Part shown: one piece after another, positions 1-64,000 of the stretch
Position numbering within the stretch: the first letter of the stretch is position 1
How the letters are laid out: every line of letters starts with the position of its first letter
From: Myxococcus stipitatus DSM 14675
Lineage (GTDB): Bacteria; Myxococcota; Myxococcia; Myxococcales; Myxococcaceae
Assembly (NCBI RefSeq): GCF_000331735.1
Contig: NC_020126.1
Location: forward strand, 2,232,001 to 2,296,000
DNA length: 64,000 bases
Reading direction: 5' to 3'
Program-made: the position numbers and the translations under genes
The notes under the pieces: model-generated
Database searches by the model: none
What the model saw: only the letters and a program-made list of their open reading frames with translations
Told to the model about the DNA's origin: nothing

Positions 1-24
1 TCGGCTGCCCGCCCTCGGTGCTGG

Positions 25-486
25 CTACCAACGGGCGTGAGGGTTGGCGACCTGGCGCGTCGTCGCGTTGAGCCGGTTCCAGAGGTTGACCATCCCGATG
101 GACATGACCAGGGCCGCCAGGGCCTGCTCGTCGTAGTGCTTCGCGGCCTCGTTCCAGATGTCGTCGGGGACGGGGTCCGACTTGTCGCCGAGGCGGGTGA
201 CGCACTCGGTGAGCGCCAGCGCGGCCCGCTCGGCGTCGGTGAAGTAGGGCACATCCCTCCACGCGGCCACCGCGAAGAGGCGGTCCTCCGTCTCACCCGA
301 CTTCCGCGCCATCCTCGCGTGCATGTCCACGCACACGCCGCATCCGTTGATTTGGCTGGCGCGCAGGTTCATCAGCTCAAGCGTCTTCTTCGGGGCACCC
401 CCCTTGAACACGGCGGCGCCCAGGGCCTGCAGGGCGGCCATGGCATCGGGGACGACCATCGCGGGGTTCTTCATTCGGGAGTTCAT
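25..486 (-). CDS. Carboxymuconolactone decarboxylase / AhpD-like family protein
   Basis: A 153-aa cytoplasmic protein of the CMD/AhpD fold. The redox motif CGVC lies near residues 49-52 and is followed by DMH, the usual CxxC-x3-H arrangement of alkylhydroperoxidase-like members. The family acts on peroxides or small carboxylic acids, and the substrate here cannot be read from sequence. The ATG at 486 is chosen because the homologous N-terminus begins there; the frame stays open upstream, but that part is antisense to the sigma factor gene. The gene is divergent from an ECF41-type sigma factor at 616, and CMD genes are classic neighbours and targets of ECF41 sigmas. A matching promoter lies upstream at 588-614. 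Confidence 0.92.
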   Translation of the reverse strand: MNSRMKNPAMVVPDAMAALQALGAAVFKGGAPKKTLELMNLRASQINGCGVCVDMHARMARKSGETEDRLFAVAAWRDVPYFTDAERAALALTECVTRLGDKSDPVPDDIWNEAAKHYDEQALAALVMSIGMVNLWNRLNATTRQVANPHARW

Positions 487-587
487 GGACGTGTTCCTAT
501 CGGGGCCTCGGAAGGCCCTCGTTGAAAGGGGGTTGATTGCCCCCAGGTTGCGTGCGAATCCGGCGTCATCTCGTCCGGCGCCGCGAT

Positions 588-614
588 GACGGAGCCCCTC
601 GAAAGAATGTGACC
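588..614 (-). promoter_or_regulatory. Candidate ECF41-type promoter for the AhpD-like gene
   Basis: On the minus strand GGTCACA (614-608) is followed after exactly 16 nt by CGTC (591-588). From memory, ECF41-dependent promoters have TGTCACA at -35 and CGTC at -10 with this spacing, so the site differs from consensus by one base. It points left toward the CMD gene, leaving a leader of roughly 95 nt. Transcription start not shown. Confidence 0.55.
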
Positions 615-615
615 G

Positions 616-1497
616 ATGGACGAAAGAAATCTCAGCGCCGCGGACTTCCAGACCCACCGGGCCCATCTGCGGGGCGTGGCCTACCGGATGCTCGGCTCCC
701 TGAGCGAGGCGGAGGATGCCGTCCAGGAGGCCTGGCTCCATCACAGCCGCGCGGACACGCGCGAGGTCACCAACCCCCGCGGCTGGCTGACCACCGTCGT
801 CGCGCGGGTGTGTCTGGACTTCCTGCGCACCCGCAAGTCGCGGCGCGAGGAGCCCGAGGACGCGCAGGGCCCAGACCTGTTCGCCGCCCGCACGGATGGG
901 AGCACGCCCGAGCAGGAGGCCCTCATGGCGGACTCCGTGGGGTTCGCGCTGCTCGTGGTGCTGGACGCGCTCAACCCTTCCGAGCGCATCGCCTTCGTGC
1001 TGCACGACCTGTTCTCCATGTCCTTCGACGAGATTGCCCCCATCGTCGGGCGCAACGAGGCGGCCACACGGCAGCTCGCCAGCCGCGCGCGCCGACGGGT
1101 CCACGGCGCGGCCCTCTCACCGGACGCGGACCTCTCCCGGCAGCGCGAGGTCGTCAGCGCGTTCCTCGCCGCCACGCGAGGCGGGGACCTGGACGCGCTG
1201 CTCGCCGTGCTGGACCCGGACGTCGTGGCCCGGACGGACATGAAGCTGCCGACGGGCGCCCCCAGGGAGGTCCACGGCGCGAGCAACGTGGCCAGCCAGG
1301 CGCGTCTGCATTCGGCCCGGGCCCGCGTGTCCCAGGTGGGGCTCGTCGACGGGAAGGTGGCCCTCGTCGTCGCCCCCAGGGGCCGGCTGCACTCCGTGCT
1401 GCTCTTCACCGTCCAGGAGGGGAGGATCCTCCTGCTCGAGACGGTCGTCGACCCCGAGCGCCTGCGTCAGCTGGAGGTGGCGGTGTTCCCCGCCTGA
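616..1497 (+). CDS. ECF41-type RNA polymerase sigma factor with SnoaL-like C-terminal domain
   Basis: A 293-aa sigma factor. Region 2 covers about residues 12-80 (DAVQEAW motif), region 4 about 110-165 (helix-turn-helix around FDEIAPIVGRNEAATRQ), and a SnoaL/NTF2-like domain about 175-290. This architecture is that of ECF41 (SigJ-like) sigmas, where the C-terminal extension controls activity in place of an anti-sigma factor. The WLPEP and DGGGK signatures I associate with the group are not present in canonical form. No anti-sigma gene is adjacent. The likely target is the divergent CMD/AhpD-like gene, whose promoter lies just upstream of this start codon. Confidence 0.92.
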   Translation: MDERNLSAADFQTHRAHLRGVAYRMLGSLSEAEDAVQEAWLHHSRADTREVTNPRGWLTTVVARVCLDFLRTRKSRREEPEDAQGPDLFAARTDGSTPEQEALMADSVGFALLVVLDALNPSERIAFVLHDLFSMSFDEIAPIVGRNEAATRQLASRARRRVHGAALSPDADLSRQREVVSAFLAATRGGDLDALLAVLDPDVVARTDMKLPTGAPREVHGASNVASQARLHSARARVSQVGLVDGKVALVVAPRGRLHSVLLFTVQEGRILLLETVVDPERLRQLEVAVFPA

Positions 1498-1510
1498 GCA
1501 CCGCGCGGGC

Positions 1511-2770
1511 TCACCACGCCGCGCCGCTCAGCACGCTCTCGCGCACGACGCCTTCGGGCAGCACCGTCAGGAAGCGTCGCGCGGAGGGATGCCAGGCCGT
1601 GGGCTTCAGGGCGGCATCCTGGTGGAGCCGCTCCCCTGTCTCGATATCCCAGACACAGGTGCCCTGGTCTTGTGAGGTCGCGAGCAGCAGGTTCCCATCC
1701 CCGTGGAGCGTTCCTCGCGGGCCTGGGAACCAGCGCAGCAGGTTGCCCGACTCGACGTCGTAGAGCATCGCGGCATCGATGAGGTGCTCCGCGTCTCCGC
1801 CGAAGCCCCAGGTGACCAGCGTGCGCGGGCCGACGAAGCACGCGGGCGCATCCCAGTAATAGGCGCATTCGCGCAGCAGCTTGCGGGAGGGGCCGTCCTC
1901 CGACTCCGAGACGTTCTCATGCAGCCAGCGGCGCAGGGAGAGGCTCGACAGCATCCCCACCGGATGCCAGACCCAGCCGTCGTCCACGAGCCAGGCCCCG
2001 TCCGGAGACACCGTCAGCCCGCAGTGGAAGTAGTCGAGGTCCCGCGGCTCGCGCCGGGTCAGCAGCTCCCCGGTCGCCGGGTCCGTGATGTCGAGCCGGT
2101 TCCACGCGGTCGCATGCACCAGGAGCGTCCGGTCGCCGTCGCGGAAGAAGGCGGCGGAGAACTCGCAGTGCTCGACGTGGTAGCTGCCCCGGTCGAGCGC
2201 GAGCTTCACCGCGCCGGACGCCAGCTCCAGCACCACGCCGCGAGCCCCCCGGCTGTTCACCACCGCCGCATAGCGGCCACACGCGGACGCATGCAGCGTG
2301 AGGTCGGCCGCGAGGTCCAGCGACTCCGCGCTCACCGCGCCGACCCGGCGGACGGTGTCCTCCTCCAGGTCCAACCGGAGCACTTCGCCGCGCTCGTCCA
2401 CCGCGAGCCACTCCACGCGGGGGGCACTCCCCAGGGCGGTGAGCGCCTTGAGCGTGCGGCCCGCGAGCGCTGGGAGGCGGAGCTCCCGGTGCTCGAAGCG
2501 CAGCGCGGTCTCCCGGGTGCGAAGCTCGGGGCGCCCCTGGATGCGCATCAGGTCGAAGACCCGACCCATCTTCGTATGGTGGCAGGCGGAGCAGATGGCC
2601 ACGGGCTCCAGCGCGCCCCCCGCGTCCTCGCCACAGGCCTCGCACCGCAGCTCGTGGTCCACGCCCTGTCCGGTGAAGCGGACGATGAACGAGGCGTCCT
2701 CGTCGGCCAGCAGGTGCTTGCACCAGCGCCCCACGGCGGGCGCGGCATGTCCACAGTCCAGGCTCTTCAT
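1511..2770 (-). CDS. Zinc-ribbon plus beta-propeller-like protein, unknown function
   Basis: A 419-aa protein without a signal peptide. The first 65 residues carry paired cysteines (C-x9-C, CxxC near 43-46, CxxC near 59-62) resembling zinc-binding knuckles. The rest consists of repeated beta-rich units with motifs such as SPDGAWLVDDGWVW and CVWDIETGE, suggesting a WD40/quinoprotein-like propeller. A strong ribosome site (GGGAGGAC) precedes the ATG at 2770. It is the last gene of a leftward run after the desaturase and the DUF2652 protein (33 nt gap). I recognise no named family; the propeller assignment comes from the repeat pattern only. Confidence 0.75.
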   Translation of the reverse strand: MKSLDCGHAAPAVGRWCKHLLADEDASFIVRFTGQGVDHELRCEACGEDAGGALEPVAICSACHHTKMGRVFDLMRIQGRPELRTRETALRFEHRELRLPALAGRTLKALTALGSAPRVEWLAVDERGEVLRLDLEEDTVRRVGAVSAESLDLAADLTLHASACGRYAAVVNSRGARGVVLELASGAVKLALDRGSYHVEHCEFSAAFFRDGDRTLLVHATAWNRLDITDPATGELLTRREPRDLDYFHCGLTVSPDGAWLVDDGWVWHPVGMLSSLSLRRWLHENVSESEDGPSRKLLRECAYYWDAPACFVGPRTLVTWGFGGDAEHLIDAAMLYDVESGNLLRWFPGPRGTLHGDGNLLLATSQDQGTCVWDIETGERLHQDAALKPTAWHPSARRFLTVLPEGVVRESVLSGAAW

Positions 2771-2803
2771 GACGTCCTCCCGGCTCCGGCCCGCCTGTGT
2801 CGC

Positions 2804-3553
2804 TCAGGTGCGCGGAGGATGGGAGTGCGGAGTGGGCGGTGTGTCGACAATCTCGACGTTGCGGAAGTCCTGGCAGGGCTTCTCGATGCCGAGCACGTAC
2901 TTCAGCGTCCGCACCTCCATCACCAGCTTGTTCCACAGCCTGCGCGACAGCTTCGGGGCGAGCGGGGCGGGGAGCTCCTCGCCACTCGCGAGCAGGTCGA
3001 TGTAGTGGGTGGTCGTGCGGCCCAGGCCCTCGAACTCGTGCTCGAGCCCCTGGGCCAGCTGGCGCAGCTCCGGCTGGATTCGCTCGTGCACGGCGTCGGT
3101 CATCAGGAGGTACTCGGACACCGGGACGTCGTTCTTCAACATCCGGTGGACGAGGATGACGTCCACCCCCGCCAGCTCCGTGAGGTGTTTCACCCGCTGG
3201 AAGGCGACCTCCCCCAGGTGGGCGACGAACTTGAGCGTCAACATGCCCACCTGCATGCAGCCGTCGCACTGACACATCCGGTCGACGACCAGCTTCTCGC
3301 GCCGCGCGACGAAGGCCCGGCGGATGTCCGCGACCTGCCGGGCGAACGCACCGCAGTCGTCTCCGACGGAGTAGAAGAAGGCCGCGTCTCCCTCCAGCTT
3401 GGCCAGCTTCAGCCCACCCGAGGCGTCGATGACCGCTTCGAGCAGCTGCGCCACCGAGTCCTGCGCGTGCGCGAGGCTGAAGCGGTGGTGTTTCATGAAG
3501 CGGGTGTATCCGCCGATATCCGCGATGAGGAGCAGCGCCTTCTCTGTCGCCAT
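2804..3553 (-). CDS. DUF2652 family protein (nucleotide-cyclase-like fold)
   Basis: A 249-aa cytoplasmic protein. The opening LLLIADIGGYTRFM and the later KLEGDAAFFYSVGDD match the start and core of DUF2652, which has an adenylyl/guanylyl-cyclase-like fold. Whether it has cyclase activity is unknown. A Cys-rich stretch (CQCDGC near residue 93) lies in the middle. It is 46 nt downstream of the desaturase gene and 33 nt upstream of the zinc-ribbon/propeller gene on the same strand, so the three may form one transcript. Confidence 0.85.
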   Translation of the reverse strand: MATEKALLLIADIGGYTRFMKHHRFSLAHAQDSVAQLLEAVIDASGGLKLAKLEGDAAFFYSVGDDCGAFARQVADIRRAFVARREKLVVDRMCQCDGCMQVGMLTLKFVAHLGEVAFQRVKHLTELAGVDVILVHRMLKNDVPVSEYLLMTDAVHERIQPELRQLAQGLEHEFEGLGRTTTHYIDLLASGEELPAPLAPKLSRRLWNKLVMEVRTLKYVLGIEKPCQDFRNVEIVDTPPTPHSHPPRT

Positions 3554-3599
3554 GCGACACCCAGGCTAGCGCAGGGGAGGGGAGAGTCCTAGCCGTGAC

Positions 3600-4634
3600 T
3601 CAGGGCCGCTTCTGGGCCTCGAGCCAGGGACGGTAGTGGCGCTCCAGGAAGTCCTCCTGGAAGTCCCTGTACGAGCGCACCGCGCCCACCCTCCAGCCGA
3701 ACCGGATGACATGCCACGCCGGGTCGAACTGGTACGGCAGGAAGCCCGCGCGTGCGCCGTGCGGATAGAGGTGGTGGTTGTTGTGCCACTCGCCCGTGAT
3801 GAGCCCCGGCCAGCGCTGGTTGATGGACAGGTCCTTCTGGTTGAAGTCAATCCCGTCGCGTCGGCGGTCCTTGCCGCCCCCGTGGCCGTCGTAGTTGAAC
3901 GTCCGCACGCCCACCACCCAGACGCCCGCCCAGCCGAAGAGCGCGAGGGCCAGCGCGTGCCCGCCCACGAGGAAGAAGATGCCGTACCAGACGGCCCAGT
4001 TCAGCGCGAAGTGCAGCACCGTCCACGCGGGATGGCACAGCGAGCCCCACTTCAAATACTGGGCATGGCTGTTGAGCCTCACCCCCGTGTGGTCCATCAG
4101 CTTGCAGAGCTGGCCGTAGTCCTTGGCGTTCAAGTCCCGGTGGATGCCCTGGTGGTTGACGTCCGCGAGGAAGCAATACAGCCAGCCGGCCTTCACGTTG
4201 TACGGGTCGCCCGGCTGCTCGGCCTTGGCGTGATGGACGTGGTGCGAGATGACATACACCTCCTCGGAGATGGTCTTCACCACGAGGTTGCGGCACAGCT
4301 CGCGCCAGAACGCGTTCTTGAACTGGAAGGCGCGGTGCGTCGCGTAGCGGTGAAACCAGACGGTGCCGTGCGTGCCCAGCACCACCATGCCGTAGACGAA
4401 GCCCGCGAGGCAGAACCAGAGGTTGAAGAAGTGCGTGAAGGAGAGCGTCAGCGGGATTCCCAGGCCCAGCGTCGTGGTCCACCCGGTCAGAGGAAGCCAG
4501 TTCTTGCGGGTGCGGAGGATGTTGAGGCGGGAGAAGAACTCCCGGGCAATGGCCCGGGCCGTCGGAACATGCAGCTGTCCGTTCTTCTCGTAGCCGTAGC
4601 TCGGAGGATCGAGGACGCGGTCGAGAAATGACAT
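3600..4634 (-). CDS. Membrane fatty acid desaturase (acyl-CoA delta-9 type)
   Basis: A 344-aa di-iron membrane desaturase. The three histidine boxes are HRYATH (95-100), HHVHH (131-135) and HNNHH (284-288), all intact. At least four hydrophobic segments surround them (about 50-70, 75-92, 203-225, 228-245). The enzyme should insert a double bond into saturated acyl chains at the inner membrane and so affect membrane fluidity and branched or unsaturated lipid composition. The ATG at 4634 gives the usual length for bacterial stearoyl-CoA desaturase-like proteins; an upstream ATG at 4721 would add 29 atypical residues. It is divergent from the Fur-boxed ABC genes. Confidence 0.95.
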   Translation of the reverse strand: MSFLDRVLDPPSYGYEKNGQLHVPTARAIAREFFSRLNILRTRKNWLPLTGWTTTLGLGIPLTLSFTHFFNLWFCLAGFVYGMVVLGTHGTVWFHRYATHRAFQFKNAFWRELCRNLVVKTISEEVYVISHHVHHAKAEQPGDPYNVKAGWLYCFLADVNHQGIHRDLNAKDYGQLCKLMDHTGVRLNSHAQYLKWGSLCHPAWTVLHFALNWAVWYGIFFLVGGHALALALFGWAGVWVVGVRTFNYDGHGGGKDRRRDGIDFNQKDLSINQRWPGLITGEWHNNHHLYPHGARAGFLPYQFDPAWHVIRFGWRVGAVRSYRDFQEDFLERHYRPWLEAQKRP

Positions 4635-4829
4635 GAAGAGCCTTCGCGGGCGGAGGGCGTGAAAACGTCGTGGCGTTGGTGCTGAAACTCCGGGCGCCGC
4701 GCGAAGTGCTACCGAGAACAATATATCCCGCGGAACGGTGGGGGTCCAGGTCCCACCCCCCGCTGCTCCACCCCCAGGGGCCAGTCACGTATGTGTATGA
4801 CTGGACCTCAGGGGTTCTGGATTGAAAAC

Positions 4830-4848
4830 GATAATGAGTATTATTATT
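4830..4848. promoter_or_regulatory. Fur box upstream of the ABC transporter pair
   Basis: GATAATGAGTATTATTATT matches the classical 19-bp Fur box (GATAATGATAATCATTATC) at 15 of 19 positions. It sits in an unusually A+T-rich island 29 nt before the first ABC gene and about 195 nt from the divergent desaturase start. It implies iron repression of the rightward operon. Confidence 0.75.
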
Positions 4849-4877
4849 GAAATGTGATTTGATGCAGGAGGTCGTAC

Positions 4878-6689
4878 ATGGCGGTTCCAGAGGAAGGGCC
4901 GAAGCCACCTCCCCCAGGTCTGGCGGGGCTGTTCCGGCTGTTGGGTCTGCAGGGGCCGCTGGTGGGGTTGTCGGCACTCAGTGCCTCGGTGGCGGCGGCG
5001 TTGGGGCTGGTGCCCTTCTTCATCGTCTCGCGCATGGCGACGGCCATCTACGCGGAGCCTGCCCGCCTGGAGGAGGTCCGGGCCCTGGCGCTGGTGGCCG
5101 TGGGCGCGTTGCTGCTCCGGTACACGTTCGTCGCGGGCGCGACGGTGCTCGCGCACGTCGCCGCGTTCCGCATCCTCCATGACCTGCGCCTGCGAATCGC
5201 TCACAAGCTGGGCGCGGTGCCGCTGTCGTTCTTCAGCCGCCGGACGACGGGCTCGCTCAAGGCGACGCTGATGGACGACGTGAACCAGGTGGAGTCGTTC
5301 GTCGCCCACAACTTCCCGGACGCGGTGGCCGCGGTGGTCGTCCCGCTCTCCACCGCCCTCGCGTTGGTGTGGGTGGACTGGCGGATGGCGGTGGCCAGCA
5401 TCATCGTGGCCCCGTTCGCGGTGGGGGCCATGGCGTACACGATGCGCAACGGCGCCGACGCCCATGTGCAGTGGAATGCGATTCAGCACCGCATGAACTC
5501 GGCGCTGCTCGAGTACATCCGGGGCATCAAGGTCATCAAGACCTTCGGCCTGTCCGCCTCCCGGTTCGGCGAGCTGTCGCGCTCCATCCAGGAAGGGCTC
5601 CAGTGGATGGAGGGCTTCATGCGCACCAACGGACGCGGCTACGGCGCGTTCGGCGCGCTCATCGGCTCCAGCCTGGTCTTCCTCGTGCCCGCGGGGGGCT
5701 GGCTCTATTCGAAGGGGGAGCTGTCGCTGGAGGAACTGGTGTTGTTCCTGGTGCTGGGCCCCCAGCTCCTGATGTCCATGATGCGGCTGATGTTCGCGTG
5801 GGGGAACGTCGAGAAGGTCCAGGTGGGCAACGCGCGCATCCGTGAGCTCCTGCTCACCCCGGACCTGGAGGAGCGCGCGGGCACCCAGGCGCCCGCCCAC
5901 GACGGCCTCTCCTTCCGGCAGGTGGACTTCCGCTATGACGCGGCCGGACCGGACGTGCTGCGCCAGGTCACGTTCGATGCGCCCGCGGGCAAGGTCACCG
6001 CGCTCGTGGGCCCGTCGGGCGCGGGCAAGTCGACGCTCGTGAAGCTGGTGCCCCGGCTGTGGGAGGCGACGGGGGGCGTGGTGGCGCTGGGCGACGTGGA
6101 CGTGCGCGAGCTGCCCCTCGAGCAGCTGCTGTCGCGGGTCTCCATGGTGTTCCAGGACGTGTTCCTCTTCCACGGCACCGTCCGCGACAACCTGCGCCTG
6201 GGCAGGGCGGACGCCACGGAGGCGCAGCTGGAGGCGGCGTGCCGCGCCGCGCGGGCCCATGACTTCATCCGCGCGCTGCCGCAGGGCTACGACACGATGC
6301 TCGGCGAGCGAGGCGCCCGGCTCTCCGGGGGCGAGAAGCAGCGGCTGTCCATCGCCCGCGCGCTGCTGAAGGACGCGCCGGTGCTCCTGCTCGACGAGGC
6401 CACCGCGTTCGCGGACCCGGAGAACGAGGCGCGCATCCAGGAGGCGCTGTCGGAGCTGTGCGAGGGCCGGACGGTGGTGGTGGTGGCCCATCGGCTGTCG
6501 ACCATCGCCACCGCGGACCACATCGTCGTGCTGGAGGGCGGCGAGGTGCGGGACCAGGGCACGCACGACGTGCTGCTGTCCCGCTGCGCGCTCTACCAGC
6601 GCCTGTGGGCAAGCCATTCGGATGCACAGGACTGGACGCTGGGAGGCGCGGCTCTGCCTGCGCCTGGCGGAATGGAGGTGGCGTCATGA
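4878..6689 (+). CDS. ABC transporter, fused permease/ATPase (first half of heterodimer)
   Basis: A 603-aa type IV (exporter-fold) ABC protein with six transmembrane helices in about residues 20-320 and one nucleotide-binding domain at about 345-590. Walker A GPSGAGKST (K384), signature LSGGEKQR, Walker B LLLDEAT and the H-loop VAHRLST are all present. Its stop overlaps the start of a second such gene, so the two should form a heterodimer. Tandem exporter-fold half-transporters behind a Fur box resemble YbtP/YbtQ and IrtA/IrtB, which import ferric siderophores despite their fold. That role is inferred from the Fur box; siderophore export remains possible. Confidence 0.93.
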   Translation: MAVPEEGPKPPPPGLAGLFRLLGLQGPLVGLSALSASVAAALGLVPFFIVSRMATAIYAEPARLEEVRALALVAVGALLLRYTFVAGATVLAHVAAFRILHDLRLRIAHKLGAVPLSFFSRRTTGSLKATLMDDVNQVESFVAHNFPDAVAAVVVPLSTALALVWVDWRMAVASIIVAPFAVGAMAYTMRNGADAHVQWNAIQHRMNSALLEYIRGIKVIKTFGLSASRFGELSRSIQEGLQWMEGFMRTNGRGYGAFGALIGSSLVFLVPAGGWLYSKGELSLEELVLFLVLGPQLLMSMMRLMFAWGNVEKVQVGNARIRELLLTPDLEERAGTQAPAHDGLSFRQVDFRYDAAGPDVLRQVTFDAPAGKVTALVGPSGAGKSTLVKLVPRLWEATGGVVALGDVDVRELPLEQLLSRVSMVFQDVFLFHGTVRDNLRLGRADATEAQLEAACRAARAHDFIRALPQGYDTMLGERGARLSGGEKQRLSIARALLKDAPVLLLDEATAFADPENEARIQEALSELCEGRTVVVVAHRLSTIATADHIVVLEGGEVRDQGTHDVLLSRCALYQRLWASHSDAQDWTLGGAALPAPGGMEVAS

Positions 6690-8488
6690 TGGGGGAGCTC
6701 TTCTCGCTGGGCGAGCGCCTCGCGGGCCGCAAGGAGGCGCGGCTGCGCCGAGGGTTCGTCTTCGCCTTCTTCGAAGCGCTGGCGACGGCCATTCCCTATG
6801 CCCTGGTCCTCGTCTTCGTCCGCTCGGCGCTGGAGCGCGGGCTGACCTTGACGATGACCGCCTGGGTGACGGCGGGCATCCTGCTCTCCGTGGTGCTGCG
6901 CCTGGTGTGCTCGCGCGTGGCGATGTCGGACATCTTCATCGCGGCGCACGCGCTGATGGGACAGGCGCGCCTGCGCGCGGCGGACCACCTGCGGCGGCTG
7001 CCCATGGGGTTCTTCACCCAGCGCAGGGGAGGGGAGCTCGCGGGCATCATCACGACGGACCTCGCGCTCGTCGAAGACATCTGGTCTCACATCACGGGCG
7101 TCTTCGCCGCGACCTTCGCGCTGCCCATGCTGGTGGGCGTGGGGCTCTGCTTCCTGGACCTGCGCCTGGGGCTGGCCATCTTCGCGGTGCTGCCCCTGGC
7201 CCTCGTCGTCCTGGTGGCCACCACGCCCATCTTCGTGCGGGAGATCACGGCGGTGCTCGAGGCCACGGCGGACGTGAATGCGCGCATCGTCGAGTACGTG
7301 CAGGGCATCGCCGTGCTCCGGGCCTTTGGCCGCCACGGCGAGGTCTACCAGCGCTTCGTCCGGTCGATGGAGACGCTTCGCGACGCACTCATCCGCGCGG
7401 AGGTGACGCCGTCGCCCCTGCTGTCCGTGTTCGGCTTCCTGGTGGAGGCGGGCTTCGTCGTCGTGGCCTTCGTGGGCAGCCTGCTGGCCTTCGACGGGAG
7501 CCTGGCGCCGGGGACGCTCCTGGTCTTCCTGGTCGTGAGCGTGGGCGTGACACGTCAGGTCGCCGAGCTGGGGGTGGCGCTCCTGATGCTGCGCGGCTCC
7601 CAGCGCGCGCTGGAGCGGGTGGACCGGCTCATGGCGGAGCCACCGCTGAGCGAGCCCTCGACGCCGGCCTCACCGGGCGCTCGCTTCGACGTGGCGGTGG
7701 AGGGCGTCTCCTTCGCCTATGAAGGCGAGCGGGTGCTCAAGGACGTCTCCGTCGCATTTCCCGAACGTTCGCTCAGCGCGATTGTCGGCGCCTCGGGCTC
7801 GGGCAAGTCGACGCTGGTGCACCTGGTCGCGCGGCTGTGGGACATCCCCCGAGGACAAGGCGCCATCCGCGTGGGCGGCGTCGACATCCGGGACATCCCC
7901 TTCGAGGAGCTCCACCGACACCTCTCGATGGTCTTCCAGGACGTCGTCCTCTTCTCCGGGACGGTGCTCGACAACCTCCGCGTGGGCCGGCCAGACGCCA
8001 CCCGCGAGGAGGTGGAGCGGGCCGCTCGTGCAGCCAGGGCGCACGAGTTCATCCAGAAGCTTCCCCAGGGCTACGACACCGTGCTCTCCGAGGACGGCGG
8101 CTCGCTGTCGGGCGGAGAGCGGCAGCGGCTGTCCATCGCGCGGGCCATCCTCAAGGATGCCCCCATCATCCTGCTGGACGAGGCCACGTCCTCGGTCGAT
8201 GCCTCCGCGGAGGCGGAGATTCAGCGCGCCATCGACGAGCTCGTTCGCCACAAGACGGTCGTCGTCATCGCCCACCGCCTGCGGACCGTGCGCCGCGCCC
8301 ACCAGATTGTCGTCCTGGACCAGGGGCGCTTGGCCGAGCGCGGCACGCACGATGAGTTGCTGAAGCGCGACGGCCTGTATGCCTCGCTCTGGCGTGAGCA
8401 GGAGCGTGCCAAGGGCTGGCACCTGGGCGCCCGCGAGCGCGGAGCCGGGCCGCTCCCCTCGAAAGAAATCAGGGGTCTCGATTTGTAA
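6686..8488 (+). CDS. ABC transporter, fused permease/ATPase (second half of heterodimer)
   Basis: A 600-aa partner of the preceding gene: membrane domain about residues 20-310 and nucleotide-binding domain about 335-575, with Walker A GASGSGKST (K374), signature LSGGERQR, Walker B IILLDEATS and the H-loop IAHRLRT. The ATG at 6686 overlaps the previous stop in an ATGA junction, which argues for translational coupling and a fixed subunit ratio. Both ATP sites look catalytically complete, unlike many asymmetric heterodimers. It is expected to share iron control through the Fur box at 4830. Confidence 0.93.
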   Translation: MMGELFSLGERLAGRKEARLRRGFVFAFFEALATAIPYALVLVFVRSALERGLTLTMTAWVTAGILLSVVLRLVCSRVAMSDIFIAAHALMGQARLRAADHLRRLPMGFFTQRRGGELAGIITTDLALVEDIWSHITGVFAATFALPMLVGVGLCFLDLRLGLAIFAVLPLALVVLVATTPIFVREITAVLEATADVNARIVEYVQGIAVLRAFGRHGEVYQRFVRSMETLRDALIRAEVTPSPLLSVFGFLVEAGFVVVAFVGSLLAFDGSLAPGTLLVFLVVSVGVTRQVAELGVALLMLRGSQRALERVDRLMAEPPLSEPSTPASPGARFDVAVEGVSFAYEGERVLKDVSVAFPERSLSAIVGASGSGKSTLVHLVARLWDIPRGQGAIRVGGVDIRDIPFEELHRHLSMVFQDVVLFSGTVLDNLRVGRPDATREEVERAARAARAHEFIQKLPQGYDTVLSEDGGSLSGGERQRLSIARAILKDAPIILLDEATSSVDASAEAEIQRAIDELVRHKTVVVIAHRLRTVRRAHQIVVLDQGRLAERGTHDELLKRDGLYASLWREQERAKGWHLGARERGAGPLPSKEIRGLDL

Positions 8489-8560
8489 GAAACAACCCGG
8501 GCCCCTGGGGCGATAACTCCTGCATAGGTCGTTGCCGCCAATTCCAGAGAGGTTCACCCC

Positions 8561-9571
8561 ATGGGTCTCGGTATCCCCAGCTTCAGCGATGTGAAGCGGA
8601 AGGTGACGTCGACTGTCAACGAGGTGAAGGACACCGTCGTCGACAAGGCGCAGGACGTGAAGAAGGCCGTCGTGGACACCACGAAGGACGTCTTCGAGGA
8701 CGTGAAGCACAACCCCGTCACGGACACGCTCAAGAAGGCCGTGACGGACCCGGGGGACCTGGCCCGCGACGCCCTCCAGGGCGGCCTGCGCGTGGCCTAC
8801 CACGGCGCCACCTCGCTGCTGCCCGACGGCGCGGCGAACAAGCTGGTGAAGGCCGCCGAGGTCGGCGTGGACGCGCTGGCGAAGACGTCCGAGCTGATCG
8901 CCGGCAAGGACTCCTCCCTCACGCAGGGCCTGAAGACGCTGGGCAAGGTGGACCTGGAGGGCATCACCCGCACCACGGACCCGCAGACGGGGCAGAAGCT
9001 CAAGGGCGACTGGCCGAAGCTGTGGGGCACCTGGCTGCTGGAGGAGAAGCCCAAGGACCTGGGCACCTGGGACAAGACGTCCGACGGCACCGACCGCGTC
9101 ACCGTCAGCAACAACGCGTACACGGATGACCTGGCGGGCCGCCCCCACCAGCAGCAGGTGACGGAAGAGTTCTTCAAGATGTACCCGAACCCGAAGCCGG
9201 GTGACACGTTCCCTCCCAAGGGCGCCAGCAAGGAAGTGACGGACAAGGCGCTCTACGTGTTCGCGGGTCCCGACACCGCGGAGAACAGCAAGAACAAGCA
9301 CACGTCGCTGGAGTGGTTCATCGGCTCGTACCGCACCGAGGTGAAGTGCACCGGCATCGACGAGAAGACGGGCAAGCCCAACCTCAGCTACGAGGTGGTC
9401 AACAACTCGCACTTCGAGTCGGGCACGCGGGTTCCCGCCACCTTCCAGGACAAGGGCCTGCCCCCGTCGCTCGTGGATGACCGCAAGCGCGAGCAGGGCG
9501 TGGGCATCGGCGGCGACTGGATTCAGCGCTACACCTGGACGAACAACGGCGTGGACAACCCCAACAAGTAA
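8561..9571 (+). CDS. Hypothetical protein with Lys-rich amphipathic N-terminal repeats
   Basis: A 336-aa protein of unrecognised family. Residues about 10-60 form a charged, heptad-like series of V-x-D/E-x-x-K-D-x-V units, as in apolipoprotein- or LEA-type helices. The remainder is globular and rich in Trp, Thr and Asp (for example KLWGTWLLEEKPKDLGTWDK). There is no signal peptide or membrane helix. A GAGAGG ribosome site precedes the ATG. A strong hairpin follows at 9595. The next gene has a similar kind of N-terminus, so the two may work together. Function unknown. Confidence 0.85.
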   Translation: MGLGIPSFSDVKRKVTSTVNEVKDTVVDKAQDVKKAVVDTTKDVFEDVKHNPVTDTLKKAVTDPGDLARDALQGGLRVAYHGATSLLPDGAANKLVKAAEVGVDALAKTSELIAGKDSSLTQGLKTLGKVDLEGITRTTDPQTGQKLKGDWPKLWGTWLLEEKPKDLGTWDKTSDGTDRVTVSNNAYTDDLAGRPHQQQVTEEFFKMYPNPKPGDTFPPKGASKEVTDKALYVFAGPDTAENSKNKHTSLEWFIGSYRTEVKCTGIDEKTGKPNLSYEVVNNSHFESGTRVPATFQDKGLPPSLVDDRKREQGVGIGGDWIQRYTWTNNGVDNPNK

Positions 9572-9594
9572 TCCCTGCTCACGCCGCTGACTCG

Positions 9595-9629
9595 AGGCCC
9601 GGTGGTCGCCCCGCGCGACCCCGGGCCTT
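9595..9629 (+). terminator. Rho-independent-like hairpin after the 336-aa gene
   Basis: AGGCCCGGTGGTCGC pairs with the sequence GCGCGACCCCGGGCCTT about 3 nt later, giving a long GC-rich stem. Only a short T-poor tail follows, typical of high-GC genomes. It separates two genes of related design, so each probably has its own promoter. Confidence 0.65.
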
Positions 9630-9725
9630 CGTGTTTCAGCGGGTGTCGCTGATTCCCAGACATCAGGAAACAATTTCTCACGTTCTCCGATGATTCATCA
9701 TCCCCCTACCCCCTGAGGCGATGTC

Positions 9726-11126
9726 ATGGCCGGAATCGCATCCATCCAGCGCAACGCAGCCGAGGCTGCCCGTCGTCGCATCGAAGCCGCGAAGGTCGTC
9801 ACCGAGAAGGCGGTCGACAAGGTGAAGGGCGCGGTGGAGAGGCCCGTCCAGACGCTGTCTGCCTTCGAGGGGCCGAAGAAGCTGGGCGCGGAGAAGCTCA
9901 CGGGGGAGAAGACGCAGGCCGTCGCGGGCGCGCTGGACGGCGCCCCCGCGGACCCGAAGGCCCGCGCGGGGTGGTGGAAGGGCTTGTCCCCGACGGAGCA
10001 GATGCAGGCCATCAGCGCGGACCCCAAGAAGGTCGGCTCCATGGATGGACTGCCGGCCTCCGTGCGCGACAGCGCCAACCGCGTGCAGTTGAAGAACGAA
10101 GTCACCCAGCTCAACGCCGAGGCGAAGCAGGCCAAGGCGGACTATCTGGACAACATGTCGCTGGGGGACAAGCTCCGGGATGCGCTGCGCCCGGGCAGCG
10201 CCAAGGACGACCCGCCCGAGAAGTTCCTCTCCAAGGAGAAGCAGCACCAGTTGGAGAACGCGAACGCGGTCCAGAAGCAGCTGGACCGCACGGCGAAGGA
10301 AGCGGGCTCCGCGCAGCTGCTCGTCTATGACTCCGCCTTCGTGAAGGGCGAGGGCCGCGCGGCCATCGTCGCGGGCAACCTGGACACCGCGAAGCATGTG
10401 TCCGTCAGCGTGCCGGGGCTGAACTCGGACGTCCGGGGCTACATGGACAACATCACCAGCGACGCGCTGCGGCTCCACAAGGCCGCGGGCACGCAGCGCG
10501 GTGAGGTCGCCACTGTCGCCTGGATGGGCTACGACGCGCCGGGCTTCCAGAACGTGGCCTCCGACAACGCCGCGGAGAATGGCGCGAAGCTGCTGGCCTC
10601 GGACGTGGCCGGCATCCGCGCCAGCCGTGAGGGCAACCAGCCGCATGTGACAGTGATTGGCCACAGCTACGGCAGCACCACGGCCTCCATCGCGGCGGAC
10701 AAGAACAACCTCCAGGCGGACGACCTGGTCCTCATCGGCAGCCCGGGCGCGGGCAGCGCGAAGTCCGTGAAGGACTACGAGCCCCAGCTCTCCAACGGCC
10801 ATGTCTGGTCGGGCTCGGCCAGCCGGGATGTCGTCTCGTGGCTGAACGGCAGCAACCTGCCCGGAGACCCGCTGGGCCAGGACCCGAGCGAGAACAAGTT
10901 CGGCGCGAAGCGCTTCACCGCGGAGGCCGCGGACCGGGGCGACAAGAGCAACATGGGAGACCACTCGAAGTATTACAACGAGGGCTCCGAGTCCCTGGAG
11001 AACCTGGCCGACATCGTCACCGGGAACTACGGCGGCGTGGACCGCGCCGAGCACCGCTACGGCAAGCACGACTGGTTCAAGGGCAACCGGGTCATCGACC
11101 CCGAGGGCAACCGCGCCGTCTCCTGA
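9726..11126 (+). CDS. DUF1023-like alpha/beta hydrolase with helical N-terminus
   Basis: A 466-aa protein. The N-terminal 60 residues are Lys/Ala-rich amphipathic helix (RRRIEAAKVVTEKAVDKVKG), similar in style to the upstream 336-aa protein. From about residue 190 to the end it resembles DUF1023 alpha/beta hydrolases, with the nucleophile elbow VIGHSYGST (serine near residue 319) and a later D/H-containing region for the rest of a triad. There is no signal peptide. The substrate is unknown; ester or peptide hydrolysis is plausible. It ends 9 nt before the convergent response regulator gene. Confidence 0.85.
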   Translation: MAGIASIQRNAAEAARRRIEAAKVVTEKAVDKVKGAVERPVQTLSAFEGPKKLGAEKLTGEKTQAVAGALDGAPADPKARAGWWKGLSPTEQMQAISADPKKVGSMDGLPASVRDSANRVQLKNEVTQLNAEAKQAKADYLDNMSLGDKLRDALRPGSAKDDPPEKFLSKEKQHQLENANAVQKQLDRTAKEAGSAQLLVYDSAFVKGEGRAAIVAGNLDTAKHVSVSVPGLNSDVRGYMDNITSDALRLHKAAGTQRGEVATVAWMGYDAPGFQNVASDNAAENGAKLLASDVAGIRASREGNQPHVTVIGHSYGSTTASIAADKNNLQADDLVLIGSPGAGSAKSVKDYEPQLSNGHVWSGSASRDVVSWLNGSNLPGDPLGQDPSENKFGAKRFTAEAADRGDKSNMGDHSKYYNEGSESLENLADIVTGNYGGVDRAEHRYGKHDWFKGNRVIDPEGNRAVS

Positions 11127-11135
11127 GCGGGTGCG

Positions 11136-11879
11136 CTAGCCGAACCGCTCGCGCAGCGCCGCCGCGTGGCTTCGGCTCAGCGGCAGCGGCTCCTCGAGTC
11201 CCCGCACGAAGACCTCACCGCCTCCACTCAGGCTCTTGTCCACGCGCTCGACGAAGGACAGGTTGACCAGCGCGGAGCGGTGCAGGCGCGCGAAGGTCCG
11301 CTCCGGGAGCCGCTGCTCCCAGTCCTTCAGGGGGCGCGGCGACAGGCTGTGTCTGCCCTCCGCGGTGACGAGCTCCACGTAGTCCCCGGCGCCTCGCAGG
11401 CACACGATGTGGTCCACCCGCACGAAGCGCGACTTCGCGCCGTCCTCGAGGAACAGCAGGTCGCTCTCCGCCAGCTTGTGGCGGCTCACGGACTGCGCGG
11501 GCGCGGACTTGCCGGACTCCTTCTCCGCGAGCCGGGCGAGCGTCCGCGCGAGCCGGTCGGGATGCACGGGCTTGAGCAGGTAGTCCAGCGCGTTGACCTC
11601 GAACGCGCGCAGGGCATGCGCGTCGTAGGCCGTCACGAAGATGACCTCGAACGGGTGCTCGGGGAGGCGGGCGAGCAGGTCGAAGCCGCCCTCGCCTGGC
11701 ATCTGCACGTCGAGGAAGAGGAGCTGGGGCTGGAGCTCCTCGATGCGCGAGAGCGCGGACGCCACGCTGTCGGCCTCACCCACCACCTTCACGTGAGGGA
11801 AGGGCGCCAGCAGCTCACGCAGCTCGGTCCGGGCCAGGCGCTCGTCATCCACCAGCAGGGCTCGCAGCGGCGCGCTCAC
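11136..11879 (-). CDS. LytTR-family response regulator
   Basis: A 247-aa two-component regulator. The receiver domain (residues 1-120) has the acidic pair LLVDDE, phospho-acceptor Asp in LLFLDVQMPG, and Lys in YLLKPVHP. A LytTR DNA-binding domain (about 140-245) contains VRVDHIVCLRGAGDYVEL. It starts at GTG 11879, overlapping the stop of the upstream histidine kinase by 4 nt (GTGA), a coupled cognate pair. LytTR regulators bind pairs of short direct repeats; the target genes are not evident, though the aminotransferase upstream on the same strand is a candidate for the same operon. Confidence 0.95.
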   Translation of the reverse strand: MSAPLRALLVDDERLARTELRELLAPFPHVKVVGEADSVASALSRIEELQPQLLFLDVQMPGEGGFDLLARLPEHPFEVIFVTAYDAHALRAFEVNALDYLLKPVHPDRLARTLARLAEKESGKSAPAQSVSRHKLAESDLLFLEDGAKSRFVRVDHIVCLRGAGDYVELVTAEGRHSLSPRPLKDWEQRLPERTFARLHRSALVNLSFVERVDKSLSGGGEVFVRGLEEPLPLSRSHAAALRERFG

Positions 11880-12964
11880 GCGGCCTCCGTGGAGAGGACA
11901 GGCGTCCACTCCATGGCGGGGAGCTCGACCACGGTGTGCACCCAGCCGTCGGACTCCGAGGACTCCAGCCTGGCGCGCTCCGCGAAGAGCTGGGCCAGCC
12001 GCTCGCGCACGTTGCGCAGGCCCGTGCCCGTGCCCTGGGGCCCGAGCTCTCGCGTGCGCGGCGCCCACGTGCCCGTGTTGTCCACCTGGATGCGCAGCAA
12101 GTCCTGCTCCCGCGTGACGTGGATGCGCACCCGCACCGGCAGAATCCCGGACGCCAGGCCGTGCTTCACCGCGTTGTCCACCAGCGGCTGGATGAGGAAG
12201 GCGGGCACGGTGAGCCGCTCCGTGCCCGGCATCACCGACAGGCTCACGTCCAGCTTCTCCTCGAAGCGCACCGATTCGATGCTCAGGTAGCTGCGCACCA
12301 TGGACAGCTCCTCCTCCAGCGGGACATGCGGAAAGTCCCCCTTCTGGAGCGAGAAGCGCAGGAAGTCCGCCATCTCCGTCACCATGCGCCGGGCGCGCAC
12401 CGGGTCCTCGCCGATGAGGGCGCGCACGGAGGTGAGCGCGTTGAAGAGGAAGTGCGGGTGCATCTGGTGCCGCAGCGAGGCGAGCCGTGCTTCCTGCGCG
12501 AGGGTGTCCGCCCGGAGTGCCCGCTCCCGCTCGCTCTGCCACGCCCGGGCGTGCTTGATGCCGAAGTACAGCCCGCTCCAACCCAGGAGCGTCACCGCGT
12601 AGTCGAGCGCCAGCCTGGGGAACTGCATGCGGTTCCCCACCCAGCTGTACTGCGGGTACAGCAAGACCGCCCACACCTCAGCCAGGGCCACCCAGACCAT
12701 GCCCACCAGGGCGCTGGTGGCCATGGCCCAGACGGCCTGCCGCTGGAACGTGCCCGGAAACAGCCGCTGATACGCCAGCCGCATCACGCTGGTGAGGCCC
12801 AGGCCGAACACCGCGCGGATGCCCTTGGCCATCACCAGGGGCAGCGCCTTGCCTTCGCCCATGTGCATGGGAAGGAAGGTGATGATGAGCAGGACGGCGT
12901 AGAGGCCCCAGCCCCCGAATTGGAGGGTCCAGAAGGTGGGCGAGCGGGCTGGGCGGGGATTCAT
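11876..12964 (-). CDS. LytS/YehU-type sensor histidine kinase
   Basis: A 362-aa inner-membrane kinase of the His_kinase (LytS) family. Four hydrophobic segments occupy about residues 12-160. The H-box MHPHFLFNAL follows near residue 168, then the N-box IQPLVDNAVKHGL and the G-box GTGTGLRNVRERL. There is no large extracytoplasmic domain, so it may sense a membrane or wall-associated cue. Its stop overlaps the start of the LytTR regulator. The Tat-exported aminotransferase gene ends 45 nt upstream on the same strand, so the three could be co-transcribed. Confidence 0.95.
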   Translation of the reverse strand: MNPRPARSPTFWTLQFGGWGLYAVLLIITFLPMHMGEGKALPLVMAKGIRAVFGLGLTSVMRLAYQRLFPGTFQRQAVWAMATSALVGMVWVALAEVWAVLLYPQYSWVGNRMQFPRLALDYAVTLLGWSGLYFGIKHARAWQSERERALRADTLAQEARLASLRHQMHPHFLFNALTSVRALIGEDPVRARRMVTEMADFLRFSLQKGDFPHVPLEEELSMVRSYLSIESVRFEEKLDVSLSVMPGTERLTVPAFLIQPLVDNAVKHGLASGILPVRVRIHVTREQDLLRIQVDNTGTWAPRTRELGPQGTGTGLRNVRERLAQLFAERARLESSESDGWVHTVVELPAMEWTPVLSTEAA

Positions 12965-13009
12965 GGCGCGAACCTACCAGAGTGGACGTGGCGCCCGGTC
13001 CTCGGGTCC

Positions 13010-14143
13010 TCAGCTCTTCAGCATCGAGCGGAGCAGGGTGCCGAACGTGCGCATCTCCTCCACGGTGCCCAGGGTCAGCCGGAGCGCGGAGACCTCCGGG
13101 GAGATGGCTTCACGCGGGTTCATGCGCAGGTGGATGCCGTGGGGCGCGAAGCGAGCAGGCAGGTCGAGCTGCTTCGCGTTCAGCGCAATCCAGAGGAAGT
13201 TGGCGTGGCCGGGGACGTACTTCAGGCCCACCTCGTCCAGCGCGGCCGTGGTGACCTTCCGGGCCTCGCCGTTGAGCTTGCGCATGCGCGTGACGAAGGC
13301 CGTATCCTGGAGGCTGGCGATGGCCGCCACGGTGGAGACGGAGCTGAGCAGGGACCCGCGCATCGCGTGCAACTGCTTGATGAGCGCGGGCTGTCCCAGC
13401 GCATACCCCACGCGCATGCCCGCGAGGCCGTAGACCTTGGAGAACGAGCGGGTGATGAGGACGTTCTTCCCCGCGCGCACCAGGTCCACCATGGACTGGC
13501 TGGAAGGCGACTCCAGGTAGTGGATGTAGACCTCGTCCACCAGCACGGTGGCCCGGGGGGAGACCTTGTCGCAGAAGGCGCGCAGCTTCGCGGGGTCCAC
13601 GATGGTGCCCGTGGGGTTGCTGGGGTTGCACACGGACACCAACCGGGTGTTCGTGCCCACGCGCGCCTCCATGGCGTCCAGGTCGTGCGCCATGGAGGCA
13701 TCGAGCGGGACGCTCTCCACCTTGCCGCCGGCTCGCGCGGCGAAGGTGGGGAGGACGTCGTAGACCCGCTCCGAGCACACGACGCCCCCGCCGCCCGCGG
13801 AGAAATTGTTCGCGATGAGCGCCAGGGCCTCGAAGGCGCCGGCGGTGAGCACCACGTGCTCCGGCGTCACGCCCTCCTGCTCGGCGATGAGCCGCTTCAG
13901 CGTCTCGATGCTGTCCATGGACGCGTAGCGGCTGGCCAGGTGGAGCGACTCGCGCATCGCGCGCAGGGCGCCCTCGCAGGGCCCATAGCGGTTCTCGTTG
14001 GAGAAGAGCCGGACGGGGTCCTCGCTCGGCGGTCGGCGTGAGGTGGACGCGGCGAGTGAGAGCTCCGGCCGGAGCGCGAGTCCTGCGGTGGTGGCGGCGG
14101 CGCCCGCGAGGAGGGCCCGGCGGGTGGGAAGGAAGTGGGACAC
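13010..14143 (-). CDS. Tat-exported HisC-like PLP aminotransferase
   Basis: A 377-aa fold-type I aminotransferase resembling histidinol-phosphate aminotransferase. The PLP-binding residues are visible: CNPSNPTG (N176), D203/Y206 in LVDEVYIHY, and Schiff-base lysine K236 in RSFSKVYG. Residues 1-32 form a twin-arginine signal (TRRALLAGAAATTAGLAL), so the folded, cofactor-loaded enzyme should be exported to the periplasm. That is unusual for a HisC-type enzyme, so a role in histidine synthesis is unlikely; processing of a periplasmic or imported amino compound is more plausible. It is upstream of, and possibly co-transcribed with, the LytS/LytTR pair. Confidence 0.92.
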   Translation of the reverse strand: MSHFLPTRRALLAGAAATTAGLALRPELSLAASTSRRPPSEDPVRLFSNENRYGPCEGALRAMRESLHLASRYASMDSIETLKRLIAEQEGVTPEHVVLTAGAFEALALIANNFSAGGGGVVCSERVYDVLPTFAARAGGKVESVPLDASMAHDLDAMEARVGTNTRLVSVCNPSNPTGTIVDPAKLRAFCDKVSPRATVLVDEVYIHYLESPSSQSMVDLVRAGKNVLITRSFSKVYGLAGMRVGYALGQPALIKQLHAMRGSLLSSVSTVAAIASLQDTAFVTRMRKLNGEARKVTTAALDEVGLKYVPGHANFLWIALNAKQLDLPARFAPHGIHLRMNPREAISPEVSALRLTLGTVEEMRTFGTLLRSMLKS

Positions 14144-14355
14144 GGCGATTCTCCCTGCGCTGGAGGGGTGAGTGGCTCAGCGGGGAGGAGACTAAGGGTG
14201 GGGCGGGACCTGGCCCGGACCTCTTCTGTGAATGCACGCCGGGGACCGGCGAACGGTCCCCGGGTCCGGTGAACGGCGGTGAAGGACTCCGGCCCCTTTC
14301 GTTCGAGTCACGGGCGGGCTCAAAGACAAGCAGGGAGGCGTGACTCGGGGCCGGC

Positions 14356-14757
14356 TCAGGCCTGGTTGATGCGAATCATGTTTCCGGCGGGGTCTCGCAC
14401 GGCGCAGTCCCGGACACCCCAGGGCTGGTCCTTGGGCTCCTGCACGATGTCCACCTTCGCGGCGCGCAGCTTGTCGAACGTCGCCTCCAGGTTGCTGCTG
14501 CTGAAGATGACGCCGCCCAGCGTCCCCTTGGCCAGCAGTCGCGCCAGGGTGTTGCCGTCCTCTTCGTCCCGGCCCGCGTGGGGTTGGCTCAGCACGAGCT
14601 TGACGTCTGGCTGAGAGGGGCAAGACATCGTGAGCCAGCGGAAGGGGCCTCGGGAGACGTCGCCCACGAGCTCCAGGCCCAGGACATCCCGGTAGAACGC
14701 CAGCGCCTGCTCGGGATTGTCAACGGAGAGATGCGAGATGGAGAGTTTCAAGGTCAT
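14356..14757 (-). CDS. VOC (glyoxalase/bleomycin-resistance) superfamily protein
   Basis: A 133-aa protein with two VOC beta-alpha-beta-beta-beta modules. Key features are ISHLSVDNPEQALAFYRDVL at the N-terminus and the closing WGVRDCAVRDPAGNMIRI with the usual metal-ligand region. VOC proteins isomerise, cleave or bind small molecules; the substrate cannot be told from sequence. The start at 14757 matches the family N-terminus. A conserved upstream element (14763-14810) recurs upstream of the small membrane protein gene at 17715. Confidence 0.92.
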   Translation of the reverse strand: MTLKLSISHLSVDNPEQALAFYRDVLGLELVGDVSRGPFRWLTMSCPSQPDVKLVLSQPHAGRDEEDGNTLARLLAKGTLGGVIFSSSNLEATFDKLRAAKVDIVQEPKDQPWGVRDCAVRDPAGNMIRINQA

Positions 14758-14762
14758 GGCGC

Positions 14763-14810
14763 CACTGTGCCGATTGGCGCCGAGGGCTGCTTCTCCAATC
14801 CTGCTTGATC
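14763..14810 (-). repeat. Conserved upstream element, copy 1
   Basis: On the minus strand ATCAAGCAGGATTGGAGAAGCA is followed after 18 nt by CACAGTG, ending 5 nt before the VOC gene ATG. Copy 2 (17840-17886) has ATCGAGCAGGATTCGAGAAGCA, then 18 nt, then CACAGTG. The identity and fixed spacing suggest a shared operator or promoter; a conserved peptide-coding origin is the alternative. Confidence 0.5.
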
Positions 14811-14827
14811 GAGGGCCTCGCTGGATT

Positions 14828-15200
14828 TCAGCGGGCGAAGAGCTCGCGCACTCGGGCCCGTTGGGCGCTGCCCTCTCGTGGGAGCGGGAGGAAGCAGGTG
14901 AGCTGCCAAGTCTGCGTCCGGAGGGCCTTCGCCACCACGGGCTGGGACCGGGGGGATAGATGCGGATGGCGCGCTTGCCGCCCTGGTGGGCTCGGGACAC
15001 GACGCCCTTGTCCACCAGGCGCTTCTGGGGAACACGAACTGCCCTCGATGGTCGGTGTCCGCCACGCTCACGACGACGAGGTCCACGCCCTCACCGCTGT
15101 CGAGCGGCGCAATCTCCGCGTTGGGGGGCGCTTCCAGAGCGTCACGAACTCACCGACCTTGGGAGGCAACCCGTTTCCGGCGAACGCTCGTTGGCCGCCG
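14828..15200 (-). pseudogene. mepB-family pseudogene with several frameshifts
   Basis: Reading leftward, successive frames give KVGEFVTLWKR, then NAEIAPL..VDLVVVSVADTDHRGQFVFP, then LVDKGVVSRAHQGGKRAIRIYPP, then VAKALRTQTWQLTCFLPLP and a stop at 14828. In order these are the conserved blocks of MepB proteins (function unknown; named from the staphylococcal mepRAB locus). At least three single-base indels separate them: near the poly-C at about 15120, near 15020 and near 14955. A fourth shift probably lies upstream near 15180, and the N-terminus is unrecognisable. It lies just upstream of the VOC gene and is clearly inactive. Confidence 0.75.
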
Positions 15201-15432
15201 CGTCTGCATCTCCACGCACTCGCATCGGCTCGGGCAGGCACATGACGCCGCTGATACCAGCCAAGGCCCCTCGGCGGATACCGTCGTGCAATCGCTGTTC
15301 TTCAGCGGATGTTCCGCGTCCGATTCAAGTCCTGGCCTGCTTGCCTCCGTGGGTTCGGAATATCCAGGGGATTGGTGCTTTCATACGCTCGCAGCTTGAA
15401 ACGATGTGACAACTCCGGGACGGGTTCAACCG

Positions 15433-16953
15433 ATGCGCACGTTCTTGTTCTCACTGTGGCTGGCCCTGCCGTCAGGCGCCCTGGCTGAACCGCCGCACAA
15501 GTCGGGGGAGGTGGTCATCGAGCGAGGGTCCGTCGAGCTCGAGCCGGGCACTCGGGTGAGCTACGAGGTCGGGACACTCTATGTCCCCGAGAACCGCCGG
15601 AACCCGGAGAGCCGGCTCATCGGTGTGGGGTTCGCGCGTCTCAAGGCGCCTCGGCCCACGGGGGCGCCGCCGGTGTTCTGGTTGCCGGGGGGGCCGGGGC
15701 TGAGTGTCCTCGGCTCGCTCCTCGACAACGATGCGGCGGGGAAGGGCCGGCTGCGCTCCTGGCTCAACTTCGGGGTCGTGGGGGACCTGGTGGTCGTGGA
15801 GCAGCGTGGGTACACCCGGCGGGGCGAGATGTTGGAGGCGGCGACGGTTGCATCACCCCTGGACCGGCCTGTCTCCGTGAAGGAGGAGGCCGAGGCCATG
15901 CGTGCAATGGCTCGGAGGGCCGTCGCGGAGAACCCGGACAAGGACCTGTCGGGCTATGACCTCGGCGAGCTCGTCGCGGACGTGGACGCCGTGCGGCGTG
16001 CGCTGGGCTATTCGAAAGTCAGCCTGTTTGGTGGGAGCTTCGGCTCACAGTGGAGCCTGGCGTTGATGCGACTGCATCCGGAGATTGTCGCGCGCGCGGT
16101 GCTGTCCGGGGTGGAGCCGCTGAACAATGGCTATGACATGCCTTCACATGTCTTCGGGGCGCTCCAGCGCATCGCCTACGACGCGGACCGGGACGCGGGC
16201 CTCGCGCCCTACCGTCCGGAGGGTGGCTTGATGGAGGCCGTGCGCGCGCTCCACCGCCGCTTCGCCGCGGCGCCGGTGCGTGTCCAGGTCCGTGACAGCG
16301 CGGGACGGAGTCAGACGGTGGTCCTGGGGGCGGAGGACCTTCAGCTCGCGCTGAACAGCCACACGCAGGAGGGCGAGCAATGGCCGGCCTTCATCCTGTC
16401 GCTCTATCACGGGCACTACGAGGACTGGGCGCGCGACGTCATCGCCGAGCGGGCGGCGGGCAAGACGAAGCTCATTGGCCCGTTGATTGATAGCAGCCTG
16501 GGGGTCACGGCGGAGCGTGAGCATCAACTGCGGACGGACGCGGCGGTGGCGATGCTGGGGACGTGGAACTTCGAGGCGAACATCGCGTCCGCGTCCGACT
16601 GGCCGACACGCGACATGGGGGATGCGCTGCGGAAGCCGGTGTCGAGCACGATTCCCGTCGTGTTCGTGCATGGGGATTGGGACACGTCGACGCCCATCGA
16701 CAACACGCTGGGGTTGTTGCCGTACTTCCCCAACGGGCACGCCATCCAGGTCCACCGAGGTGGCCACGACGGCGCGTTCTATCTGCTCCGGAACGAGCCG
16801 GCCGTGAAGAGCGCGGTCTACGAGTTCCTCAAGACGGGGAAGACAGCGGGCCTGCCGCACGAGGTGACCTTGCCGGTGCCGGGCTTCCCCCTGCCATCCT
16901 TCGCGCCCCCTGGGGCCGCGACGAAGGCGAGCGCGGGCACTCCCACGCCGTGA
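15433..16953 (+). CDS. Secreted alpha/beta hydrolase (peptidase S33 / TAP-like)
   Basis: A 506-aa exported hydrolase. The signal peptide covers residues 1-18 (MRTFLFSLWLALPSGALA). The start at 15433 is preferred to the ATG at 15406 because it places the signal peptide at the terminus. The oxyanion region reads WLPGGPGLSVLG, the nucleophile elbow FGGSFGSQ, the acid HGDWDTSTP and the histidine RGGHDG, a complete triad in the order used by prolyl aminopeptidase/tripeptidyl peptidase relatives. It may act on peptides or esters outside the cytoplasm. No operon partner is evident; 188 nt upstream separate it from the mepB remnant and show no clear promoter. Confidence 0.9.
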   Translation: MRTFLFSLWLALPSGALAEPPHKSGEVVIERGSVELEPGTRVSYEVGTLYVPENRRNPESRLIGVGFARLKAPRPTGAPPVFWLPGGPGLSVLGSLLDNDAAGKGRLRSWLNFGVVGDLVVVEQRGYTRRGEMLEAATVASPLDRPVSVKEEAEAMRAMARRAVAENPDKDLSGYDLGELVADVDAVRRALGYSKVSLFGGSFGSQWSLALMRLHPEIVARAVLSGVEPLNNGYDMPSHVFGALQRIAYDADRDAGLAPYRPEGGLMEAVRALHRRFAAAPVRVQVRDSAGRSQTVVLGAEDLQLALNSHTQEGEQWPAFILSLYHGHYEDWARDVIAERAAGKTKLIGPLIDSSLGVTAEREHQLRTDAAVAMLGTWNFEANIASASDWPTRDMGDALRKPVSSTIPVVFVHGDWDTSTPIDNTLGLLPYFPNGHAIQVHRGGHDGAFYLLRNEPAVKSAVYEFLKTGKTAGLPHEVTLPVPGFPLPSFAPPGAATKASAGTPTP

Positions 16954-17116
16954 ATCTGGCGGGACCGGATTTCATGTCGTCGATGTCGGAAGGTGGTGCA
17001 TCCCGGAGTCGCTCGCTTCCATCGGAGCGGGTGGCCTCGGACCTCGAGGCGGGGTCCAACAAGGCCTGCTTCGTGGAGCACAGCGAGGGCGCCAACCCTG
17101 GCTGACGGGAGCTGAC

Positions 17117-17410
17117 ATGAGCGACGTGATGGTGGAGCTGCTGGAGTTCTTGACCTCCGAGGTGGAGCCGGGCTGGCAATGGCAGGAGGAATCCCAGGAG
17201 GACCGTTCGGAGGGGGCACTTCGTGAGTGGATCCTGGCCCCGGAAGGGGCGAATGACGCGCTGCTGGTCTCCCTGCTGCCCTCCGGATGGCGAATCGCGG
17301 CCCTCATGGAGCACGGCGATGCGGCGATGCTCGGCGCGGACCTTTGTGAGGAAGAAGCCCTCGAAGTCGCGCAGATGGCCGTGACGATGCGGCTGGCGTT
17401 GTGTGGGTGA
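17117..17410 (+). CDS. Small acidic hypothetical protein
   Basis: A 97-aa soluble, acidic protein (many Glu, start MSDVMVELLEFLTSEVEPGW). A GGGAG ribosome site lies upstream of the ATG. No family is recognised. The alternating hydrophobic pattern (DALLVSLLPSGWRIAALM) suggests a small alpha/beta domain. It stands alone between the hydrolase gene and a convergent small membrane protein. The preceding 163 nt hold nothing I can assign. Confidence 0.65.
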   Translation: MSDVMVELLEFLTSEVEPGWQWQEESQEDRSEGALREWILAPEGANDALLVSLLPSGWRIAALMEHGDAAMLGADLCEEEALEVAQMAVTMRLALCG

Positions 17411-17502
17411 TGTGGATGGAAGGCTCGGGACCCAGGTCTTCGGCGATTCTCCTCGGTACACCGAGCATTCCTGTCAACTCGTCTCGCTCAGCCTTCCCCT
17501 GC

Positions 17503-17715
17503 TCACTCCGCTCGACGAGCCGCGCGCCTCTTCGCGAGGTACGGCACCGCGAACAGGTACAGGCCGGAGAACAGGAGCATGAAGAGCGGGGGCAGCGGCG
17601 AGTAGACGATCCACGGCGGGGGCGGCTGCTGGCTCATCACCGCGAAGTTGGCGAGGACGGTGACGGTGAAGACGATGGAGACCCAGCGGTGGAACTGTCG
17701 AATCCAGTTGCTCAT
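17503..17715 (-). CDS. Small two-helix membrane protein
   Basis: A 70-aa protein with two predicted transmembrane helices: about residues 11-28 (VSIVFTVTVLANFAVM) and 41-59 (LPPLFMLLFSGLYLFAVPYL). The tail is basic (KRRAARRAE) and so probably cytoplasmic. The ATG at 17715 is chosen because upstream in-frame codons encode no plausible protein. The 336 nt upstream contain the second copy of the CAGGATTCGAGAAGCA...CACAGTG element but no other gene. Function unknown. Confidence 0.7.
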   Translation of the reverse strand: MSNWIRQFHRWVSIVFTVTVLANFAVMSQQPPPPWIVYSPLPPLFMLLFSGLYLFAVPYLAKRRAARRAE

Positions 17716-17839
17716 GATGAAATCCTCGTAAAGGCAGACACAGTGTGAACCAAGAAGGGGCGTTCCCCTCCGCGACGCAGATGCCGGTAGACACCCTGCT
17801 GTCTCGGGTGGCGCGCGAGAACCTCGGCGGCGATGTCGG

Positions 17840-17886
17840 CACTGTGTCGTTTCCCGTCCAGCCGTGCTTCTCGAATCCTGCTCGAT
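17840..17886 (-). repeat. Conserved upstream element, copy 2
   Basis: ATCGAGCAGGATTCGAGAAGCA, 18 nt, then CACAGTG on the minus strand, about 125 nt upstream of the two-helix membrane protein gene. It matches copy 1 (14763-14810) at 19 of 22 positions in the long block and fully in CACAGTG, with the same spacing. Confidence 0.5.
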
Positions 17887-18051
17887 TGCGGGCGGGCCCC
17901 TTTTCCAGGATGTAGGTGCCCGACACACGACCCTGGACGGCGGCCGCTCACTCGCGGCTGCGCGCCCGCTCCCGCGTGTTAATCAAGGGGCCACTGACTC
18001 GCCGTTTCCCATCATCGGGCACGAAGTCCGTGACCGACCTGGAGGCCCCCC

Positions 18052-18792
18052 ATGCAGGATGTCGACATCAAGACCGCGGACGGAGTCATGGACGCGAAGC
18101 TGGTCCGACCTGAAGGCCCGGGCGCCTGGCCCGCGGTCATCATGCTTCCGGACGGCTTTGGCGTCCGCCCCGTGTTCGAGTCCATGGCCCGGCAGCTGTC
18201 GTCCCAGGGCTTCGTCGTGCTGCTGCCCAACGTCTTCTATCGGGACGGACACGCGTCGCGACTGGAGATCGCCAACGGCTCGTTCGCCGACGAGGCCTTC
18301 CGCACGCGCCTCTATGCGCTCATCGGTTCACTCACGCCCGCGCGGCAGAAGGTGGACGCCGCCGCGGAGCTGGACTTCCTGGCCGGGCTGCCCTTCGTGA
18401 AGGGCCAGAAGGCGGGCGTGGCGGGCTACTGCTTCAGCGGCGGCCTGGCCGTGCGCATGGCGGCGGACTTCCCGGACCGCATCGGCGCGGTGGCGTCCTC
18501 GCATGGCGGCCGACTGGCCACGGATGCCCCGGACAGTCCCCACCTGCTCCTCGGCGACGTGAAGGCGGAGCTGTACTTCGGCCACGCGGACCAGGACGGC
18601 AGCATGCCCCTGGCCGACATCCAGCGACTGGAAGAGGCGCTGAGGGCCTCGGGCTTGAAGTTCCGCTCGGAGCTCTACCCCGGCGCCCTGCATGGCTACT
18701 CGGTGGAAGGGCGCCCCGCGTTCAACGCCCAGGTGGCCCAGACACACTGGGACCGGCTGTTCGACCTGTTCGGCCGCACGCTCCCCCGCTGA
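18052..18792 (+). CDS. Dienelactone hydrolase family protein
   Basis: A 246-aa cytoplasmic alpha/beta hydrolase. The nucleophile is a cysteine in GYCFSGG (C127), as in true dienelactone hydrolases; the acid lies in GHADQDGSM and the histidine in GALHGYS near residue 227. The family opens lactone rings such as dienelactone in aromatic catabolism, but many members have other ester substrates. No catabolic genes are adjacent, so the substrate is uncertain. A GGAGGCC ribosome site precedes the ATG. Confidence 0.93.
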   Translation: MQDVDIKTADGVMDAKLVRPEGPGAWPAVIMLPDGFGVRPVFESMARQLSSQGFVVLLPNVFYRDGHASRLEIANGSFADEAFRTRLYALIGSLTPARQKVDAAAELDFLAGLPFVKGQKAGVAGYCFSGGLAVRMAADFPDRIGAVASSHGGRLATDAPDSPHLLLGDVKAELYFGHADQDGSMPLADIQRLEEALRASGLKFRSELYPGALHGYSVEGRPAFNAQVAQTHWDRLFDLFGRTLPR

Positions 18793-18909
18793 CGCGGGCG
18801 CCCCTCGGCCCGCCCACACAACTGTCGGTGAAGCCCTGGGGCTGAAAGGCCCTGGAAGGAGACGAGGACTACAATCGGGCCCTCGAGCACGGTATGTCGC
18901 TCACGGCCG

Positions 18910-21285
18910 GTGAAGGCTCCGGTCCAGCCACAGGCGCAGCAGTCAGGAGTCCGCGTGCAGTCCACGGAACGGCAGACCCGCTATCGTTGGACCTACCTCT
19001 GGGCGGGGGCGCTGGTCGCCCTCGCGGGCTTCGTCCTGCTCGCGGTGGCGCTCGCGTCCGCGCAGGCGTGGGCGGAGGCCAGCTCCACGCTGGGGCTCTG
19101 CCTGCTGGGCTGGGGCAGCCTGGCCCAGCTCCTGAACGCGGTCCTGCTGGTGCCGCAGCCGTCCGCCGAGACGCCGCTCCACACGGGCCTGCTGCTCGCG
19201 GGCACGGCGGTGTGGCTCGCCGGCTGGGGCCTCATCGCCGCGGGCATCCGCCGCGCACCCGAGTCCTCGCAGGGCCCGAGTCCTGCCGCTGGCGCCCCGC
19301 TGTACCCTCGGCTGGCGCGCTACCAGGACTTCTACTGGGGCACGCTGCTGGCCTACGGCGGAGGCTTCCTGCTGGCGGAGGCCGTCATCCTCCTCCTCCA
19401 GACGGTGCTGGCCGGGGGCGCCTCGCCCTCGGACCTGGTGGCGGGCGCGGCGAAGCGGGCCGGGGGCATGGAGCCCCCCGGGGCTTTCGCCATCGCGCTG
19501 GCGGCGGGCGCGATGGTGGCCTTCCTCGCGGGCTTCATCGGTGCCTCACGGGCGCGGCGGCTGTCCCTGCCCGAGGCCACCATCGGCGTGCTGTACCTGG
19601 GCCTGCCCATCCCCATCGTCCTCACGCTGATGGAGCGGATTCCCGAGCTCCAGCTCGCGCTGGGCTATCACCTGCATCAAGTGACGTATGTGGCGGGGCT
19701 GCTCGGCCGGCCGGAGCTGGGGTACTGGCTCGTCTTCGCGTTCCTGGTGCTGGCGCTGGTGCTGGGCGTCAACACGGGCTTCGTCGCCGCGGGCAGCGGG
19801 CGCGTGGACGTGAAGATGGGCTTCGAGCTCTTCGTCGCGCGCCGGCACGTGGAGGTCTTCCGCCCGTCGCTGCTGTTGGGGACGCTGGCGGTGCTGATGC
19901 TCGGCATCATCCCGCCGCTGCTCATCTACTTCATCATCCGCTCGGCGGAGGCCTCGGTGGAGCGGACCCGCATCCGCAAGCTGGGGTTGGCTGACCCGCT
20001 GGCGGCCGCGTCCGACCTCCACCGCCTCAAGCAGCACGAGCAGTCTCCCACGATGATGATGACCGCCCTGTCCGTGGGCGGCGTGGGCGTGGGCGTCATG
20101 GCGCTCATCATCACGCTGTCGGTGATGAGCGGCTTCGAGGCGGAGCTCCAGCGGAAGATATTGGGCACCAACGCGCATGCCGTGGTGTCCAAGTACGCGG
20201 GGGACATGACCGAGTTCCAGCAGGTCATGGAGGACGTCCGCAAGGTGCCGGGAGTCGTCGGCCAGACGCCCTTCATCATCAACCAGGTGATGATTGTCTC
20301 CGAGGGCAACGTCAACGGCGTCGTCATCAAGGGCATCGACCCGGACACGGTGGGCGAGGTGGCGGACCTGCCCAAGAACCTCCTGGACGGCGCGACGCTG
20401 GACGCCCTCTCCCATCCGGAGAAGGTGGCCCCTCGGAGCCATCCGGAAGAGGGCGGCCATCCTCCCACTGAGGAGTCCAAGGCGCCCGTGGCACTGCCCG
20501 GCATCATCGTGGGCCGGGAGCTGGCGGCGTCGCTGCGCGTGAAGGTGGGAGACCAGGTCAGCGTCGTCTCCCCCATGGGCACCGAGGTGGGCGTCTCCAT
20601 GCCGACGCCGAAGAGCCGAGGCTTCCGCGTGGTGGCCATCTTCTACGCGGGGATGAACGAGTACGACTCCAAGTTCGTCTACATCCACCTCGAGGAAGCG
20701 CAGGACTTCTTCGACGTGAAGGGCGCCACGGGCATCGAGCTCAAGGTGGCGGACATCGACGAGGCGCGGAACATCTCCTCCCAGGTGACGAAGGCGCTGG
20801 GCGGCTATCCCTACCGTGCAAGGGATTGGGGCGCGATGAACAGGACGCTCTTCTCCGCGCTGCGTCTGCAGAAGCTGGTGATGGGCATCATCCTCTCCAT
20901 CATCATCATCGTGGCCGCGGGGCTCATCGTCGCCACGGTGGTCATGCTGGTGTTGGAGAAGCGCAAGGAGATCTCCGTCCTCAAGGCGCTGGGTGTCCCC
21001 GATGGCGGCATCGTGAAGATATTCCTGGCGGAGGGGCTCCAGATTGGCGTCGCGGGGGGCTTCCTCGGCCTGCTGTCGGGCCTCTCGTGGTGTGTCTTCA
21101 TCGAGAAGGTCGGCATCAAGCTGGACGCGGCGGTGTACTTCATGCCGGAGCTGCCGGTGCGCATCGAGCCCGTGCAGACGGTTCTCGCCGTCGTCATCGC
21201 GGTGCTCGTCACGTACCTGGCCTCCATCTACCCGGCCCTCAAGGCGAGCAGCGTGGAGCCCGTGGAGGGCCTCAAGGCGGAGTAG
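18910..21285 (+). CDS. LolC/LolE-type ABC permease fused to an extra N-terminal membrane domain
   Basis: A 791-aa inner-membrane protein. Residues about 385-790 have the layout of lipoprotein-releasing permeases (LolC/LolE, FtsX family): a first helix (SVGGVGVGVMALIITLSVMSGFE), a large periplasmic domain (about 415-640), three closing helices, and the terminal YPALKASSVEPVEGLKAE. Residues 20-375 add about eight further hydrophobic segments not found in standard LolE. No LolD ATPase gene is adjacent, so the ATPase must be encoded elsewhere. GTG 18910 is used; GTG 18955 has the better ribosome site (AGGAG, 5 nt away) and would shorten the protein by 15 residues. Confidence 0.88.
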   Translation: MKAPVQPQAQQSGVRVQSTERQTRYRWTYLWAGALVALAGFVLLAVALASAQAWAEASSTLGLCLLGWGSLAQLLNAVLLVPQPSAETPLHTGLLLAGTAVWLAGWGLIAAGIRRAPESSQGPSPAAGAPLYPRLARYQDFYWGTLLAYGGGFLLAEAVILLLQTVLAGGASPSDLVAGAAKRAGGMEPPGAFAIALAAGAMVAFLAGFIGASRARRLSLPEATIGVLYLGLPIPIVLTLMERIPELQLALGYHLHQVTYVAGLLGRPELGYWLVFAFLVLALVLGVNTGFVAAGSGRVDVKMGFELFVARRHVEVFRPSLLLGTLAVLMLGIIPPLLIYFIIRSAEASVERTRIRKLGLADPLAAASDLHRLKQHEQSPTMMMTALSVGGVGVGVMALIITLSVMSGFEAELQRKILGTNAHAVVSKYAGDMTEFQQVMEDVRKVPGVVGQTPFIINQVMIVSEGNVNGVVIKGIDPDTVGEVADLPKNLLDGATLDALSHPEKVAPRSHPEEGGHPPTEESKAPVALPGIIVGRELAASLRVKVGDQVSVVSPMGTEVGVSMPTPKSRGFRVVAIFYAGMNEYDSKFVYIHLEEAQDFFDVKGATGIELKVADIDEARNISSQVTKALGGYPYRARDWGAMNRTLFSALRLQKLVMGIILSIIIIVAAGLIVATVVMLVLEKRKEISVLKALGVPDGGIVKIFLAEGLQIGVAGGFLGLLSGLSWCVFIEKVGIKLDAAVYFMPELPVRIEPVQTVLAVVIAVLVTYLASIYPALKASSVEPVEGLKAE

Positions 21286-21499
21286 CCGCGGCGCCTGTCA
21301 TGGCGCGAGGACTGGGGGGCCGCGGCGCGAGCCCGGGAGTGAACGGTTGCGCTCCTCGCCGAAGCGCGCGCGGTTGACGTTGAGGTTCGGCAGACTGGAA
21401 CATCGCCGGCGGGCCGCAGGGCACTTCCAGTGCCACATGAACGGGCCCTCCGCGTTCCTGACCCCGAGCCACCTCGTGCGGTGAGAGGAGTCCTGGCCC

Positions 21500-22735
21500 A
21501 TGCTTCGGTGGCTCTGCCTGTCGTGGGTCCTCGGATTCACCGCCTGCTCGGGCCCCGCGGCCCATCTCCGGGCGGACCCTCCGAGGCTGCTCAGTGTGCG
21601 CACGGGAGGCTGGCGTCCGGAGGTCCGGGAGCGACTGGATGCGCTGCTGACGGAGCATGGGCGCTCCAGCCCTTCCTACAATCCTCGCCGCCGCCCGGTG
21701 GCCGTCTTCGACCTGGACAACACGCTCATCAAGAACGACGTCGGCGACGTGCTGATGGCGTGGATGGTGGAGCATGACGAACTCCATGCACCCCCGGGAG
21801 GAGACTGGCGGTGGACCAGCAGTCACTTGACGGACGCGGCGCTCCAGTCGCTCTCGGGGGCGTGTGTCGACGCGGCCAGCCCGGAGGGACGGTTGCTCAC
21901 ACGTCTGCATGAGCGCTGCGCTTCCGCCGTGCTGGGCATCTACCTGGAGGGGAAGACACCCGAGGGCGCCTCGGCATGGCGGCAGGGCACCACGGCCACG
22001 CTCCATGCCTCCTATGCGTGGGCGGCCCAGTTGCTCGCGGGGCATACACCCTCCCGGCTCCGCGAGCTGGCGTCCGAGGCCCTCGCCGTGGCGCTCGTCG
22101 AGCCCATCGGCGCGAAGCGTCGTATCGCGGGATACGAGCTGGCGTCCTCCATCCGGGTCTACGACGCGCAGCGCGACTTGATTGAGGCGATGCAAGCGAA
22201 CGGGTTCGAGGTGTGGGTGGTCAGTGCCTCGCCACAGCCCGCCGTCGAGGTGGTGGCGGCCCGACTGGGTATTCCCGCGCACCAGGTCATCGGCATCCGC
22301 AATGTCTATGTGGAAGGACGCGCGCAGCCGGTGTTCGAGGGCTGTGGTCCAGTCCCCGATGGGAAGGACACGTTGATGACCTACGACGAAGGCAAGCGCT
22401 GTTGGGTCAACAAGCGCATCTTCGGGTTGCCCGTCGAGGCGCAGCTGCGGCGCGCGGAGGACCCGGCGTCGAGGCCCCTGTTCGCGGCGGGGGACTCGGA
22501 TACGGATGTCTCGATGCTCCAGGATGCCGTGGGCCTCAAGCTGGTCATCCGGCGCAACAAGCGGCGCATCATGTGCAACGCATTGGCGAACCGGAATGGG
22601 ACCTGGCTCCTCCAGCCCATGTTCCTGGCGCCTGTCGCGCCCATGGGCCCGGTGCCGTGCGGCTCACACGCGGACGGGCCCGTGCTGGATGAAGAGGGGC
22701 GTCCCATCCCGGACCAACAGGACGCCGGGCCCTGA
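21500..22735 (+). CDS. Lipoprotein HAD-superfamily phosphatase (SerB-like)
   Basis: A 411-aa lipoprotein. A short signal with lipobox GFTAC (Cys 16) is followed by a HAD-IB domain: motif I VFDLDNTL near residue 73, motif II SASP, and motif IV AGDSDTDVSML near residue 333. This resembles phosphoserine phosphatase-like enzymes, but the lipid anchor places it in the periplasm or outer membrane, where the substrate is unknown. A large helical cap region lies between motifs I and II. The 213 nt upstream contain no other gene. Confidence 0.88.
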   Translation: MLRWLCLSWVLGFTACSGPAAHLRADPPRLLSVRTGGWRPEVRERLDALLTEHGRSSPSYNPRRRPVAVFDLDNTLIKNDVGDVLMAWMVEHDELHAPPGGDWRWTSSHLTDAALQSLSGACVDAASPEGRLLTRLHERCASAVLGIYLEGKTPEGASAWRQGTTATLHASYAWAAQLLAGHTPSRLRELASEALAVALVEPIGAKRRIAGYELASSIRVYDAQRDLIEAMQANGFEVWVVSASPQPAVEVVAARLGIPAHQVIGIRNVYVEGRAQPVFEGCGPVPDGKDTLMTYDEGKRCWVNKRIFGLPVEAQLRRAEDPASRPLFAAGDSDTDVSMLQDAVGLKLVIRRNKRRIMCNALANRNGTWLLQPMFLAPVAPMGPVPCGSHADGPVLDEEGRPIPDQQDAGP

Positions 22736-22758
22736 GCAGGCCGGGGGCTTGTGACCGC

Positions 22759-22968
22759 TCAGCCTTCGACCTGGACCTTGTCCGCCTGCATTCCCTTCTG
22801 TCCTTGAACGGCTTCGAAGGTGACGGCCTGCCCTTCTTTCAGGCTCTTGAAGCCATTGCCTTCAATGGCCCTGAAGTGGACGAAGAGGTCCGAGCCGCTC
22901 TCGGGCGTGATGAACCCATAGCCCTTCTCGTCGTTGAACCACTTCACGGTTCCTCTTTGGCGCTCCAT
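22759..22968 (-). CDS. Cold-shock domain protein (CspA family)
   Basis: A 69-aa OB-fold protein with both RNA-binding motifs: RNP1 KGYGFIT and RNP2 DLFVHF. It should bind single-stranded RNA or DNA as an RNA chaperone. The ATG at 22968 has a GGAGAG ribosome site. It ends 23 nt from the convergent HAD phosphatase gene. The upstream 200 nt shared with the divergent phnA gene could hold a regulatory leader, but no recognisable cold-box was identified. Confidence 0.97.
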
Positions 22969-23169
22969 CTTCTCTCCTGGACGAATGCGGTGCCGACGCT
23001 GGCCCCAGCGGAGATTGTGAGGAGATGCCGTGGAGGCCGCACTGACCCCGGGGCGCCGTGTCGGCGTGTTGTGCGCGACGGTCCATGATGCGGGCCGGTG
23101 ATGGAACGGGAAGCCCCACGGCGCGCCGCTCGTGTATATGCCTCCGCACCGTCCCCTCCAGGAGCCGAC

Positions 23170-23514
23170 ATGAGCGCCCTCCCTCCTTGCCCGAAGTGCC
23201 ACTCCGCCTACACGTATGAGGACGGCAGTCTCTTCGTCTGCCCGGAGTGCGCGCACGAGTGGTCGGCCACCGCCGCCGCCTCCGAGCCCACCGAAGGCAA
23301 GCGCGAGGTGCGCGACGCCTACGGCAACCTGCTCCAGGACGGCGACAGCGTCACCGTCATCAAGGACCTGAAGGTCAAGGGCTCGTCGACGGTGGTGAAG
23401 GTCGGCACCAAGGTCCGGAGCATCCGCCTGGTCGATGGCGACCATGACATCGACTGCAAGATCGACGGCATCGGCGCCATGGGGCTCAAGTCGGAGTTCG
23501 TGAAGAAGGCCTAG
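23170..23514 (+). CDS. yjdM: PhnA/YjdM-family zinc-ribbon protein
   Basis: A 114-aa protein with an N-terminal zinc ribbon (CPKC near 8-11, CPEC near 25-28) and the conserved C-terminal SH3-like domain ([23 protein letters not shown]). It is full length for the family formerly called alkylphosphonate utilisation protein PhnA; that name is historical and no phn genes are present. Start at 23170, with GGAG 6 nt upstream. It is convergent with the DUF4240 gene (18 nt apart). Confidence 0.95.
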
Positions 23515-23532
23515 CCGGGCCCCGCGAGGCGC

Positions 23533-24054
23533 TCAGGTCGGGCGCCTGTTGCCCGGAGGGACCGCCTCGCTCGTGTATGGACCGGGGCGCGTCGCGGACG
23601 TCGGCTTCCACCCCTCCTTGTTGCTGAAGCTCTCCCAGGAGAGCGGGGTGAGGTGCTCGTACTCCCCTCCCGTCTTCTTCTCGAAGGCCTCGCGCGCCAC
23701 CGACAGGAGCGCCTCGAACTCCATCTCCTGCGGAACCCCCATGGGGTCGGCGAGGGCCCGCTCGAACAGGCCCTTCCCGTTGGCGACGATGACACACCGG
23801 CTGTACAGGAAGTCGTCCGCCGAGATGTATTGCCCGCCATCATCCGGGTCGAGCGTCCCGCGATACGTCCCCCGGCAGATCTCGCGCGTGTCGAGCGCGT
23901 AGAGCTTCTCCGCCAGGATGTCGTCGAAGGCGAAGATGTCCTCGACCTCCATCTTCGACAGCGCGGTGACGACCGGGCGCAAGACCGCCTCGTCGTCTCC
24001 GGACTTCTTCCAGTTGAACCGTGCGATGAGGTCCCAGAACACCTCTTCGCTCAT
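23533..24054 (-). CDS. DUF4240 family protein
   Basis: A 173-aa protein. The start MSEEVFWDLIARFNWKKSGD and the central LYALDTREICRGTYRG and DDFLYSRCVIVANG match the DUF4240 pattern. DUF4240 proteins often sit near toxin/immunity or regulatory genes and have no proven activity. The ATG at 24054 is the family start; the frame is open further upstream. It is divergent from the kinase-like gene at 24368, with a 313-nt intergenic region carrying a TCACCT/AGGTGA inverted repeat. Confidence 0.85.
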   Translation of the reverse strand: MSEEVFWDLIARFNWKKSGDDEAVLRPVVTALSKMEVEDIFAFDDILAEKLYALDTREICRGTYRGTLDPDDGGQYISADDFLYSRCVIVANGKGLFERALADPMGVPQEMEFEALLSVAREAFEKKTGGEYEHLTPLSWESFSNKEGWKPTSATRPGPYTSEAVPPGNRRPT

Positions 24055-24236
24055 CGGTCCCGTCGGCCCCTGCTTCGAAATGCGCGGCTTCACCCCAGCG
24101 ACACTGGGCGAGCCCTCCAGGGTTGTCAATCGCGAGCGCCGCACGGAGTCCGCGGGGGTTGCACACTATCCGGACATGAGCGCGTGCCGGCTTCCCAGCG
24201 CCTGGAGGTCGTGGTACTTATCAAGTGAAGTCGAAT

Positions 24237-24251
24237 TCACCTGAAAGGTGA
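24237..24251. promoter_or_regulatory. Inverted repeat TCACCT-GAA-AGGTGA
   Basis: A perfect 6-bp inverted repeat with a 3-nt spacer in the divergent DUF4240/pseudokinase intergenic region, 117 nt before the kinase-like ATG. It could be an operator. The rest of this 313-nt gap shows no gene. Confidence 0.35.
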
Positions 24252-24367
24252 GTCGGCGCGGCCCCGCCTTCACCCGTGTCTGATGCCTCTCGTGCTGTCT
24301 CCACGTGAGCCGTGGTCGCTCGAGGTGCGTGACGAAGTCCCATTCGTTGCTTGGAGGCGCGCAGCCG

Positions 24368-25516
24368 ATGTCCATTTCCACCGATGAAGTCAGCACGGAC
24401 GACCCCCGCTCTCCCCGAGCGCCGCCGTTCCGACCGCACTTCCTCTTCAAGGCGGGGGCCGTCCGCTATGAGGCCGTGGAGGAGCTGGAGCGGCGCCAGT
24501 CCGGGGAGGTGCTGCTCCTGGCTCACCGCAAGGTGGGCAAGGAGGCGTTGACGAGCCGCTGCTTCGTCCGACGCCTGCCCAGCCCCACCACCCACCTGCG
24601 CAGGCGACGACTGGTGGAGGAGGTGCAACTGGCCATGCGCCTCAACCACCCGGCCCTGGCCAAGGTGCACCACGTGGGGATTTGTGACGACGCGCTCCAC
24701 GTCGTCATGGAGTACGTGCCGGGCCCCTCGCTGGAGACGCTCGTGTCGGCGGCCGTGGTGAGAGGGTTTCCCATGACCGAGTCCTTCGCGCTCTACGTGG
24801 GCACGGAGCTGGCGGAGGTGCTGCACCATGCGCATACGGTGGTGGACGAGGAGGGACGGTCGCTCGGCATCGTCCACCGGGACGTCAACCCCCGGCACGT
24901 CGTGGTGGGCGTGCACGGCGAGGTGAAGCTGATGAACTTCGGCGCGGCCTACTCGCTGCTCATCGGGCGGGAGGAGTCGCCGCGGAGCCTGGTCCGAGGC
25001 GATGTGGCGTATGCCTCTCCGGAGTACATCCGGCGCGGGGCGCTGAGTCCTCGCTCGGATGTCTTCAGCCTGGGCGTGGTGCTGGTGGAGCTCCTGACGG
25101 GCACCCACCTCTTCGATGTGACGGATGTTCCCTCGGGCTTCGCGGGGCGGGTGCTGCGCGTGGAGACCCTTCCGTCCTTGCCCTTGCACCAGATGCAGGT
25201 GCTGCTCTCCCGCTTCAGTCCGGACTTCGTGGAGGAGGCGGTGGCGCCGCTGGCGGCCGACGTGAAGGCCGTGCTGCACAAGGCCCTGCGCGCCCACCCG
25301 GAGGAGCGCTTCGCCTCGGCCGCGGAGCTGCGAGACGCCCTGCGGAAACTCCAGGCGACACGCGGCGAGTCCTACGGGCGGGCGAACCTGCAGGAGGAGG
25401 TGGCGCGCGTGCTGGCCGACGGGGGCGCGATGCGCGCCAAGGTGGAGTTTGGCGAGGCGGGCCTCTACCCCGAGGGCCTGGATGCCCACGAGCTGCCCGA
25501 GCCCGAGGAGAAATAG
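24368..25516 (+). CDS. Ser/Thr kinase-fold protein, predicted pseudokinase
   Basis: A 382-aa soluble protein with a eukaryotic-like kinase fold (about residues 35-320). The HRDVNPRH loop (D172) and the later YASPEYI and SDVFSLGVVL motifs are kept. Three other catalytic features are lost: no Gly-rich loop, beta-3 lysine replaced by arginine (FVRRL, 67-70), and DFG changed to NFG (N190). Such a protein probably binds partners rather than phosphorylating. The ATG at 24368 has GGAGG 10 nt upstream. No transmembrane segment. It lies near two XRE regulators and an active kinase. Confidence 0.9.
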   Translation: MSISTDEVSTDDPRSPRAPPFRPHFLFKAGAVRYEAVEELERRQSGEVLLLAHRKVGKEALTSRCFVRRLPSPTTHLRRRRLVEEVQLAMRLNHPALAKVHHVGICDDALHVVMEYVPGPSLETLVSAAVVRGFPMTESFALYVGTELAEVLHHAHTVVDEEGRSLGIVHRDVNPRHVVVGVHGEVKLMNFGAAYSLLIGREESPRSLVRGDVAYASPEYIRRGALSPRSDVFSLGVVLVELLTGTHLFDVTDVPSGFAGRVLRVETLPSLPLHQMQVLLSRFSPDFVEEAVAPLAADVKAVLHKALRAHPEERFASAAELRDALRKLQATRGESYGRANLQEEVARVLADGGAMRAKVEFGEAGLYPEGLDAHELPEPEEK

Positions 25517-25548
25517 GCCCGGGCGCGTCGCCCGGATTGCGCCCCTGT

Positions 25549-25902
25549 CTAGCGGGCCAGCTCCGTGGCGACGTGGACGAGTGCGTCCAGCTTCCCCTCG
25601 TCCAGCTTCCGCGCGAGGTGCAGCAGCCGCCGCAGGGAGGGCGCATCGTCCTCCTTGGCGCGGGGCCCTGTCCCGCTCCGGCCAGAGGCCTCGAGGCCGA
25701 GCAGCTCCTCGGAAGAGACCTTCAGCTCGGTGCAGAGTCGGAACAGGGTGGGGACGCTGGGCAGCATCTGCCCGCGCTCGAGGCGGCTGTAGACGGGGGC
25801 CACCAGTCCCACGCGCTCCGCGACTTCGGCCTGGGTGAGCCCCATCTGCTCTCGGGCGGCACGGGCCGTCGCGCCAATGGTGATTGCCAGGTCCTGGTCC
25901 AT
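25549..25902 (-). CDS. XRE-family HTH regulator (paralogue A)
   Basis: A 117-aa protein with an N-terminal Cro/C1-type helix-turn-helix (residues 12-66; GLTQAEVAERVGLVAPVYSR) and a short C-terminal helical part. It is very similar to the neighbouring 122-aa regulator (shared VYxRLERGxMLPSVxTL), so the two arose by tandem duplication. It is transcribed after that gene with a 52-nt gap. Targets probably include the divergent kinase operon or the pair itself. Confidence 0.92.
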   Translation of the reverse strand: MDQDLAITIGATARAAREQMGLTQAEVAERVGLVAPVYSRLERGQMLPSVPTLFRLCTELKVSSEELLGLEASGRSGTGPRAKEDDAPSLRRLLHLARKLDEGKLDALVHVATELAR

Positions 25903-25954
25903 GAGGTGCGCGGCATTGTACCTGAGAAGTCACCTTCCCGAGCGCGCACAGGAC

Positions 25955-26323
25955 TCACCGCATCGAGAGCACCAGGTGCAGGACGGCCTTGACCCGACGG
26001 GGATGCAGCCGGCGGACCTGCTGGACCAGGAGTCGCACGGAGGGCGAGTCCGCGGGGGGTTCGGGGCGGAAGGGGTGGCCCATCAGGGAGTCCGGAGAGG
26101 TGCCCAGCGCGGTGGCGAGGCGATGGAGGGTGCGGACGCTGGGCAGCATCCGTCCTCGCTCCAGGCGGCCATACACGGCGGGGACCAGCCCCACCTTCTG
26201 GGCGACATCCGCCTGCGTGAGCAGCAGGCGCATCCGCGCGGCGCGTGCCTGGGTGCCGATGGTGCTGGCGAGGTTGTCGAGGAGCTGTTCGTCCTCGGGG
26301 CTTTCTGGAAGTTGAGCGGACAT
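25955..26323 (-). CDS. XRE-family HTH regulator (paralogue B)
   Basis: A 122-aa Cro/C1-type regulator (HTH about residues 20-75; LLTQADVAQKVGLVPAVYGR) with a basic C-terminal tail. It is a tandem paralogue of the 117-aa gene downstream and is divergent from the Ser/Thr kinase gene at 26502. The intervening 178 nt contain a repeated TCC..CTGGGTAG motif (26386-26415) that would suit binding by a dimeric XRE protein. Confidence 0.92.
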   Translation of the reverse strand: MSAQLPESPEDEQLLDNLASTIGTQARAARMRLLLTQADVAQKVGLVPAVYGRLERGRMLPSVRTLHRLATALGTSPDSLMGHPFRPEPPADSPSVRLLVQQVRRLHPRRVKAVLHLVLSMR

Positions 26324-26385
26324 GGGGTGACCGGAAGCAAGGGAGTGTCAGCCCAATGTATAGAGTCTCCCGTGTTTCTTGCAAT

Positions 26386-26415
26386 CCGCTGGGTAGTTTG
26401 TCCTACTGGGTAGGA
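26386..26415. promoter_or_regulatory. Candidate XRE operator: paired CTGGGTAG sites with an inverted repeat
   Basis: Two copies of CTGGGTAG begin at 26389 and 26406, 17 bp apart, each preceded by TCC. The second lies in a perfect inverted repeat, TCCTAC-TGG-GTAGGA (26401-26415). The position between divergent XRE and kinase genes makes it a plausible shared operator. Confidence 0.45.
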
Positions 26416-26501
26416 GGCATGACCCTCCAGGTTGTGTTAGCATGGCGGCGCTGCCTGGAGGGAGACGCCGTGCGGTCCGCATCGCTCGAGTGGGAGGCGT
26501 C

Positions 26502-28334
26502 ATGAGGGACGACGGCCCCCCGGCGGTGCTGTGCCCTGGGGACGTGGTGGTGGGGTACAGGGTGGGGGAGCAGCTGGGGCGTGGCGGCTTCGGCACGGTG
26601 TATCGGGCCTCGTGTGAGGGGCAGCCCGCGGCGTTGAAGCTGCTGCATCTGCCTCGGGCCCCGGGGCGCGTGGAGCGGGAGGTGTCCATCCTCCTGCGCC
26701 TGCGGCATCCCAACGTCGTGGGAATCCGCGCGTTCGGGTACTGGCCCCTGGCGTCGCCGGAGTTCGCCGTCATCGCGATGGAGTACGTGGAGGGGCGGCA
26801 GCTCGACGTGTGGGCTCGGGAGGAGAACCCCTCCGCGCGGCAGGTGCTGCTGGCGGTGCTGGGGGTGGCGCGGGCGCTGGCGGCCACCCATGAGGCGGGG
26901 GTCGTCCACCGGGACGTGAAGGAGGCCAACGTCATGGTGCGGGCCTCCGACGGGCTGGCGGTGCTGGTGGACTATGGCGTCGGGGACTACGAGGGGGCTC
27001 CTGGCGTCACGCTCTCCATCCTGCCGCCTGGGACGCCGGAGTACCGGCCTCCGGAGGCGTGGCTGTTCCTGGAGGAGCATGCGGGTGTGCGAGGTGCCCG
27101 GTATGTCCCCGGACCTTCGGATGACCTGTGGGCGCTGGGGGTGGTGCTGTACCGGTTGCTCACGGCGCGGGTCCCGTTCGAGGCGGAGGACGACCAGGCC
27201 TTCATCAATGCCGTCATCTCCGGTACGCCGGTGTCGCCTCGGACGGCGAACGAGCGGGTGCCCCAGGCGCTGAGCGAGGTGTGCCTGCGCTTGTTGGAGA
27301 AGGAGGCCCAGGCGCGCTTCCCGGATGCGAGGGCGGTGTGCGCGGCGCTGGAGGCGGTGGTTGCTTCGGCGGATGCGGAGTGGGAGGTGCCCCTGTGCGA
27401 CGCCTATGGGCCGGCCACGGCGACGACGGAGGGGCCCGTCGACCCGATGGTCAGGTGGGTGAATGACCCCTTGCACCGGCCTCGTCGGGGCAGGCGTCCC
27501 GAGCAGGTGGTGGAGGTGGCTGATGATGCAGCTCCGCTGGACGGTGCGGCGCTGGCGGCCGATGTGTCCCCGGCGCGGCCTGTCGAGGTGTCAGCGCGGA
27601 CGCGCTGGCGCAAGGGGTGGATGGCGCTCGGGCTGGGGCTTCTCGGTGTGGCCACGGCGTCGGTTCTCCTCTGGGGAGGGGGACGTCGCGACGAGGGGCG
27701 TCCGGTCCATGAAGAAGTAGCGCTCGCCGCCAAGAAACCTCAAGCTGCCCGAGCCGCAGCTCCCACCGGGCCGGAGGCAATACCTGCGGCCGTCGCACGT
27801 TCCGCGACGAACTCCGAGGTGACTGCCACCGTGACGACAACGAAGAGCGACACTCCTTCCACGTGGGCGCCCGCCAGGAAGAGCACGAAGGGCGCCCGCA
27901 CCGCGCTGGCGACGACGGCCCTGTGTGGCGCGCTGGCCTGCACCGGCCCGCAGGTGCGCTCCCCTCCGGAGCCCGAACCGTGTCCCGAAGGTTCCGTCGA
28001 GGGCATGAAGAAGCTGGGCATGAGCATCGGGGACTACAACGACGGGACGCTCCTCCTGGATGAGCCGTCCAGGTTCCTGATGGTCACGGAGGGGCCCGCA
28101 CGAATCACCCTGGGGGCGCAGGGCGCCACATTGACCGGACGGTTCATCGTGGGCGACCGCCTCTATGGCCGGTTGACGCGGGCGCGCATGGGCAAGGGAA
28201 GCGTCCCCGTGTGCTTCGAGGTGCTGGATTCGTCTGGGAATCGTGGGCTGGAGATTTCGGGAGGCGGAGGGGATTCCGGCAAGGTTCGCGTGTTCTCCGC
28301 CTTCTTGGTCAAGGCGGTGAGCGAGTTTGAATGA
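26502..28334 (+). CDS. Transmembrane Ser/Thr protein kinase
   Basis: A 610-aa bitopic kinase. The kinase domain spans about residues 18-290, with loop GRGGFGTV (26-33), lysine K46, HRDVK (D138) and DYG (157-159), so it looks active. A single transmembrane helix lies at 372-392 (GWMALGLGLLGVATASVLLW). The external part has a Thr/Ala-rich linker, a second hydrophobic stretch resembling a lipoprotein signal (LCGALACTGP, about 467-476), and a beta-rich sensor-like domain (about 500-610). The ATG at 26502 has GGAGG at the right distance. It is followed after 61 nt by a DUF2381 gene, a pairing typical of Myxococcus. Confidence 0.93.
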   Translation: MRDDGPPAVLCPGDVVVGYRVGEQLGRGGFGTVYRASCEGQPAALKLLHLPRAPGRVEREVSILLRLRHPNVVGIRAFGYWPLASPEFAVIAMEYVEGRQLDVWAREENPSARQVLLAVLGVARALAATHEAGVVHRDVKEANVMVRASDGLAVLVDYGVGDYEGAPGVTLSILPPGTPEYRPPEAWLFLEEHAGVRGARYVPGPSDDLWALGVVLYRLLTARVPFEAEDDQAFINAVISGTPVSPRTANERVPQALSEVCLRLLEKEAQARFPDARAVCAALEAVVASADAEWEVPLCDAYGPATATTEGPVDPMVRWVNDPLHRPRRGRRPEQVVEVADDAAPLDGAALAADVSPARPVEVSARTRWRKGWMALGLGLLGVATASVLLWGGGRRDEGRPVHEEVALAAKKPQAARAAAPTGPEAIPAAVARSATNSEVTATVTTTKSDTPSTWAPARKSTKGARTALATTALCGALACTGPQVRSPPEPEPCPEGSVEGMKKLGMSIGDYNDGTLLLDEPSRFLMVTEGPARITLGAQGATLTGRFIVGDRLYGRLTRARMGKGSVPVCFEVLDSSGNRGLEISGGGGDSGKVRVFSAFLVKAVSEFE

Positions 28335-28395
28335 CCGCAGGTGCTCGTGAATCGCCAGAGCGGGCATTGCAGGCAGGGGCCAGGAGTCGCGTCGC

Positions 28396-29316
28396 GTGCA
28401 TCGTTCTATGTTGGCCGTTCTGCTTGTCCTTCTCGGTGGGGGTGGGCAGGACGCTTGGGCGCAGTCGTCGTCATCGCCTGCGGGATTGGGCATTCGCCGG
28501 ATCGAACTGTCCCCGGATGCCGCGCAGGCGGCCGCGGAAGTGGTGGTGAGTCCAGGTCTCTCGACCGTCTTCATCTTTGACTCGGAGGTGAGTCGAGAAA
28601 GCGTGGCGCTCGAGGGGCGTGAGCGCTTCACGGTGCTCGACGCGGGCCTCAGCACGCTGCGCTTCGTTCCTTCGGAGAGAATCTCCTCGGGAGAGCGGCT
28701 GCGGCTGACGGTGCGCTTTCAAGATGGTGCGGCCCCGGCGAGTGCGACGTTCATCCTGGTGGCGCATCCCGCGAGGTCGGAAGCACTCGTTGAAGTCTAT
28801 CGGCGCAAGAGGGGCGCCGAGACCTACCAGGAGGAGGTTCGGCAAGCGCGGCTCGAGGCTCAGCAGTGTCGCGAAGAGATTGTGCGTCTGCGTGCTGAAA
28901 GAGCAGCGCCCGACGGATTGGCGGGACTCATCTCGACAGGCGTTCTTGAATGGCGCGGAGTGGAGTTCCTGGATGTGACTCGACTGGTGACGCAAAGCCC
29001 AGGAGGGGCTGTTACCAAGCGACGTGTCTATACATATCGCGCGGCGCGCAGAGTGGCTGTCGCGCTCATTCTTGCTCCGGTGGGCGATGCCCAGCCGTGG
29101 ACAGCGGAAGGGGTCACCCTTCGAGGCAAGGCCAACGAGGAGCTGAAGGTGCTTCAAGTGTGGCAGTCCGGTCCGGTGGCCCCAGGTTCGGCGACCCAGC
29201 GTGTGGTCGTGGAGGCCGAATCCGCAACCGAATCACCTGTGGGCAGCTACACGCTCAAGCTCTGGGACGCGGACGGGCGTCGGACCATCACCCTCGGGAA
29301 CATCGCCTTCCAGTAG
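28396..29316 (+). CDS. DUF2381 (TIGR02268) family exported protein
   Basis: A 306-aa exported protein of the myxobacterial paralogous family DUF2381. Signal peptide residues 1-22 (MLAVLLVLLGGGGQDAWA). The mature part starts with the typical beta-rich domain (SPGLSTVFIFDSEV) and contains a central coiled region (ETYQEEVRQARLEAQQCREE) and a closing beta domain. The GTG start has AGGAG 9 nt upstream. Members lie next to transmembrane kinases and probably interact with the kinase's external domain; this is inferred from pairing, not proven. Confidence 0.88.
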   Translation: MHRSMLAVLLVLLGGGGQDAWAQSSSSPAGLGIRRIELSPDAAQAAAEVVVSPGLSTVFIFDSEVSRESVALEGRERFTVLDAGLSTLRFVPSERISSGERLRLTVRFQDGAAPASATFILVAHPARSEALVEVYRRKRGAETYQEEVRQARLEAQQCREEIVRLRAERAAPDGLAGLISTGVLEWRGVEFLDVTRLVTQSPGGAVTKRRVYTYRAARRVAVALILAPVGDAQPWTAEGVTLRGKANEELKVLQVWQSGPVAPGSATQRVVVEAESATESPVGSYTLKLWDADGRRTITLGNIAFQ

Positions 29317-29339
29317 GGGCGCTCGGTCGCGCGGGGGGG

Positions 29340-30052
29340 GGCGACGGATGGCGAAAGGCTGCTCGCACCCGGAGATCTTGTAGGGATTGTCCTTTTAGGG
29401 TTCAATGGACTGCATCTGAAAGGTGCATCTCCGTTGGTTCCCGGGGGACCGTATGAACTTCTTGGTACGGGAGTGTGCGCGAGTGCCTGCGCGGCTCCCT
29501 GATGGCGCGAGTGGCGGATTCGGCGCCGCTGAACCGCCTTCATGATGTCCCATCTGCCTTGGGATGATGCCCACTCGCCATCTTGATGGGTGAGGGGTGG
29601 TCGCCCCTTGTGCTTCGGGGCGCGGTCGCACGACTCCTTCAAATCCACACAGGGTCCCACGGCCCGGCGTCCAGCAGGCCTGCACGGGAGACCTCTGTCT
29701 TTGCCCCATCCGGGGCGGACTTTCGCTACGCGGATGTGCTGGTCATTGAAGAGCGGCCTGTTCAGGGGCAGCCCCCTCGGGTGGAGACGTTCAGCATCAA
29801 GAGCCGAAACTAGGGTTTCTGAAGAGAGAGGAGCTCGAGGTGCAGGCGGATACGGATGCGAGCAGTGCGCTGAAGTAATACGGTGGGTCGCTGAGGATTC
29901 TGCGAGAAGGGCTGCGACAGCAGGCTCAGGTAAAGCGAGTTCGCTGGGTCTACGAGAGTCAGGGGCTCCTGCCCGAAGACGGCATCTTGTGGAGAGAGGT
30001 GACGCACGCTGCGGAGCAGTCGCTCAGGGGTGTGGAGGTTCTGTCCCAATGA
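29340..30052 (+). pseudogene. Decayed toxin gene (C-terminal nuclease-like region), several frameshifts
   Basis: Consecutive blocks appear in shifting frames: VGIVLLGFNGLHLKGASPLV, then DGASGGFGAAEPPS, then VFAPSGADFRYADVLVIEE..VETFSIKSR, then FLKREELEVQADTDASSALK, an in-frame TAA at about 29876, and YGGSLRILREGLRQQ..RWVYESQGLLPEDGILW..SLRGVEVLSQ. The FRYADVLVIE and VETFSIKSR blocks resemble the C-terminal domain of large myxobacterial secreted toxins. Its TGA (30050-30052) overlaps the ATG of the next gene, the usual toxin-immunity junction. The toxin identity is inference; the damage is plain. Confidence 0.65.
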
Positions 30053-31389
30053 AGGCACCGCGGCTGTCGATTCATGAGCTGAACAAGGTGGACTGCCTTG
30101 GCTTCACGTTCGCTGGGGCTCTCGACCTGCGCGATGGCGAGAAACGAGGGCTGGCACCATTCCTGGATGCTCTGGAGACCCATGCTGCTGGGTGGATGCC
30201 TACCGTTGTCAATGCGAGCCGACGACGAAAGTATTCACGAGAGGCCGTGTGGCGCGCGATAGAGGAGCGACGCGCGGATTATGGCACGGTCATCGGATTG
30301 CACCGCGATGACTCTCCGGGTGTGTCAATGGTGCTCAGGTTGATGCCTCCGCACATGGAGCCCGAAGTCAGCGTCGATGTCGATGTGCAGCCGCTCTCAT
30401 TCTTCGCGGAAGAAGAGGCATGCCGGGGGGTAGTGTCCGTCGCACGTGTCTGGGCTACGCACTATCCTGCGCACCACGCGACGGCGCACAGCACGGCGGA
30501 TCGGGGCCTGACAGATGCTCCCGCCTTCGGTCGCGACGATGCGGTCTGGAAGAGGGACGGGTTCGACAAGATCTACGAGCTGTGCTGGCTGAACATCTTC
30601 GGCCCGAAGCTGGTGGAGTCCGTCGGGCGAGAGCGGATGCTCGCGACGCCCGCGCATCTCGTGGAGGAGCTCCCCAATGGTTCCATCCTCCTCGTCCTCC
30701 GGCCCACCGCCGCCGACTTCGACAGTGACGAGGCGCGTGTCGCGCAGGCCCGCGCGCACGTCCACCTGCGACCAGACCTCGACTTCGACACCGTCCTGCG
30801 CACCCTGAGAGCGCGCAGCGCCGCGCTCGTGCCCGTCGAGCCCCGCTTCCACCCCGACGTCGCTCCCCTCCTGTCACGGCTGCCGGACGAGTTCGCCATC
30901 AGCACGCGACAGCGGCAGATCGCCGAGCTCAATGCCTTCCAACCGCCCGAGCCGGAGGAGTGGCTTCCTGTCGCCTTCCCGTCCGACGTGGAGAACCCGG
31001 AGCGCCTCCGCGACCACTACGACGACCTGTCCGAGGGCCTCGTGGCGGCGCTGCACACCCACGTGCCCTCCCTCATGGACGAGACGCCGGAATCCCTCAC
31101 GGACCTGGACTTCTACTTCTGGAGGGAGAACTTCCCGAAGCGCTACACGCGCGAGCTCATCGACAGTCACACCGCTCCGGCCCTGGGCGCCTATCTCGGC
31201 GACGTGCTGGTGCGCCGGTTGGGCGGCACCTGGGTGCTGCGCGAGAAGAAGGATGAATCCCAGGTGCGCGTGGGGAATCGCGTCTGGCTGCCCTTCCTCC
31301 GGGCCCGCCGGTACCTGGAGTCGCGCCAATCCCTGCTGGCGTACTCGCTCACCCAGTTCTTCAAGGTGGCGGAGCGACACCGCTCCTGA
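30049..31389 (+). CDS. Probable immunity-type protein, two domains, unknown family
   Basis: A 446-aa soluble protein. The N-terminal half (about 1-250) includes GFTFAGALDLRDGEKRGLAP and IYELCWLNIFGPKLV. The C-terminal part (about 300-446) is a separate alpha/beta domain (GAYLGDVLVRRLGGTWVLRE, VGNRVWLPFLRARRYL). The start ATG overlaps the stop of the decayed toxin gene, which suggests it is the orphaned immunity partner. Base composition rises from the toxin-proximal end to the 3' end, hinting at a fusion of acquired and resident parts. A hairpin terminator follows at 31410. I know no named family for it. Confidence 0.8.
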   Translation: MKAPRLSIHELNKVDCLGFTFAGALDLRDGEKRGLAPFLDALETHAAGWMPTVVNASRRRKYSREAVWRAIEERRADYGTVIGLHRDDSPGVSMVLRLMPPHMEPEVSVDVDVQPLSFFAEEEACRGVVSVARVWATHYPAHHATAHSTADRGLTDAPAFGRDDAVWKRDGFDKIYELCWLNIFGPKLVESVGRERMLATPAHLVEELPNGSILLVLRPTAADFDSDEARVAQARAHVHLRPDLDFDTVLRTLRARSAALVPVEPRFHPDVAPLLSRLPDEFAISTRQRQIAELNAFQPPEPEEWLPVAFPSDVENPERLRDHYDDLSEGLVAALHTHVPSLMDETPESLTDLDFYFWRENFPKRYTRELIDSHTAPALGAYLGDVLVRRLGGTWVLREKKDESQVRVGNRVWLPFLRARRYLESRQSLLAYSLTQFFKVAERHRS

Positions 31390-31409
31390 CCCGAATGGCC
31401 GGCCTCTCT

Positions 31410-31441
31410 CCTGACACGGACCCCTCGATGTCTGTGTCAGG
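31410..31441 (+). terminator. Hairpin terminator after the 446-aa gene
   Basis: CCTGACACGGAC pairs with GTCTGTGTCAGG across the 8-nt loop CCCTCGAT: 12 bp with one G-T wobble. It lies 20 nt after the stop codon. Confidence 0.7.
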
Positions 31442-31635
31442 GAAGCAGGTCGGGTGTGGGATTGGACGAAGGTCCTGGGTGCAGGCATACCCAGCATGCT
31501 TTTGTTGACTCTCAAAGCCTGACAAACGCTCTTGTGTTGCGAGGCGTTCTGTCGGAAGTGAGGAGTAGTGTCGTTCATTCCACGGGGGGACAGTCCATTC
31601 CGGGCTTCATTCCGCTCCTCGGGGGGAGTCACTCC

Positions 31636-34026
31636 ATGCAGAGCCGTTCGGGTGTGTTGTGGTCTTGGGGACTGGGCCTGACGCTGGCCTTGTCGCTGAG
31701 CGCGTGTGGTGTCGAGTCCGAAGCAAGCAACTCGCAAGCGGAGGCAGAGGCGCTGGCGCGCCAGGGCGCCGCGCTGAGCTGGGACCCGTATGCGGACGCG
31801 GTGGCGTCTGGCACCACGGCGACGGTGCTCAACGCGAGCGCGGCGGTCGGCGCTCCGGACGGTCAGGCCGCGACCCTGTTGAGCCTGCTCAACTCGGCGT
31901 TGGTGCTGGACCTGGGCCAGGGCGAGGAAGGGACGGGCGACCTCCGCGTCTACTATCAGGGGCTCTCGCTGGCGCTGGTGGCCTCGGTGGACTTCCTGAA
32001 GGCGGATGGGACGTACATCGGCTCCAGCTCGCTGCACCTGGTGGAGCTGGGGCTGGGCACCCATGTGGCGGTGGCGACGTACTCAGGGAACGTGCCCTAT
32101 CGCTATGTGCGCCTGAAGGGCTCGCTGCTCGCCGTCTACCTGGTGGATGCGGTGGAGACCTCGCTGCGGCCCATCTGTGGCGATGGGAAGCTGGGTGGCG
32201 TCGAGGTATGTGACGACGGCAACCAGCTCTCCGGAGACGGCTGCAACAGCGTCTGCCAGGTGGAGCCGGGCTACACCTGCACCGGTGAGCCGAGCGTCTG
32301 TGACAACAACCGGGCGCCCACCGTCGACCCCGCCCAGGCGACCACTCCCGAGGACACCCCGGTCGTCATCTCCATCACCGCGGCGGACCCGGATGGCGAC
32401 ACGCTGACCTACTCGTACACCACGCCCGCGCACGGCACGCTCTCGCTCGCGGGGGCGTCGGTGACGTACACGCCGAACGCGAACTACCACGGCGCGGACT
32501 CCTTCCAGGTCACCGTCTCCGACGGCAAGAAGCAGGCGACGGCCACCGTCTCCGTCACCGTGACGCCGGTCAATGACGCGCCCGTCGCGTCTTCCGCGTC
32601 GGTGACGGTGAGCTTCAACACGTCGACGCCCATCACGCTGGTGGCCACGGATGTGGATGGGGATGCGCTCACGTACACGGCGACGGCGCCCGCGCACGGG
32701 ACGTTGTCCGGGACGGGCGCTCAGTTGCTCTACACGCCGAACGTGGACTTCCAGGGGGTGGACCAGTTCACCTTCGTGGCGAACGACGGCGCGGCGGACT
32801 CCAACACCGCCACCCTCACCATCACCGTCCGGGGGCCGCCCGTCTGTGGCGACGGCTACCTCGACTCGGGTGAGGTGTGTGACGACGGCAACCGCGCCGC
32901 GGGCGATGGCTGCCGAGCGGACTGCCGGGGCGTGGAGGTGTGTGGCGACGGCCTGGTCGACAGCGCGGCGGGAGAGCAGTGCGACGATGGCGGCAGGACG
33001 CCCGGAGATGGCTGCGATGCGGACTGCCAGTTGGATGCCTTCGAGAACACTCCTCCCACGCTCGTCAGCGGGACGCTGAGCTGCACCACGGCCAACTCGA
33101 ACACGGGCCGCAAGGCGGCGGTGGATGCGCTGGGCCGCTTCTACGTCGTCATGCTGTGCGGTGGTGAGGTCCATGTCAGCGTGAGCGTGGACCGCGGTCA
33201 CACCTGGGTGGGCCCCACGCCCCTGGGCATCACCAACGCGGCGGAGGTGGCCATCGAAGGCGGCCCCACGGGGACCGCGTACATCGCGGCCACCAGCGCG
33301 GGCTCGTTGTACTTCACCCGGACCGTCGACGCGGGAGCGACCTGGGAAGCGCCGCGAGTCCTCACCACGGCGGGCAACCCCACCGTCAGCATGGACTCCA
33401 TGGGCGATGCCCTCTACATCTCCGTCTCGCGAGGCCGCCCGGGGGTCCGCGTCCTCCGCAACTTCGCGCGAGGCGCGAACGACTTCATCGTGACGGACGT
33501 GGACCAGACCAATGCCTTCTTCGACGTCCTCGTGGACAAGATCAGCGGAGATGTCTTCTCGGTGAGCGACGACCCCTCGTTCCGCATCCGCCGCAGCAGT
33601 GACCAGGGGACCACCTTCGACCCCCAGAGCTCCCCGCCGGGGCAGGCCTTCTTCTCGGACTGGACGGGCTCCAACGGCTTCATCTACGTCACCGGCACCT
33701 TCGGGGACGACAACGTGGATGTCATCCCGGTGTCCGCGCCGGGGACGAGCACCCAGGTGTCGGGCCTCCCCACGGATGTCGGCCCCGGTCCCATCCGGAC
33801 CATCGACTCGGATGCGCTGGGCAATGGCTACATCGCCTCCCAGCGCGGGACGGGCAACGTCCAGTTGGACCGCATGCTCGTCGGGGCGACGACGATTCTG
33901 GCCGCGGATGCCAGGACGGTGGGGGCGGGCACCGTGCCTGCCGTCGCCGCGCTCCCGTCGAACGGAGGCGCGCTGGTGTCCTATACGAGCGGCACCAGCG
34001 TCTACGCCTCGGTGGTCGTGTACTGA
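31636..34026 (+). CDS. Cell-surface lipoprotein with DUF4215, cadherin-like and BNR-type repeats
   Basis: A 796-aa lipoprotein (lipobox LSAC, Cys about 21). In order: a beta domain (about 50-180), a Cys-rich DUF4215 unit ([16 protein letters not shown]), two Ig/cadherin-like repeats that each contain [13 protein letters not shown] or [17 protein letters not shown] cores (about 235-400), two more DUF4215 units, then a propeller-like region with Asp-box motifs ([30 protein letters not shown]). This is a typical myxobacterial adhesin- or sialidase-like surface protein, but no catalytic residues could be assigned. The start at 31636 has GGGGGAG 8 nt upstream and puts the signal peptide at the N-terminus. 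Confidence 0.88.
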
Positions 34027-34188
34027 CCTGATGTGCTGACGTCGCGGATGCGCGCCTCTCGATTCACGTGGGGGGCGCGCAGCCGTGCATCTGCTGACAC
34101 GACAGGTGGTGAATCGGTCCGCGATGTTGAAGCTGGCATCAGGGCGTTGGTGAGCGCCCGCGAAGGCATCAAGTAGGATGGGGCCGCC

Positions 34189-35472
34189 ATGTCCGCCGCG
34201 CGTGCCCTCCTGTTCCTGTTCGTGTCCGCCTGCATCACCACGGGAGGGCACTCTCTCGAGTCCAAGCCCTTGCTGGCCGAGGAGGGGGCGCCGCTCGATA
34301 CGCCCGTGACGCGCGCTGTTGAGGCCGTGGGACAGCGGGACTTCGACGTCGCGCAGAAGCACCTCGCGCAAGCCCTTGCCGAGGCCCCCGACGACCCGCG
34401 AGCGCTCTTCGTCCAGGCCTGTGCCTTCCTGGAGCGGGGCTCGCTGACGGAGGCCGCTGTCGCGGTGAAGCGACTGCGCGAGGTGGCTCCGACGAGCCTG
34501 GAAGGCCCCCTCCTCGAAGCGCTGAGGGAGCGGAGGGGCACGCACCCGACGGAGAACTGGCGAGACTCCTTCGTGGCGGCCTGGCTGCGCGCGGGCCGTC
34601 CGATGTTCGAGGACCCGGGGCTGTTCTCGGGGATGGCCTCGTGGGACCAGATGGAGGCGACGCTGGCGGGGGCCTGGGCGCGGACAGACCGGGTCGAGGC
34701 CCGCCTGATGCTCGCGTTCGCGGGCGCCAGACTCGAAGACGCCTCGCGGCGCTGGCTGTCCGCCCGTCTGGAGGACATCCAGGACCCACGGTTGTTGCTG
34801 TCCGCCCTGGACTATTTCCCGAGTGACTCCCAGCCCGTGGACCATCGCGAGGCCCTGCGTGCGCGGCTGCGTCGCTTCGCGGCCGAGGACCCGACGGAGA
34901 TGCAGCGCGCCCTGGTCCTCCTGATGGAGCCGCGCCAGCCCGACGCACCGTTGACCGAAGAAGAGCTGAGGGAACTGGAGCGCATCGCGGCGCTGCCTGA
35001 CTACCGGCCCACGTCCGCTGCCTCGTTCTACGCGGAGGCGGAGCGACTCTTGACGTCAGCAGGGGTGAAGGAGCCAGCCGGGGGCGCCTTCTCGGCCATG
35101 GTGCAGCGGCTGGCGCTTCAAGGGCCGGCCCTCCTCGTCCGGGTCGTCAAGGCCTCCGACAAGACGCTCTCCCCCGACCACCGCATGCGGTTGGGACAGG
35201 CCCTGTGGTTGCTGGGCGAGCGCATCGCCGCGGAGTCGACGCTCGTCGAGCGCATGGTGGGACGGAATCTGAGGCGACAAGGCGCCACCCTGCTGGGCGA
35301 CTCGGAGAAGCTGGCTCAGGCCACGACGGACTTGGAGGAAGCGCAGTCGGTAGCGCGTGCGGTCAGGCAGCTCGAGCTCGATTCGTGGCCCCTCCCGTCC
35401 CTTCAGGAGGCGATGCTGGCCGCGAGCGTGGAGGACGAGTGGACGCACCTGCGTGCCTTCGCCTCGCCCTGA
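34189..35472 (+). CDS. TPR-like lipoprotein, unknown function
   Basis: A 427-aa protein with signal and lipobox FVSAC (Cys 15). Residues 45-110 form helical pairs with TPR features (AVGQRDFDVAQKHLAQALAEAPDDPRAL). The rest is alpha-helical repeat of the same kind with poorer consensus. It probably acts as an envelope scaffold. It is convergent with vioE; a perfect 9-bp hairpin (35496-35516) lies between the two genes. Confidence 0.82.
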   Translation: MSAARALLFLFVSACITTGGHSLESKPLLAEEGAPLDTPVTRAVEAVGQRDFDVAQKHLAQALAEAPDDPRALFVQACAFLERGSLTEAAVAVKRLREVAPTSLEGPLLEALRERRGTHPTENWRDSFVAAWLRAGRPMFEDPGLFSGMASWDQMEATLAGAWARTDRVEARLMLAFAGARLEDASRRWLSARLEDIQDPRLLLSALDYFPSDSQPVDHREALRARLRRFAAEDPTEMQRALVLLMEPRQPDAPLTEEELRELERIAALPDYRPTSAASFYAEAERLLTSAGVKEPAGGAFSAMVQRLALQGPALLVRVVKASDKTLSPDHRMRLGQALWLLGERIAAESTLVERMVGRNLRRQGATLLGDSEKLAQATTDLEEAQSVARAVRQLELDSWPLPSLQEAMLAASVEDEWTHLRAFASP

Positions 35473-35495
35473 GGTTCTCCCTGCCTCGCGCGGCC

Positions 35496-35516
35496 GGCCC
35501 CCAGCGGCTGGGGGCC
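35496..35516. terminator. Bidirectional hairpin between the TPR lipoprotein gene and vioE
   Basis: GGCCCCCAG-CGG-CTGGGGGCC, a perfect 9-bp stem with a 3-nt loop, placed between convergent stop codons. It should end both the rightward lipoprotein transcript and the leftward vio operon. Confidence 0.7.
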
Positions 35517-35526
35517 ATGCGAATCC

Positions 35527-36123
35527 TCAAGCAAGGGGGACGCTGGTGCGCCTCATCGCGAAGATGCTCTCGGGAATCTCCTCGATGGACAGGTTGGGGA
35601 AATCACGCACCGAGACGTGCTGCGGGTCGTTGCCTGAAACCATGCGGAGCAGCACGTTGGTTCCTGCCTGGAGATAGAAGCGCAACGGTGTCTTGCGTGG
35701 CCTGTCGAGGGTCCAGATATCCGCCCGGTGGCCCAACACGAAGGCCCATCCGGAATGGCGCGCATGCCCATCCACCAACACCGCCCGCGGAAGGAACAGC
35801 TCCTGGAACGGTGATAGCTCCTCCGGGAGCACGTCCGCGAAGAGGCCATCACCGGAGGGGGGCGTTCCGCGCCGGTAGGCGACCTTCTTCTGGAGGCTCT
35901 GTCCTCGAGTGACATCGCCGACTTCCGACATCCAGAGCTGGTAGCCCTTCTCCTTTTCGGGCCAGGGATTGAACAGACCGTCAATCCGGCAGACCTCGCG
36001 GGCATAGTCGAACCAGCAGTAGCCGGACGTGAGCTGGTCGTCTCCTCGCATGGGCGACCAATAGGACACGTAGCCGCTGCTCCATTGGAGGGGCAGGAGC
36101 GGCGGAAGGGAAGGGGCTTGCAT
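35527..36123 (-). CDS. vioE: Violacein biosynthesis enzyme VioE (protodeoxyviolaceinate synthase)
   Basis: A 198-aa protein clearly matching Chromobacterium violaceum VioE (191 aa): WSSGYVSYWSPM near the start, LTSGYCWFDY, RIDGLFNPW and YQLWMSEVGD are nearly identical to the remembered sequence. The active-site residues known as Tyr17, Ser19, Phe50 and Asn51 correspond here to Tyr18, Ser20, Phe51 and Asn52. VioE takes the VioB product (indole-3-pyruvate imine dimer) and moves an indole ring to give protodeoxyviolaceinate, with no cofactor. It is the last gene of the operon, 77 nt after vioC, where vioD would normally lie. The C-terminal third diverges more. Confidence 0.97.
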   Translation of the reverse strand: MQAPSLPPLLPLQWSSGYVSYWSPMRGDDQLTSGYCWFDYAREVCRIDGLFNPWPEKEKGYQLWMSEVGDVTRGQSLQKKVAYRRGTPPSGDGLFADVLPEELSPFQELFLPRAVLVDGHARHSGWAFVLGHRADIWTLDRPRKTPLRFYLQAGTNVLLRMVSGNDPQHVSVRDFPNLSIEEIPESIFAMRRTSVPLA

Positions 36124-36200
36124 GACGGGGCCTTGTCTCTCCAGGGAGAAGCCAGGGCCTCGGACGCCGCGCCGTCGGACCCGGGGATGAGGGGGGGCGG

Positions 36201-37490
36201 CTAGTTCATCCGGCCGAGCCGATACCAGACGTTCTGCTTCCGCTGGATTCGCTGCAGCTCGTCGTAGGGGACGGAATCGAAATACAGCTGCTCCGTCATG
36301 TCTGGCGGATAGAGGCGGGGGAACTTCTGATGCATGTAGCGCGCGTATTGGACCCGCAGGAAGAAGATGAAGCGGGGGTTGCTCAGCACCTCGTAGTTCG
36401 CGATGGACATGTCCTGCATGGCATCCGCCTGCACCTTGCGAAGGCGGGTGAACTCCGGGAGCGTCGCGTCCAGGTCATGCGCGTGCCTGTCCAGCAGGGT
36501 GGAGAGGACATAGGCATCTTCCAGCGCCATGTTCATCCCTTGGCCCAGGAAGGGTGCGGTGGCATGTGCCGCGTCCCCCAGCAGCAAGGCGTTCCCACGA
36601 AAGTGGAAGGTACTGGAGCGGACGTTGACGAGGTCGTTGCTGGGCAGGGCCATGAACTGCTCCAGCATCTCCCTCCTGCGGGCGAGCGGCAGCCCCCCGA
36701 AGTAATGGTCGAAGAAGCCACGGAGGGTGTCTCCGTCGGTCGTCGCCAGGCTGAGGGGGCCCGCGTAGGGCAGGCAGAGCGCGAAGCTGATGCTGTCTCC
36801 CGGGATGGTTGCCGCACGACCGGCGAACAAGCCCTTGGAGTCCATTCCAAAAAAGTAGAGCAAGTCCTTCCGGTAGCCCAGTTCCGCGGCATTGGATAGG
36901 ACCAGCGTCTTGTAGCCGTGGCGGAAGAATGTCTGTTTGAACTCGAAGCGCCGTGAGTTGCTCTGCATGGACTGGCGCACCGCGGAGTGCGCGCCATCCG
37001 CCCCGATGACGAGGTCCCCGGGATGGTGATGGACCTTGCCGTCCTTGGCCTGGACGAGGACGGACTTCTTCTCCAGGTCGACGCTCAGGCACCTGCACTC
37101 GAAGTCATACTTCACGCCGTGATGGGTGGCGTGCGTGTTCAACAGTTTCTGGAACGCCAGCCGGTTCAGGGACAGCGGGGATATCCCCTCGAGTGGCGTG
37201 AGCTCGCGAATCTTGTACTTTCCCCCGATGGAGAAGGCCATGCCGGCAATGGGCTCGCCGCATTGCTCCAGTTCCCGAGGGGCAATCCCGGCCTTCAACA
37301 CCGCCTTGATGCCCCGGACGTTCATGGTGACGCCGATGGCGCGCGAGGGGGGCATGTCCAAGGAGGAGGCGCTGTTGCTCAGGGGGTTCCTTCTTTTCTC
37401 GATGACACGAACGTCGTACCCGTGGCGCGCGAGATAGATGGCGGTCAGGCTGCCCGCCAGCCCACCGCCCACGATGATGGCTTTGTGCAT
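36201..37490 (-). CDS. vioC: FAD-dependent monooxygenase VioC (violacein pathway)
   Basis: A 429-aa flavoprotein, the same length as C. violaceum VioC and collinear with it throughout. The FAD fold starts with IIVGGGLAGSLTAIYLA, followed by GADGAHSAVRQ, and GDAAHATAPFLGQGMNMALED binds the flavin ribityl/phosphate. The C-terminus (IQRKQNVWYRLGRMN) is VioC-specific and excludes VioD, which is about 373 aa. VioC hydroxylates the second indole to form the oxindole of deoxyviolacein/violacein. Its ATG directly abuts the vioB stop, with an AGGGAGG ribosome site inside the vioB end, so translation is coupled. Confidence 0.97.
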   Translation of the reverse strand: MHKAIIVGGGLAGSLTAIYLARHGYDVRVIEKRRNPLSNSASSLDMPPSRAIGVTMNVRGIKAVLKAGIAPRELEQCGEPIAGMAFSIGGKYKIRELTPLEGISPLSLNRLAFQKLLNTHATHHGVKYDFECRCLSVDLEKKSVLVQAKDGKVHHHPGDLVIGADGAHSAVRQSMQSNSRRFEFKQTFFRHGYKTLVLSNAAELGYRKDLLYFFGMDSKGLFAGRAATIPGDSISFALCLPYAGPLSLATTDGDTLRGFFDHYFGGLPLARRREMLEQFMALPSNDLVNVRSSTFHFRGNALLLGDAAHATAPFLGQGMNMALEDAYVLSTLLDRHAHDLDATLPEFTRLRKVQADAMQDMSIANYEVLSNPRFIFFLRVQYARYMHQKFPRLYPPDMTEQLYFDSVPYDELQRIQRKQNVWYRLGRMN

Positions 37491-40400
37491 TCAGGCCTCC
37501 CTGGAGACGTTCCCTTGGGCCAGGTCCAGCAGTTGTCGATGGAAGAACTCCAACATCTCTACCTGCGCCGCGCCGACGAGGCCCGCCCCCAGGTCGCGGC
37601 CCCGCCGCGCCAGCGTCAGGCATTGCTGGGCCAGCAGCCGGCATCCCGTGGCGTAGTCTCGGTCGAGTTGTCCCTCGATGGGCTCGGGCACGGGGGGACC
37701 CGCCGTGCGCCCGGGCAGACCCGACGGAAGGTTCATCAGGGTGATGGACAGAGGGCGCAGCAGGCCCGTCATGATGTCGATGGACGCATTCATCAAGCGC
37801 GAGCGGCGCAAGCTGCCCAGCGGCCTCTGCGCGAAGTGATGAGCCATCAGGGAGAACATCAGCTCATGACATCCCTGGTACAAGCCCATCAGCGCCCGGG
37901 CTCCCTCGTCCACGACCTGGGCACAGTCCTCCCGGGGCTCCAGGCTCGGATTCCTCAGGGCTGGCACGGCAGGCTCGAACGGCTTCGCGAGGGCGCTGAA
38001 GCGCGAGGCCATGCGGCGCAGTCGCTGGAAGTGAGAGGATTCACTGTCGGGGGGGGCGAGCGCGAGGCCTTCTCCCTGGCGGGTGACGAAGTCGATGGAG
38101 AAGAGCGCGCTGTCCCGGTCAAAGACCTCCAGCTGATACGCCGGGAACAGCTTGTGGGTCAGCTCATCCAGGAAGAGATGATGCTCTCCGCCGCGCTTTC
38201 CGGGGCGGGTGTCGAACAGCTCAGGAATGTCTCTCAGCCCCTGGCGAATGGAGCTGTAGAGGTCGGCGATGGAGTTTCCCGGGACGGCGAGGTGCCCAGG
38301 CCATTCGAGACGAATGAACCGGGCGAGCACATGCTCCGAGAAGGGCTCGAAGGAGAACTCGGTGTCCAACCCGAAGTGGCGCCGCGCCTGGACTCCCCAC
38401 CTGGGGGTGCCGGGATGGAAGGGTTCGCCCAGGGCCATCAGCAGGTTGTTCATCACCAGGTAATGAATCATCTCTTCATGTGCAATCTCCAGCAACGTGC
38501 CGCGCATGCCACTGTTGCGACGCCTGTCCTCGGAGCCGCACGCCAGCTCGAGCTCCTCCACCCGCCAATGGCCCGCGCGGACCTGCTGGAGGCCTTGTTC
38601 ATGGTTGGGAATGGAATAGGCGGCGTACAGATACTGGAGGAGCAGCGACAGCTCCAGGTCGACTGCCTTCCGGAGCGCCTCGACGAGATGGACCTTGCAG
38701 GTGATGGGCGGTGGTCCACGCGTCTTGGGAGAAGATGTCCTGGAGCTGCCTTCGAGGTGCACCAGATACTTCAGGAACAGCTTGGACTTGGGCAGGGAGA
38801 GTTCCCGGGTGCTGGGCATGTAATAGCTCTTGTCCCGGTTGAGCGGGTCGCACATCTGCCACATCAGCCGGGAATATGTTTCGCACTTGCAGCGGTCCGC
38901 CAGGCTGAAGACCTTGTCCGACATGAAGGGGTAGAGCAGCTCGTAGTAGCTCATGACGTGCTGATACAAGAACGCATAGTCCACTTGCTCGGCGGGGACC
39001 TCGTCCAGGTGCCAGTCGTCCGGGAGGATTCTGACGTCGATGACATGGCTGTCTTGTCCGGCGCCCAGCGCGACGCGAGTCACGCCAGGGTGTTGTCCCG
39101 TGAGGGTGAGCTGGGCATAGCCCTCCCCCTGTGGCGAAGGTGTCAGGTGCGCGGTCAGCTTGTCGGAGTCCTCCGCCCGCACTGTCACCGCCGAGGCCGA
39201 GGCCAGCTCGCCACGGAGGCGGCTCTGCACCGTGAGGGTCTCCGGGAAGAACAGGCCTTTCTGTCGGTGGGGGGCCTCGAGGAACAGGTGGTTGCTGTCG
39301 GACTGGACCACCCAGTCGACTTCGGTCCACAGCGCGTCTTCACCCGTCAGGAGGAGCGACCCGGTGGCGGGGCTCAGCAGGGGCACGTCGAGGATGCCGT
39401 GATGGCGCCAATGGTCGAGGTAAAGCCTCTCGGGGATGTTGGCAATCCGTGCGCCGGACAGGTCGCGGAGCACGAGGTCTCCCAGGGGCTGCTTTCCGCC
39501 GAGGTGATGGGTGGGGTGCTGAGCCGAGACGGGATGGGCGCTTCGGGTCGTGAAAGGCACGGCGGTCGGCATGTTGAGGGACACCCGGTCCGACTGCACT
39601 TTCACCACGACAGGCCCCAGGCCGGACTGGCGGGGCAGCAGCAGGCGCCCTGCTGGATGGGTCTCCAGTTCGTGCCGACACCACAGGCCCAGGGTGCCCA
39701 TCAGGTCATAGAAGACAGGTGAGTCCGCGCCTCGGGGTGTCGACATGTTGAACAAGGCGTACTGGACCGTCAGTCCCTGTATCTCCTCGTCGTGCAGCGC
39801 CTGCCGCAGGGCCCGCAGGCCAGGGGAAGGGGCGGCTTGGGACTCGAGTGGGAACTCCGCGTCCTGCTTCGACACGGAGAATTGGAACAGCCGTGCGCGG
39901 CCGAACTCCTCGGCGAGGAAATGGTCGCCGCGCTCGACGATGTGCCCTGTCCTGACCCAGCGGACAGGCTGCGCACGCGGAATACTCGCCGTGAGCAAGG
40001 ACGGCGTGTGAGGCGTGGCGTGCTTGTCGCTCAGGGTCAGCTGCCCTGCATAGATCAAGGTGGTGTCGGGCCTGCTCGGGTTGTTGTCCACCCATCTGGC
40101 GCGATTGAAGGTCGTGCGGAGGTAGTCATTGTAGTGACCCCAGAGCGCCAACGAGGCCCCGACCAGGCTGTCCTCCGTGTCGACGGCTCCTTCGGCCCGT
40201 TGCACGCCCGTGACTCGGACGTTCTCCCAGGAGAAGTGGTTGTTGCCGCCGAAGTTGTGGCCAGCGGCCTCGCTGAAGACTCCCTCGGAGTCCGGTCTCC
40301 CTTCCGCGTCGAATCGGGGCGCCAGCCGTTTCAGGTGCGCATGGAAGACGGAGGGTGGCCGGCGGAGGTCGAACGGGGCTCCCTCCATGAAGACGGTGTT

Positions 40401-40502
40401 GGTGGTGATGTCGATATGGCCATGGGTGTTTCGGTTCGCGGTCGGCACATTGGCGCGAGCGAAGCCTCGAAAATGCAGCCGAGGGAAGGACAGGGTGCTC
40501 AT
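37491..40502 (-). CDS. vioB: Iminophenylpyruvate dimer synthase-type enzyme VioB
   Basis: A 1003-aa protein collinear with C. violaceum VioB (998 aa): N-terminal FPRLHFRGFARANVPTANRN, central YPFMSDKVFSLADRCKCETY and C-terminal GSLRRSRLMNASIDIMTGLL. A ferritin-like domain (about 600-850) keeps helices with KAVDLELSLLLQYLYAAYSI and LLEIAHEEMIHYLVMNNLL, the metal-site E and ExxH residues. VioB is a heme-containing enzyme that couples two indole-3-pyruvate imine units made by VioA. It starts 32 nt after the vioA stop and abuts vioC. A 911-codon open frame antisense to it is a composition artefact. Confidence 0.97.
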   Translation of the reverse strand: MSTLSFPRLHFRGFARANVPTANRNTHGHIDITTNTVFMEGAPFDLRRPPSVFHAHLKRLAPRFDAEGRPDSEGVFSEAAGHNFGGNNHFSWENVRVTGVQRAEGAVDTEDSLVGASLALWGHYNDYLRTTFNRARWVDNNPSRPDTTLIYAGQLTLSDKHATPHTPSLLTASIPRAQPVRWVRTGHIVERGDHFLAEEFGRARLFQFSVSKQDAEFPLESQAAPSPGLRALRQALHDEEIQGLTVQYALFNMSTPRGADSPVFYDLMGTLGLWCRHELETHPAGRLLLPRQSGLGPVVVKVQSDRVSLNMPTAVPFTTRSAHPVSAQHPTHHLGGKQPLGDLVLRDLSGARIANIPERLYLDHWRHHGILDVPLLSPATGSLLLTGEDALWTEVDWVVQSDSNHLFLEAPHRQKGLFFPETLTVQSRLRGELASASAVTVRAEDSDKLTAHLTPSPQGEGYAQLTLTGQHPGVTRVALGAGQDSHVIDVRILPDDWHLDEVPAEQVDYAFLYQHVMSYYELLYPFMSDKVFSLADRCKCETYSRLMWQMCDPLNRDKSYYMPSTRELSLPKSKLFLKYLVHLEGSSRTSSPKTRGPPPITCKVHLVEALRKAVDLELSLLLQYLYAAYSIPNHEQGLQQVRAGHWRVEELELACGSEDRRRNSGMRGTLLEIAHEEMIHYLVMNNLLMALGEPFHPGTPRWGVQARRHFGLDTEFSFEPFSEHVLARFIRLEWPGHLAVPGNSIADLYSSIRQGLRDIPELFDTRPGKRGGEHHLFLDELTHKLFPAYQLEVFDRDSALFSIDFVTRQGEGLALAPPDSESSHFQRLRRMASRFSALAKPFEPAVPALRNPSLEPREDCAQVVDEGARALMGLYQGCHELMFSLMAHHFAQRPLGSLRRSRLMNASIDIMTGLLRPLSITLMNLPSGLPGRTAGPPVPEPIEGQLDRDYATGCRLLAQQCLTLARRGRDLGAGLVGAAQVEMLEFFHRQLLDLAQGNVSREA

Positions 40503-40534
40503 GGCGTTCGATGCGAAGGACCGCGAGGATTTCG

Positions 40535-41803
40535 TCAGTTCCGATTCGAGGACGTGCTGGTGAGTTGCTCCAGCAGGAGTCGAATGGCTTGATGTGCGCT
40601 GAGCAGTCCCCCCTCCATCCAGCCGCCATGCGGCGTGTAGGCATCCGAGCAGGCAATGACACCCGTGCGATGAAGCAAGGCGGTGGGCTGCGTGGCCGTG
40701 GATTCGAGCGAGAACTCCACGCCATGGGGCCAGTGTTTGTGGAAGTGGTCCTTGATGGACGGGAGGGACTTGCCACCGAGGGGGAGCACCTGCTCCATGC
40801 AGGCGCGGACCCTGTTCAAATAGACATCTTCACCTTGCTCCAGACAGTCCCGCCAATAGGTTGCGTTGTCGCCGTCGGTGTAGAACTGTACGTATTTCTC
40901 GTCCTTGAAGTAGATCTTCCTCAAGGGATTGTTGACCACCAGGACCTTGTCCGTCAGGTGACAGTCATGCCACCAGGCGCTGTCGAAGGTCAGGACCCCC
41001 TTGAACAAGGGCAGTGAGCCATACTGCAAGGGGCTCCAGTGGGCGGGAAAGTCGAGATTGAGCCGTGTCATCGCGGAGGGGGGGATGGCCAGGATGAGGT
41101 GACGCGCTCGATGTATCTGGGTGTTTCCCTTGTGGCTGAAGGCGAGGATGTATCCCTTCACGAATCGCGAGATGGAGAGCAGGTGGTGTTCCATCCGGAA
41201 CTCGACGCGGCTGGCCTGTGCCTGACACTGAAGCCGTGCCAGCAGCCGGCCGTACCCCTCCGGCGCATAGCGCCACTGGTTGCCTTCACCCTCAATCAGT
41301 CCTTGGGTCTCCGGGTGGTTCTTGAGGATGCCGTACGCCATGGGCGCGGAGACGATGGGGAGAAGGAGGGCGTCATACCCCAGGGCCTTGATGATTCGCC
41401 GGGCCTCGGTCGCCCCCAGGTAGTGACTGACGAAATCCAGGAATGAGTCAGAGGGATGTTTCTCCAGCTTGGAGCGCAGGCCGAGCAGGGTTGTCCGCAG
41501 CTGCCCCCTCATGCCGTCCTGGAAGATGGCATGGGTGAATGGGTAGGCTTCATGAGGGTGTTGGAAGCAGTTCATGAGCGCCTGGAAGCGGGGATGGAGT
41601 TGCGGTGAGTAGCGCGCGGCTCCTAGTTCCGTGATTTCTCCGCAGTGGAGCCGCTTCGACAGGATGCGACCGCCCACGTGGGTGTTCAAATCAAAGACGC
41701 GGATGCGCAGCTTGTTGCTCAGCCGGGAGGTGGCGAGCCGGGACGCACAGGTGAGCCCTCCGATTCCCGCGCCAATGATGCAGATGTCCGAATGATGTGG
41801 CAT
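40535..41803 (-). CDS. vioA: L-tryptophan oxidase VioA (FAD amine oxidase family)
   Basis: A 422-aa flavoenzyme matching C. violaceum VioA (418 aa): SDICIIGAGIGGLTCASRL (FAD-binding), ELGAARYSPQLHP, HLILAIPPSAM, YGSLPLFKGVLTF, NPLRKIYFK and the end GVIACSDAYTPHGGWMEGGL. It oxidises L-Trp to indole-3-pyruvate imine with release of H2O2, the first pathway step. The ATG at 41803 is chosen because the homologue starts MxHSSDIC; a TTG at 41836 is possible. It is the first gene of the vio operon, transcribed leftward. No clear ribosome site is seen. Confidence 0.97.
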   Translation of the reverse strand: MPHHSDICIIGAGIGGLTCASRLATSRLSNKLRIRVFDLNTHVGGRILSKRLHCGEITELGAARYSPQLHPRFQALMNCFQHPHEAYPFTHAIFQDGMRGQLRTTLLGLRSKLEKHPSDSFLDFVSHYLGATEARRIIKALGYDALLLPIVSAPMAYGILKNHPETQGLIEGEGNQWRYAPEGYGRLLARLQCQAQASRVEFRMEHHLLSISRFVKGYILAFSHKGNTQIHRARHLILAIPPSAMTRLNLDFPAHWSPLQYGSLPLFKGVLTFDSAWWHDCHLTDKVLVVNNPLRKIYFKDEKYVQFYTDGDNATYWRDCLEQGEDVYLNRVRACMEQVLPLGGKSLPSIKDHFHKHWPHGVEFSLESTATQPTALLHRTGVIACSDAYTPHGGWMEGGLLSAHQAIRLLLEQLTSTSSNRN

Positions 41804-41851
41804 CACAGGCTCGAGGACGGACGTGGGCACGCCCAAGGGGCTTGGGTGGAG

Positions 41852-42040
41852 TCATGTCCGGGCGGACGCATCGCCGGTGTCCTGCAAGGGCGTCTGGAGG
41901 ACTTCGACGTCTTGTATTGCCGCGCCCGATTCCGTGAGGGGCCTCGGTGTCGGAGCCCATCCGTCTGGATGGAGGACTCGGTCAGGCTCGAAGTATTCGC
42001 GCGGTTCCCTGGCGAATCGACGCGTCTGCGAGGGAGTCAT
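41852..42040 (-). CDS. Possible small ORF (62 aa) upstream of vioA
   Basis: An open frame from ATG 42040 to TGA at 41852, on the vio strand and ending 48 nt before vioA. The product (start MTPSQTRRFAREPREYFEPD) is Pro-rich and matches nothing I know. Third-position G+C is about 70%, compatible with coding but weaker than in most genes here. It may simply be vio leader sequence. Confidence 0.3.
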   Translation of the reverse strand: MTPSQTRRFAREPREYFEPDRVLHPDGWAPTPRPLTESGAAIQDVEVLQTPLQDTGDASART

Positions 42041-42098
42041 GGCGCATGGATTAAAACATGCGGACCTCCGGGGACAACTGACCAGGGGGTACGAGGGG

Positions 42099-42114
42099 AA
42101 TGTTGTCAAACATT
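42099..42114. promoter_or_regulatory. Inverted repeat AATGTT-GTCA-AACATT with TTGACA, upstream of vio operon
   Basis: A perfect 6-bp inverted repeat with a 4-nt spacer. The minus strand also reads TTGACA at 42109-42104, an exact sigma-70-like -35 hexamer pointing at vioA, although no good -10 follows at 16-18 nt. It lies about 295 nt from the vioA ATG in A+T-rich DNA and is the best candidate for the vio control region. Confidence 0.4.
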
Positions 42115-42286
42115 GCTTTGATGATGAGCAAGGCGCGTTCGCGCGGCTCCGTCCGGCGCGCACCGACAGCTTGATGTGGCCCCCAGGGACTCAACCCCAG
42201 GCGGTGTCATGCGGGGCCCAAGGGGTTTCCCGATTTCTCGAAATCCACACCCTATTCAGAAGGGGCTGCGTTGAGTGGGGGGCGCC

Positions 42287-43205
42287 ATGACGACCTCCCT
42301 CGAACATCTTCCCCGCCCCCTGGCCCTGCTGTCGGGCTTGTGGATGCCTTCCGGCTGTACCCCCGCGAGCGAGGGTGAGCGTTCCTGTCCCTGTGCCCCA
42401 GGGTGGACATGCTGCCCTGACACGAACGTGTGTGCGGCGGACGCCTCGCGCTGTGAGCCGCCCCGGCCGATGCCTCCCGACTCCACGGCGCCGTCCCAGC
42501 CGCGCGGGTTGGCGGCCTCGCCGCGGCCTGGCCGCGTGTGCTCACCTGGTTCGAGCTGGAGGACGACGGCGGCAGCGCCCTCACCAGCGACGGCGTCGAG
42601 GTGGACCCGTGCGAGGACGGTCAACAGGTGCTCGTCGAAGCAGACGCGGCGACCGTGACGGGCCTGCGCGCGGGGGGGCCTACCGCTTCACCGTGGTCGC
42701 AAGCAACGCGGTGGGCGCGAGCCCCTCGGCGGTGGTGGAGTTCGTGAAGCTCCCGGACGTGCCGGGTTCGCCCACGCTGCTCGCTGTCCGGCAGGGAGAC
42801 CGGCGGCTGGGCGTCGAGGGGCGGTGCCCTGTCGAGCACCGACGCGCAATGTCACCTCCCTGACCGTGTCGGATTCGACGGGGGGCAACTCCACGGATGA
42901 CACCGAGGCCACCTTCACCGGGGCGGCGCGGAACGGGGTGGGGCAGGGGCCCGTCGCGACCTCGGCGGCCGTGCGCACTCCCGCGCGGCCCGGTGCGCCC
43001 TCCGGTGTCCGCGTGGAGCCAGGGGAGCGTTCGCTCTCCATCTCGTGGGCGCCGCCTGTCTCGGACCTCATGGGATTCACCGTGCTCGCCCAGCCTTCGG
43101 GTGTGCGCGTGGAACTGGGGCCCGAGGCACGGGAAGTCGTCCTGGATTCGATGCCCAGCACCCGCGCGCAGGTCCTCACCGTGACGGCCTACCCCGATGT
43201 GCTTC
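42287..43205 (+). pseudogene. Fibronectin type III lipoprotein pseudogene
   Basis: It starts with a lipoprotein-like signal (ATG 42287, WMPSGC) and Cys-rich CPCAPGWTCCPDTNVC, then breaks. Fibronectin-III pieces follow in shifted frames: LTWFELEDDGGSALTSDGVE (shift near 42535), YRFTVVASNAVGASPSAVVE and LPDVPGSPTLLAVRQGDRRL (shift near 42680), and GAPSGVRVEPGERSLSISW..REVVLDSMPSTRAQVLTVTA (shift near 42830). It ends without a proper C-terminus near the convergent LysR gene. At least three frameshifts make it inactive. Confidence 0.8.
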
Positions 43206-43265
43206 GAGACCGGCTTGTATTCCCACAAGCTGGCCGGGCTGGACGTCGACAAGGGGGGCTGCCGC

Positions 43266-44189
43266 TCAGGTCTTCCCCTCCCATCGCTTGCGCTGGTCGA
43301 CGAGGAACCCCATCAGCGCCTGGACCTTCTTCGGCAACTGCTTGCGGGAAGGAACGTAGAGATAGAAGCCCGGGAAGGGGGGGCACCAGGGCTGCAGCAC
43401 ACGCACCAGGCTTCCGTCGTCGAGGTGCCTTTGTACGGCCTGGTCGATGTGCTGAATCAGGCCGACCCCCTGCAGCGCGGCGCGCAGCATGCTGTCGTCG
43501 TCGTTGGTGATGTGGTTGCCCTTCGTCGCCACGGAGAAGTCCTGGCCGTTGGGGCCGGGCGCGGTGAACTCCCAGTCGTGGAGTGCGCCGCTGCCCGCGT
43601 GGCGATAGTTGATGCAGTTGTGATGGACGAGGTCTGCCGGTGTCTTCGGCGCGCGCCGGCGCGCGAAGTACGAAGGGGCGCCGACGACGGCCATCGACAG
43701 CATGGGGCTGACCGGCACCGCCACCATGTGCTCGGCGAGGCTCTGTCCCAAGCGGATGCCCGCGTCGCAGCCGCTGGCGATGATGTTGGACAGCCCGTCG
43801 TCCATCACCAACTCCAGGGACAGGTTCGGGTAGCGCGCGAGGAACTCCCCCAGGTGGGGTTCAATCAGGTACCTGGCGGCCATGCGCGCGGTGTTGACCT
43901 TCAGCAGGCCGGAGGGCATTCCGGCGGCCTCCCCCAGGCCGCGCACGGCGCTCTCGATGGTGCCCAGGGAGGGGAGCAAGGCATCGAACAGATGCTGGCC
44001 GTCCTCCGTCAGCGACATGTCGCGTGTGGTGCGGTTGAGGAGCCGGACGCCCAACTGCTTCTCCAGCGCCTTGAGGTTCTGTGAGAGCGCCGCGCGCGAC
44101 ACCCCCATCTGCGCGGCGGCCTTGGTGAAGCTGCGGTGGGACGCGACGTGGGCGAACCATGCGAGGGAGGGCAGCAGGGCCGGGTTCAT
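43266..44189 (-). CDS. LysR-family transcriptional regulator
   Basis: A 307-aa regulator with an N-terminal winged HTH (residues 1-62; HRSFTKAAAQMGVSRAALSQ) and a substrate-binding domain (about 90-300). It belongs to the CrgA/DsdC-like group judged by GLLKVNTARMAARYLIEPHL. It is divergent from a dienelactone-hydrolase-like gene at 44346, the standard arrangement for a LysR regulator and its target. A T-N11-A type dyad (GTAA-N8-TTAC) lies 10 nt upstream of its ATG. Confidence 0.95.
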   Translation of the reverse strand: MNPALLPSLAWFAHVASHRSFTKAAAQMGVSRAALSQNLKALEKQLGVRLLNRTTRDMSLTEDGQHLFDALLPSLGTIESAVRGLGEAAGMPSGLLKVNTARMAARYLIEPHLGEFLARYPNLSLELVMDDGLSNIIASGCDAGIRLGQSLAEHMVAVPVSPMLSMAVVGAPSYFARRRAPKTPADLVHHNCINYRHAGSGALHDWEFTAPGPNGQDFSVATKGNHITNDDDSMLRAALQGVGLIQHIDQAVQRHLDDGSLVRVLQPWCPPFPGFYLYVPSRKQLPKKVQALMGFLVDQRKRWEGKT

Positions 44190-44198
44190 GGGTGGATT

Positions 44199-44214
44199 GT
44201 AAACCTGGGCTTAC
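44199..44214. promoter_or_regulatory. LysR-type dyad GTAA-N8-TTAC
   Basis: GTAA (44199-44202) and TTAC (44211-44214) form an inverted repeat with a T-N11-A core. Its place between the LysR gene and its divergent neighbour is typical for autoregulation and target activation. Confidence 0.5.
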
Positions 44215-44345
44215 CACTGTGCTCAGGATTGTGGCCTTGTGGGCATCCAGTCGCGGGCGCATCTTCCTTTCACCCACGCAACGACGGCGGCGAGGGCGGC
44301 GGGCAATCCAAGACACCGCTCACCCGACGGCCCGAGGAGGCGCTC

Positions 44346-45272
44346 ATGGATACCGTGAAGATTCGCAACAAGGACATGTATTGGGACATCGCCGCCGACG
44401 TGTACTTCCCGCCTGGCTTCGACGCCCAGAAGAAGTACCCCGCCGTCATCAGCATGCATCCCATCGGGAGCTGCAAGGAGCAGACGGCGGGCAATGTGTA
44501 TGGGGCGGCGCTGGCGAAGGCGGGCTTCATCGCGGTCGCGTTCGACGCGAGCTTCCAGGGCGCCAGCGGCGGTGAGCCGCGGTTCCTCGAAGACCCGACG
44601 CAGCGGGTGGAGGACGTCCGCCGTGTGACGGACTTCCTCGTCACGCTGCCCTACGTCGACGCGGCCCGCATCGGCGTCCTCGGAATCTGCGGCGGCGGCG
44701 GGTACGCCATCAACGCGACGATGACCGAGCGGCGCCTCAAGGCGGTCGTCAGCATCACGGGCGTGAACTTCGGCCGACTGAGCCGCGAGGGCTTCAGTGG
44801 CTATGACCCGCTGGGGGCCCTGGATGCGATGGCCGAGCAGCGCACCGCCGAGGTGAGAGGTGGCCCGCTCCGCGTCGACAACTACCTCCCGCCCTCTGTC
44901 GAAGCCGGGAAGAAGGCGGGGCTGAAGGACATCGATGTGCTGGAGGCGACGGAGTACTACCGCTCACCCCGCGGCGAGAAGCCCCATGGCGCGACGAGCG
45001 GACTGTTCTCCCATCGCGCCGCCGCCGTCGGCTGGGATGCGTTCCATCTGGCCGAGGTGCTGCTGACGCGGCCGCTGCTCGTGGTCATCGGTGACAAGCC
45101 GGGTGGCTTCGGTGCCTACCGGGACGGCCAGGAGATCTACGGCCGCGCGGCGTCGAAGCAGAAGGAGCTCGTCGTCGTCGAGGGGACCTCGCACTACGAC
45201 CTCTATGACAAGCCCGCGCCAGTCGCCCAGGCGCTGGAGAAGGTCGTGCCCTTCTTCAAGCGTCACCTCTAG
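44346..45272 (+). CDS. Dienelactone-hydrolase-like alpha/beta hydrolase
   Basis: A 308-aa cytoplasmic hydrolase. The nucleophile elbow reads GICGGGGY, with cysteine in place of serine (near residue 117), a feature of DLH-like and YcjY-like proteins. The acid lies in VVIGDKPGG and the histidine in EGTSHYDLYD. The start at 44346 gives a full-length product; upstream in-frame DNA encodes no conserved sequence. It is divergent from, and probably controlled by, the LysR regulator. Substrate unknown. Confidence 0.9.
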   Translation: MDTVKIRNKDMYWDIAADVYFPPGFDAQKKYPAVISMHPIGSCKEQTAGNVYGAALAKAGFIAVAFDASFQGASGGEPRFLEDPTQRVEDVRRVTDFLVTLPYVDAARIGVLGICGGGGYAINATMTERRLKAVVSITGVNFGRLSREGFSGYDPLGALDAMAEQRTAEVRGGPLRVDNYLPPSVEAGKKAGLKDIDVLEATEYYRSPRGEKPHGATSGLFSHRAAAVGWDAFHLAEVLLTRPLLVVIGDKPGGFGAYRDGQEIYGRAASKQKELVVVEGTSHYDLYDKPAPVAQALEKVVPFFKRHL

Positions 45273-45388
45273 GACCTCGGGCGCGCTGGGAGGATGGGCG
45301 TTCTGATTCAGGGCGCGGGCGGGCAGCTTGCGCGCAGGGTCTTCCAGGTGCTCGCCGCGGCGGACCTTGTCTACGCGCCCCTCGTCCT

Positions 45389-46000
45389 TCAAGGGCCGGG
45401 GGGAGGTCCATTCTTCAAGGGGCCTTCGAGCTGCCCGGCCTTCTTCGTCTCGCGCAGGAACTGCATGCGGTCCTTGTCGAGCTGGAGCTTGCCCTGCTGA
45501 AGGAGCAGCTGGTCCTTCTTCAGTTGCTCCTCCGTCGTCCGCACCTTGCTGCGTTCGAGTGCGAGGTCTCGCTCGAGTGCTTGAACTCGAATGGTCGTGC
45601 TCTGGAGGATTTTTCGAATCTGCTCGTCTTTGTCTCGCAGCTTCGTCTCTTGGTTCGTGGCCAGCTTCTCGATTCCCTTCATGAGCTCGCCCGCCTTCTC
45701 GAGCAGGGCATCATCGCTGTGGGCCTGTCGCGACTCCCGATGGAGGGCGAGCCAGGCGTTCATGTCGGTCACGGCCTGGGTCGTGCTGGCACCTGGGGTG
45801 TTGAGGTAGGCCGTGACGATGCAGAGCGCGGTCTCCTGGGTGCGATGGAGCTTGAAGGCACTCCGATAGTGGGTGAGCGCGTCACTGTATTGACGGGCCA
45901 TGAAGGCCTGGGTGCCCTTATCGACCAGCTTCGAGGCCTGTGCCTCATCCGACTGACCCAGGACTGCCATTGCGACAACAAACCCCAGACTCGTCAGCAT
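45389..46000 (-). CDS. Exported TPR/coiled-coil protein
   Basis: A 203-aa protein with a short signal sequence (MLTSLGFVVAMAVLG), one or two TPR-like helices (ASKLVDKGTQAFMARQYSDA, about 22-60) and a long coiled coil at about 100-190 (Lys/Glu/Leu/Gln-rich heptads). It follows the 236-aa membrane protein gene by 12 nt on the same strand, so the two are co-transcribed and probably work together at the inner membrane. Family not recognised. Confidence 0.82.
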   Translation of the reverse strand: MLTSLGFVVAMAVLGQSDEAQASKLVDKGTQAFMARQYSDALTHYRSAFKLHRTQETALCIVTAYLNTPGASTTQAVTDMNAWLALHRESRQAHSDDALLEKAGELMKGIEKLATNQETKLRDKDEQIRKILQSTTIRVQALERDLALERSKVRTTEEQLKKDQLLLQQGKLQLDKDRMQFLRETKKAGQLEGPLKNGPPPGP

Positions 46001-46012
46001 GAATGCACCTCG

Positions 46013-46723
46013 TCAAGGGACGACAGGTGGAGGTTCCGCGGTCCGCGGCGCCTCGGGGGAGGAGGGGGCTCGGGCCCTGTCGAGGAACCCAAGGTCTCCT
46101 CCGAGGAGCTCCGGCTCGGGGGCGGGTGGGGAAGGGGTCACCGATGCGGCGGAGGTGGGCTGGGTGACTTCGAAGGTGATCTGGAGCGCCCCCCACAGGA
46201 TGACCGTGGCACAGACGACGACGATGAGCCCTGGCGCGGTGGACTCCAGCGCGGCCCTGGCGGGAGTCGTGGAGTTCGGCGTGGACACTGTGCCGGTGAG
46301 CTTGAACAGCCCTTCGGCCCCAATCAGGAAGAGACCGAACCCCAGCCCCGCGAAGCCCATGGCGATGAACATGGCGACGCAGCTCAACAGGAGGCGCAGG
46401 ATCAGGGGATTGGGCGAGGTGTTCAGCGAGCTGTTGATGACCACGAAACACAGCACACCGGCGGCGGCCAGCGCGCCGATGACGATGATGGCCGCGACGA
46501 TGAGCCCCGCGAGCGCAACCTTGCTCCCCGCGGCCCCCAGGGCTTGAACGCTGGCTGGCGCCGCGACGGTGCCGGGGAGCGGCAGGGGGCTGTCCGTGCG
46601 CTGCAGGGCCTGCGCAAGGCGTTGAATGGCATCATCGAGGCCCGCAGGTCCCTGCGCCTGCGGGGGTGGGGCAGCAGGTGCTCCACTCGTCACCACGGAC
46701 TGTGACTCTGGCTGCGAGGCCAT
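46013..46723 (-). CDS. Three-helix membrane protein with Pro-rich ends
   Basis: A 236-aa protein with a Pro/Ala/Gln-rich cytoplasmic N-terminus (1-60) and three transmembrane helices at about 68-95 (VALAGLIVAAIIVIGALAAA), 108-140 (LLLSCVAMFIAMGFAGLGFG) and 165-185 (GLIVVVCATVILWGALQITF). A Pro-rich tail follows. No catalytic motif. It is the first gene of a two-gene unit with the TPR/coiled-coil protein. Function unknown. Confidence 0.82.
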   Translation of the reverse strand: MASQPESQSVVTSGAPAAPPPQAQGPAGLDDAIQRLAQALQRTDSPLPLPGTVAAPASVQALGAAGSKVALAGLIVAAIIVIGALAAAGVLCFVVINSSLNTSPNPLILRLLLSCVAMFIAMGFAGLGFGLFLIGAEGLFKLTGTVSTPNSTTPARAALESTAPGLIVVVCATVILWGALQITFEVTQPTSAASVTPSPPAPEPELLGGDLGFLDRARAPSSPEAPRTAEPPPVVP

Positions 46724-46896
46724 TTCCCCTCCCTCCAGATGGCAGACACCTGGAAGTCCGAGTCAATTAGAGCGCAGCCCTCGGGGTGGTATCAAGGCGC
46801 ACAACGACCGGGCGACTGTCGTCGGGTGTCTGTCTGGGTTGACTCAGAGGCTTCGCGACGTGGCGCGGCATGGGACTGGAGACGACCTTCAAGAAG

Positions 46897-46933
46897 CGCG
46901 GGTCTTCGAGCCACTCGAGCGCGAAGACCCGCG
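46897..46933 (-). terminator. 12-bp hairpin downstream of the SUKH-like gene
   Basis: CGCGGGTCTTCG (46897-46908) and CGAAGACCCGCG (46922-46933) form a perfect 12-bp stem with a 13-nt loop, 74 nt past the leftward gene's stop. No T-tract follows. The rest of 46724-47006 has no supported gene. Confidence 0.5.
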
Positions 46934-47006
46934 GGATTGTAGGGCCGCGCAGCAACGCTCGAGGCACCCGAACCCAGCAGCAGAGAAGCCGTCTCTCATC
47001 GGTCTC

Positions 47007-47639
47007 CTACTCCGAACCGAAGACCTGCACGAGGTAGTGCTTCGAGAACGCCGTCCAGTCAGGGCTGTCGAAGAATGCTGCCTCGACCCAGTGGTGGATG
47101 AAACGCATGGCAAAGCCGCGCTGCAGATAGTCCTCGACGCCCACGGGCAGCGGACGGATCTCCCCGACTCCGTCGAGTGGCACGAAATGCAGCCGGTCGA
47201 GGACCCGGCCCGATTCCATTTCGAGGCAGACCGCGAACTCGGCCTCGCAGTAATCGAAGGGCGCGAGGCGGTCGAGCAGCTCACGCGCCTCCGGAAAGGA
47301 GCTGTACGGGTCGAGGAGTTCCGCGCCACGTCGGCCTTCGATGCCGTCGACGCATGTGGAAACAGGGAGGAGGTTCGCCTCTCCCCCGACGATGTCGAGC
47401 TCGCGGTCGAGGTACTCGATTGCGGCGCCTTGTTGCAGGCGCCATCGGATCTTCATGGAGTCAGCCTGCTCGTAGAAGCGCTTGAGTGCCGTGGGCAGTG
47501 TCAGGGTCTGTCGTACGCGGGCGAGATCGGCGCCATTGTGGCCATACGACAGCGCGCACCGACCCGCTTTCGCCACCGAGGAGGCCGCGAGAGGCGCGAT
47601 GCAAGCATGGTATCGGTCGAAGACCGAATTATCGCTCAT
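47007..47639 (-). CDS. SUKH (SMI1/KNR4)-like protein
   Basis: A 210-aa cytoplasmic protein whose early pattern (LTLPTALKRFYEQADSMKI) and later YLDRELDIVGG, SSFPEARELLDRLAPFDYCE and GFAMRFIHHW fit the SUKH fold. Many SUKH proteins are immunity proteins against polymorphic toxins, but no toxin gene is adjacent here. The assignment rests on pattern only. It is divergent from the YceI gene with a 254-nt gap in which I see no gene. Confidence 0.7.
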   Translation of the reverse strand: MSDNSVFDRYHACIAPLAASSVAKAGRCALSYGHNGADLARVRQTLTLPTALKRFYEQADSMKIRWRLQQGAAIEYLDRELDIVGGEANLLPVSTCVDGIEGRRGAELLDPYSSFPEARELLDRLAPFDYCEAEFAVCLEMESGRVLDRLHFVPLDGVGEIRPLPVGVEDYLQRGFAMRFIHHWVEAAFFDSPDWTAFSKHYLVQVFGSE

Positions 47640-47893
47640 CGATGGATGATACGCGATCAGAGAAGGCCCGCACCGGCTGTTTCATGGGGGCGTTTGTCGA
47701 CGCTCGGTCGGTTCGGTGGAACTCCGTCGCGGGCGGTCCACCCAGGAAGTCATCGAACACAGAGGCACGAAGGGTGGTTTGTCTGGAGGGACAGCCGCCG
47801 TCAGGGGTGTCTCGTAGGTGACAATGAAATGTCTTTGTCTTTTGGGGCGAAGAGACACCTGCGGCATGGTCCGGCCGAAAAGGGGCCCTATCC

Positions 47894-48508
47894 ATGCTCG
47901 GAAGCCAAAGAATGCTGTGGTCGGTGGTCGCCATGGTTGTCCTCTCCAGCTCCCCGGCCGTCGCCTCCGAGTGGGAGGTGGACTCCAGTCACTCCTCCGT
48001 GGAGTTCTCCATCCGCCACCTTGTCTCCAACGTCCGTGGGCGCTTCGACAAGGTGGAGGGGACTCTCAGCCGCGACGACGCGGACCCCACTCAATCAAAG
48101 ATGACGCTCACCATCGACGTCGCCAGCATCGACACCGGAGTCCCTGACCGGGACAAGCACCTCAAGTCTCCAGACTTCTTCGATGCCGCGAAGTTCCCGA
48201 CGATGACCTTCAGGTCGACCAAGATTGGGAAGTCGACCGGGAAGGACGCATACGAGGTGACCGGCGACCTCACCCTGCATGGTGTCACCAAGCCCGTGAC
48301 GCTCCAAGTCCAGGACCTGGGCTCCGTCAAGGGGCCGAAGGGGATGGTCCGGGGACTGGAAGCAACCGGCACCCTCAACCGCAAGGACTGGGGCATCACC
48401 TGGAACAACGCGCTGGATAGTGGGGGGACGATTCTGGGGGACGAGGTGAAAGTGCTCATCAACCTGGAGCTGAAGGAGAAGGCGCAAGCCGCGGCTCCGA
48501 AGAAGTGA
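47894..48508 (+). CDS. YceI-family periplasmic lipid-binding protein
   Basis: A 204-aa exported protein. Signal peptide residues 1-25 (MLWSVVAMVVLSSSPAVAS, or from the first Met). The YceI lipocalin-like barrel is complete: WEVDSSHSSVEFSIRHL, RDKHLKSPDFFDAAKFPTM, GDLTLHGVTKPVTL and FGxxWN-type WGITWN. Members bind polyisoprenoids or similar amphiphiles. A hairpin terminator at 48552 is shared with the convergent sulfatase gene. Confidence 0.96.
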   Translation: MLGSQRMLWSVVAMVVLSSSPAVASEWEVDSSHSSVEFSIRHLVSNVRGRFDKVEGTLSRDDADPTQSKMTLTIDVASIDTGVPDRDKHLKSPDFFDAAKFPTMTFRSTKIGKSTGKDAYEVTGDLTLHGVTKPVTLQVQDLGSVKGPKGMVRGLEATGTLNRKDWGITWNNALDSGGTILGDEVKVLINLELKEKAQAAAPKK

Positions 48509-48551
48509 CAGGGAGAGGGAACGCATCCGTCACGCTCCCCACCCCTCACGA

Positions 48552-48582
48552 CAAGACGGCGACCTGCTCCCTCGCCGTCTTG
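48552..48582. terminator. Bidirectional hairpin between the YceI and sulfatase genes
   Basis: CAAGACGGCGA pairs perfectly with TCGCCGTCTTG (11 bp, 9-nt loop) between convergent stop codons at 48508 and 48599. Confidence 0.75.
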
Positions 48583-48598
48583 CACGCCACCGCCAGCC

Positions 48599-50146
48599 CT
48601 AATGTACCGCGGGCTGTTCTTCGCTCCCGGCCTGGGCCTCGTCCTCGGGAGCGGTGACGGCGAGCGCCTGCTGCTTCTCGCGCGCCTTCTCCAGCGCCTG
48701 GTCGATGCTGAAGCTCGCTGGGCGCTGACGAGGCGGGAAGGCCTGGAAGGTCTTCAGGAACTCGCCCACCAGGGCCTGCGCCGGCACGAGCACGAACCCG
48801 CGCTGGGCGAACCAGAGGTCGTAATACATCGACGCGTCGACGTCCGCCCGCTCGAACGGGTCGCTCCTCAGGTTGAACAACTTGGGGATGCGCATGTCGA
48901 CGAACTTCTCCCGCCAGATCTCCAGGCCGTGCGCGCGCTGCTCCATGAAGTGGACCTTCCACTGGGCCACGCGCACCGCGACGAGGTCGCCGTCGTCGCT
49001 CCAGTAGAAGAAGCCCTTGCGCGGGTTCTCCTCGACGTCGCCCTTGAAGAAGGGCAGCAGGTTGTACCCGTCGATGTGGACCTTGAACGTCTTGCTCCCG
49101 GCCTTGTAGCCCTTCTTCAGCTTCTCCACGATGTCCGGCTCGCCCGCCGCGGCCACCAGCGTGGGGAGCATGTCGGTGTGCGAGAAGACTTCATTCGACA
49201 CCGTGCCCGGCTCCAGCACCCCCGGCCAGCGGATGACACACGGCACCCTCCAGCCGCCCTCCCAGTTGGTGTCCTTCTCCCCTCGGAACGGCGTGCTGCC
49301 GCCATCGGGCCAGCTCATCACCTCGGCGCCGTTGTCCGTGGAGTACATCACGATGGTGTCCTTCGTGATGCCCAACTCGTCCAGCTTGTCGAGCAACTGC
49401 CCCACATGCCCGTCGTGCTCCACCATCCCATCCGGATACAGCCCCAGCCCCGTCTTCCCCTCTGACTCCTTGCGCAGGTGCGTGAAGACATGCATCCGCG
49501 TGGAGTTGAACCAGATGAAGAACGGCTTGCCCGACGTCTTCGAGCGCTCCATGAAGTCGAGGCACGCGGAGGTGAACTCGTCGTCCACCGTCTCCATCCG
49601 CTTTTTCGTCAGCGGGCCCGTGTCCTCGATGCGCTGCGTGCCGTCCGGATTCGCCCACGTGTGCAGGACGCCGCGCGGCCCGAAGCGCTTCCGGAACTTC
49701 GGGTCCTTGGGGTAGTCGGGGTTCTCCGGCTCCTCCTCCGCGTTGAGGTGATAGAGATTGCCGAAGAACTCGTCGAAGCCGTGGTTCGTGGGGAGGAACT
49801 CGTCGCGGTCTCCCAGGTGGTTCTTCCCGAACTGGCCGGTGACATAGCCCTGGGCCTTGAGCATCTCGGCGATGGTCGGGTCCTCGCCCTGGAGGCCCAG
49901 CGTGGCGCCAGGGAGGCCCACCTTCGTGAGCCCTGTCCGCACCGGCGTCTGGCCCGTGATGAACGCGGCGCGCCCCGCCGTGCAGCTCTGCTGCCCGTAC
50001 CAGTCGGTGAATCGCGTCCCCTCCGCCGCGATGCGGTCGATGTTCGGCGTGCGGTACCCCATGGCGCCCTGGTGGTAGCAGCTCGGGTTGAACCACCCGA
50101 TATCGTCACCCCAGATGATGAGGATGTTCGGTTGCTTCTTCGCCAT
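48599..50146 (-). CDS. Arylsulfatase (formylglycine-dependent sulfatase)
   Basis: A 515-aa enzyme of the sulfatase family. N-terminal metal ligands lie in IIWGDDIGW (D14, D15). The active-site core is CTAGRAAFITG (C55, R59), a variant of CxPxR in which Cys is converted to formylglycine. Other sites include FGKNHLGD and STDNGAE. No signal peptide is visible (start MAKKQPNILI), so it appears cytoplasmic or exported by another route. It should hydrolyse sulfate esters. The ATG at 50146 has a strong GGAGG. No maturase gene is adjacent. Confidence 0.94.
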   Translation of the reverse strand: MAKKQPNILIIWGDDIGWFNPSCYHQGAMGYRTPNIDRIAAEGTRFTDWYGQQSCTAGRAAFITGQTPVRTGLTKVGLPGATLGLQGEDPTIAEMLKAQGYVTGQFGKNHLGDRDEFLPTNHGFDEFFGNLYHLNAEEEPENPDYPKDPKFRKRFGPRGVLHTWANPDGTQRIEDTGPLTKKRMETVDDEFTSACLDFMERSKTSGKPFFIWFNSTRMHVFTHLRKESEGKTGLGLYPDGMVEHDGHVGQLLDKLDELGITKDTIVMYSTDNGAEVMSWPDGGSTPFRGEKDTNWEGGWRVPCVIRWPGVLEPGTVSNEVFSHTDMLPTLVAAAGEPDIVEKLKKGYKAGSKTFKVHIDGYNLLPFFKGDVEENPRKGFFYWSDDGDLVAVRVAQWKVHFMEQRAHGLEIWREKFVDMRIPKLFNLRSDPFERADVDASMYYDLWFAQRGFVLVPAQALVGEFLKTFQAFPPRQRPASFSIDQALEKAREKQQALAVTAPEDEAQAGSEEQPAVH

Positions 50147-50277
50147 GTCGATACCTCCACGCCTTGACGCAGTCGGGCACGGGAAACGTCCAGAAGTTGT
50201 GGTGTGACTGCATCCAGCGGGAGCCTCAGGCGGGCAGGGCCCTGTGCCTCTCCCTGTGTCAGGGCAGGCTGCCTGTT

Positions 50278-50469
50278 TCACGCCGCCCGCGCGACAGGCG
50301 CCCGGGCGCCGGCTCGCCCTGGAGGGTGAGGATACTCGCCCGCAGATGAGAGGCGTTGCGGGTCCGTTGTCGGATTCGCACGGGTAAGGGATTGGACGTA
50401 GAGGGTCATGTGGCTGGCGTCCGTGTGACAGTTGTTGTCGTCGAACTGGAAGTCATAGGAGCGAACCGT
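50278..50469 (-). pseudogene. Possible C-terminal gene remnant
   Basis: On the minus strand an open frame without a start reads VRSYDFQFDDNNCHTDASHM and TLYVQSLTRANPTTDPQRL before a stop at 50278. The ordered, protein-like composition suggests the 3' end of a lost gene rather than chance, but I cannot name the family. The rest of the 403-nt gap between the sulfatase gene and the sigma-54 activator gene shows nothing clear. Confidence 0.3.
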
Positions 50470-50549
50470 CTGCGTTCATCTCATTGAATGAGACGCCACC
50501 CCATCTCCAGGGTGAGCAGGGGTCCCTGACCGGCAAGGGGCTCGAGGGC

Positions 50550-51911
50550 ATGACGCGCATGAGGATCTGGATTCGCTTCGTGGGGAGTGGTGCCAGCGGG
50601 ATGCGTCCGAAGGTCATGGAGGCGCTGGCGCGGGTGGGCATCGAGCCGGAGTGCTCGGAGGGGACATCTCCCTTGGGCCTCGGGGTGCTGGTGTTCGATG
50701 AGGTGGGCCCGATGACGCTCGAGGCCGTGCGAGGTTGCCGGCTGCACGCGTCGACGCGGGTGCTGGCGGTGGCGACGACGGAGAAGGCGCTGGGGGAGGG
50801 CGCATGCTGGCGGCTGCTCCTCGAAGGGGCCGCGGATGTGATTGCCTGGGAGGGCGCTCATGACGCGGTGGCGGAGATCTCCGCCCGGCTGGAGCGCTGG
50901 CACGCCGTGGACAGGATCATCGACTCGCCCGGGGTGCAGCGGCGCCTGGTGGGGCGCTCGCCTTCGTGGCTCCCCGTGCTCCGTCAGATTGTCGAGGTCG
51001 CGACCTTCACGGACGCCTCGGTGCTGCTCCTCGGCGAGAGCGGCACCGGCAAGGAGGAGGTCGCGCGTCTCATCCACGAGCTCGACCGGCGTGCGCACAA
51101 AGGGGACCTGGTGACGCTGGATTGCACCACGGTGGTGCCGGAGTTGTCGGGCAGCGAGTTCTTCGGCCACGAGCGGGGTGCCTTCACGGGGGCCGCGGGC
51201 GTGCGGGATGGCGCCTTCGCCCTGTCGCATGAGGGGACGCTGTTCCTGGATGAAGTGGGAGAGCTTCCGCTGGCGCTCCAGGCGCAATTGCTCCGCGTGG
51301 TGCAGGAGCATTCGTACAAGCGCGTCGGCTCCAACACCTGGCAGCACGCGGACTTCCGGCTGGTCTGCGCGACCAATCGCGAGCTGAGCGAGGAGGTCAC
51401 CCAGGGCTCCTTCCGCCGCGACTTCTTCCATCGCATCTCGAGCTGGGTCTGCCGGCTGCCACCGCTGCGCGAGCGGCCCGAGGACATCCTCCCCCTCGCG
51501 CTGCACTTCCTGCGGACGATGCGGCCCGACGTGGAGCTGGTCCTGGACCCGCGCGTGCGCGACTACCTGCTCCAGCGCAGCTACCCGGGGAACATCCGCG
51601 AGCTTCGCCAACTCATGGGCCGCATCTGCAAGCGGCACGTGGGCTCGGGGCCCATCACCGTGGGCGACATCCCCTCGGACGAGCTGCCGTCACTCGAAGG
51701 GCTCTGCGAGTGGAGGGACCAGTCCTTCGCGCGCGCCGTCCAGCACGCGCTGACGATGGGGATGGGGCTGAAGGAGATTGGCCGGAGCGCCTCGGAGATG
51801 GCGATTCGGCTGGTGCTCGCGGAAGAGGAGGGCAACCTCCAGCGCGCGGCCCGGCGACTGGGGGTCACGGACCGCGCGCTCCAGCTCCGGCGCGCGCAAC
51901 AGGAGGACTAG
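50550..51911 (+). CDS. Sigma-54-dependent transcriptional activator (Fis-type HTH)
   Basis: A 453-aa enhancer-binding protein. The N-terminal region (1-110) resembles a response-regulator receiver fold but lacks a clear phospho-acceptor set. The AAA+ domain (about 125-350) has Walker A LGESGTGKEE, the sigma-54 contact GAFTGA and Walker B LFLDEVGEL. A C-terminal Fis-type HTH (about 415-450) ends the protein. It is probably controlled by ligand or partner rather than phosphorylation. The ATG at 50550 or 50559 is likely; a TTG at 50484 is also in frame. Its stop overlaps the stop of the convergent operon (shared CTAG). Confidence 0.93.
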   Translation: MTRMRIWIRFVGSGASGMRPKVMEALARVGIEPECSEGTSPLGLGVLVFDEVGPMTLEAVRGCRLHASTRVLAVATTEKALGEGACWRLLLEGAADVIAWEGAHDAVAEISARLERWHAVDRIIDSPGVQRRLVGRSPSWLPVLRQIVEVATFTDASVLLLGESGTGKEEVARLIHELDRRAHKGDLVTLDCTTVVPELSGSEFFGHERGAFTGAAGVRDGAFALSHEGTLFLDEVGELPLALQAQLLRVVQEHSYKRVGSNTWQHADFRLVCATNRELSEEVTQGSFRRDFFHRISSWVCRLPPLRERPEDILPLALHFLRTMRPDVELVLDPRVRDYLLQRSYPGNIRELRQLMGRICKRHVGSGPITVGDIPSDELPSLEGLCEWRDQSFARAVQHALTMGMGLKEIGRSASEMAIRLVLAEEEGNLQRAARRLGVTDRALQLRRAQQED

Positions 51912-52840
51912 CGAAGCGGGATGTTCCTCAGCGCCTGGGCGGCCTGGCGTCCCCAGGTGCTGTGGGGGAACAGGCCGGGGAGGGTGGACAGGTCGTCGTC
52001 AGGGCCCTCCTCGACGAAGCCCGGGTTGCGCAGCGTGCCCGTGCGCACGACGCCCACGCGTGGCAGGGCCTGGCAGAGGGCGCGTTGCACCTGCTTGCGG
52101 GCGCGTGGCGTGTTGGGCTGGAGCCTGGCGAACCAGAGGGTGAGGGGCCGGAGCAGCCGCCCTCCCCGACGTGTGAAACCCATCTGGTAGAGCGAGGACA
52201 GCCGCTCCCTCCAGTGCTCCTGGAAGTGGGGCGTCGCACCCACGAAGAGCGGGCGTCCCTCCTCTTCCACGACGTACACCCCGCCACCGTCAGGGAAGCG
52301 GGTGAACGGATATCGCTCCACCGTCACCTTCGACCACGAGATGCGCGGCCCGGACGTGAGGAGCTCCTCTTGCGTATCGGGCTCGGTGGGCTCATCCCCG
52401 GGCTCCTCCGGCACGTCGTCCACCGGTGCGTCATCTTCGTACGGAGGCGGCTCGGGCGGAGGCGCGGAGCCACCCGACGCGGTGTTTCGCGGTGGCGGTG
52501 GGGGTGGTGGCGGGCTCGCCTCGGGTGGAGGTTCCGGAATCGGCTCCACCACGAGGGGCAGCCGAGGTCCCACCCCCAGGAAGCGCCACGGCCGATGCCG
52601 AGGCCAACGCCGCTTCGGGTTCGGCTTCCACAGTCCCCGGCCCGCCTTCGCCGCGACGCGCTTCTTGCTGCCCGCGCGCCGGGTGGTGGTGACCCGAACT
52701 CCTCCCGGGCGGCGGTCCGTGCTCGCGGCCCTCGTGGTGCCCCGCGGCTTGCGCTGGGGCGCTGTGCGAGGCCGCTGGATGAAGGACTCCTCCGTCCCCT
52801 CGCGCGCTCGCGTGTCTTCACCTTCATGCCACTCGTTCAT
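51908..52840 (-). CDS. Pro-rich protein with GIY-YIG-like C-terminal domain
   Basis: A 310-aa protein. Residues 1-100 are basic and disordered (RRAGSKKRVAAKAGRG), 100-160 Pro/Glu-rich, and 175-310 a folded domain opening GGGVYVVEEEGRPLFVGATP, which has the spacing of a GIY-YIG core (GVY..and LFVG) followed by WRERL in place of the usual catalytic Arg helix. Conserved Glu and Tyr later in the domain were not located with confidence, so nuclease activity is uncertain. It is the last gene of a five-gene operon and overlaps the preceding PLP gene by 17 nt. Confidence 0.78.
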   Translation of the reverse strand: MNEWHEGEDTRAREGTEESFIQRPRTAPQRKPRGTTRAASTDRRPGGVRVTTTRRAGSKKRVAAKAGRGLWKPNPKRRWPRHRPWRFLGVGPRLPLVVEPIPEPPPEASPPPPPPPPRNTASGGSAPPPEPPPYEDDAPVDDVPEEPGDEPTEPDTQEELLTSGPRISWSKVTVERYPFTRFPDGGGVYVVEEEGRPLFVGATPHFQEHWRERLSSLYQMGFTRRGGRLLRPLTLWFARLQPNTPRARKQVQRALCQALPRVGVVRTGTLRNPGFVEEGPDDDLSTLPGLFPHSTWGRQAAQALRNIPLR

Positions 52841-53915
52841 GACGTGTCCTCTCGTGATGTTCGTCGTGGAGCGCCTCGGTCAGGAGGTCCACGGCTTGGG
52901 TCAGCTCCGGCGCGCCGTGCCGGGTCGTGAGGATGAAGCTCACCGAAACCTCCGGCCCGCAGCGTGAGCGCTGGAGCACGGTGCGAACGCCCTTGTGCCG
53001 CAGCCGCTCGTGGACCCGGCGCGAGTCCACCCCCGAGGGCAGCAGCACCCTCTGCACGGGGAACGGCCCGCCCAGGGCGCTCAGCCCCGCAAGCCGCAGT
53101 CGCTCGCGGAAGTGGGCCACACGCTGGGCCAGCGCGCGGCGAAGGGCGTCCCCCTCCCGATGATTGATGGCGAGGGCCCGCTGCGCGGCATGCAGGTCCG
53201 CGACCGACGGTGGACTGCAATGCACACGCGTCTCTCCGCGTGCCTCGATGCGAGCCACCACCCTGGCATCCCCCGCCACCGCCGCCATGGGCACCCCCAA
53301 CGCCTTCGCCAGGGAGCCGCACCACAAGAGATCCGGCCCTTGAAGCCCTTCCCATCGCAGCGAGCCCCCACCGCCCACCCCCAGCGGCAAGCCCCTGTGC
53401 CGTCGCCCGAGCACGCCCACGGCCTGGGTGTCATCGACGATGAGCAGCCCTCCATGCGCACGGACCAGGTCCAGGTACGCCTCGAGCGGCGCCAGCTCCC
53501 CGCAGCCCGGACACCAGCCATCGCAGACCACCACCGGCAGGCGCCCCGGGTCCAACGAGAGGATTCTCCGCGCCAGGCTCTCGGGCGAGTGGTGGTGGAA
53601 CCCGCGCGCGGGAACGCCTCGCGCGGCCATGGTCTCGATGCCCCACTTCGCTATCGGATAGGCGCCGTCGTCCCAGAACAAGGAGACACGGCGCCCCTCC
53701 AGCCCGCTGAACACATCCCAGAACACATGCAGCGTGGACCGGGAGAGCAGCGCGCGGTCACAGCCCACCAGCTCCGCCAGGTCGCGCTCCGTCCTGGCCA
53801 CGGAGGCGGGCTCTTCAACGACGGCGGGCGCGCCCAGGGTGAGCTGCTCCCAGGGCTCGAGCGTCCGGCTGGCATGCACCAGCCCCAGGTAGAGCGAGGA
53901 GGTGAAGTCGAGCAC
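52824..53915 (-). CDS. AONS-like (alpha-oxoamine synthase family) PLP enzyme
   Basis: A 363-aa fold-type I PLP enzyme. D161/D162 in IVDDTQAVGVLG and lysine K204 in CGSLAKALG match the 8-amino-7-oxononanoate synthase / KBL pattern (DDAHxxGxLG, SxxKA). CPGCGELAPLEAYLDL fits the strand before the PLP aspartate. It starts at GTG 53915, 14 nt after the stop of the preceding gene, and overlaps the next gene. No biotin or heme genes are near, so it probably joins an amino acid to an acyl donor, or transaminates, for a purpose specific to this module. Confidence 0.9.
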   Translation of the reverse strand: MLDFTSSLYLGLVHASRTLEPWEQLTLGAPAVVEEPASVARTERDLAELVGCDRALLSRSTLHVFWDVFSGLEGRRVSLFWDDGAYPIAKWGIETMAARGVPARGFHHHSPESLARRILSLDPGRLPVVVCDGWCPGCGELAPLEAYLDLVRAHGGLLIVDDTQAVGVLGRRHRGLPLGVGGGGSLRWEGLQGPDLLWCGSLAKALGVPMAAVAGDARVVARIEARGETRVHCSPPSVADLHAAQRALAINHREGDALRRALAQRVAHFRERLRLAGLSALGGPFPVQRVLLPSGVDSRRVHERLRHKGVRTVLQRSRCGPEVSVSFILTTRHGAPELTQAVDLLTEALHDEHHERTRHERVA

Positions 53916-53929
53916 GGGCGTCGAGCTCC

Positions 53930-55744
53930 CTACCGCCTGCGCTGGCTCGCGAGCCGATTGCGCAGGTGGACCGAGGGCGGCACATCGCGCTCGGACAGCC
54001 GCTGCGGGTCGGTGAGCTCCACGGTCAGGTCCACGCCCGTGACGGCGCGATACGCGTGGATGTAGCCCTGGATCTCCGGCCGCCAGTAGCGCGCCCAGTT
54101 CGCGGCCTGGGCCGGGTCGGTGGAGATGCTCCAGCCGCCGTAGCGCACCGAGAGCAGCACCTGCTCGCCGAAGACCCCCAGCTCGTGGAAGTGCACGGAG
54201 CTGATGTCCGTCCAGCCCTGGAGCGTCTTCATCGCATCCACCCGGTCCATCCACGGCTCGGGGTAGGGGACCATCACCCGGCCGCCGAGGAACTCGCGCA
54301 TCTCCGGGCGCGCCAACAGCCACTGCTGGATGAGCATCTCCTGCCGTGCCGTCGACGGCAGGTCCCCGAACTGGTTGTGGGCCCCTTGCGCCAGCAGGTA
54401 GTGCGTCTCCTTGAGCGCGTTGAGCACCGGGAAGCCGTCCGACACCACGGTGGTGTCGTCGTCCTTGCGGAAGAACTGCACGCAGAGGTGGAGCAGGTTG
54501 TGGAAGGCCTCCAGGAACTTGGAGCGCCGGTCCGCCGTGCGAATCCCCGCCACCGCCTTGCCGTGCAGCGTGATGCCGTATTCGTGGTCGTACTCGTACG
54601 CGCGGCGCACGACGCTCAGGCGGCGCTGCTCATCCTGGAAGTAGCCCCACAGCACGCTGTTGAGCGGCCGCAGCGGGTCGATCTCCATGTTCGCCAACGG
54701 GTCTCTCAGGCCCGGGCCGCGCACGTTCTGGAAGCGCTGGCTGATGGCGTTCACCGACTGGACCAGCATTCCCTCCTCGTGCCAGTAGTTCCAGATGAGC
54801 TCCAGGAGGAGCGGCTGGCTCAGCTTCTTCTGGAGGGCGTCGTAACAATTCGAGACGTCGTCGTCGGTCAGGTTCGCCGGCACGATGAACGGCAGCTCGG
54901 GGAACTTGTTGCGGATGAGCGCCAGGTACGGGAGCGCTTCCTCCGTGCTCCCGTTCACGTTGACCAGGTAGTCCGACCAGAGGGTGGGGAACTCCTTGTT
55001 GGGCAGCGGTCTGCCCAGTCGGCCTCCCTCCTCCACCGGGTCCAGGGTCTTGAGCATCTCCTCGAACTTCACCAACACGCCGGTGTTCACCACGAGGAAG
55101 CTCTCGGTCAACGCCCGCAGCTTCCGGAAGATGTCCACTCCGGAGAGTCGAGGGCGGTGTGTCGACGGCGGCGTGGGGGTCGAGTTGGAGCCCGGAGACT
55201 CGAAGAGCCTCGTGTCGACGAAGTTGCTGTAGTTGGTGAAGGACAGGTTGTTGGACGTCTTCCGGATGACCATCCAGAGGATGGCGTCGGTGGTGTATGG
55301 GTGCTGCGTGCGCTGCAACCCCACGCGGACGAAGTTGTCGGAGCCGTCATTCAGCGCGAGCGGCTTGATTTCGTTGATGGCCTCGCGGACCGCCTGTCGG
55401 ACATCGGGGACACCGCCGGCGAGCGCGAGCACCCGCTGCTTGGCCTCCGCGATGGAGGAGGGGTCCTCGTTGAGGTCGCGGGTGTACTCGCGCAGCGTGA
55501 CGCGCACGGTGACTTCGCGCTCCTGCGCCATGGGCGGCAGCGTCCAGGTGGTGGCGGCCTCGACGTCGGCGCCTCGGAGCTGGACCTGGCGGGGCGTGAC
55601 GGTGCCTTCGTCCACGCTCCATTCGAAGACCCGATGCGCGGCCTCGGGGTTGGGGGAATCCGCGGTGGCGGTGAGCGTCACCTGGGCGCCGGAGGGTCCT
55701 GGGGTGACGGTGGTGCGAGAGACGACGAGTGTGACGCGAGGCAT
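53930..55744 (-). CDS. Large Ig-like/helical protein of an uncharacterised module
   Basis: A 604-aa protein without a signal peptide. Residues 1-110 look like a bacterial Ig-like beta sandwich (VTLVVSRTTVTPGPSGAQVT, RVFEWSVDEGTVTP). The larger remainder is mostly alpha-helical with conserved-looking stretches (FPTLWSDYLVNVNGSTEEAL, WDY-type NYWHEEGMLVQSVNAISQRF, VPYPEPWMDRVDAMKTLQGW). A GGAGGAAG ribosome site precedes the ATG. It is the third gene in the operon, 15 nt after the metalloprotease-like gene. I recall similar proteins beside the same partners but know of no function. Confidence 0.82.
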   Translation of the reverse strand: MPRVTLVVSRTTVTPGPSGAQVTLTATADSPNPEAAHRVFEWSVDEGTVTPRQVQLRGADVEAATTWTLPPMAQEREVTVRVTLREYTRDLNEDPSSIAEAKQRVLALAGGVPDVRQAVREAINEIKPLALNDGSDNFVRVGLQRTQHPYTTDAILWMVIRKTSNNLSFTNYSNFVDTRLFESPGSNSTPTPPSTHRPRLSGVDIFRKLRALTESFLVVNTGVLVKFEEMLKTLDPVEEGGRLGRPLPNKEFPTLWSDYLVNVNGSTEEALPYLALIRNKFPELPFIVPANLTDDDVSNCYDALQKKLSQPLLLELIWNYWHEEGMLVQSVNAISQRFQNVRGPGLRDPLANMEIDPLRPLNSVLWGYFQDEQRRLSVVRRAYEYDHEYGITLHGKAVAGIRTADRRSKFLEAFHNLLHLCVQFFRKDDDTTVVSDGFPVLNALKETHYLLAQGAHNQFGDLPSTARQEMLIQQWLLARPEMREFLGGRVMVPYPEPWMDRVDAMKTLQGWTDISSVHFHELGVFGEQVLLSVRYGGWSISTDPAQAANWARYWRPEIQGYIHAYRAVTGVDLTVELTDPQRLSERDVPPSVHLRNRLASQRRR

Positions 55745-55759
55745 GTTCTTCCTCCAAAG

Positions 55760-57103
55760 CTAGATGACGGAGTTGCGCGGCAGCGCAGGCGCCTGGAGCG
55801 CCGACGCGAGAGCCCGTGACTTGGAGAGCGAGGCGCAGGTCTCGGACGCGTCGAGCGTGCTGCGCAGCGCCCAGTACTTGAGAAGCTCGGCCAGGACCTG
55901 GCTCTCCTCCTCGGGGGAGAGCACGCCATCGGCCCTGGCCTGACCGATGACCGCGAACACCAACGACGGCGGCGACTCCTGGATGCCGGAGCGCTTCTGG
56001 CGCCACTGCCGGTAGAGCGCGCCGAGCCGCGCCGGCTGCCGCTCCTGTGTCTTCAAGACCTCCGCGAGCGTGTGGCCTCGCAAGGCCGCGGGGCGGTGCT
56101 CCAGGAGGAACCGCACGAAGCGAGGCAGGCTGGCCTCGAGCAGCGCCAGCGTCTCCCGCGAGCGCTCGGACGCCCCGCGCACGGGATAGAACTCCTCCCA
56201 CAGCCGGGCCAGCCGCGCCCACTGGGGATGGGGAAACAGCTGCGCGCCCAGCTCGCAGCTCAGCTTCACGCGAATCCATGGGATGGGGTGCGGGTCGTCC
56301 GTGGTGAGCCGGAACACGAACGGCCTGGGCAGGCTCACCACCCCCATCAGTCCCACCGTGGACGTGACGCCCACGCGGGCCACGGACCAGACATCGGCGA
56401 TGACCTCTGAAATCCATCGCTCCCACAGCCCGAAGGCGAAGGCTTCCCCGAGCGTGTCGTGCGTCAGGCCGCGCAACGCCATGCGCACCGACGCGACCAG
56501 GTCGAGCAGGGCCGCGCCCTGGTGGCCCACCTCGTGGAAGAGCGAGGAGGCGAGGCTGCTGCCAATCATCCGCTCACGTGGGATGCGGATGAGGGCGGCG
56601 GGGTTGTCGCCACCGCCGGGCAGGCGGGTGCGTGCGCGCCGGATGGCGGCGCCAGGGCCTCGGGCCAGGTAGCAGATGACGGGTGGGGCGTCGTAGTAGC
56701 CGGGCAGCTCCAGCGCGTCGCGAGAGAGCACGTCCAGCCCGGCAAGCCACACGCCGCTCTCCGCCTCGCTGCGCTGGCTCAGGGCCTCGCTGAAGATGTC
56801 GAAGTGCGACAGCACGACGTTGAAGCGCAGTCGCAGGAAGGTGAAGCGCCGCTGGGCCTCCGCGGGTGGTGCCCAGCGGCCTTCTGGGCCTTCCACCCAG
56901 GCGATGTACTGGTGGAGTTGGGTCCGCAGCTCCCGGCGCCCCTGGACCAGGTAGCGCTCCACCGCGGCCTGGGCCGCCATGGAGAGCGTGGCGGCGGGCA
57001 CCATGGTCTCCGACATGGCGAAGGACTTGATGCGCTCCAGCCGGGTGAGCAGGGCGCGAGCCTCCTGCGACAACATCCAGGAGGCGAAGGAGCTGGCGGC
57101 CAT
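55760..57103 (-). CDS. Putative zinc metalloprotease-like protein (HEVGH)
   Basis: A 447-aa protein with a zincin-type motif HEVGH at 190-194 (within SSLFHEVGHQGA) and SEVIAD at 232-237, whose Glu233 and Asp237 fit a gluzincin third ligand (E-x-x-x-D). The region before it is helical, and the C-terminal part (about 380-447) contains VIGQARADGVLSPEEESQVL, similar to TerB-like/EF-type helices. No signal peptide. It starts 6 nt after the first operon gene. The proteolytic role is inferred from the motif alone. Confidence 0.83.
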   Translation of the reverse strand: MAASSFASWMLSQEARALLTRLERIKSFAMSETMVPAATLSMAAQAAVERYLVQGRRELRTQLHQYIAWVEGPEGRWAPPAEAQRRFTFLRLRFNVVLSHFDIFSEALSQRSEAESGVWLAGLDVLSRDALELPGYYDAPPVICYLARGPGAAIRRARTRLPGGGDNPAALIRIPRERMIGSSLASSLFHEVGHQGAALLDLVASVRMALRGLTHDTLGEAFAFGLWERWISEVIADVWSVARVGVTSTVGLMGVVSLPRPFVFRLTTDDPHPIPWIRVKLSCELGAQLFPHPQWARLARLWEEFYPVRGASERSRETLALLEASLPRFVRFLLEHRPAALRGHTLAEVLKTQERQPARLGALYRQWRQKRSGIQESPPSLVFAVIGQARADGVLSPEEESQVLAELLKYWALRSTLDASETCASLSKSRALASALQAPALPRNSVI

Positions 57104-57109
57104 GGCGGG

Positions 57110-57739
57110 CTAGACTCCGTGGAGGATGATCTTGTTGCCCTTGCGCACCCAGCGGCCGCTGGTCGCCGTGCCCGCGCGTGGAGGCGTGGCGGCGCCCGCG
57201 AGCCCAGGGGCATAGCGCTGGATGGCCTGCTGCATGGCCGCGCCCACCGCCTGCTGCGGCGAGGCGCCTTCCCCCGCGGAGAGCGCCGCGCGAGAGGCAT
57301 TGCCGGCGAGTCGCACGAACTGCTTGGCCACCTCGAACTCGCGGTCCTCCTGGCTCAGCCCCTCCAGCTCCAACCCGAAGGCCTGGCCCACGCGCTGGCC
57401 CAGCTTGCCGCCGACGGCGCCGCCCAGCCCGGGGAGCACCATGTTGCCGACGGCGCGACCTCCGGCGACGAGGCCCTGCTTGGCCAGGCTCTTGAGCTTC
57501 GCGCCCAGCGCCTGACCCGTGGGGCTGGACACCACCTTGCGGATGGCGGAGCCCGCCTTCTTGATGAGGCTGCCCAGGAACTGCTCGAGCTCCTGGTCAT
57601 TGCCCACCTCCAACAACTCCATGGCGAGCTCGTTCAGCTCGCTCTCGTTGAACACCTCCCCCCATTCCTCCTCGGTGTTGAACTCGAACTCGAACGACTC
57701 GTCTTCCTGCTCCTGGTAGGTACGATCCACGTCATGCAT
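57110..57739 (-). CDS. Acidic/Gly-rich small protein, first gene of the five-gene module
   Basis: A 209-aa protein. The N-terminus is very acidic (ESFEFEFNTEEEWGEVF), followed by AMELLEVGNDQELEQFLGSL, a Gly/Ala-rich hydrophobic middle (GLVAGGRAVGNMVLPGLGGA) that could insert into or pass a membrane, then GLELEGLSQEDREFEVAKQF and an alpha-helical C-terminus. The LELEGLSxEDxEFE pattern recurs, from memory, in many environmental bacteria in proteins of unknown role. It probably acts as an effector or substrate of the module. Confidence 0.82.
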   Translation of the reverse strand: MHDVDRTYQEQEDESFEFEFNTEEEWGEVFNESELNELAMELLEVGNDQELEQFLGSLIKKAGSAIRKVVSSPTGQALGAKLKSLAKQGLVAGGRAVGNMVLPGLGGAVGGKLGQRVGQAFGLELEGLSQEDREFEVAKQFVRLAGNASRAALSAGEGASPQQAVGAAMQQAIQRYAPGLAGAATPPRAGTATSGRWVRKGNKIILHGV

Positions 57740-58027
57740 GGGTCAGGTCCTCGTGTGGTGGCCCGGCAGATGTGGCCGCCGGTTGAGGAGGGCCGTAGCA
57801 GCGCGTGTGCCAGCCTTGGAGGACGCCGTGTTCCCTCTGGGCGCGAGGCCCCCCGGCGCGAAGCGCGCTTCGGTGGCGGGGGCGGGCGGGGATATCCAGC
57901 GAAGGGGGCTTCGGTGCCTGCCCCGGCAGGAGGCAGGCGGGCCTTGAACGAAGCCCGCAACCCATTCCGTCCTCGAGGCCCCGAATCGTCTACTGTGGGC
58001 GGCCTCGGAAAGGTCGGTGGTCAGTCC
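57740..58027. other. Divergent intergenic region between the five-gene module and the radical SAM gene
   Basis: 288 nt containing the promoters of both units. A hairpin with a bulge (GCGGGCCTTGAACGAAGCCCGC, 57937-57958) lies 70 nt before the radical SAM ATG. I found no RiPP-precursor-like small ORF with a credible start here. Confidence 0.5.
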
Positions 58028-59746
58028 ATGGGTGGTGGTCGTGTGCTCTCGCCAGTGCTTCTCGTCGGTGCCGGAACGGGGGAGGCCACGTGCGGCATCC
58101 TCTACCTGGCGAGCTACCTGCGCCGAGGAGGCATCGAGGCCTTCGTCCGCCTCTACGACGGTGACGAGACGCCCGCCGAGGTCGTGCGCTCGCTCGAGAG
58201 CCTGGTCCGCCGGGTGCGCCCGAAGCTGGTGGGCATCAGCCTCAAGTGGTTCCACCACGTCGACCGCGCGCTGCTCATCGCCCGGACGCTGCGGAAGATA
58301 GACCCGTCGATTCGCGTCGTCATGGGCGGCAACTCCGCGTCGTACTGGTGGCGCGAGCTGAGCACCTATGACTGCATCGACTACGTCGTCCTGGGCGACG
58401 GCGAGGTGCCGCTGCTCTCCATCTGCCAGGGCAACCCCACGCCACCCAACTGCGTGACGCGGACTCCGGATGGAAAGCCCACCCGGCTGCCCCTGGGCTA
58501 CGTGCAGGGCGCGACCAACAGCGAGGACATCTACTACTCGCACTTCGACGAGCTCTTCCTGAGCCAGATCGACTTGAACTCCTTCTCGGGCTGGGTCGCG
58601 CCGGGCAAGGGCTGCGGAGAGAACTGCCTGTATTGCGGCGGGGCCCGTGGCAACCAGAAGGCCGCCTTCGGCCGCGCGAAGCCCTTCCTGCGGGCCGAGG
58701 AGAGCGTCCGCAAGGACCACCAGGAGATTGCCTCCCGGACGTGGCAGATGCGCTACGACTTCGCGGGCAGCTCGGCGGAGTTCCTCGGGAGCACCTGGGC
58801 GGGCGTGGACCTGTCGCGCCACTGCTGCACGTACTTCCTCTGGGGCGTGCCACGCATCGAGCTGGTGGACGCGCTCGCTCGCACGTTCGAGCGCGTCTAC
58901 ATGGTGGTCGACATCGGCTGCTTCTCGGAGCAGCAGCGCCTGGAGCAGATGAAGCGCGGCCTGCTCAAGCCCTGCGCGAAGGACGCCGAACTCATCGCGC
59001 TCATCGAAGGCAGCCGCCGCCACCCGAACCTGTCCGTCGAAATCTCAGGCATCGGAGGACTGCCTTTCGCCAGCCAGGCAACGCTCGCCGAAGAGGTGAA
59101 GCTCGTGGAGCGCATCATCGACCTGGACTGCGTGATTGGCTATCAGCGGCTCGAAGCACAGCCGGGCGCGCTCGTCACCGAGCACCCCGCGCGCTTCGAC
59201 ATGGTGAGCGAGGCGAAGACCTTCACCGAGTTCCTCGACTACTTCGAGCGGCGCGAGCCGGGCGACGTGTCGGTGCCGATGATTCGCTTCAAGGACGCGA
59301 AGCTGGAGGCCGCGGTGCAGCGCACCTCCGACCAGGTGGACGCGATGGCCTGGAAGCACCGCGACACCCGGCGGAACGTGAGCGTCAACGGCCGCACCCG
59401 GCTGGTGAACACCGCCTCCGCGGCGCGGCGCTTCACCCTGGGGGACTGGTTGGGCAGCCACCGCGCGCCCGCGCGAGTCGCCGGAGAAGAAGTGACGGTC
59501 GTCCGCTCCGTGGACGGCATCACCCTGAGCTGCGCGCCCACGCTGCAACCTCGCAAGTTCTCCGACCCCGCCCTCGTGCAAGGCGAGGATGGCGCCATCC
59601 TGCTGGCGGCGCTCGGTACCTTCGCGCGACCCACCACGGTGTCGAGCGCGGTGAGTCAGCTCGGCGCCAAGGTGCGGTTGGACCCGCATTCCGCCAAGGA
59701 AGTGATTGACCATCTGGTGGATGGAAAATTCCTCCAACCCGCGTGA
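58028..59746 (+). CDS. B12-binding-like radical SAM enzyme with PqqD-like C-terminus
   Basis: A 572-aa enzyme. Residues 1-150 have a Rossmann-like cobalamin-binding arrangement (VLLVGAGTGEATCGILYLAS, LVGISLKW, VVMGGNSASYW, VVLGDGE) but without the DxHxxG motif, as in many such proteins. The radical SAM core has CxxxCxxC at C196, C200, C203 (GCGENCLYCGG). The last 60 residues (from about 512: ILLAALGTFARPTTVSSAVS, ending HLVDGKFLQP) look like a PqqD/RRE winged helix, a peptide-recognition domain in RiPP pathways. No precursor gene was found. The ATG at 58028 is used; ribosome site weak. Confidence 0.9.
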   Translation: MGGGRVLSPVLLVGAGTGEATCGILYLASYLRRGGIEAFVRLYDGDETPAEVVRSLESLVRRVRPKLVGISLKWFHHVDRALLIARTLRKIDPSIRVVMGGNSASYWWRELSTYDCIDYVVLGDGEVPLLSICQGNPTPPNCVTRTPDGKPTRLPLGYVQGATNSEDIYYSHFDELFLSQIDLNSFSGWVAPGKGCGENCLYCGGARGNQKAAFGRAKPFLRAEESVRKDHQEIASRTWQMRYDFAGSSAEFLGSTWAGVDLSRHCCTYFLWGVPRIELVDALARTFERVYMVVDIGCFSEQQRLEQMKRGLLKPCAKDAELIALIEGSRRHPNLSVEISGIGGLPFASQATLAEEVKLVERIIDLDCVIGYQRLEAQPGALVTEHPARFDMVSEAKTFTEFLDYFERREPGDVSVPMIRFKDAKLEAAVQRTSDQVDAMAWKHRDTRRNVSVNGRTRLVNTASAARRFTLGDWLGSHRAPARVAGEEVTVVRSVDGITLSCAPTLQPRKFSDPALVQGEDGAILLAALGTFARPTTVSSAVSQLGAKVRLDPHSAKEVIDHLVDGKFLQPA

Positions 59747-59795
59747 CTTGATGTGTCGTTGACGGGCGCCCACGCCCGGCGCGCAAGATGGGGAC

Positions 59796-62700
59796 ATGAA
59801 GACATTCATGTCGGGTTGGGTTTCCCTCCTCGCCGTGGCGGTGCTGTCATCCCCGAGTGACGCGGACGCCGTCAGCCGAAGCTCCGCGTCGTCCACCGTC
59901 TCCGGTCTCCCCAATGGCTCTTTCGAGACCCCCGCGCTGCCTGCCTCGCCGGGATATCAAATCGCGCCCGCGGGGTCGGGCTGGACGTTTGTGAATGGCG
60001 CGGGCCTCTCGCGCAACAACACGGCCTTCACCTCGGGCAACCCCGCCGCTCCGCAAGGCGCCCAGGTGCTGCTCCTCCAGGGTGTGGCCTCCGCTTCCCG
60101 GACCTGGAGCCTGCCCGCGGGTGCGTATGTCTTCAGCTTCATGGCGGCGCAGCGAGGCAACCTTCCCAGCACACAACAACTGGAGCTTCGGGTGGATGGC
60201 AGCCCGCGCCAGTCCTTCACCCCCACGGGAGCGACGTACCAGCGCTTCACCTCGGCGCCCCTCTTCCTGACGTCCGGCTCCCACACGGTTGCCCTGCACG
60301 GGCTCAATCCCCAGGGCACGGACAGCACGGCCTTCGTGGATGACTTCAGTGTGACGCGCGTGCGGGACGTCGCCCTCTCGGGCTTCGAGTCCCCCGCGCT
60401 GCCCGCCTCCCCGGGCTATGTCTATGCACCCGCGGGAGGGCCGTGGAGCTTCGGGCCCGGCGCGGGCCTGAGCCGCAATGCCACGGCCTTCACCGTGGGC
60501 AATCCCGTGGCGCCGGAGGGCGGTCAGGTGTTGTTCCTCCAGGGCTCGTCCTCGGCAACCCTCAATGTGGCGGTGCCGCGCGGCTACCACCGCTTCCGCC
60601 TCAAGGCGGCGCTCCGGGGCACCGACCCGACCCAGCCTCCGGCCAAGGACATCGTCATCGCGGTCAACGGGACGCAGGTGGGGCACTTCCGGCCGACGAG
60701 CACGCAGTACGTGGAGCAGGTCTCCACGGTGCTGTGGCTGGAGGCGGGCACCGTCACCGTGCGGCTGACCGGCGTGGACACGCGCCCGGGTGACCACACG
60801 GGCCTGGTGGATGACCTGCGCCTGGAGTCGGTGCACGACTGGAAGGACCCCCTGGTCTGGGGTGGCACGGTGCCCGGTCCCAGCGACGACGCCACCGTGG
60901 GCCTGGGCAGCGCCGTCTGCATGGACGGTGTCCTCACCCCCCGGAGCATCACGGTGGGCGGGGAGTTGCTGGGCGTGCAGAACCGGGACGTCGATGTCAC
61001 CACGCAGTACGTGATGGTGATGGGCGTCGGCTCGCTGCTGGAGTTGGGGCAGGAGCGCACGCCCTATCCCTCCCAGGCGACCTTCACGCTCAACGCCACG
61101 GACACCCAGCTCGACGTCATGGGCATGGGCAACAACTTCCTGGGGGCCATGGGGAGTGGAACCCTCCACCTGCACGGAGAGGAGCGGGTGAGCTGGACGC
61201 GGCTCTCGCAGAGCGTGGCGGCGGGCGCCACCGACATCTTCCTGGCGCAGCCGGTGGACTGGCGGGCCGGTGACAGCATCGTGGTCGTGTCCAGCCACAC
61301 GAACTGGAACGAGGCCGAGCAGCGCACCATCGCCACCGTGCACCCGGGCGGCACGCGGGTGACCTTGTCGAGCGCGCTCGCGTTCGCGCACTCCGGCGTG
61401 GTGAAGACGTTCGCTTCGCCCACCCGGAGCTGGACGGCGGACCTTCGCGCCGAGGTGGGCCTGCTCACCCACAACATCCTGGTGAAGGGGCACGCGACGC
61501 TCGCCAACGCCTCGGGGTTCGGCGGCCACATCATGGTCATGGGCCAGTCCCGCGCGTACGTCAGCGGCGTGGAGTTGGCCAACATGGGGCAGAAGGCGAA
61601 GCTGGCGCGGTATCCCTTCCACTGGCACATGCTGGCCGAGGTGGGGGAGGGGCAGTACTTCCGGAGCTCCAGCGTCCACCACTCCTACAACCGGGCCATC
61701 ACCATCCACGGCACGGAGAGCACGCGGGTGGAGGACAACTTCTTCTATGACCACATCGGTCATGGCGTGTTCCTGGAGGACGGCAGCGAGCGCTTCAACG
61801 TCATCAAGGGCAACGTGACGCTGCTCACGCGCAGGCCCAAGGTGGGCGAGGCCGTCACCCCGTCCGACAACGAGCTGGATGTCATCCAGAACCGCACGCC
61901 GGCGAGCTATTGGATCACCAACCCGGAGAACACCTTCGAGGACAACGTCGCGGCGGGCACCCAGGGCACGGGCTTCTGGTTCGCGTTCCCCACGAAGCCC
62001 ATGGGGGCCTCCGAGAACCACCCGCGCTTCAGGGACCTGAAGCCCGACTCCCGGCCGCTCATCTCCTTCAAGGGCAACAGCGCCCACAGCACCATGTCCG
62101 GGTTCGACGTCTTCGACAGGCTGTCCTCCGGCCACTCCATCGTGCCCAACTGGGGCTGGAACGACGCGAGCCCGCACGTCATCGAGGACAGCACCTGGTA
62201 CGCGAACTCGCTGGGCATCTACACCGGCATCGGCGCGGGAGGGCCGACCGAGAACCTCATCTTCCGGAACAACGTCCTGGTCGACAACGTGGTGGGCTCC
62301 ATGCTGGCCAGCTACAGCGTCGTCGAGCAGAGCGTGTTCGTGGCGGACTCGGGAGCGAGCCTCCTCCCCGGCAGCGTCGAGCGCTTCGCCTACCGCGTGT
62401 ATGACGGCGCGGGCCAGGTGCGCGACTCCCACTTCATCGGCTGGGATGCCGCCAACGCGAACCTCCTCATCAACACGGGCGCGGCCACCAAGCACCCCAA
62501 CCACGTGTTCACGAACAACACGGTGGCGCCCGCGGGGCCGCCGCGCATCCGCCTGGAGAACTTTGATATCCCGCCGACAAAGGACACGCACGCCAACCAC
62601 CCCGGGCATCCGCGCTACTGGTCCATCGCGGTGCGCGACGTCACGGGCGGCGTCAGCGGAAAGCCCAACACGACGATTGTCTCCAGCCACCCGTTCATGC

Positions 62701-63710
62701 GCGTGGGGGACGAGTATCGCCCGGCCAACTGGGTGAACACGTACCGCGGTGACCACCGGTTCGTGCTGTCCCTGCTCACCTACCGAGAGGCGTTCCCGGA
62801 CACCCCCAACATCACCTGCACACGCGAGAAGGCGGGGACCCCCACGGCCCACGTCTACTACGTCGACGGGTATCGCGAGTGGCACCAGCTCCCGTTCATC
62901 GTCAACGAGGGTTTCGAGTACACCTATGCCTATGAGTCGCTCCCGCCGGGGAAGCTGGTGACGATGACGATGGCGGACGCCTCGGTGGGCGACTTCTACG
63001 TCGCGCGCTTCAAGGACTTCGGGAGGCTGGGAGGACTGGGGTTCTTCTCCAATCAGGCGAGCTTCACGTCGCACGCCTCACTCGCCAGCCTGCGTTCCGC
63101 CGCGAGCTCGGGGTACTACGTCCAGCCGGGGGGCGACGTGTACGTCAAGGCGGTCGCGACGGGGAAGAGCCAGGGCTTCCAGCTCTTCTGGACCACCGAC
63201 TTCGGGGTGCCGCCGCTCGACACGGACGGGGACCAGGTGACGGATGCGGTGGAGATCAGCCGAGCCCGCCACCCGTTCGATGCCGCGGACCTGCTGGCGG
63301 GGTTCGACACCGCTGGCGACTTCGAGGGCTGGTCCACCTTCGCCAACCTGGGCGGGCAGGGTGTGGCGGGAGGCGTGTTCACGGGCACCTCCACCGGGAA
63401 CGGAGACGCGATGGTCGTCAACAGCGCCTTCAACTTCGCCGCCAGCCGCGTCCCGAGGATTCAGGTCCGCATGAAGGCGAGCCAGAACACCGGGGTGCAG
63501 CTGTTCTTCGCCACGGACACGCAGCCGGGCTTCGCCGCCGGGCGCGTGGCCACTGTCGGGTACACCGGCGGCGGCGCCTATCAGGTGGTGACGTTGGACA
63601 TGGCGGGAGTGCCCGGCTGGTCGGGCACCATCACGGACCTTCGCCTGGACCCGGTGTCGGGCGCGGGCATCCAGTTCGACATCGACTCGATTCGCGCCGT
63701 CGGGCCGTAG
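59796..63710 (+). CDS. Secreted G8-domain/beta-helix protein (CEMIP/TMEM2-like)
   Basis: A 1304-aa exported protein with signal sequence residues 1-25. Two similar N-terminal units (about 40-190 and 200-345, both with GFE/SFETPALPASPGY...GLSRN) are carbohydrate-binding-like. A G8 domain starts at D348 (DWKDPLVWGGTVPGPSDDAT), then a right-handed beta-helix with ARYPFHWH (H609, H611), SVHHSYNRAITIHGTE and DHIGHGVFLEDG, the signature of vertebrate CEMIP/TMEM2 hyaluronidase-type proteins. A last domain (about 1150-1304) resembles a carbohydrate-binding beta-sandwich. It probably binds or cleaves polysaccharide outside the cell. Confidence 0.92.
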   Translation: MKTFMSGWVSLLAVAVLSSPSDADAVSRSSASSTVSGLPNGSFETPALPASPGYQIAPAGSGWTFVNGAGLSRNNTAFTSGNPAAPQGAQVLLLQGVASASRTWSLPAGAYVFSFMAAQRGNLPSTQQLELRVDGSPRQSFTPTGATYQRFTSAPLFLTSGSHTVALHGLNPQGTDSTAFVDDFSVTRVRDVALSGFESPALPASPGYVYAPAGGPWSFGPGAGLSRNATAFTVGNPVAPEGGQVLFLQGSSSATLNVAVPRGYHRFRLKAALRGTDPTQPPAKDIVIAVNGTQVGHFRPTSTQYVEQVSTVLWLEAGTVTVRLTGVDTRPGDHTGLVDDLRLESVHDWKDPLVWGGTVPGPSDDATVGLGSAVCMDGVLTPRSITVGGELLGVQNRDVDVTTQYVMVMGVGSLLELGQERTPYPSQATFTLNATDTQLDVMGMGNNFLGAMGSGTLHLHGEERVSWTRLSQSVAAGATDIFLAQPVDWRAGDSIVVVSSHTNWNEAEQRTIATVHPGGTRVTLSSALAFAHSGVVKTFASPTRSWTADLRAEVGLLTHNILVKGHATLANASGFGGHIMVMGQSRAYVSGVELANMGQKAKLARYPFHWHMLAEVGEGQYFRSSSVHHSYNRAITIHGTESTRVEDNFFYDHIGHGVFLEDGSERFNVIKGNVTLLTRRPKVGEAVTPSDNELDVIQNRTPASYWITNPENTFEDNVAAGTQGTGFWFAFPTKPMGASENHPRFRDLKPDSRPLISFKGNSAHSTMSGFDVFDRLSSGHSIVPNWGWNDASPHVIEDSTWYANSLGIYTGIGAGGPTENLIFRNNVLVDNVVGSMLASYSVVEQSVFVADSGASLLPGSVERFAYRVYDGAGQVRDSHFIGWDAANANLLINTGAATKHPNHVFTNNTVAPAGPPRIRLENFDIPPTKDTHANHPGHPRYWSIAVRDVTGGVSGKPNTTIVSSHPFMRVGDEYRPANWVNTYRGDHRFVLSLLTYREAFPDTPNITCTREKAGTPTAHVYYVDGYREWHQLPFIVNEGFEYTYAYESLPPGKLVTMTMADASVGDFYVARFKDFGRLGGLGFFSNQASFTSHASLASLRSAASSGYYVQPGGDVYVKAVATGKSQGFQLFWTTDFGVPPLDTDGDQVTDAVEISRARHPFDAADLLAGFDTAGDFEGWSTFANLGGQGVAGGVFTGTSTGNGDAMVVNSAFNFAASRVPRIQVRMKASQNTGVQLFFATDTQPGFAAGRVATVGYTGGGAYQVVTLDMAGVPGWSGTITDLRLDPVSGAGIQFDIDSIRAVGP

Positions 63711-63713
63711 TCC

Positions 63714-64000
63714 TCAGGGGGCGGGCCTGCACTCCGTGCCGGCCTTCACCGCGGCGCGGAGCAGGTCGCGCATGCCCGTCGCCAACTGGGTCGTCTCCAG
63801 CCCCGCGATGGCCACGCTGACGTCGAGCTCGGGGCACACCTGGCGCGCACCTGCGTCCGCTTGGCTGGCTACACGCCCAGTCACCTGGCGGAGGCCCTGT
63901 ACCCGGGGGCATGAGACCCGCCACGTCAGGGGCGGGAGCGATACTTCCGAGGGAGCAAGGGGAGTCCATTCTCCGCTCTGGAAAATGGCGGCCGGAAGGT
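63714..64000 (-). CDS. 3' end of a protein gene running off the right edge
   Basis: The minus strand is open from the window edge to a TGA at 63714-63716, giving at least 94 residues: AIFQSGEWTPLAPSE, LTWRVSCPRVQGL, VCPELDVSVAIAGLE and MRDLLRAAVKAGTECRP. The regular helix near the end and three cysteines suggest an exported protein. It is convergent with the G8 protein gene, with only 3 nt between stop codons. Family not recognised and the N-terminus is not in the window. Confidence 0.65.
   Translation of the reverse strand, partial: LPAAIFQSGEWTPLAPSEVSLPPLTWRVSCPRVQGLRQVTGRVASQADAGARQVCPELDVSVAIAGLETTQLATGMRDLLRAAVKAGTECRPAP

What the first reader, a model, noticed from the sequence alone, without database searches (positions are those of the whole stretch)
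35527..41803. Violacein-type operon vioABCE lacking vioD in a myxobacterium-like genome
Four contiguous genes match VioA, VioB, VioC and VioE across their whole length, with VioC exactly 429 aa and conserved VioE active-site residues. VioD, the 5-hydroxylase, is absent. In Chromobacterium, loss of VioD yields deoxyviolacein, so this strain should make deoxyviolacein (or a further-modified analogue) directly. I associate violacein clusters mainly with beta- and gamma-proteobacteria; a vioD-less natural operon in a predatory, fruiting-body-forming lineage would be notable.
Basis: partly seen in the sequence, partly recalled or inferred. Interest (0 to 1): 0.95.

Follow-up and report, generated by a model that had tools for sequence, protein, structure and literature searches.

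The report
Violacein operon without vioD
A fruiting-body-forming Myxococcus carries four of the five genes of the violet-pigment (violacein) pathway, with no vioD found anywhere in its genome, so it would likely make the simpler pigment deoxyviolacein; the five relatives in its family found to carry the pathway have the same four genes and no vioD.

Summary
Window 35527-41803 (minus strand) holds vioA-vioB-vioC-vioE, each over its curated cut-off. A VioD model finds nothing in this genome, but scores 629-684 bits in all eight searched genomes whose vio locus shows vioD. This is no one-strain accident: 6 of 96 genomes of the family carry vioE, all six as A-B-C-E without vioD. Among loci scanned across bacteria, vioD follows vioC in 48 of 50; the exceptions are a Myxococcus and Fluviispira, which keeps a short vioD scar. 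Trees place the Myxococcus operon beside Oxalobacteraceae and far from Fluviispira, so vioD was probably lost at least twice. All four genes show purifying selection. The likely product, deoxyviolacein, is inferred, not measured; passages I saw on this strain mention only yellow pigment. A 'violacein' cluster in this species is already in print (PMC8307915); my searches found no mention of the missing vioD.

The parts
40535..41803 (-). vioA, flavin L-tryptophan oxidase (422 aa)
   Evidence: NF053546 612.6 bits (cut-off 600); solved VioA 5zbc E 2.7e-132
37491..40502 (-). vioB, iminophenyl-pyruvate dimer synthase (1003 aa)
   Evidence: TIGR04492 1943.6 bits over 1-1003; Pfam Ferritin-like domain
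36201..37490 (-). vioC, FAD/NADPH monooxygenase (429 aa); keeps 139 of 148 columns that are invariant in 48 VioCs from vioD-bearing clusters
   Evidence: NF053548 808.2 bits over 1-429; column count
35527..36123 (-). vioE (198 aa), the enzyme that steers the dimer to the violacein skeleton
   Evidence: TIGR03650 284.7 bits, PF18234 282.4 bits; solved VioE 3bmz
36124..36200 (-). 77-bp vioC-vioE spacer, where vioD stands in other clusters; no trace of vioD found
   Evidence: Gaps of 1127-1179 bp in most vioD-bearing clusters (L040 1261, L032 5455); relic test of this spacer negative

Best explanation
Window 35527-41803 is a violacein-type operon, vioABCE, that lacks vioD and is predicted to convert two L-tryptophans to deoxyviolacein rather than violacein. 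Inferred steps, from the established pathway: VioA oxidises tryptophan to the imine, VioB couples two imines, VioE rearranges the dimer to prodeoxyviolaceinic acid, and with no VioD to hydroxylate C5 of one indole, VioC oxygenates the other ring and air oxidation gives deoxyviolacein. Shown by sequence: the Myxococcus operons are one clade, sister to those of Oxalobacteraceae; vioD is missing in all six genomes of the family that carry the operon; the four genes carry the mark of purifying selection. Inferred: the operon reached the family by horizontal transfer, and vioD was deleted once, before the six operons diverged.
For: Curated family matches for all four genes. VioD model: 0 hits at E<=0.001 in this genome, over the cut-off in all eight searched genomes whose vio locus shows vioD. 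6 of 96 family genomes carry vioE (the same 6 among 195 of the phylum), and all six lack vioD between C and E (gaps of 10-136 bp between match ends) and genome-wide (five without a hit, G015 with one 22-bit hit). In the contig scan vioD follows vioC in 48 of 50 loci with vioC. Myxo operons are one clade, 100/100, sister to Oxalobacteraceae 100/100, among vioD-bearing lineages, rooted on cyanobacterial VioB+C+E. dN/dS of this operon against five relatives is 0.12-0.33 in the four genes. VioC keeps 139 of 148 invariant columns. A synthetic vioABCE operon produces deoxyviolacein (PMC11236898, passages).
Against: No expression or chemistry. In a 2026 paper on this strain a term search finds 'pigment' five times, the passages shown speaking of yellow DKxanthenes, and neither 'purple' nor 'violac' (PMC13218925), so the operon may be silent on laboratory media. 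Nine invariant VioC columns are changed in this strain, three of them in all six species (I288V, A362S, T405D), effect unknown. VioA is only 12.6 bits over its cut-off. BLAST similarity to the other five operons stops within 25 bp upstream of the vioA start (a forced alignment shows patches), so no common promoter is evident. An unrelated hydroxylase cannot be excluded by homology.
Confidence: 0.77

Rival explanations
1. Violacein is still made: a monooxygenase unrelated to VioD, or VioC itself, hydroxylates C5 of the indole.
For: A genome of this size probably encodes other flavin monooxygenases; one 14.9-bit fragment resembles VioD here, and fragments of 10-19 bits occur in the relatives. 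Three VioC columns are fixed differently in the six species.
Against: No VioD homologue at E<=0.001 in this genome; no gene besides vioABCE is shared by the six neighbourhoods compared; no VioC column separates all eight vioD-less sequences from the 48 vioD-bearing ones (one VioA column does).
Confidence: 0.1
2. The operon is silent or makes mainly shunt products (prodeoxyviolacein, chromopyrrolic acid), so no deoxyviolacein accumulates.
For: The passages seen on this strain mention only yellow pigment (PMC13218925, term search); upstream regions differ among species.
Against: dN/dS 0.12-0.33 in the four genes, with VioC the lowest in four of five comparisons, which is hard to reconcile with a useless last step.
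Confidence: 0.13
3. vioABCE is the ancestral form and vioD was added later in other lineages.
For: Vio clusters without vioD occur in two lineages; no vioD scar was found in any of the six Myxococcus spacers.
Against: vioD follows vioC in cyanobacteria, gamma- and betaproteobacteria; Fluviispira holds a vioD scar; the Myxo clade is nested among vioD-bearing ones.
Confidence: 0.05

Closest known systems
vioABCDE violacein cluster of Oxalobacteraceae (Janthinobacterium, Duganella, Massilia)
   Same: Same gene order A-B-C-(D)-E; proteins 59-72% identical over 20 loci, L003-L022 (VioA 61-66, VioB 66-70, VioC 68-72, VioE 59-64); sister clade at 100/100.
   Different: vioD (about 1.1 kb) is absent; the host is a myxobacterium.
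vioABCDE of Chromobacterium
   Same: Same four enzymes, 48-71% identical over five loci, L023-L027.
   Different: vioD present there; one branch further out on the tree.
vioABCE of Fluviispira multicolorata and of a second genome of its order
   Same: Also without an intact vioD: C-E gaps of 126 and 44 bp between match ends.
   Different: Separate lineage beside Iodobacter; one clade with Myxo rejected, AU p 8e-81. Fluviispira keeps a vioD scar. A review table lists it under 'violacein-like production' (PMC7308576, passage).
Synthetic vioABCE deoxyviolacein operon (PMC11236898)
   Same: Same gene set; its makers state that it produces deoxyviolacein and put it into several hosts (passages).
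   Different: Man-made; this one is natural and conserved.

Membership tests
Violacein-type (VioE-dependent bisindole) gene cluster | VioE present with catalytic residues | tested here: met
   TIGR03650 and PF18234 over cut-off; columns kept (catalytic roles recalled)
Violacein-type (VioE-dependent bisindole) gene cluster | VioA and VioB, tryptophan oxidation and dimerisation | tested here: met
   NF053546 612.6/600 and TIGR04492 1943.6/1250 bits
Violacein-type (VioE-dependent bisindole) gene cluster | VioC monooxygenase | tested here: met
   NF053548 808/760 bits
Full violacein pathway vioABCDE | VioD 5-hydroxylase | tested here: not met
   No match in the cluster or, at E<=0.001, in the genome
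Deoxyviolacein pathway (vioABCE) | Deoxyviolacein produced | not testable with these tools
   Needs LC-MS
Deoxyviolacein pathway (vioABCE) | Genes functional, not decaying | tested here: met
   Open frames of full length, dN/dS 0.12-0.33 against five relatives

The most novel reading that the evidence does not exclude
Deoxyviolacein, known as a by-product or an engineered product, is the dedicated end product of natural pathways that evolved at least twice by deletion of vioD, once in Myxococcaceae and at least once in Fluviispira's order, both far outside the beta- and gammaproteobacteria; in Myxococcaceae the pathway then moved among sites and species as a sealed four-gene unit.
Probability: 0.55. 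Interest if true: 0.6.

Novelty: new variant of a known kind. Interest (0 to 1): 0.47.

Why it matters
It predicts a named pigment in a culturable myxobacterium for which my paper searches showed no such chemistry, and it offers a natural test of what the 5-hydroxyl of violacein is for: two unrelated lineages lack the gene that adds it, and in the one tested the rest is kept under selection.

Tried and rejected
Relic of vioD in Myxococcus spacers: none in six (of eight spacers tested only Fluviispira's scored, 30.9 bits, 0 of 300 shuffles as high). A tailoring gene shared by the neighbourhoods: none among frames of 100 aa or more; the few shared neighbours are a cadherin-like gene in three of six, a weak 24% pair between L077 and L078, and a 38% LysR pair between the window and L078. 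Residues that mark vioD-less clusters: none in VioB, VioC or VioE, one column in VioA. A promoter common to all six operons: not found. Transcriptome paper of this species (PMC8561891): five terms searched in its main text, none found. A common vioD-less ancestor for Myxo and Fluviispira's order: rejected. Whether the two operons of that order lost vioD once or twice is open (AU p 0.36; 12% of 200 bootstrap trees join them). Structure prediction was not run: it would not tell the substrate.

Rows dropped: one search used 54 of 60 rows; six loci without all four genes were dropped (L031, L032, L033, L034, L040, L050). Left out beforehand as second copies: L002 (same contig as L080) and L089 (same place as L042). 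One search used 30 rows that I chose to span the groups, without VioA, with two cyanobacteria as outgroup. The shorter pieces L056-L061 are the same places as L077-L081 and the window.

Full report
Observation. The four genes are present as described, on the minus strand, vioA first: vioA 40535-41803, vioB 37491-40502, vioC 36201-37490, vioE 35527-36123. vioA and vioB are 32 bp apart, vioB's stop codon adjoins vioC's ATG, and vioC and vioE are 77 bp apart. Each product passes the curated cut-off of its NCBIfam equivalog model, VioA by a small margin. Solved structures of VioE and VioA are the best PDB matches of those two; the best PDB matches of VioC are kynurenine 3-monooxygenases.

Host. 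The window lies in a single-contig genome of 10,350,586 bases. That is the size printed for Myxococcus stipitatus DSM 14675 (PMC3622980, part 1 of 2 of the text read). The identification rests on this exact equality; the family of the unnamed relatives (code f1) is called Myxococcaceae on that ground.

vioD. The VioD model NF053547 finds no match at E<=0.001 in the genome. One search ran it on 18 genomes, the six vio-bearing ones of the family and twelve more that I picked as vio-bearing. Eight are over its cut-off: Janthinobacterium, Massilia, Chromobacterium, Paludibacterium, Pseudoalteromonas, Iodobacter and two Nostocaceae. They are exactly those of the 18 whose vio locus shows a vioD, so they serve as positive controls. 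Weak matches of 22-30 bits occur in four others, among them one Myxococcaceae (G015) and Fluviispira; of 14 control genomes Bacillus subtilis gave a match below the cut-off. With a Chromobacterium VioD as the query the best match in this genome is 14.9 bits, E 0.03.

Distribution. VioE (PF18234) is found in 6 of 96 genomes of the family, five in the window's genus and one in another genus, and in no further genome of 195 in the phylum. In all six the order is A-B-C-E (the window). The C-E gaps are 77 bp in the window and 71, 59, 79, 10 and 136 bp in L077-L081, these measured between match ends (in L077 the VioE match starts at residue 12, so its true gap is shorter). The scan of genome contigs gave 54 VioE loci. 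Of the 50 with vioC in view, 48 have a vioD of at least 354 matched residues after vioC; the exceptions are L002 (a Myxococcus, same contig as L080) and L042 (Fluviispira). The four loci without vioC are cyanobacterial, and one of them has vioD. A second genome of Fluviispira's order (2 of 15 carry vioE) also lacks vioD, with a 44-bp gap; its VioE begins exactly as that of P0088, which its source names Pigmentibacter ruber.

The scar. In Fluviispira's 126-bp gap, 31 residues match VioD 304-334 at 42%. The NCBIfam model finds the same place in the whole genome at E 3.7e-7, with one stop. Against a model of 49 VioDs the gap scores 30.9 bits, above all of 300 shuffles. So there vioD was most likely present and was deleted. 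The six Myxococcus spacers hold no such trace.

History. A tree of VioA+B+C+E from 54 rows and a careful tree of VioB+C+E from 30 rows rooted on cyanobacteria agree: Myxococcaceae form one clade at full support, sister to Oxalobacteraceae at full support, within a group whose other members carry vioD. Fluviispira and its relative lie beside Iodobacter. Holding Myxo and these two together costs 1325 log-likelihood units (AU p 8e-81); holding the two together is not rejected (p 0.36). Parsimony needs three changes of vioD on both trees, two if the two are one clade. The counts do not give direction; nesting, the constant position of vioD and the scar argue for loss.

Movement. G+C of the four genes is 60.8-65.1%, against 67.8% for the window and 69.2% printed for the genome. 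A relative without vioE, G072, has the flanks: window 30168-34100 and 42254-43192 lie about 0.7 kb apart there, and 50300-60000 follows at 93% identity. L079, probably M. landrumensis (its contig is 100 bases shorter than the longest contig named for P0001; VioE 87% in both), has the operon at the same site on the vioE side; on the vioA side the stretch 41.8-48.6 kb of the window is missing there. In the other four genomes DNA similarity to this window ends at the operon in the stretches compared, except for one gene about 5 kb away in L081. Whether G072 lost the operon or never had it is open.

Selection. Nei-Gojobori dN/dS between M. stipitatus and five relatives is 0.12-0.33 over the four genes, with VioC lowest in four of five comparisons. 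VioC keeps 139 of the 148 columns invariant in 48 vioD-bearing clusters, and 135 are kept in all six species. This fits a working last step. Not shown: the product.

What is in print. PMC8307915 (passage seen) lists a violacein cluster in M. stipitatus DSM 14675 and in strain SCHIC003; PMC10435759 and PMC12211065 (passages) list violacein clusters among Myxococcus strains. Ten paper searches were made; 'deoxyviolacein' + 'vioD' + 'Myxococc' gave no paper, and of the seven papers for 'deoxyviolacein' + 'Myxococcus' none has a title about a myxobacterial cluster (titles and abstract starts only). The library holds open-licence papers only, and supplements were not read, so print elsewhere cannot be excluded.

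Noticed in passing
L042:9876-9968: A short vioD scar between vioC and vioE of Fluviispira multicolorata (42% over 31 residues; 0 of 300 shuffles as high).
   Followed up: yes
L031, L034, L050: Calothrix loci with VioE but no VioA, VioC or VioD match in the DNA held; L031 also has VioB (38%), L034 and L050 have VioE alone (tblastn).
   Followed up: no
L040 and L032: Nostocaceae clusters hold VioB, VioC, VioD and VioE but show no VioA match at E 1e-10, so tryptophan oxidation may use another enzyme; L032 as fetched starts inside vioB, so its upstream side was not seen.
   Followed up: no
window 43266-44189: A LysR-type regulator gene about 1.5 kb beyond the vioA start; a 38% identical LysR gene lies near the operon in L078, possibly by chance, and the stretch is missing in L079.
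   Followed up: partly
window 35517-35527: A small gene-like stretch beside the operon in L079 and at the empty site L090 is cut short here: the match ends at vioE's stop codon.
   Followed up: partly
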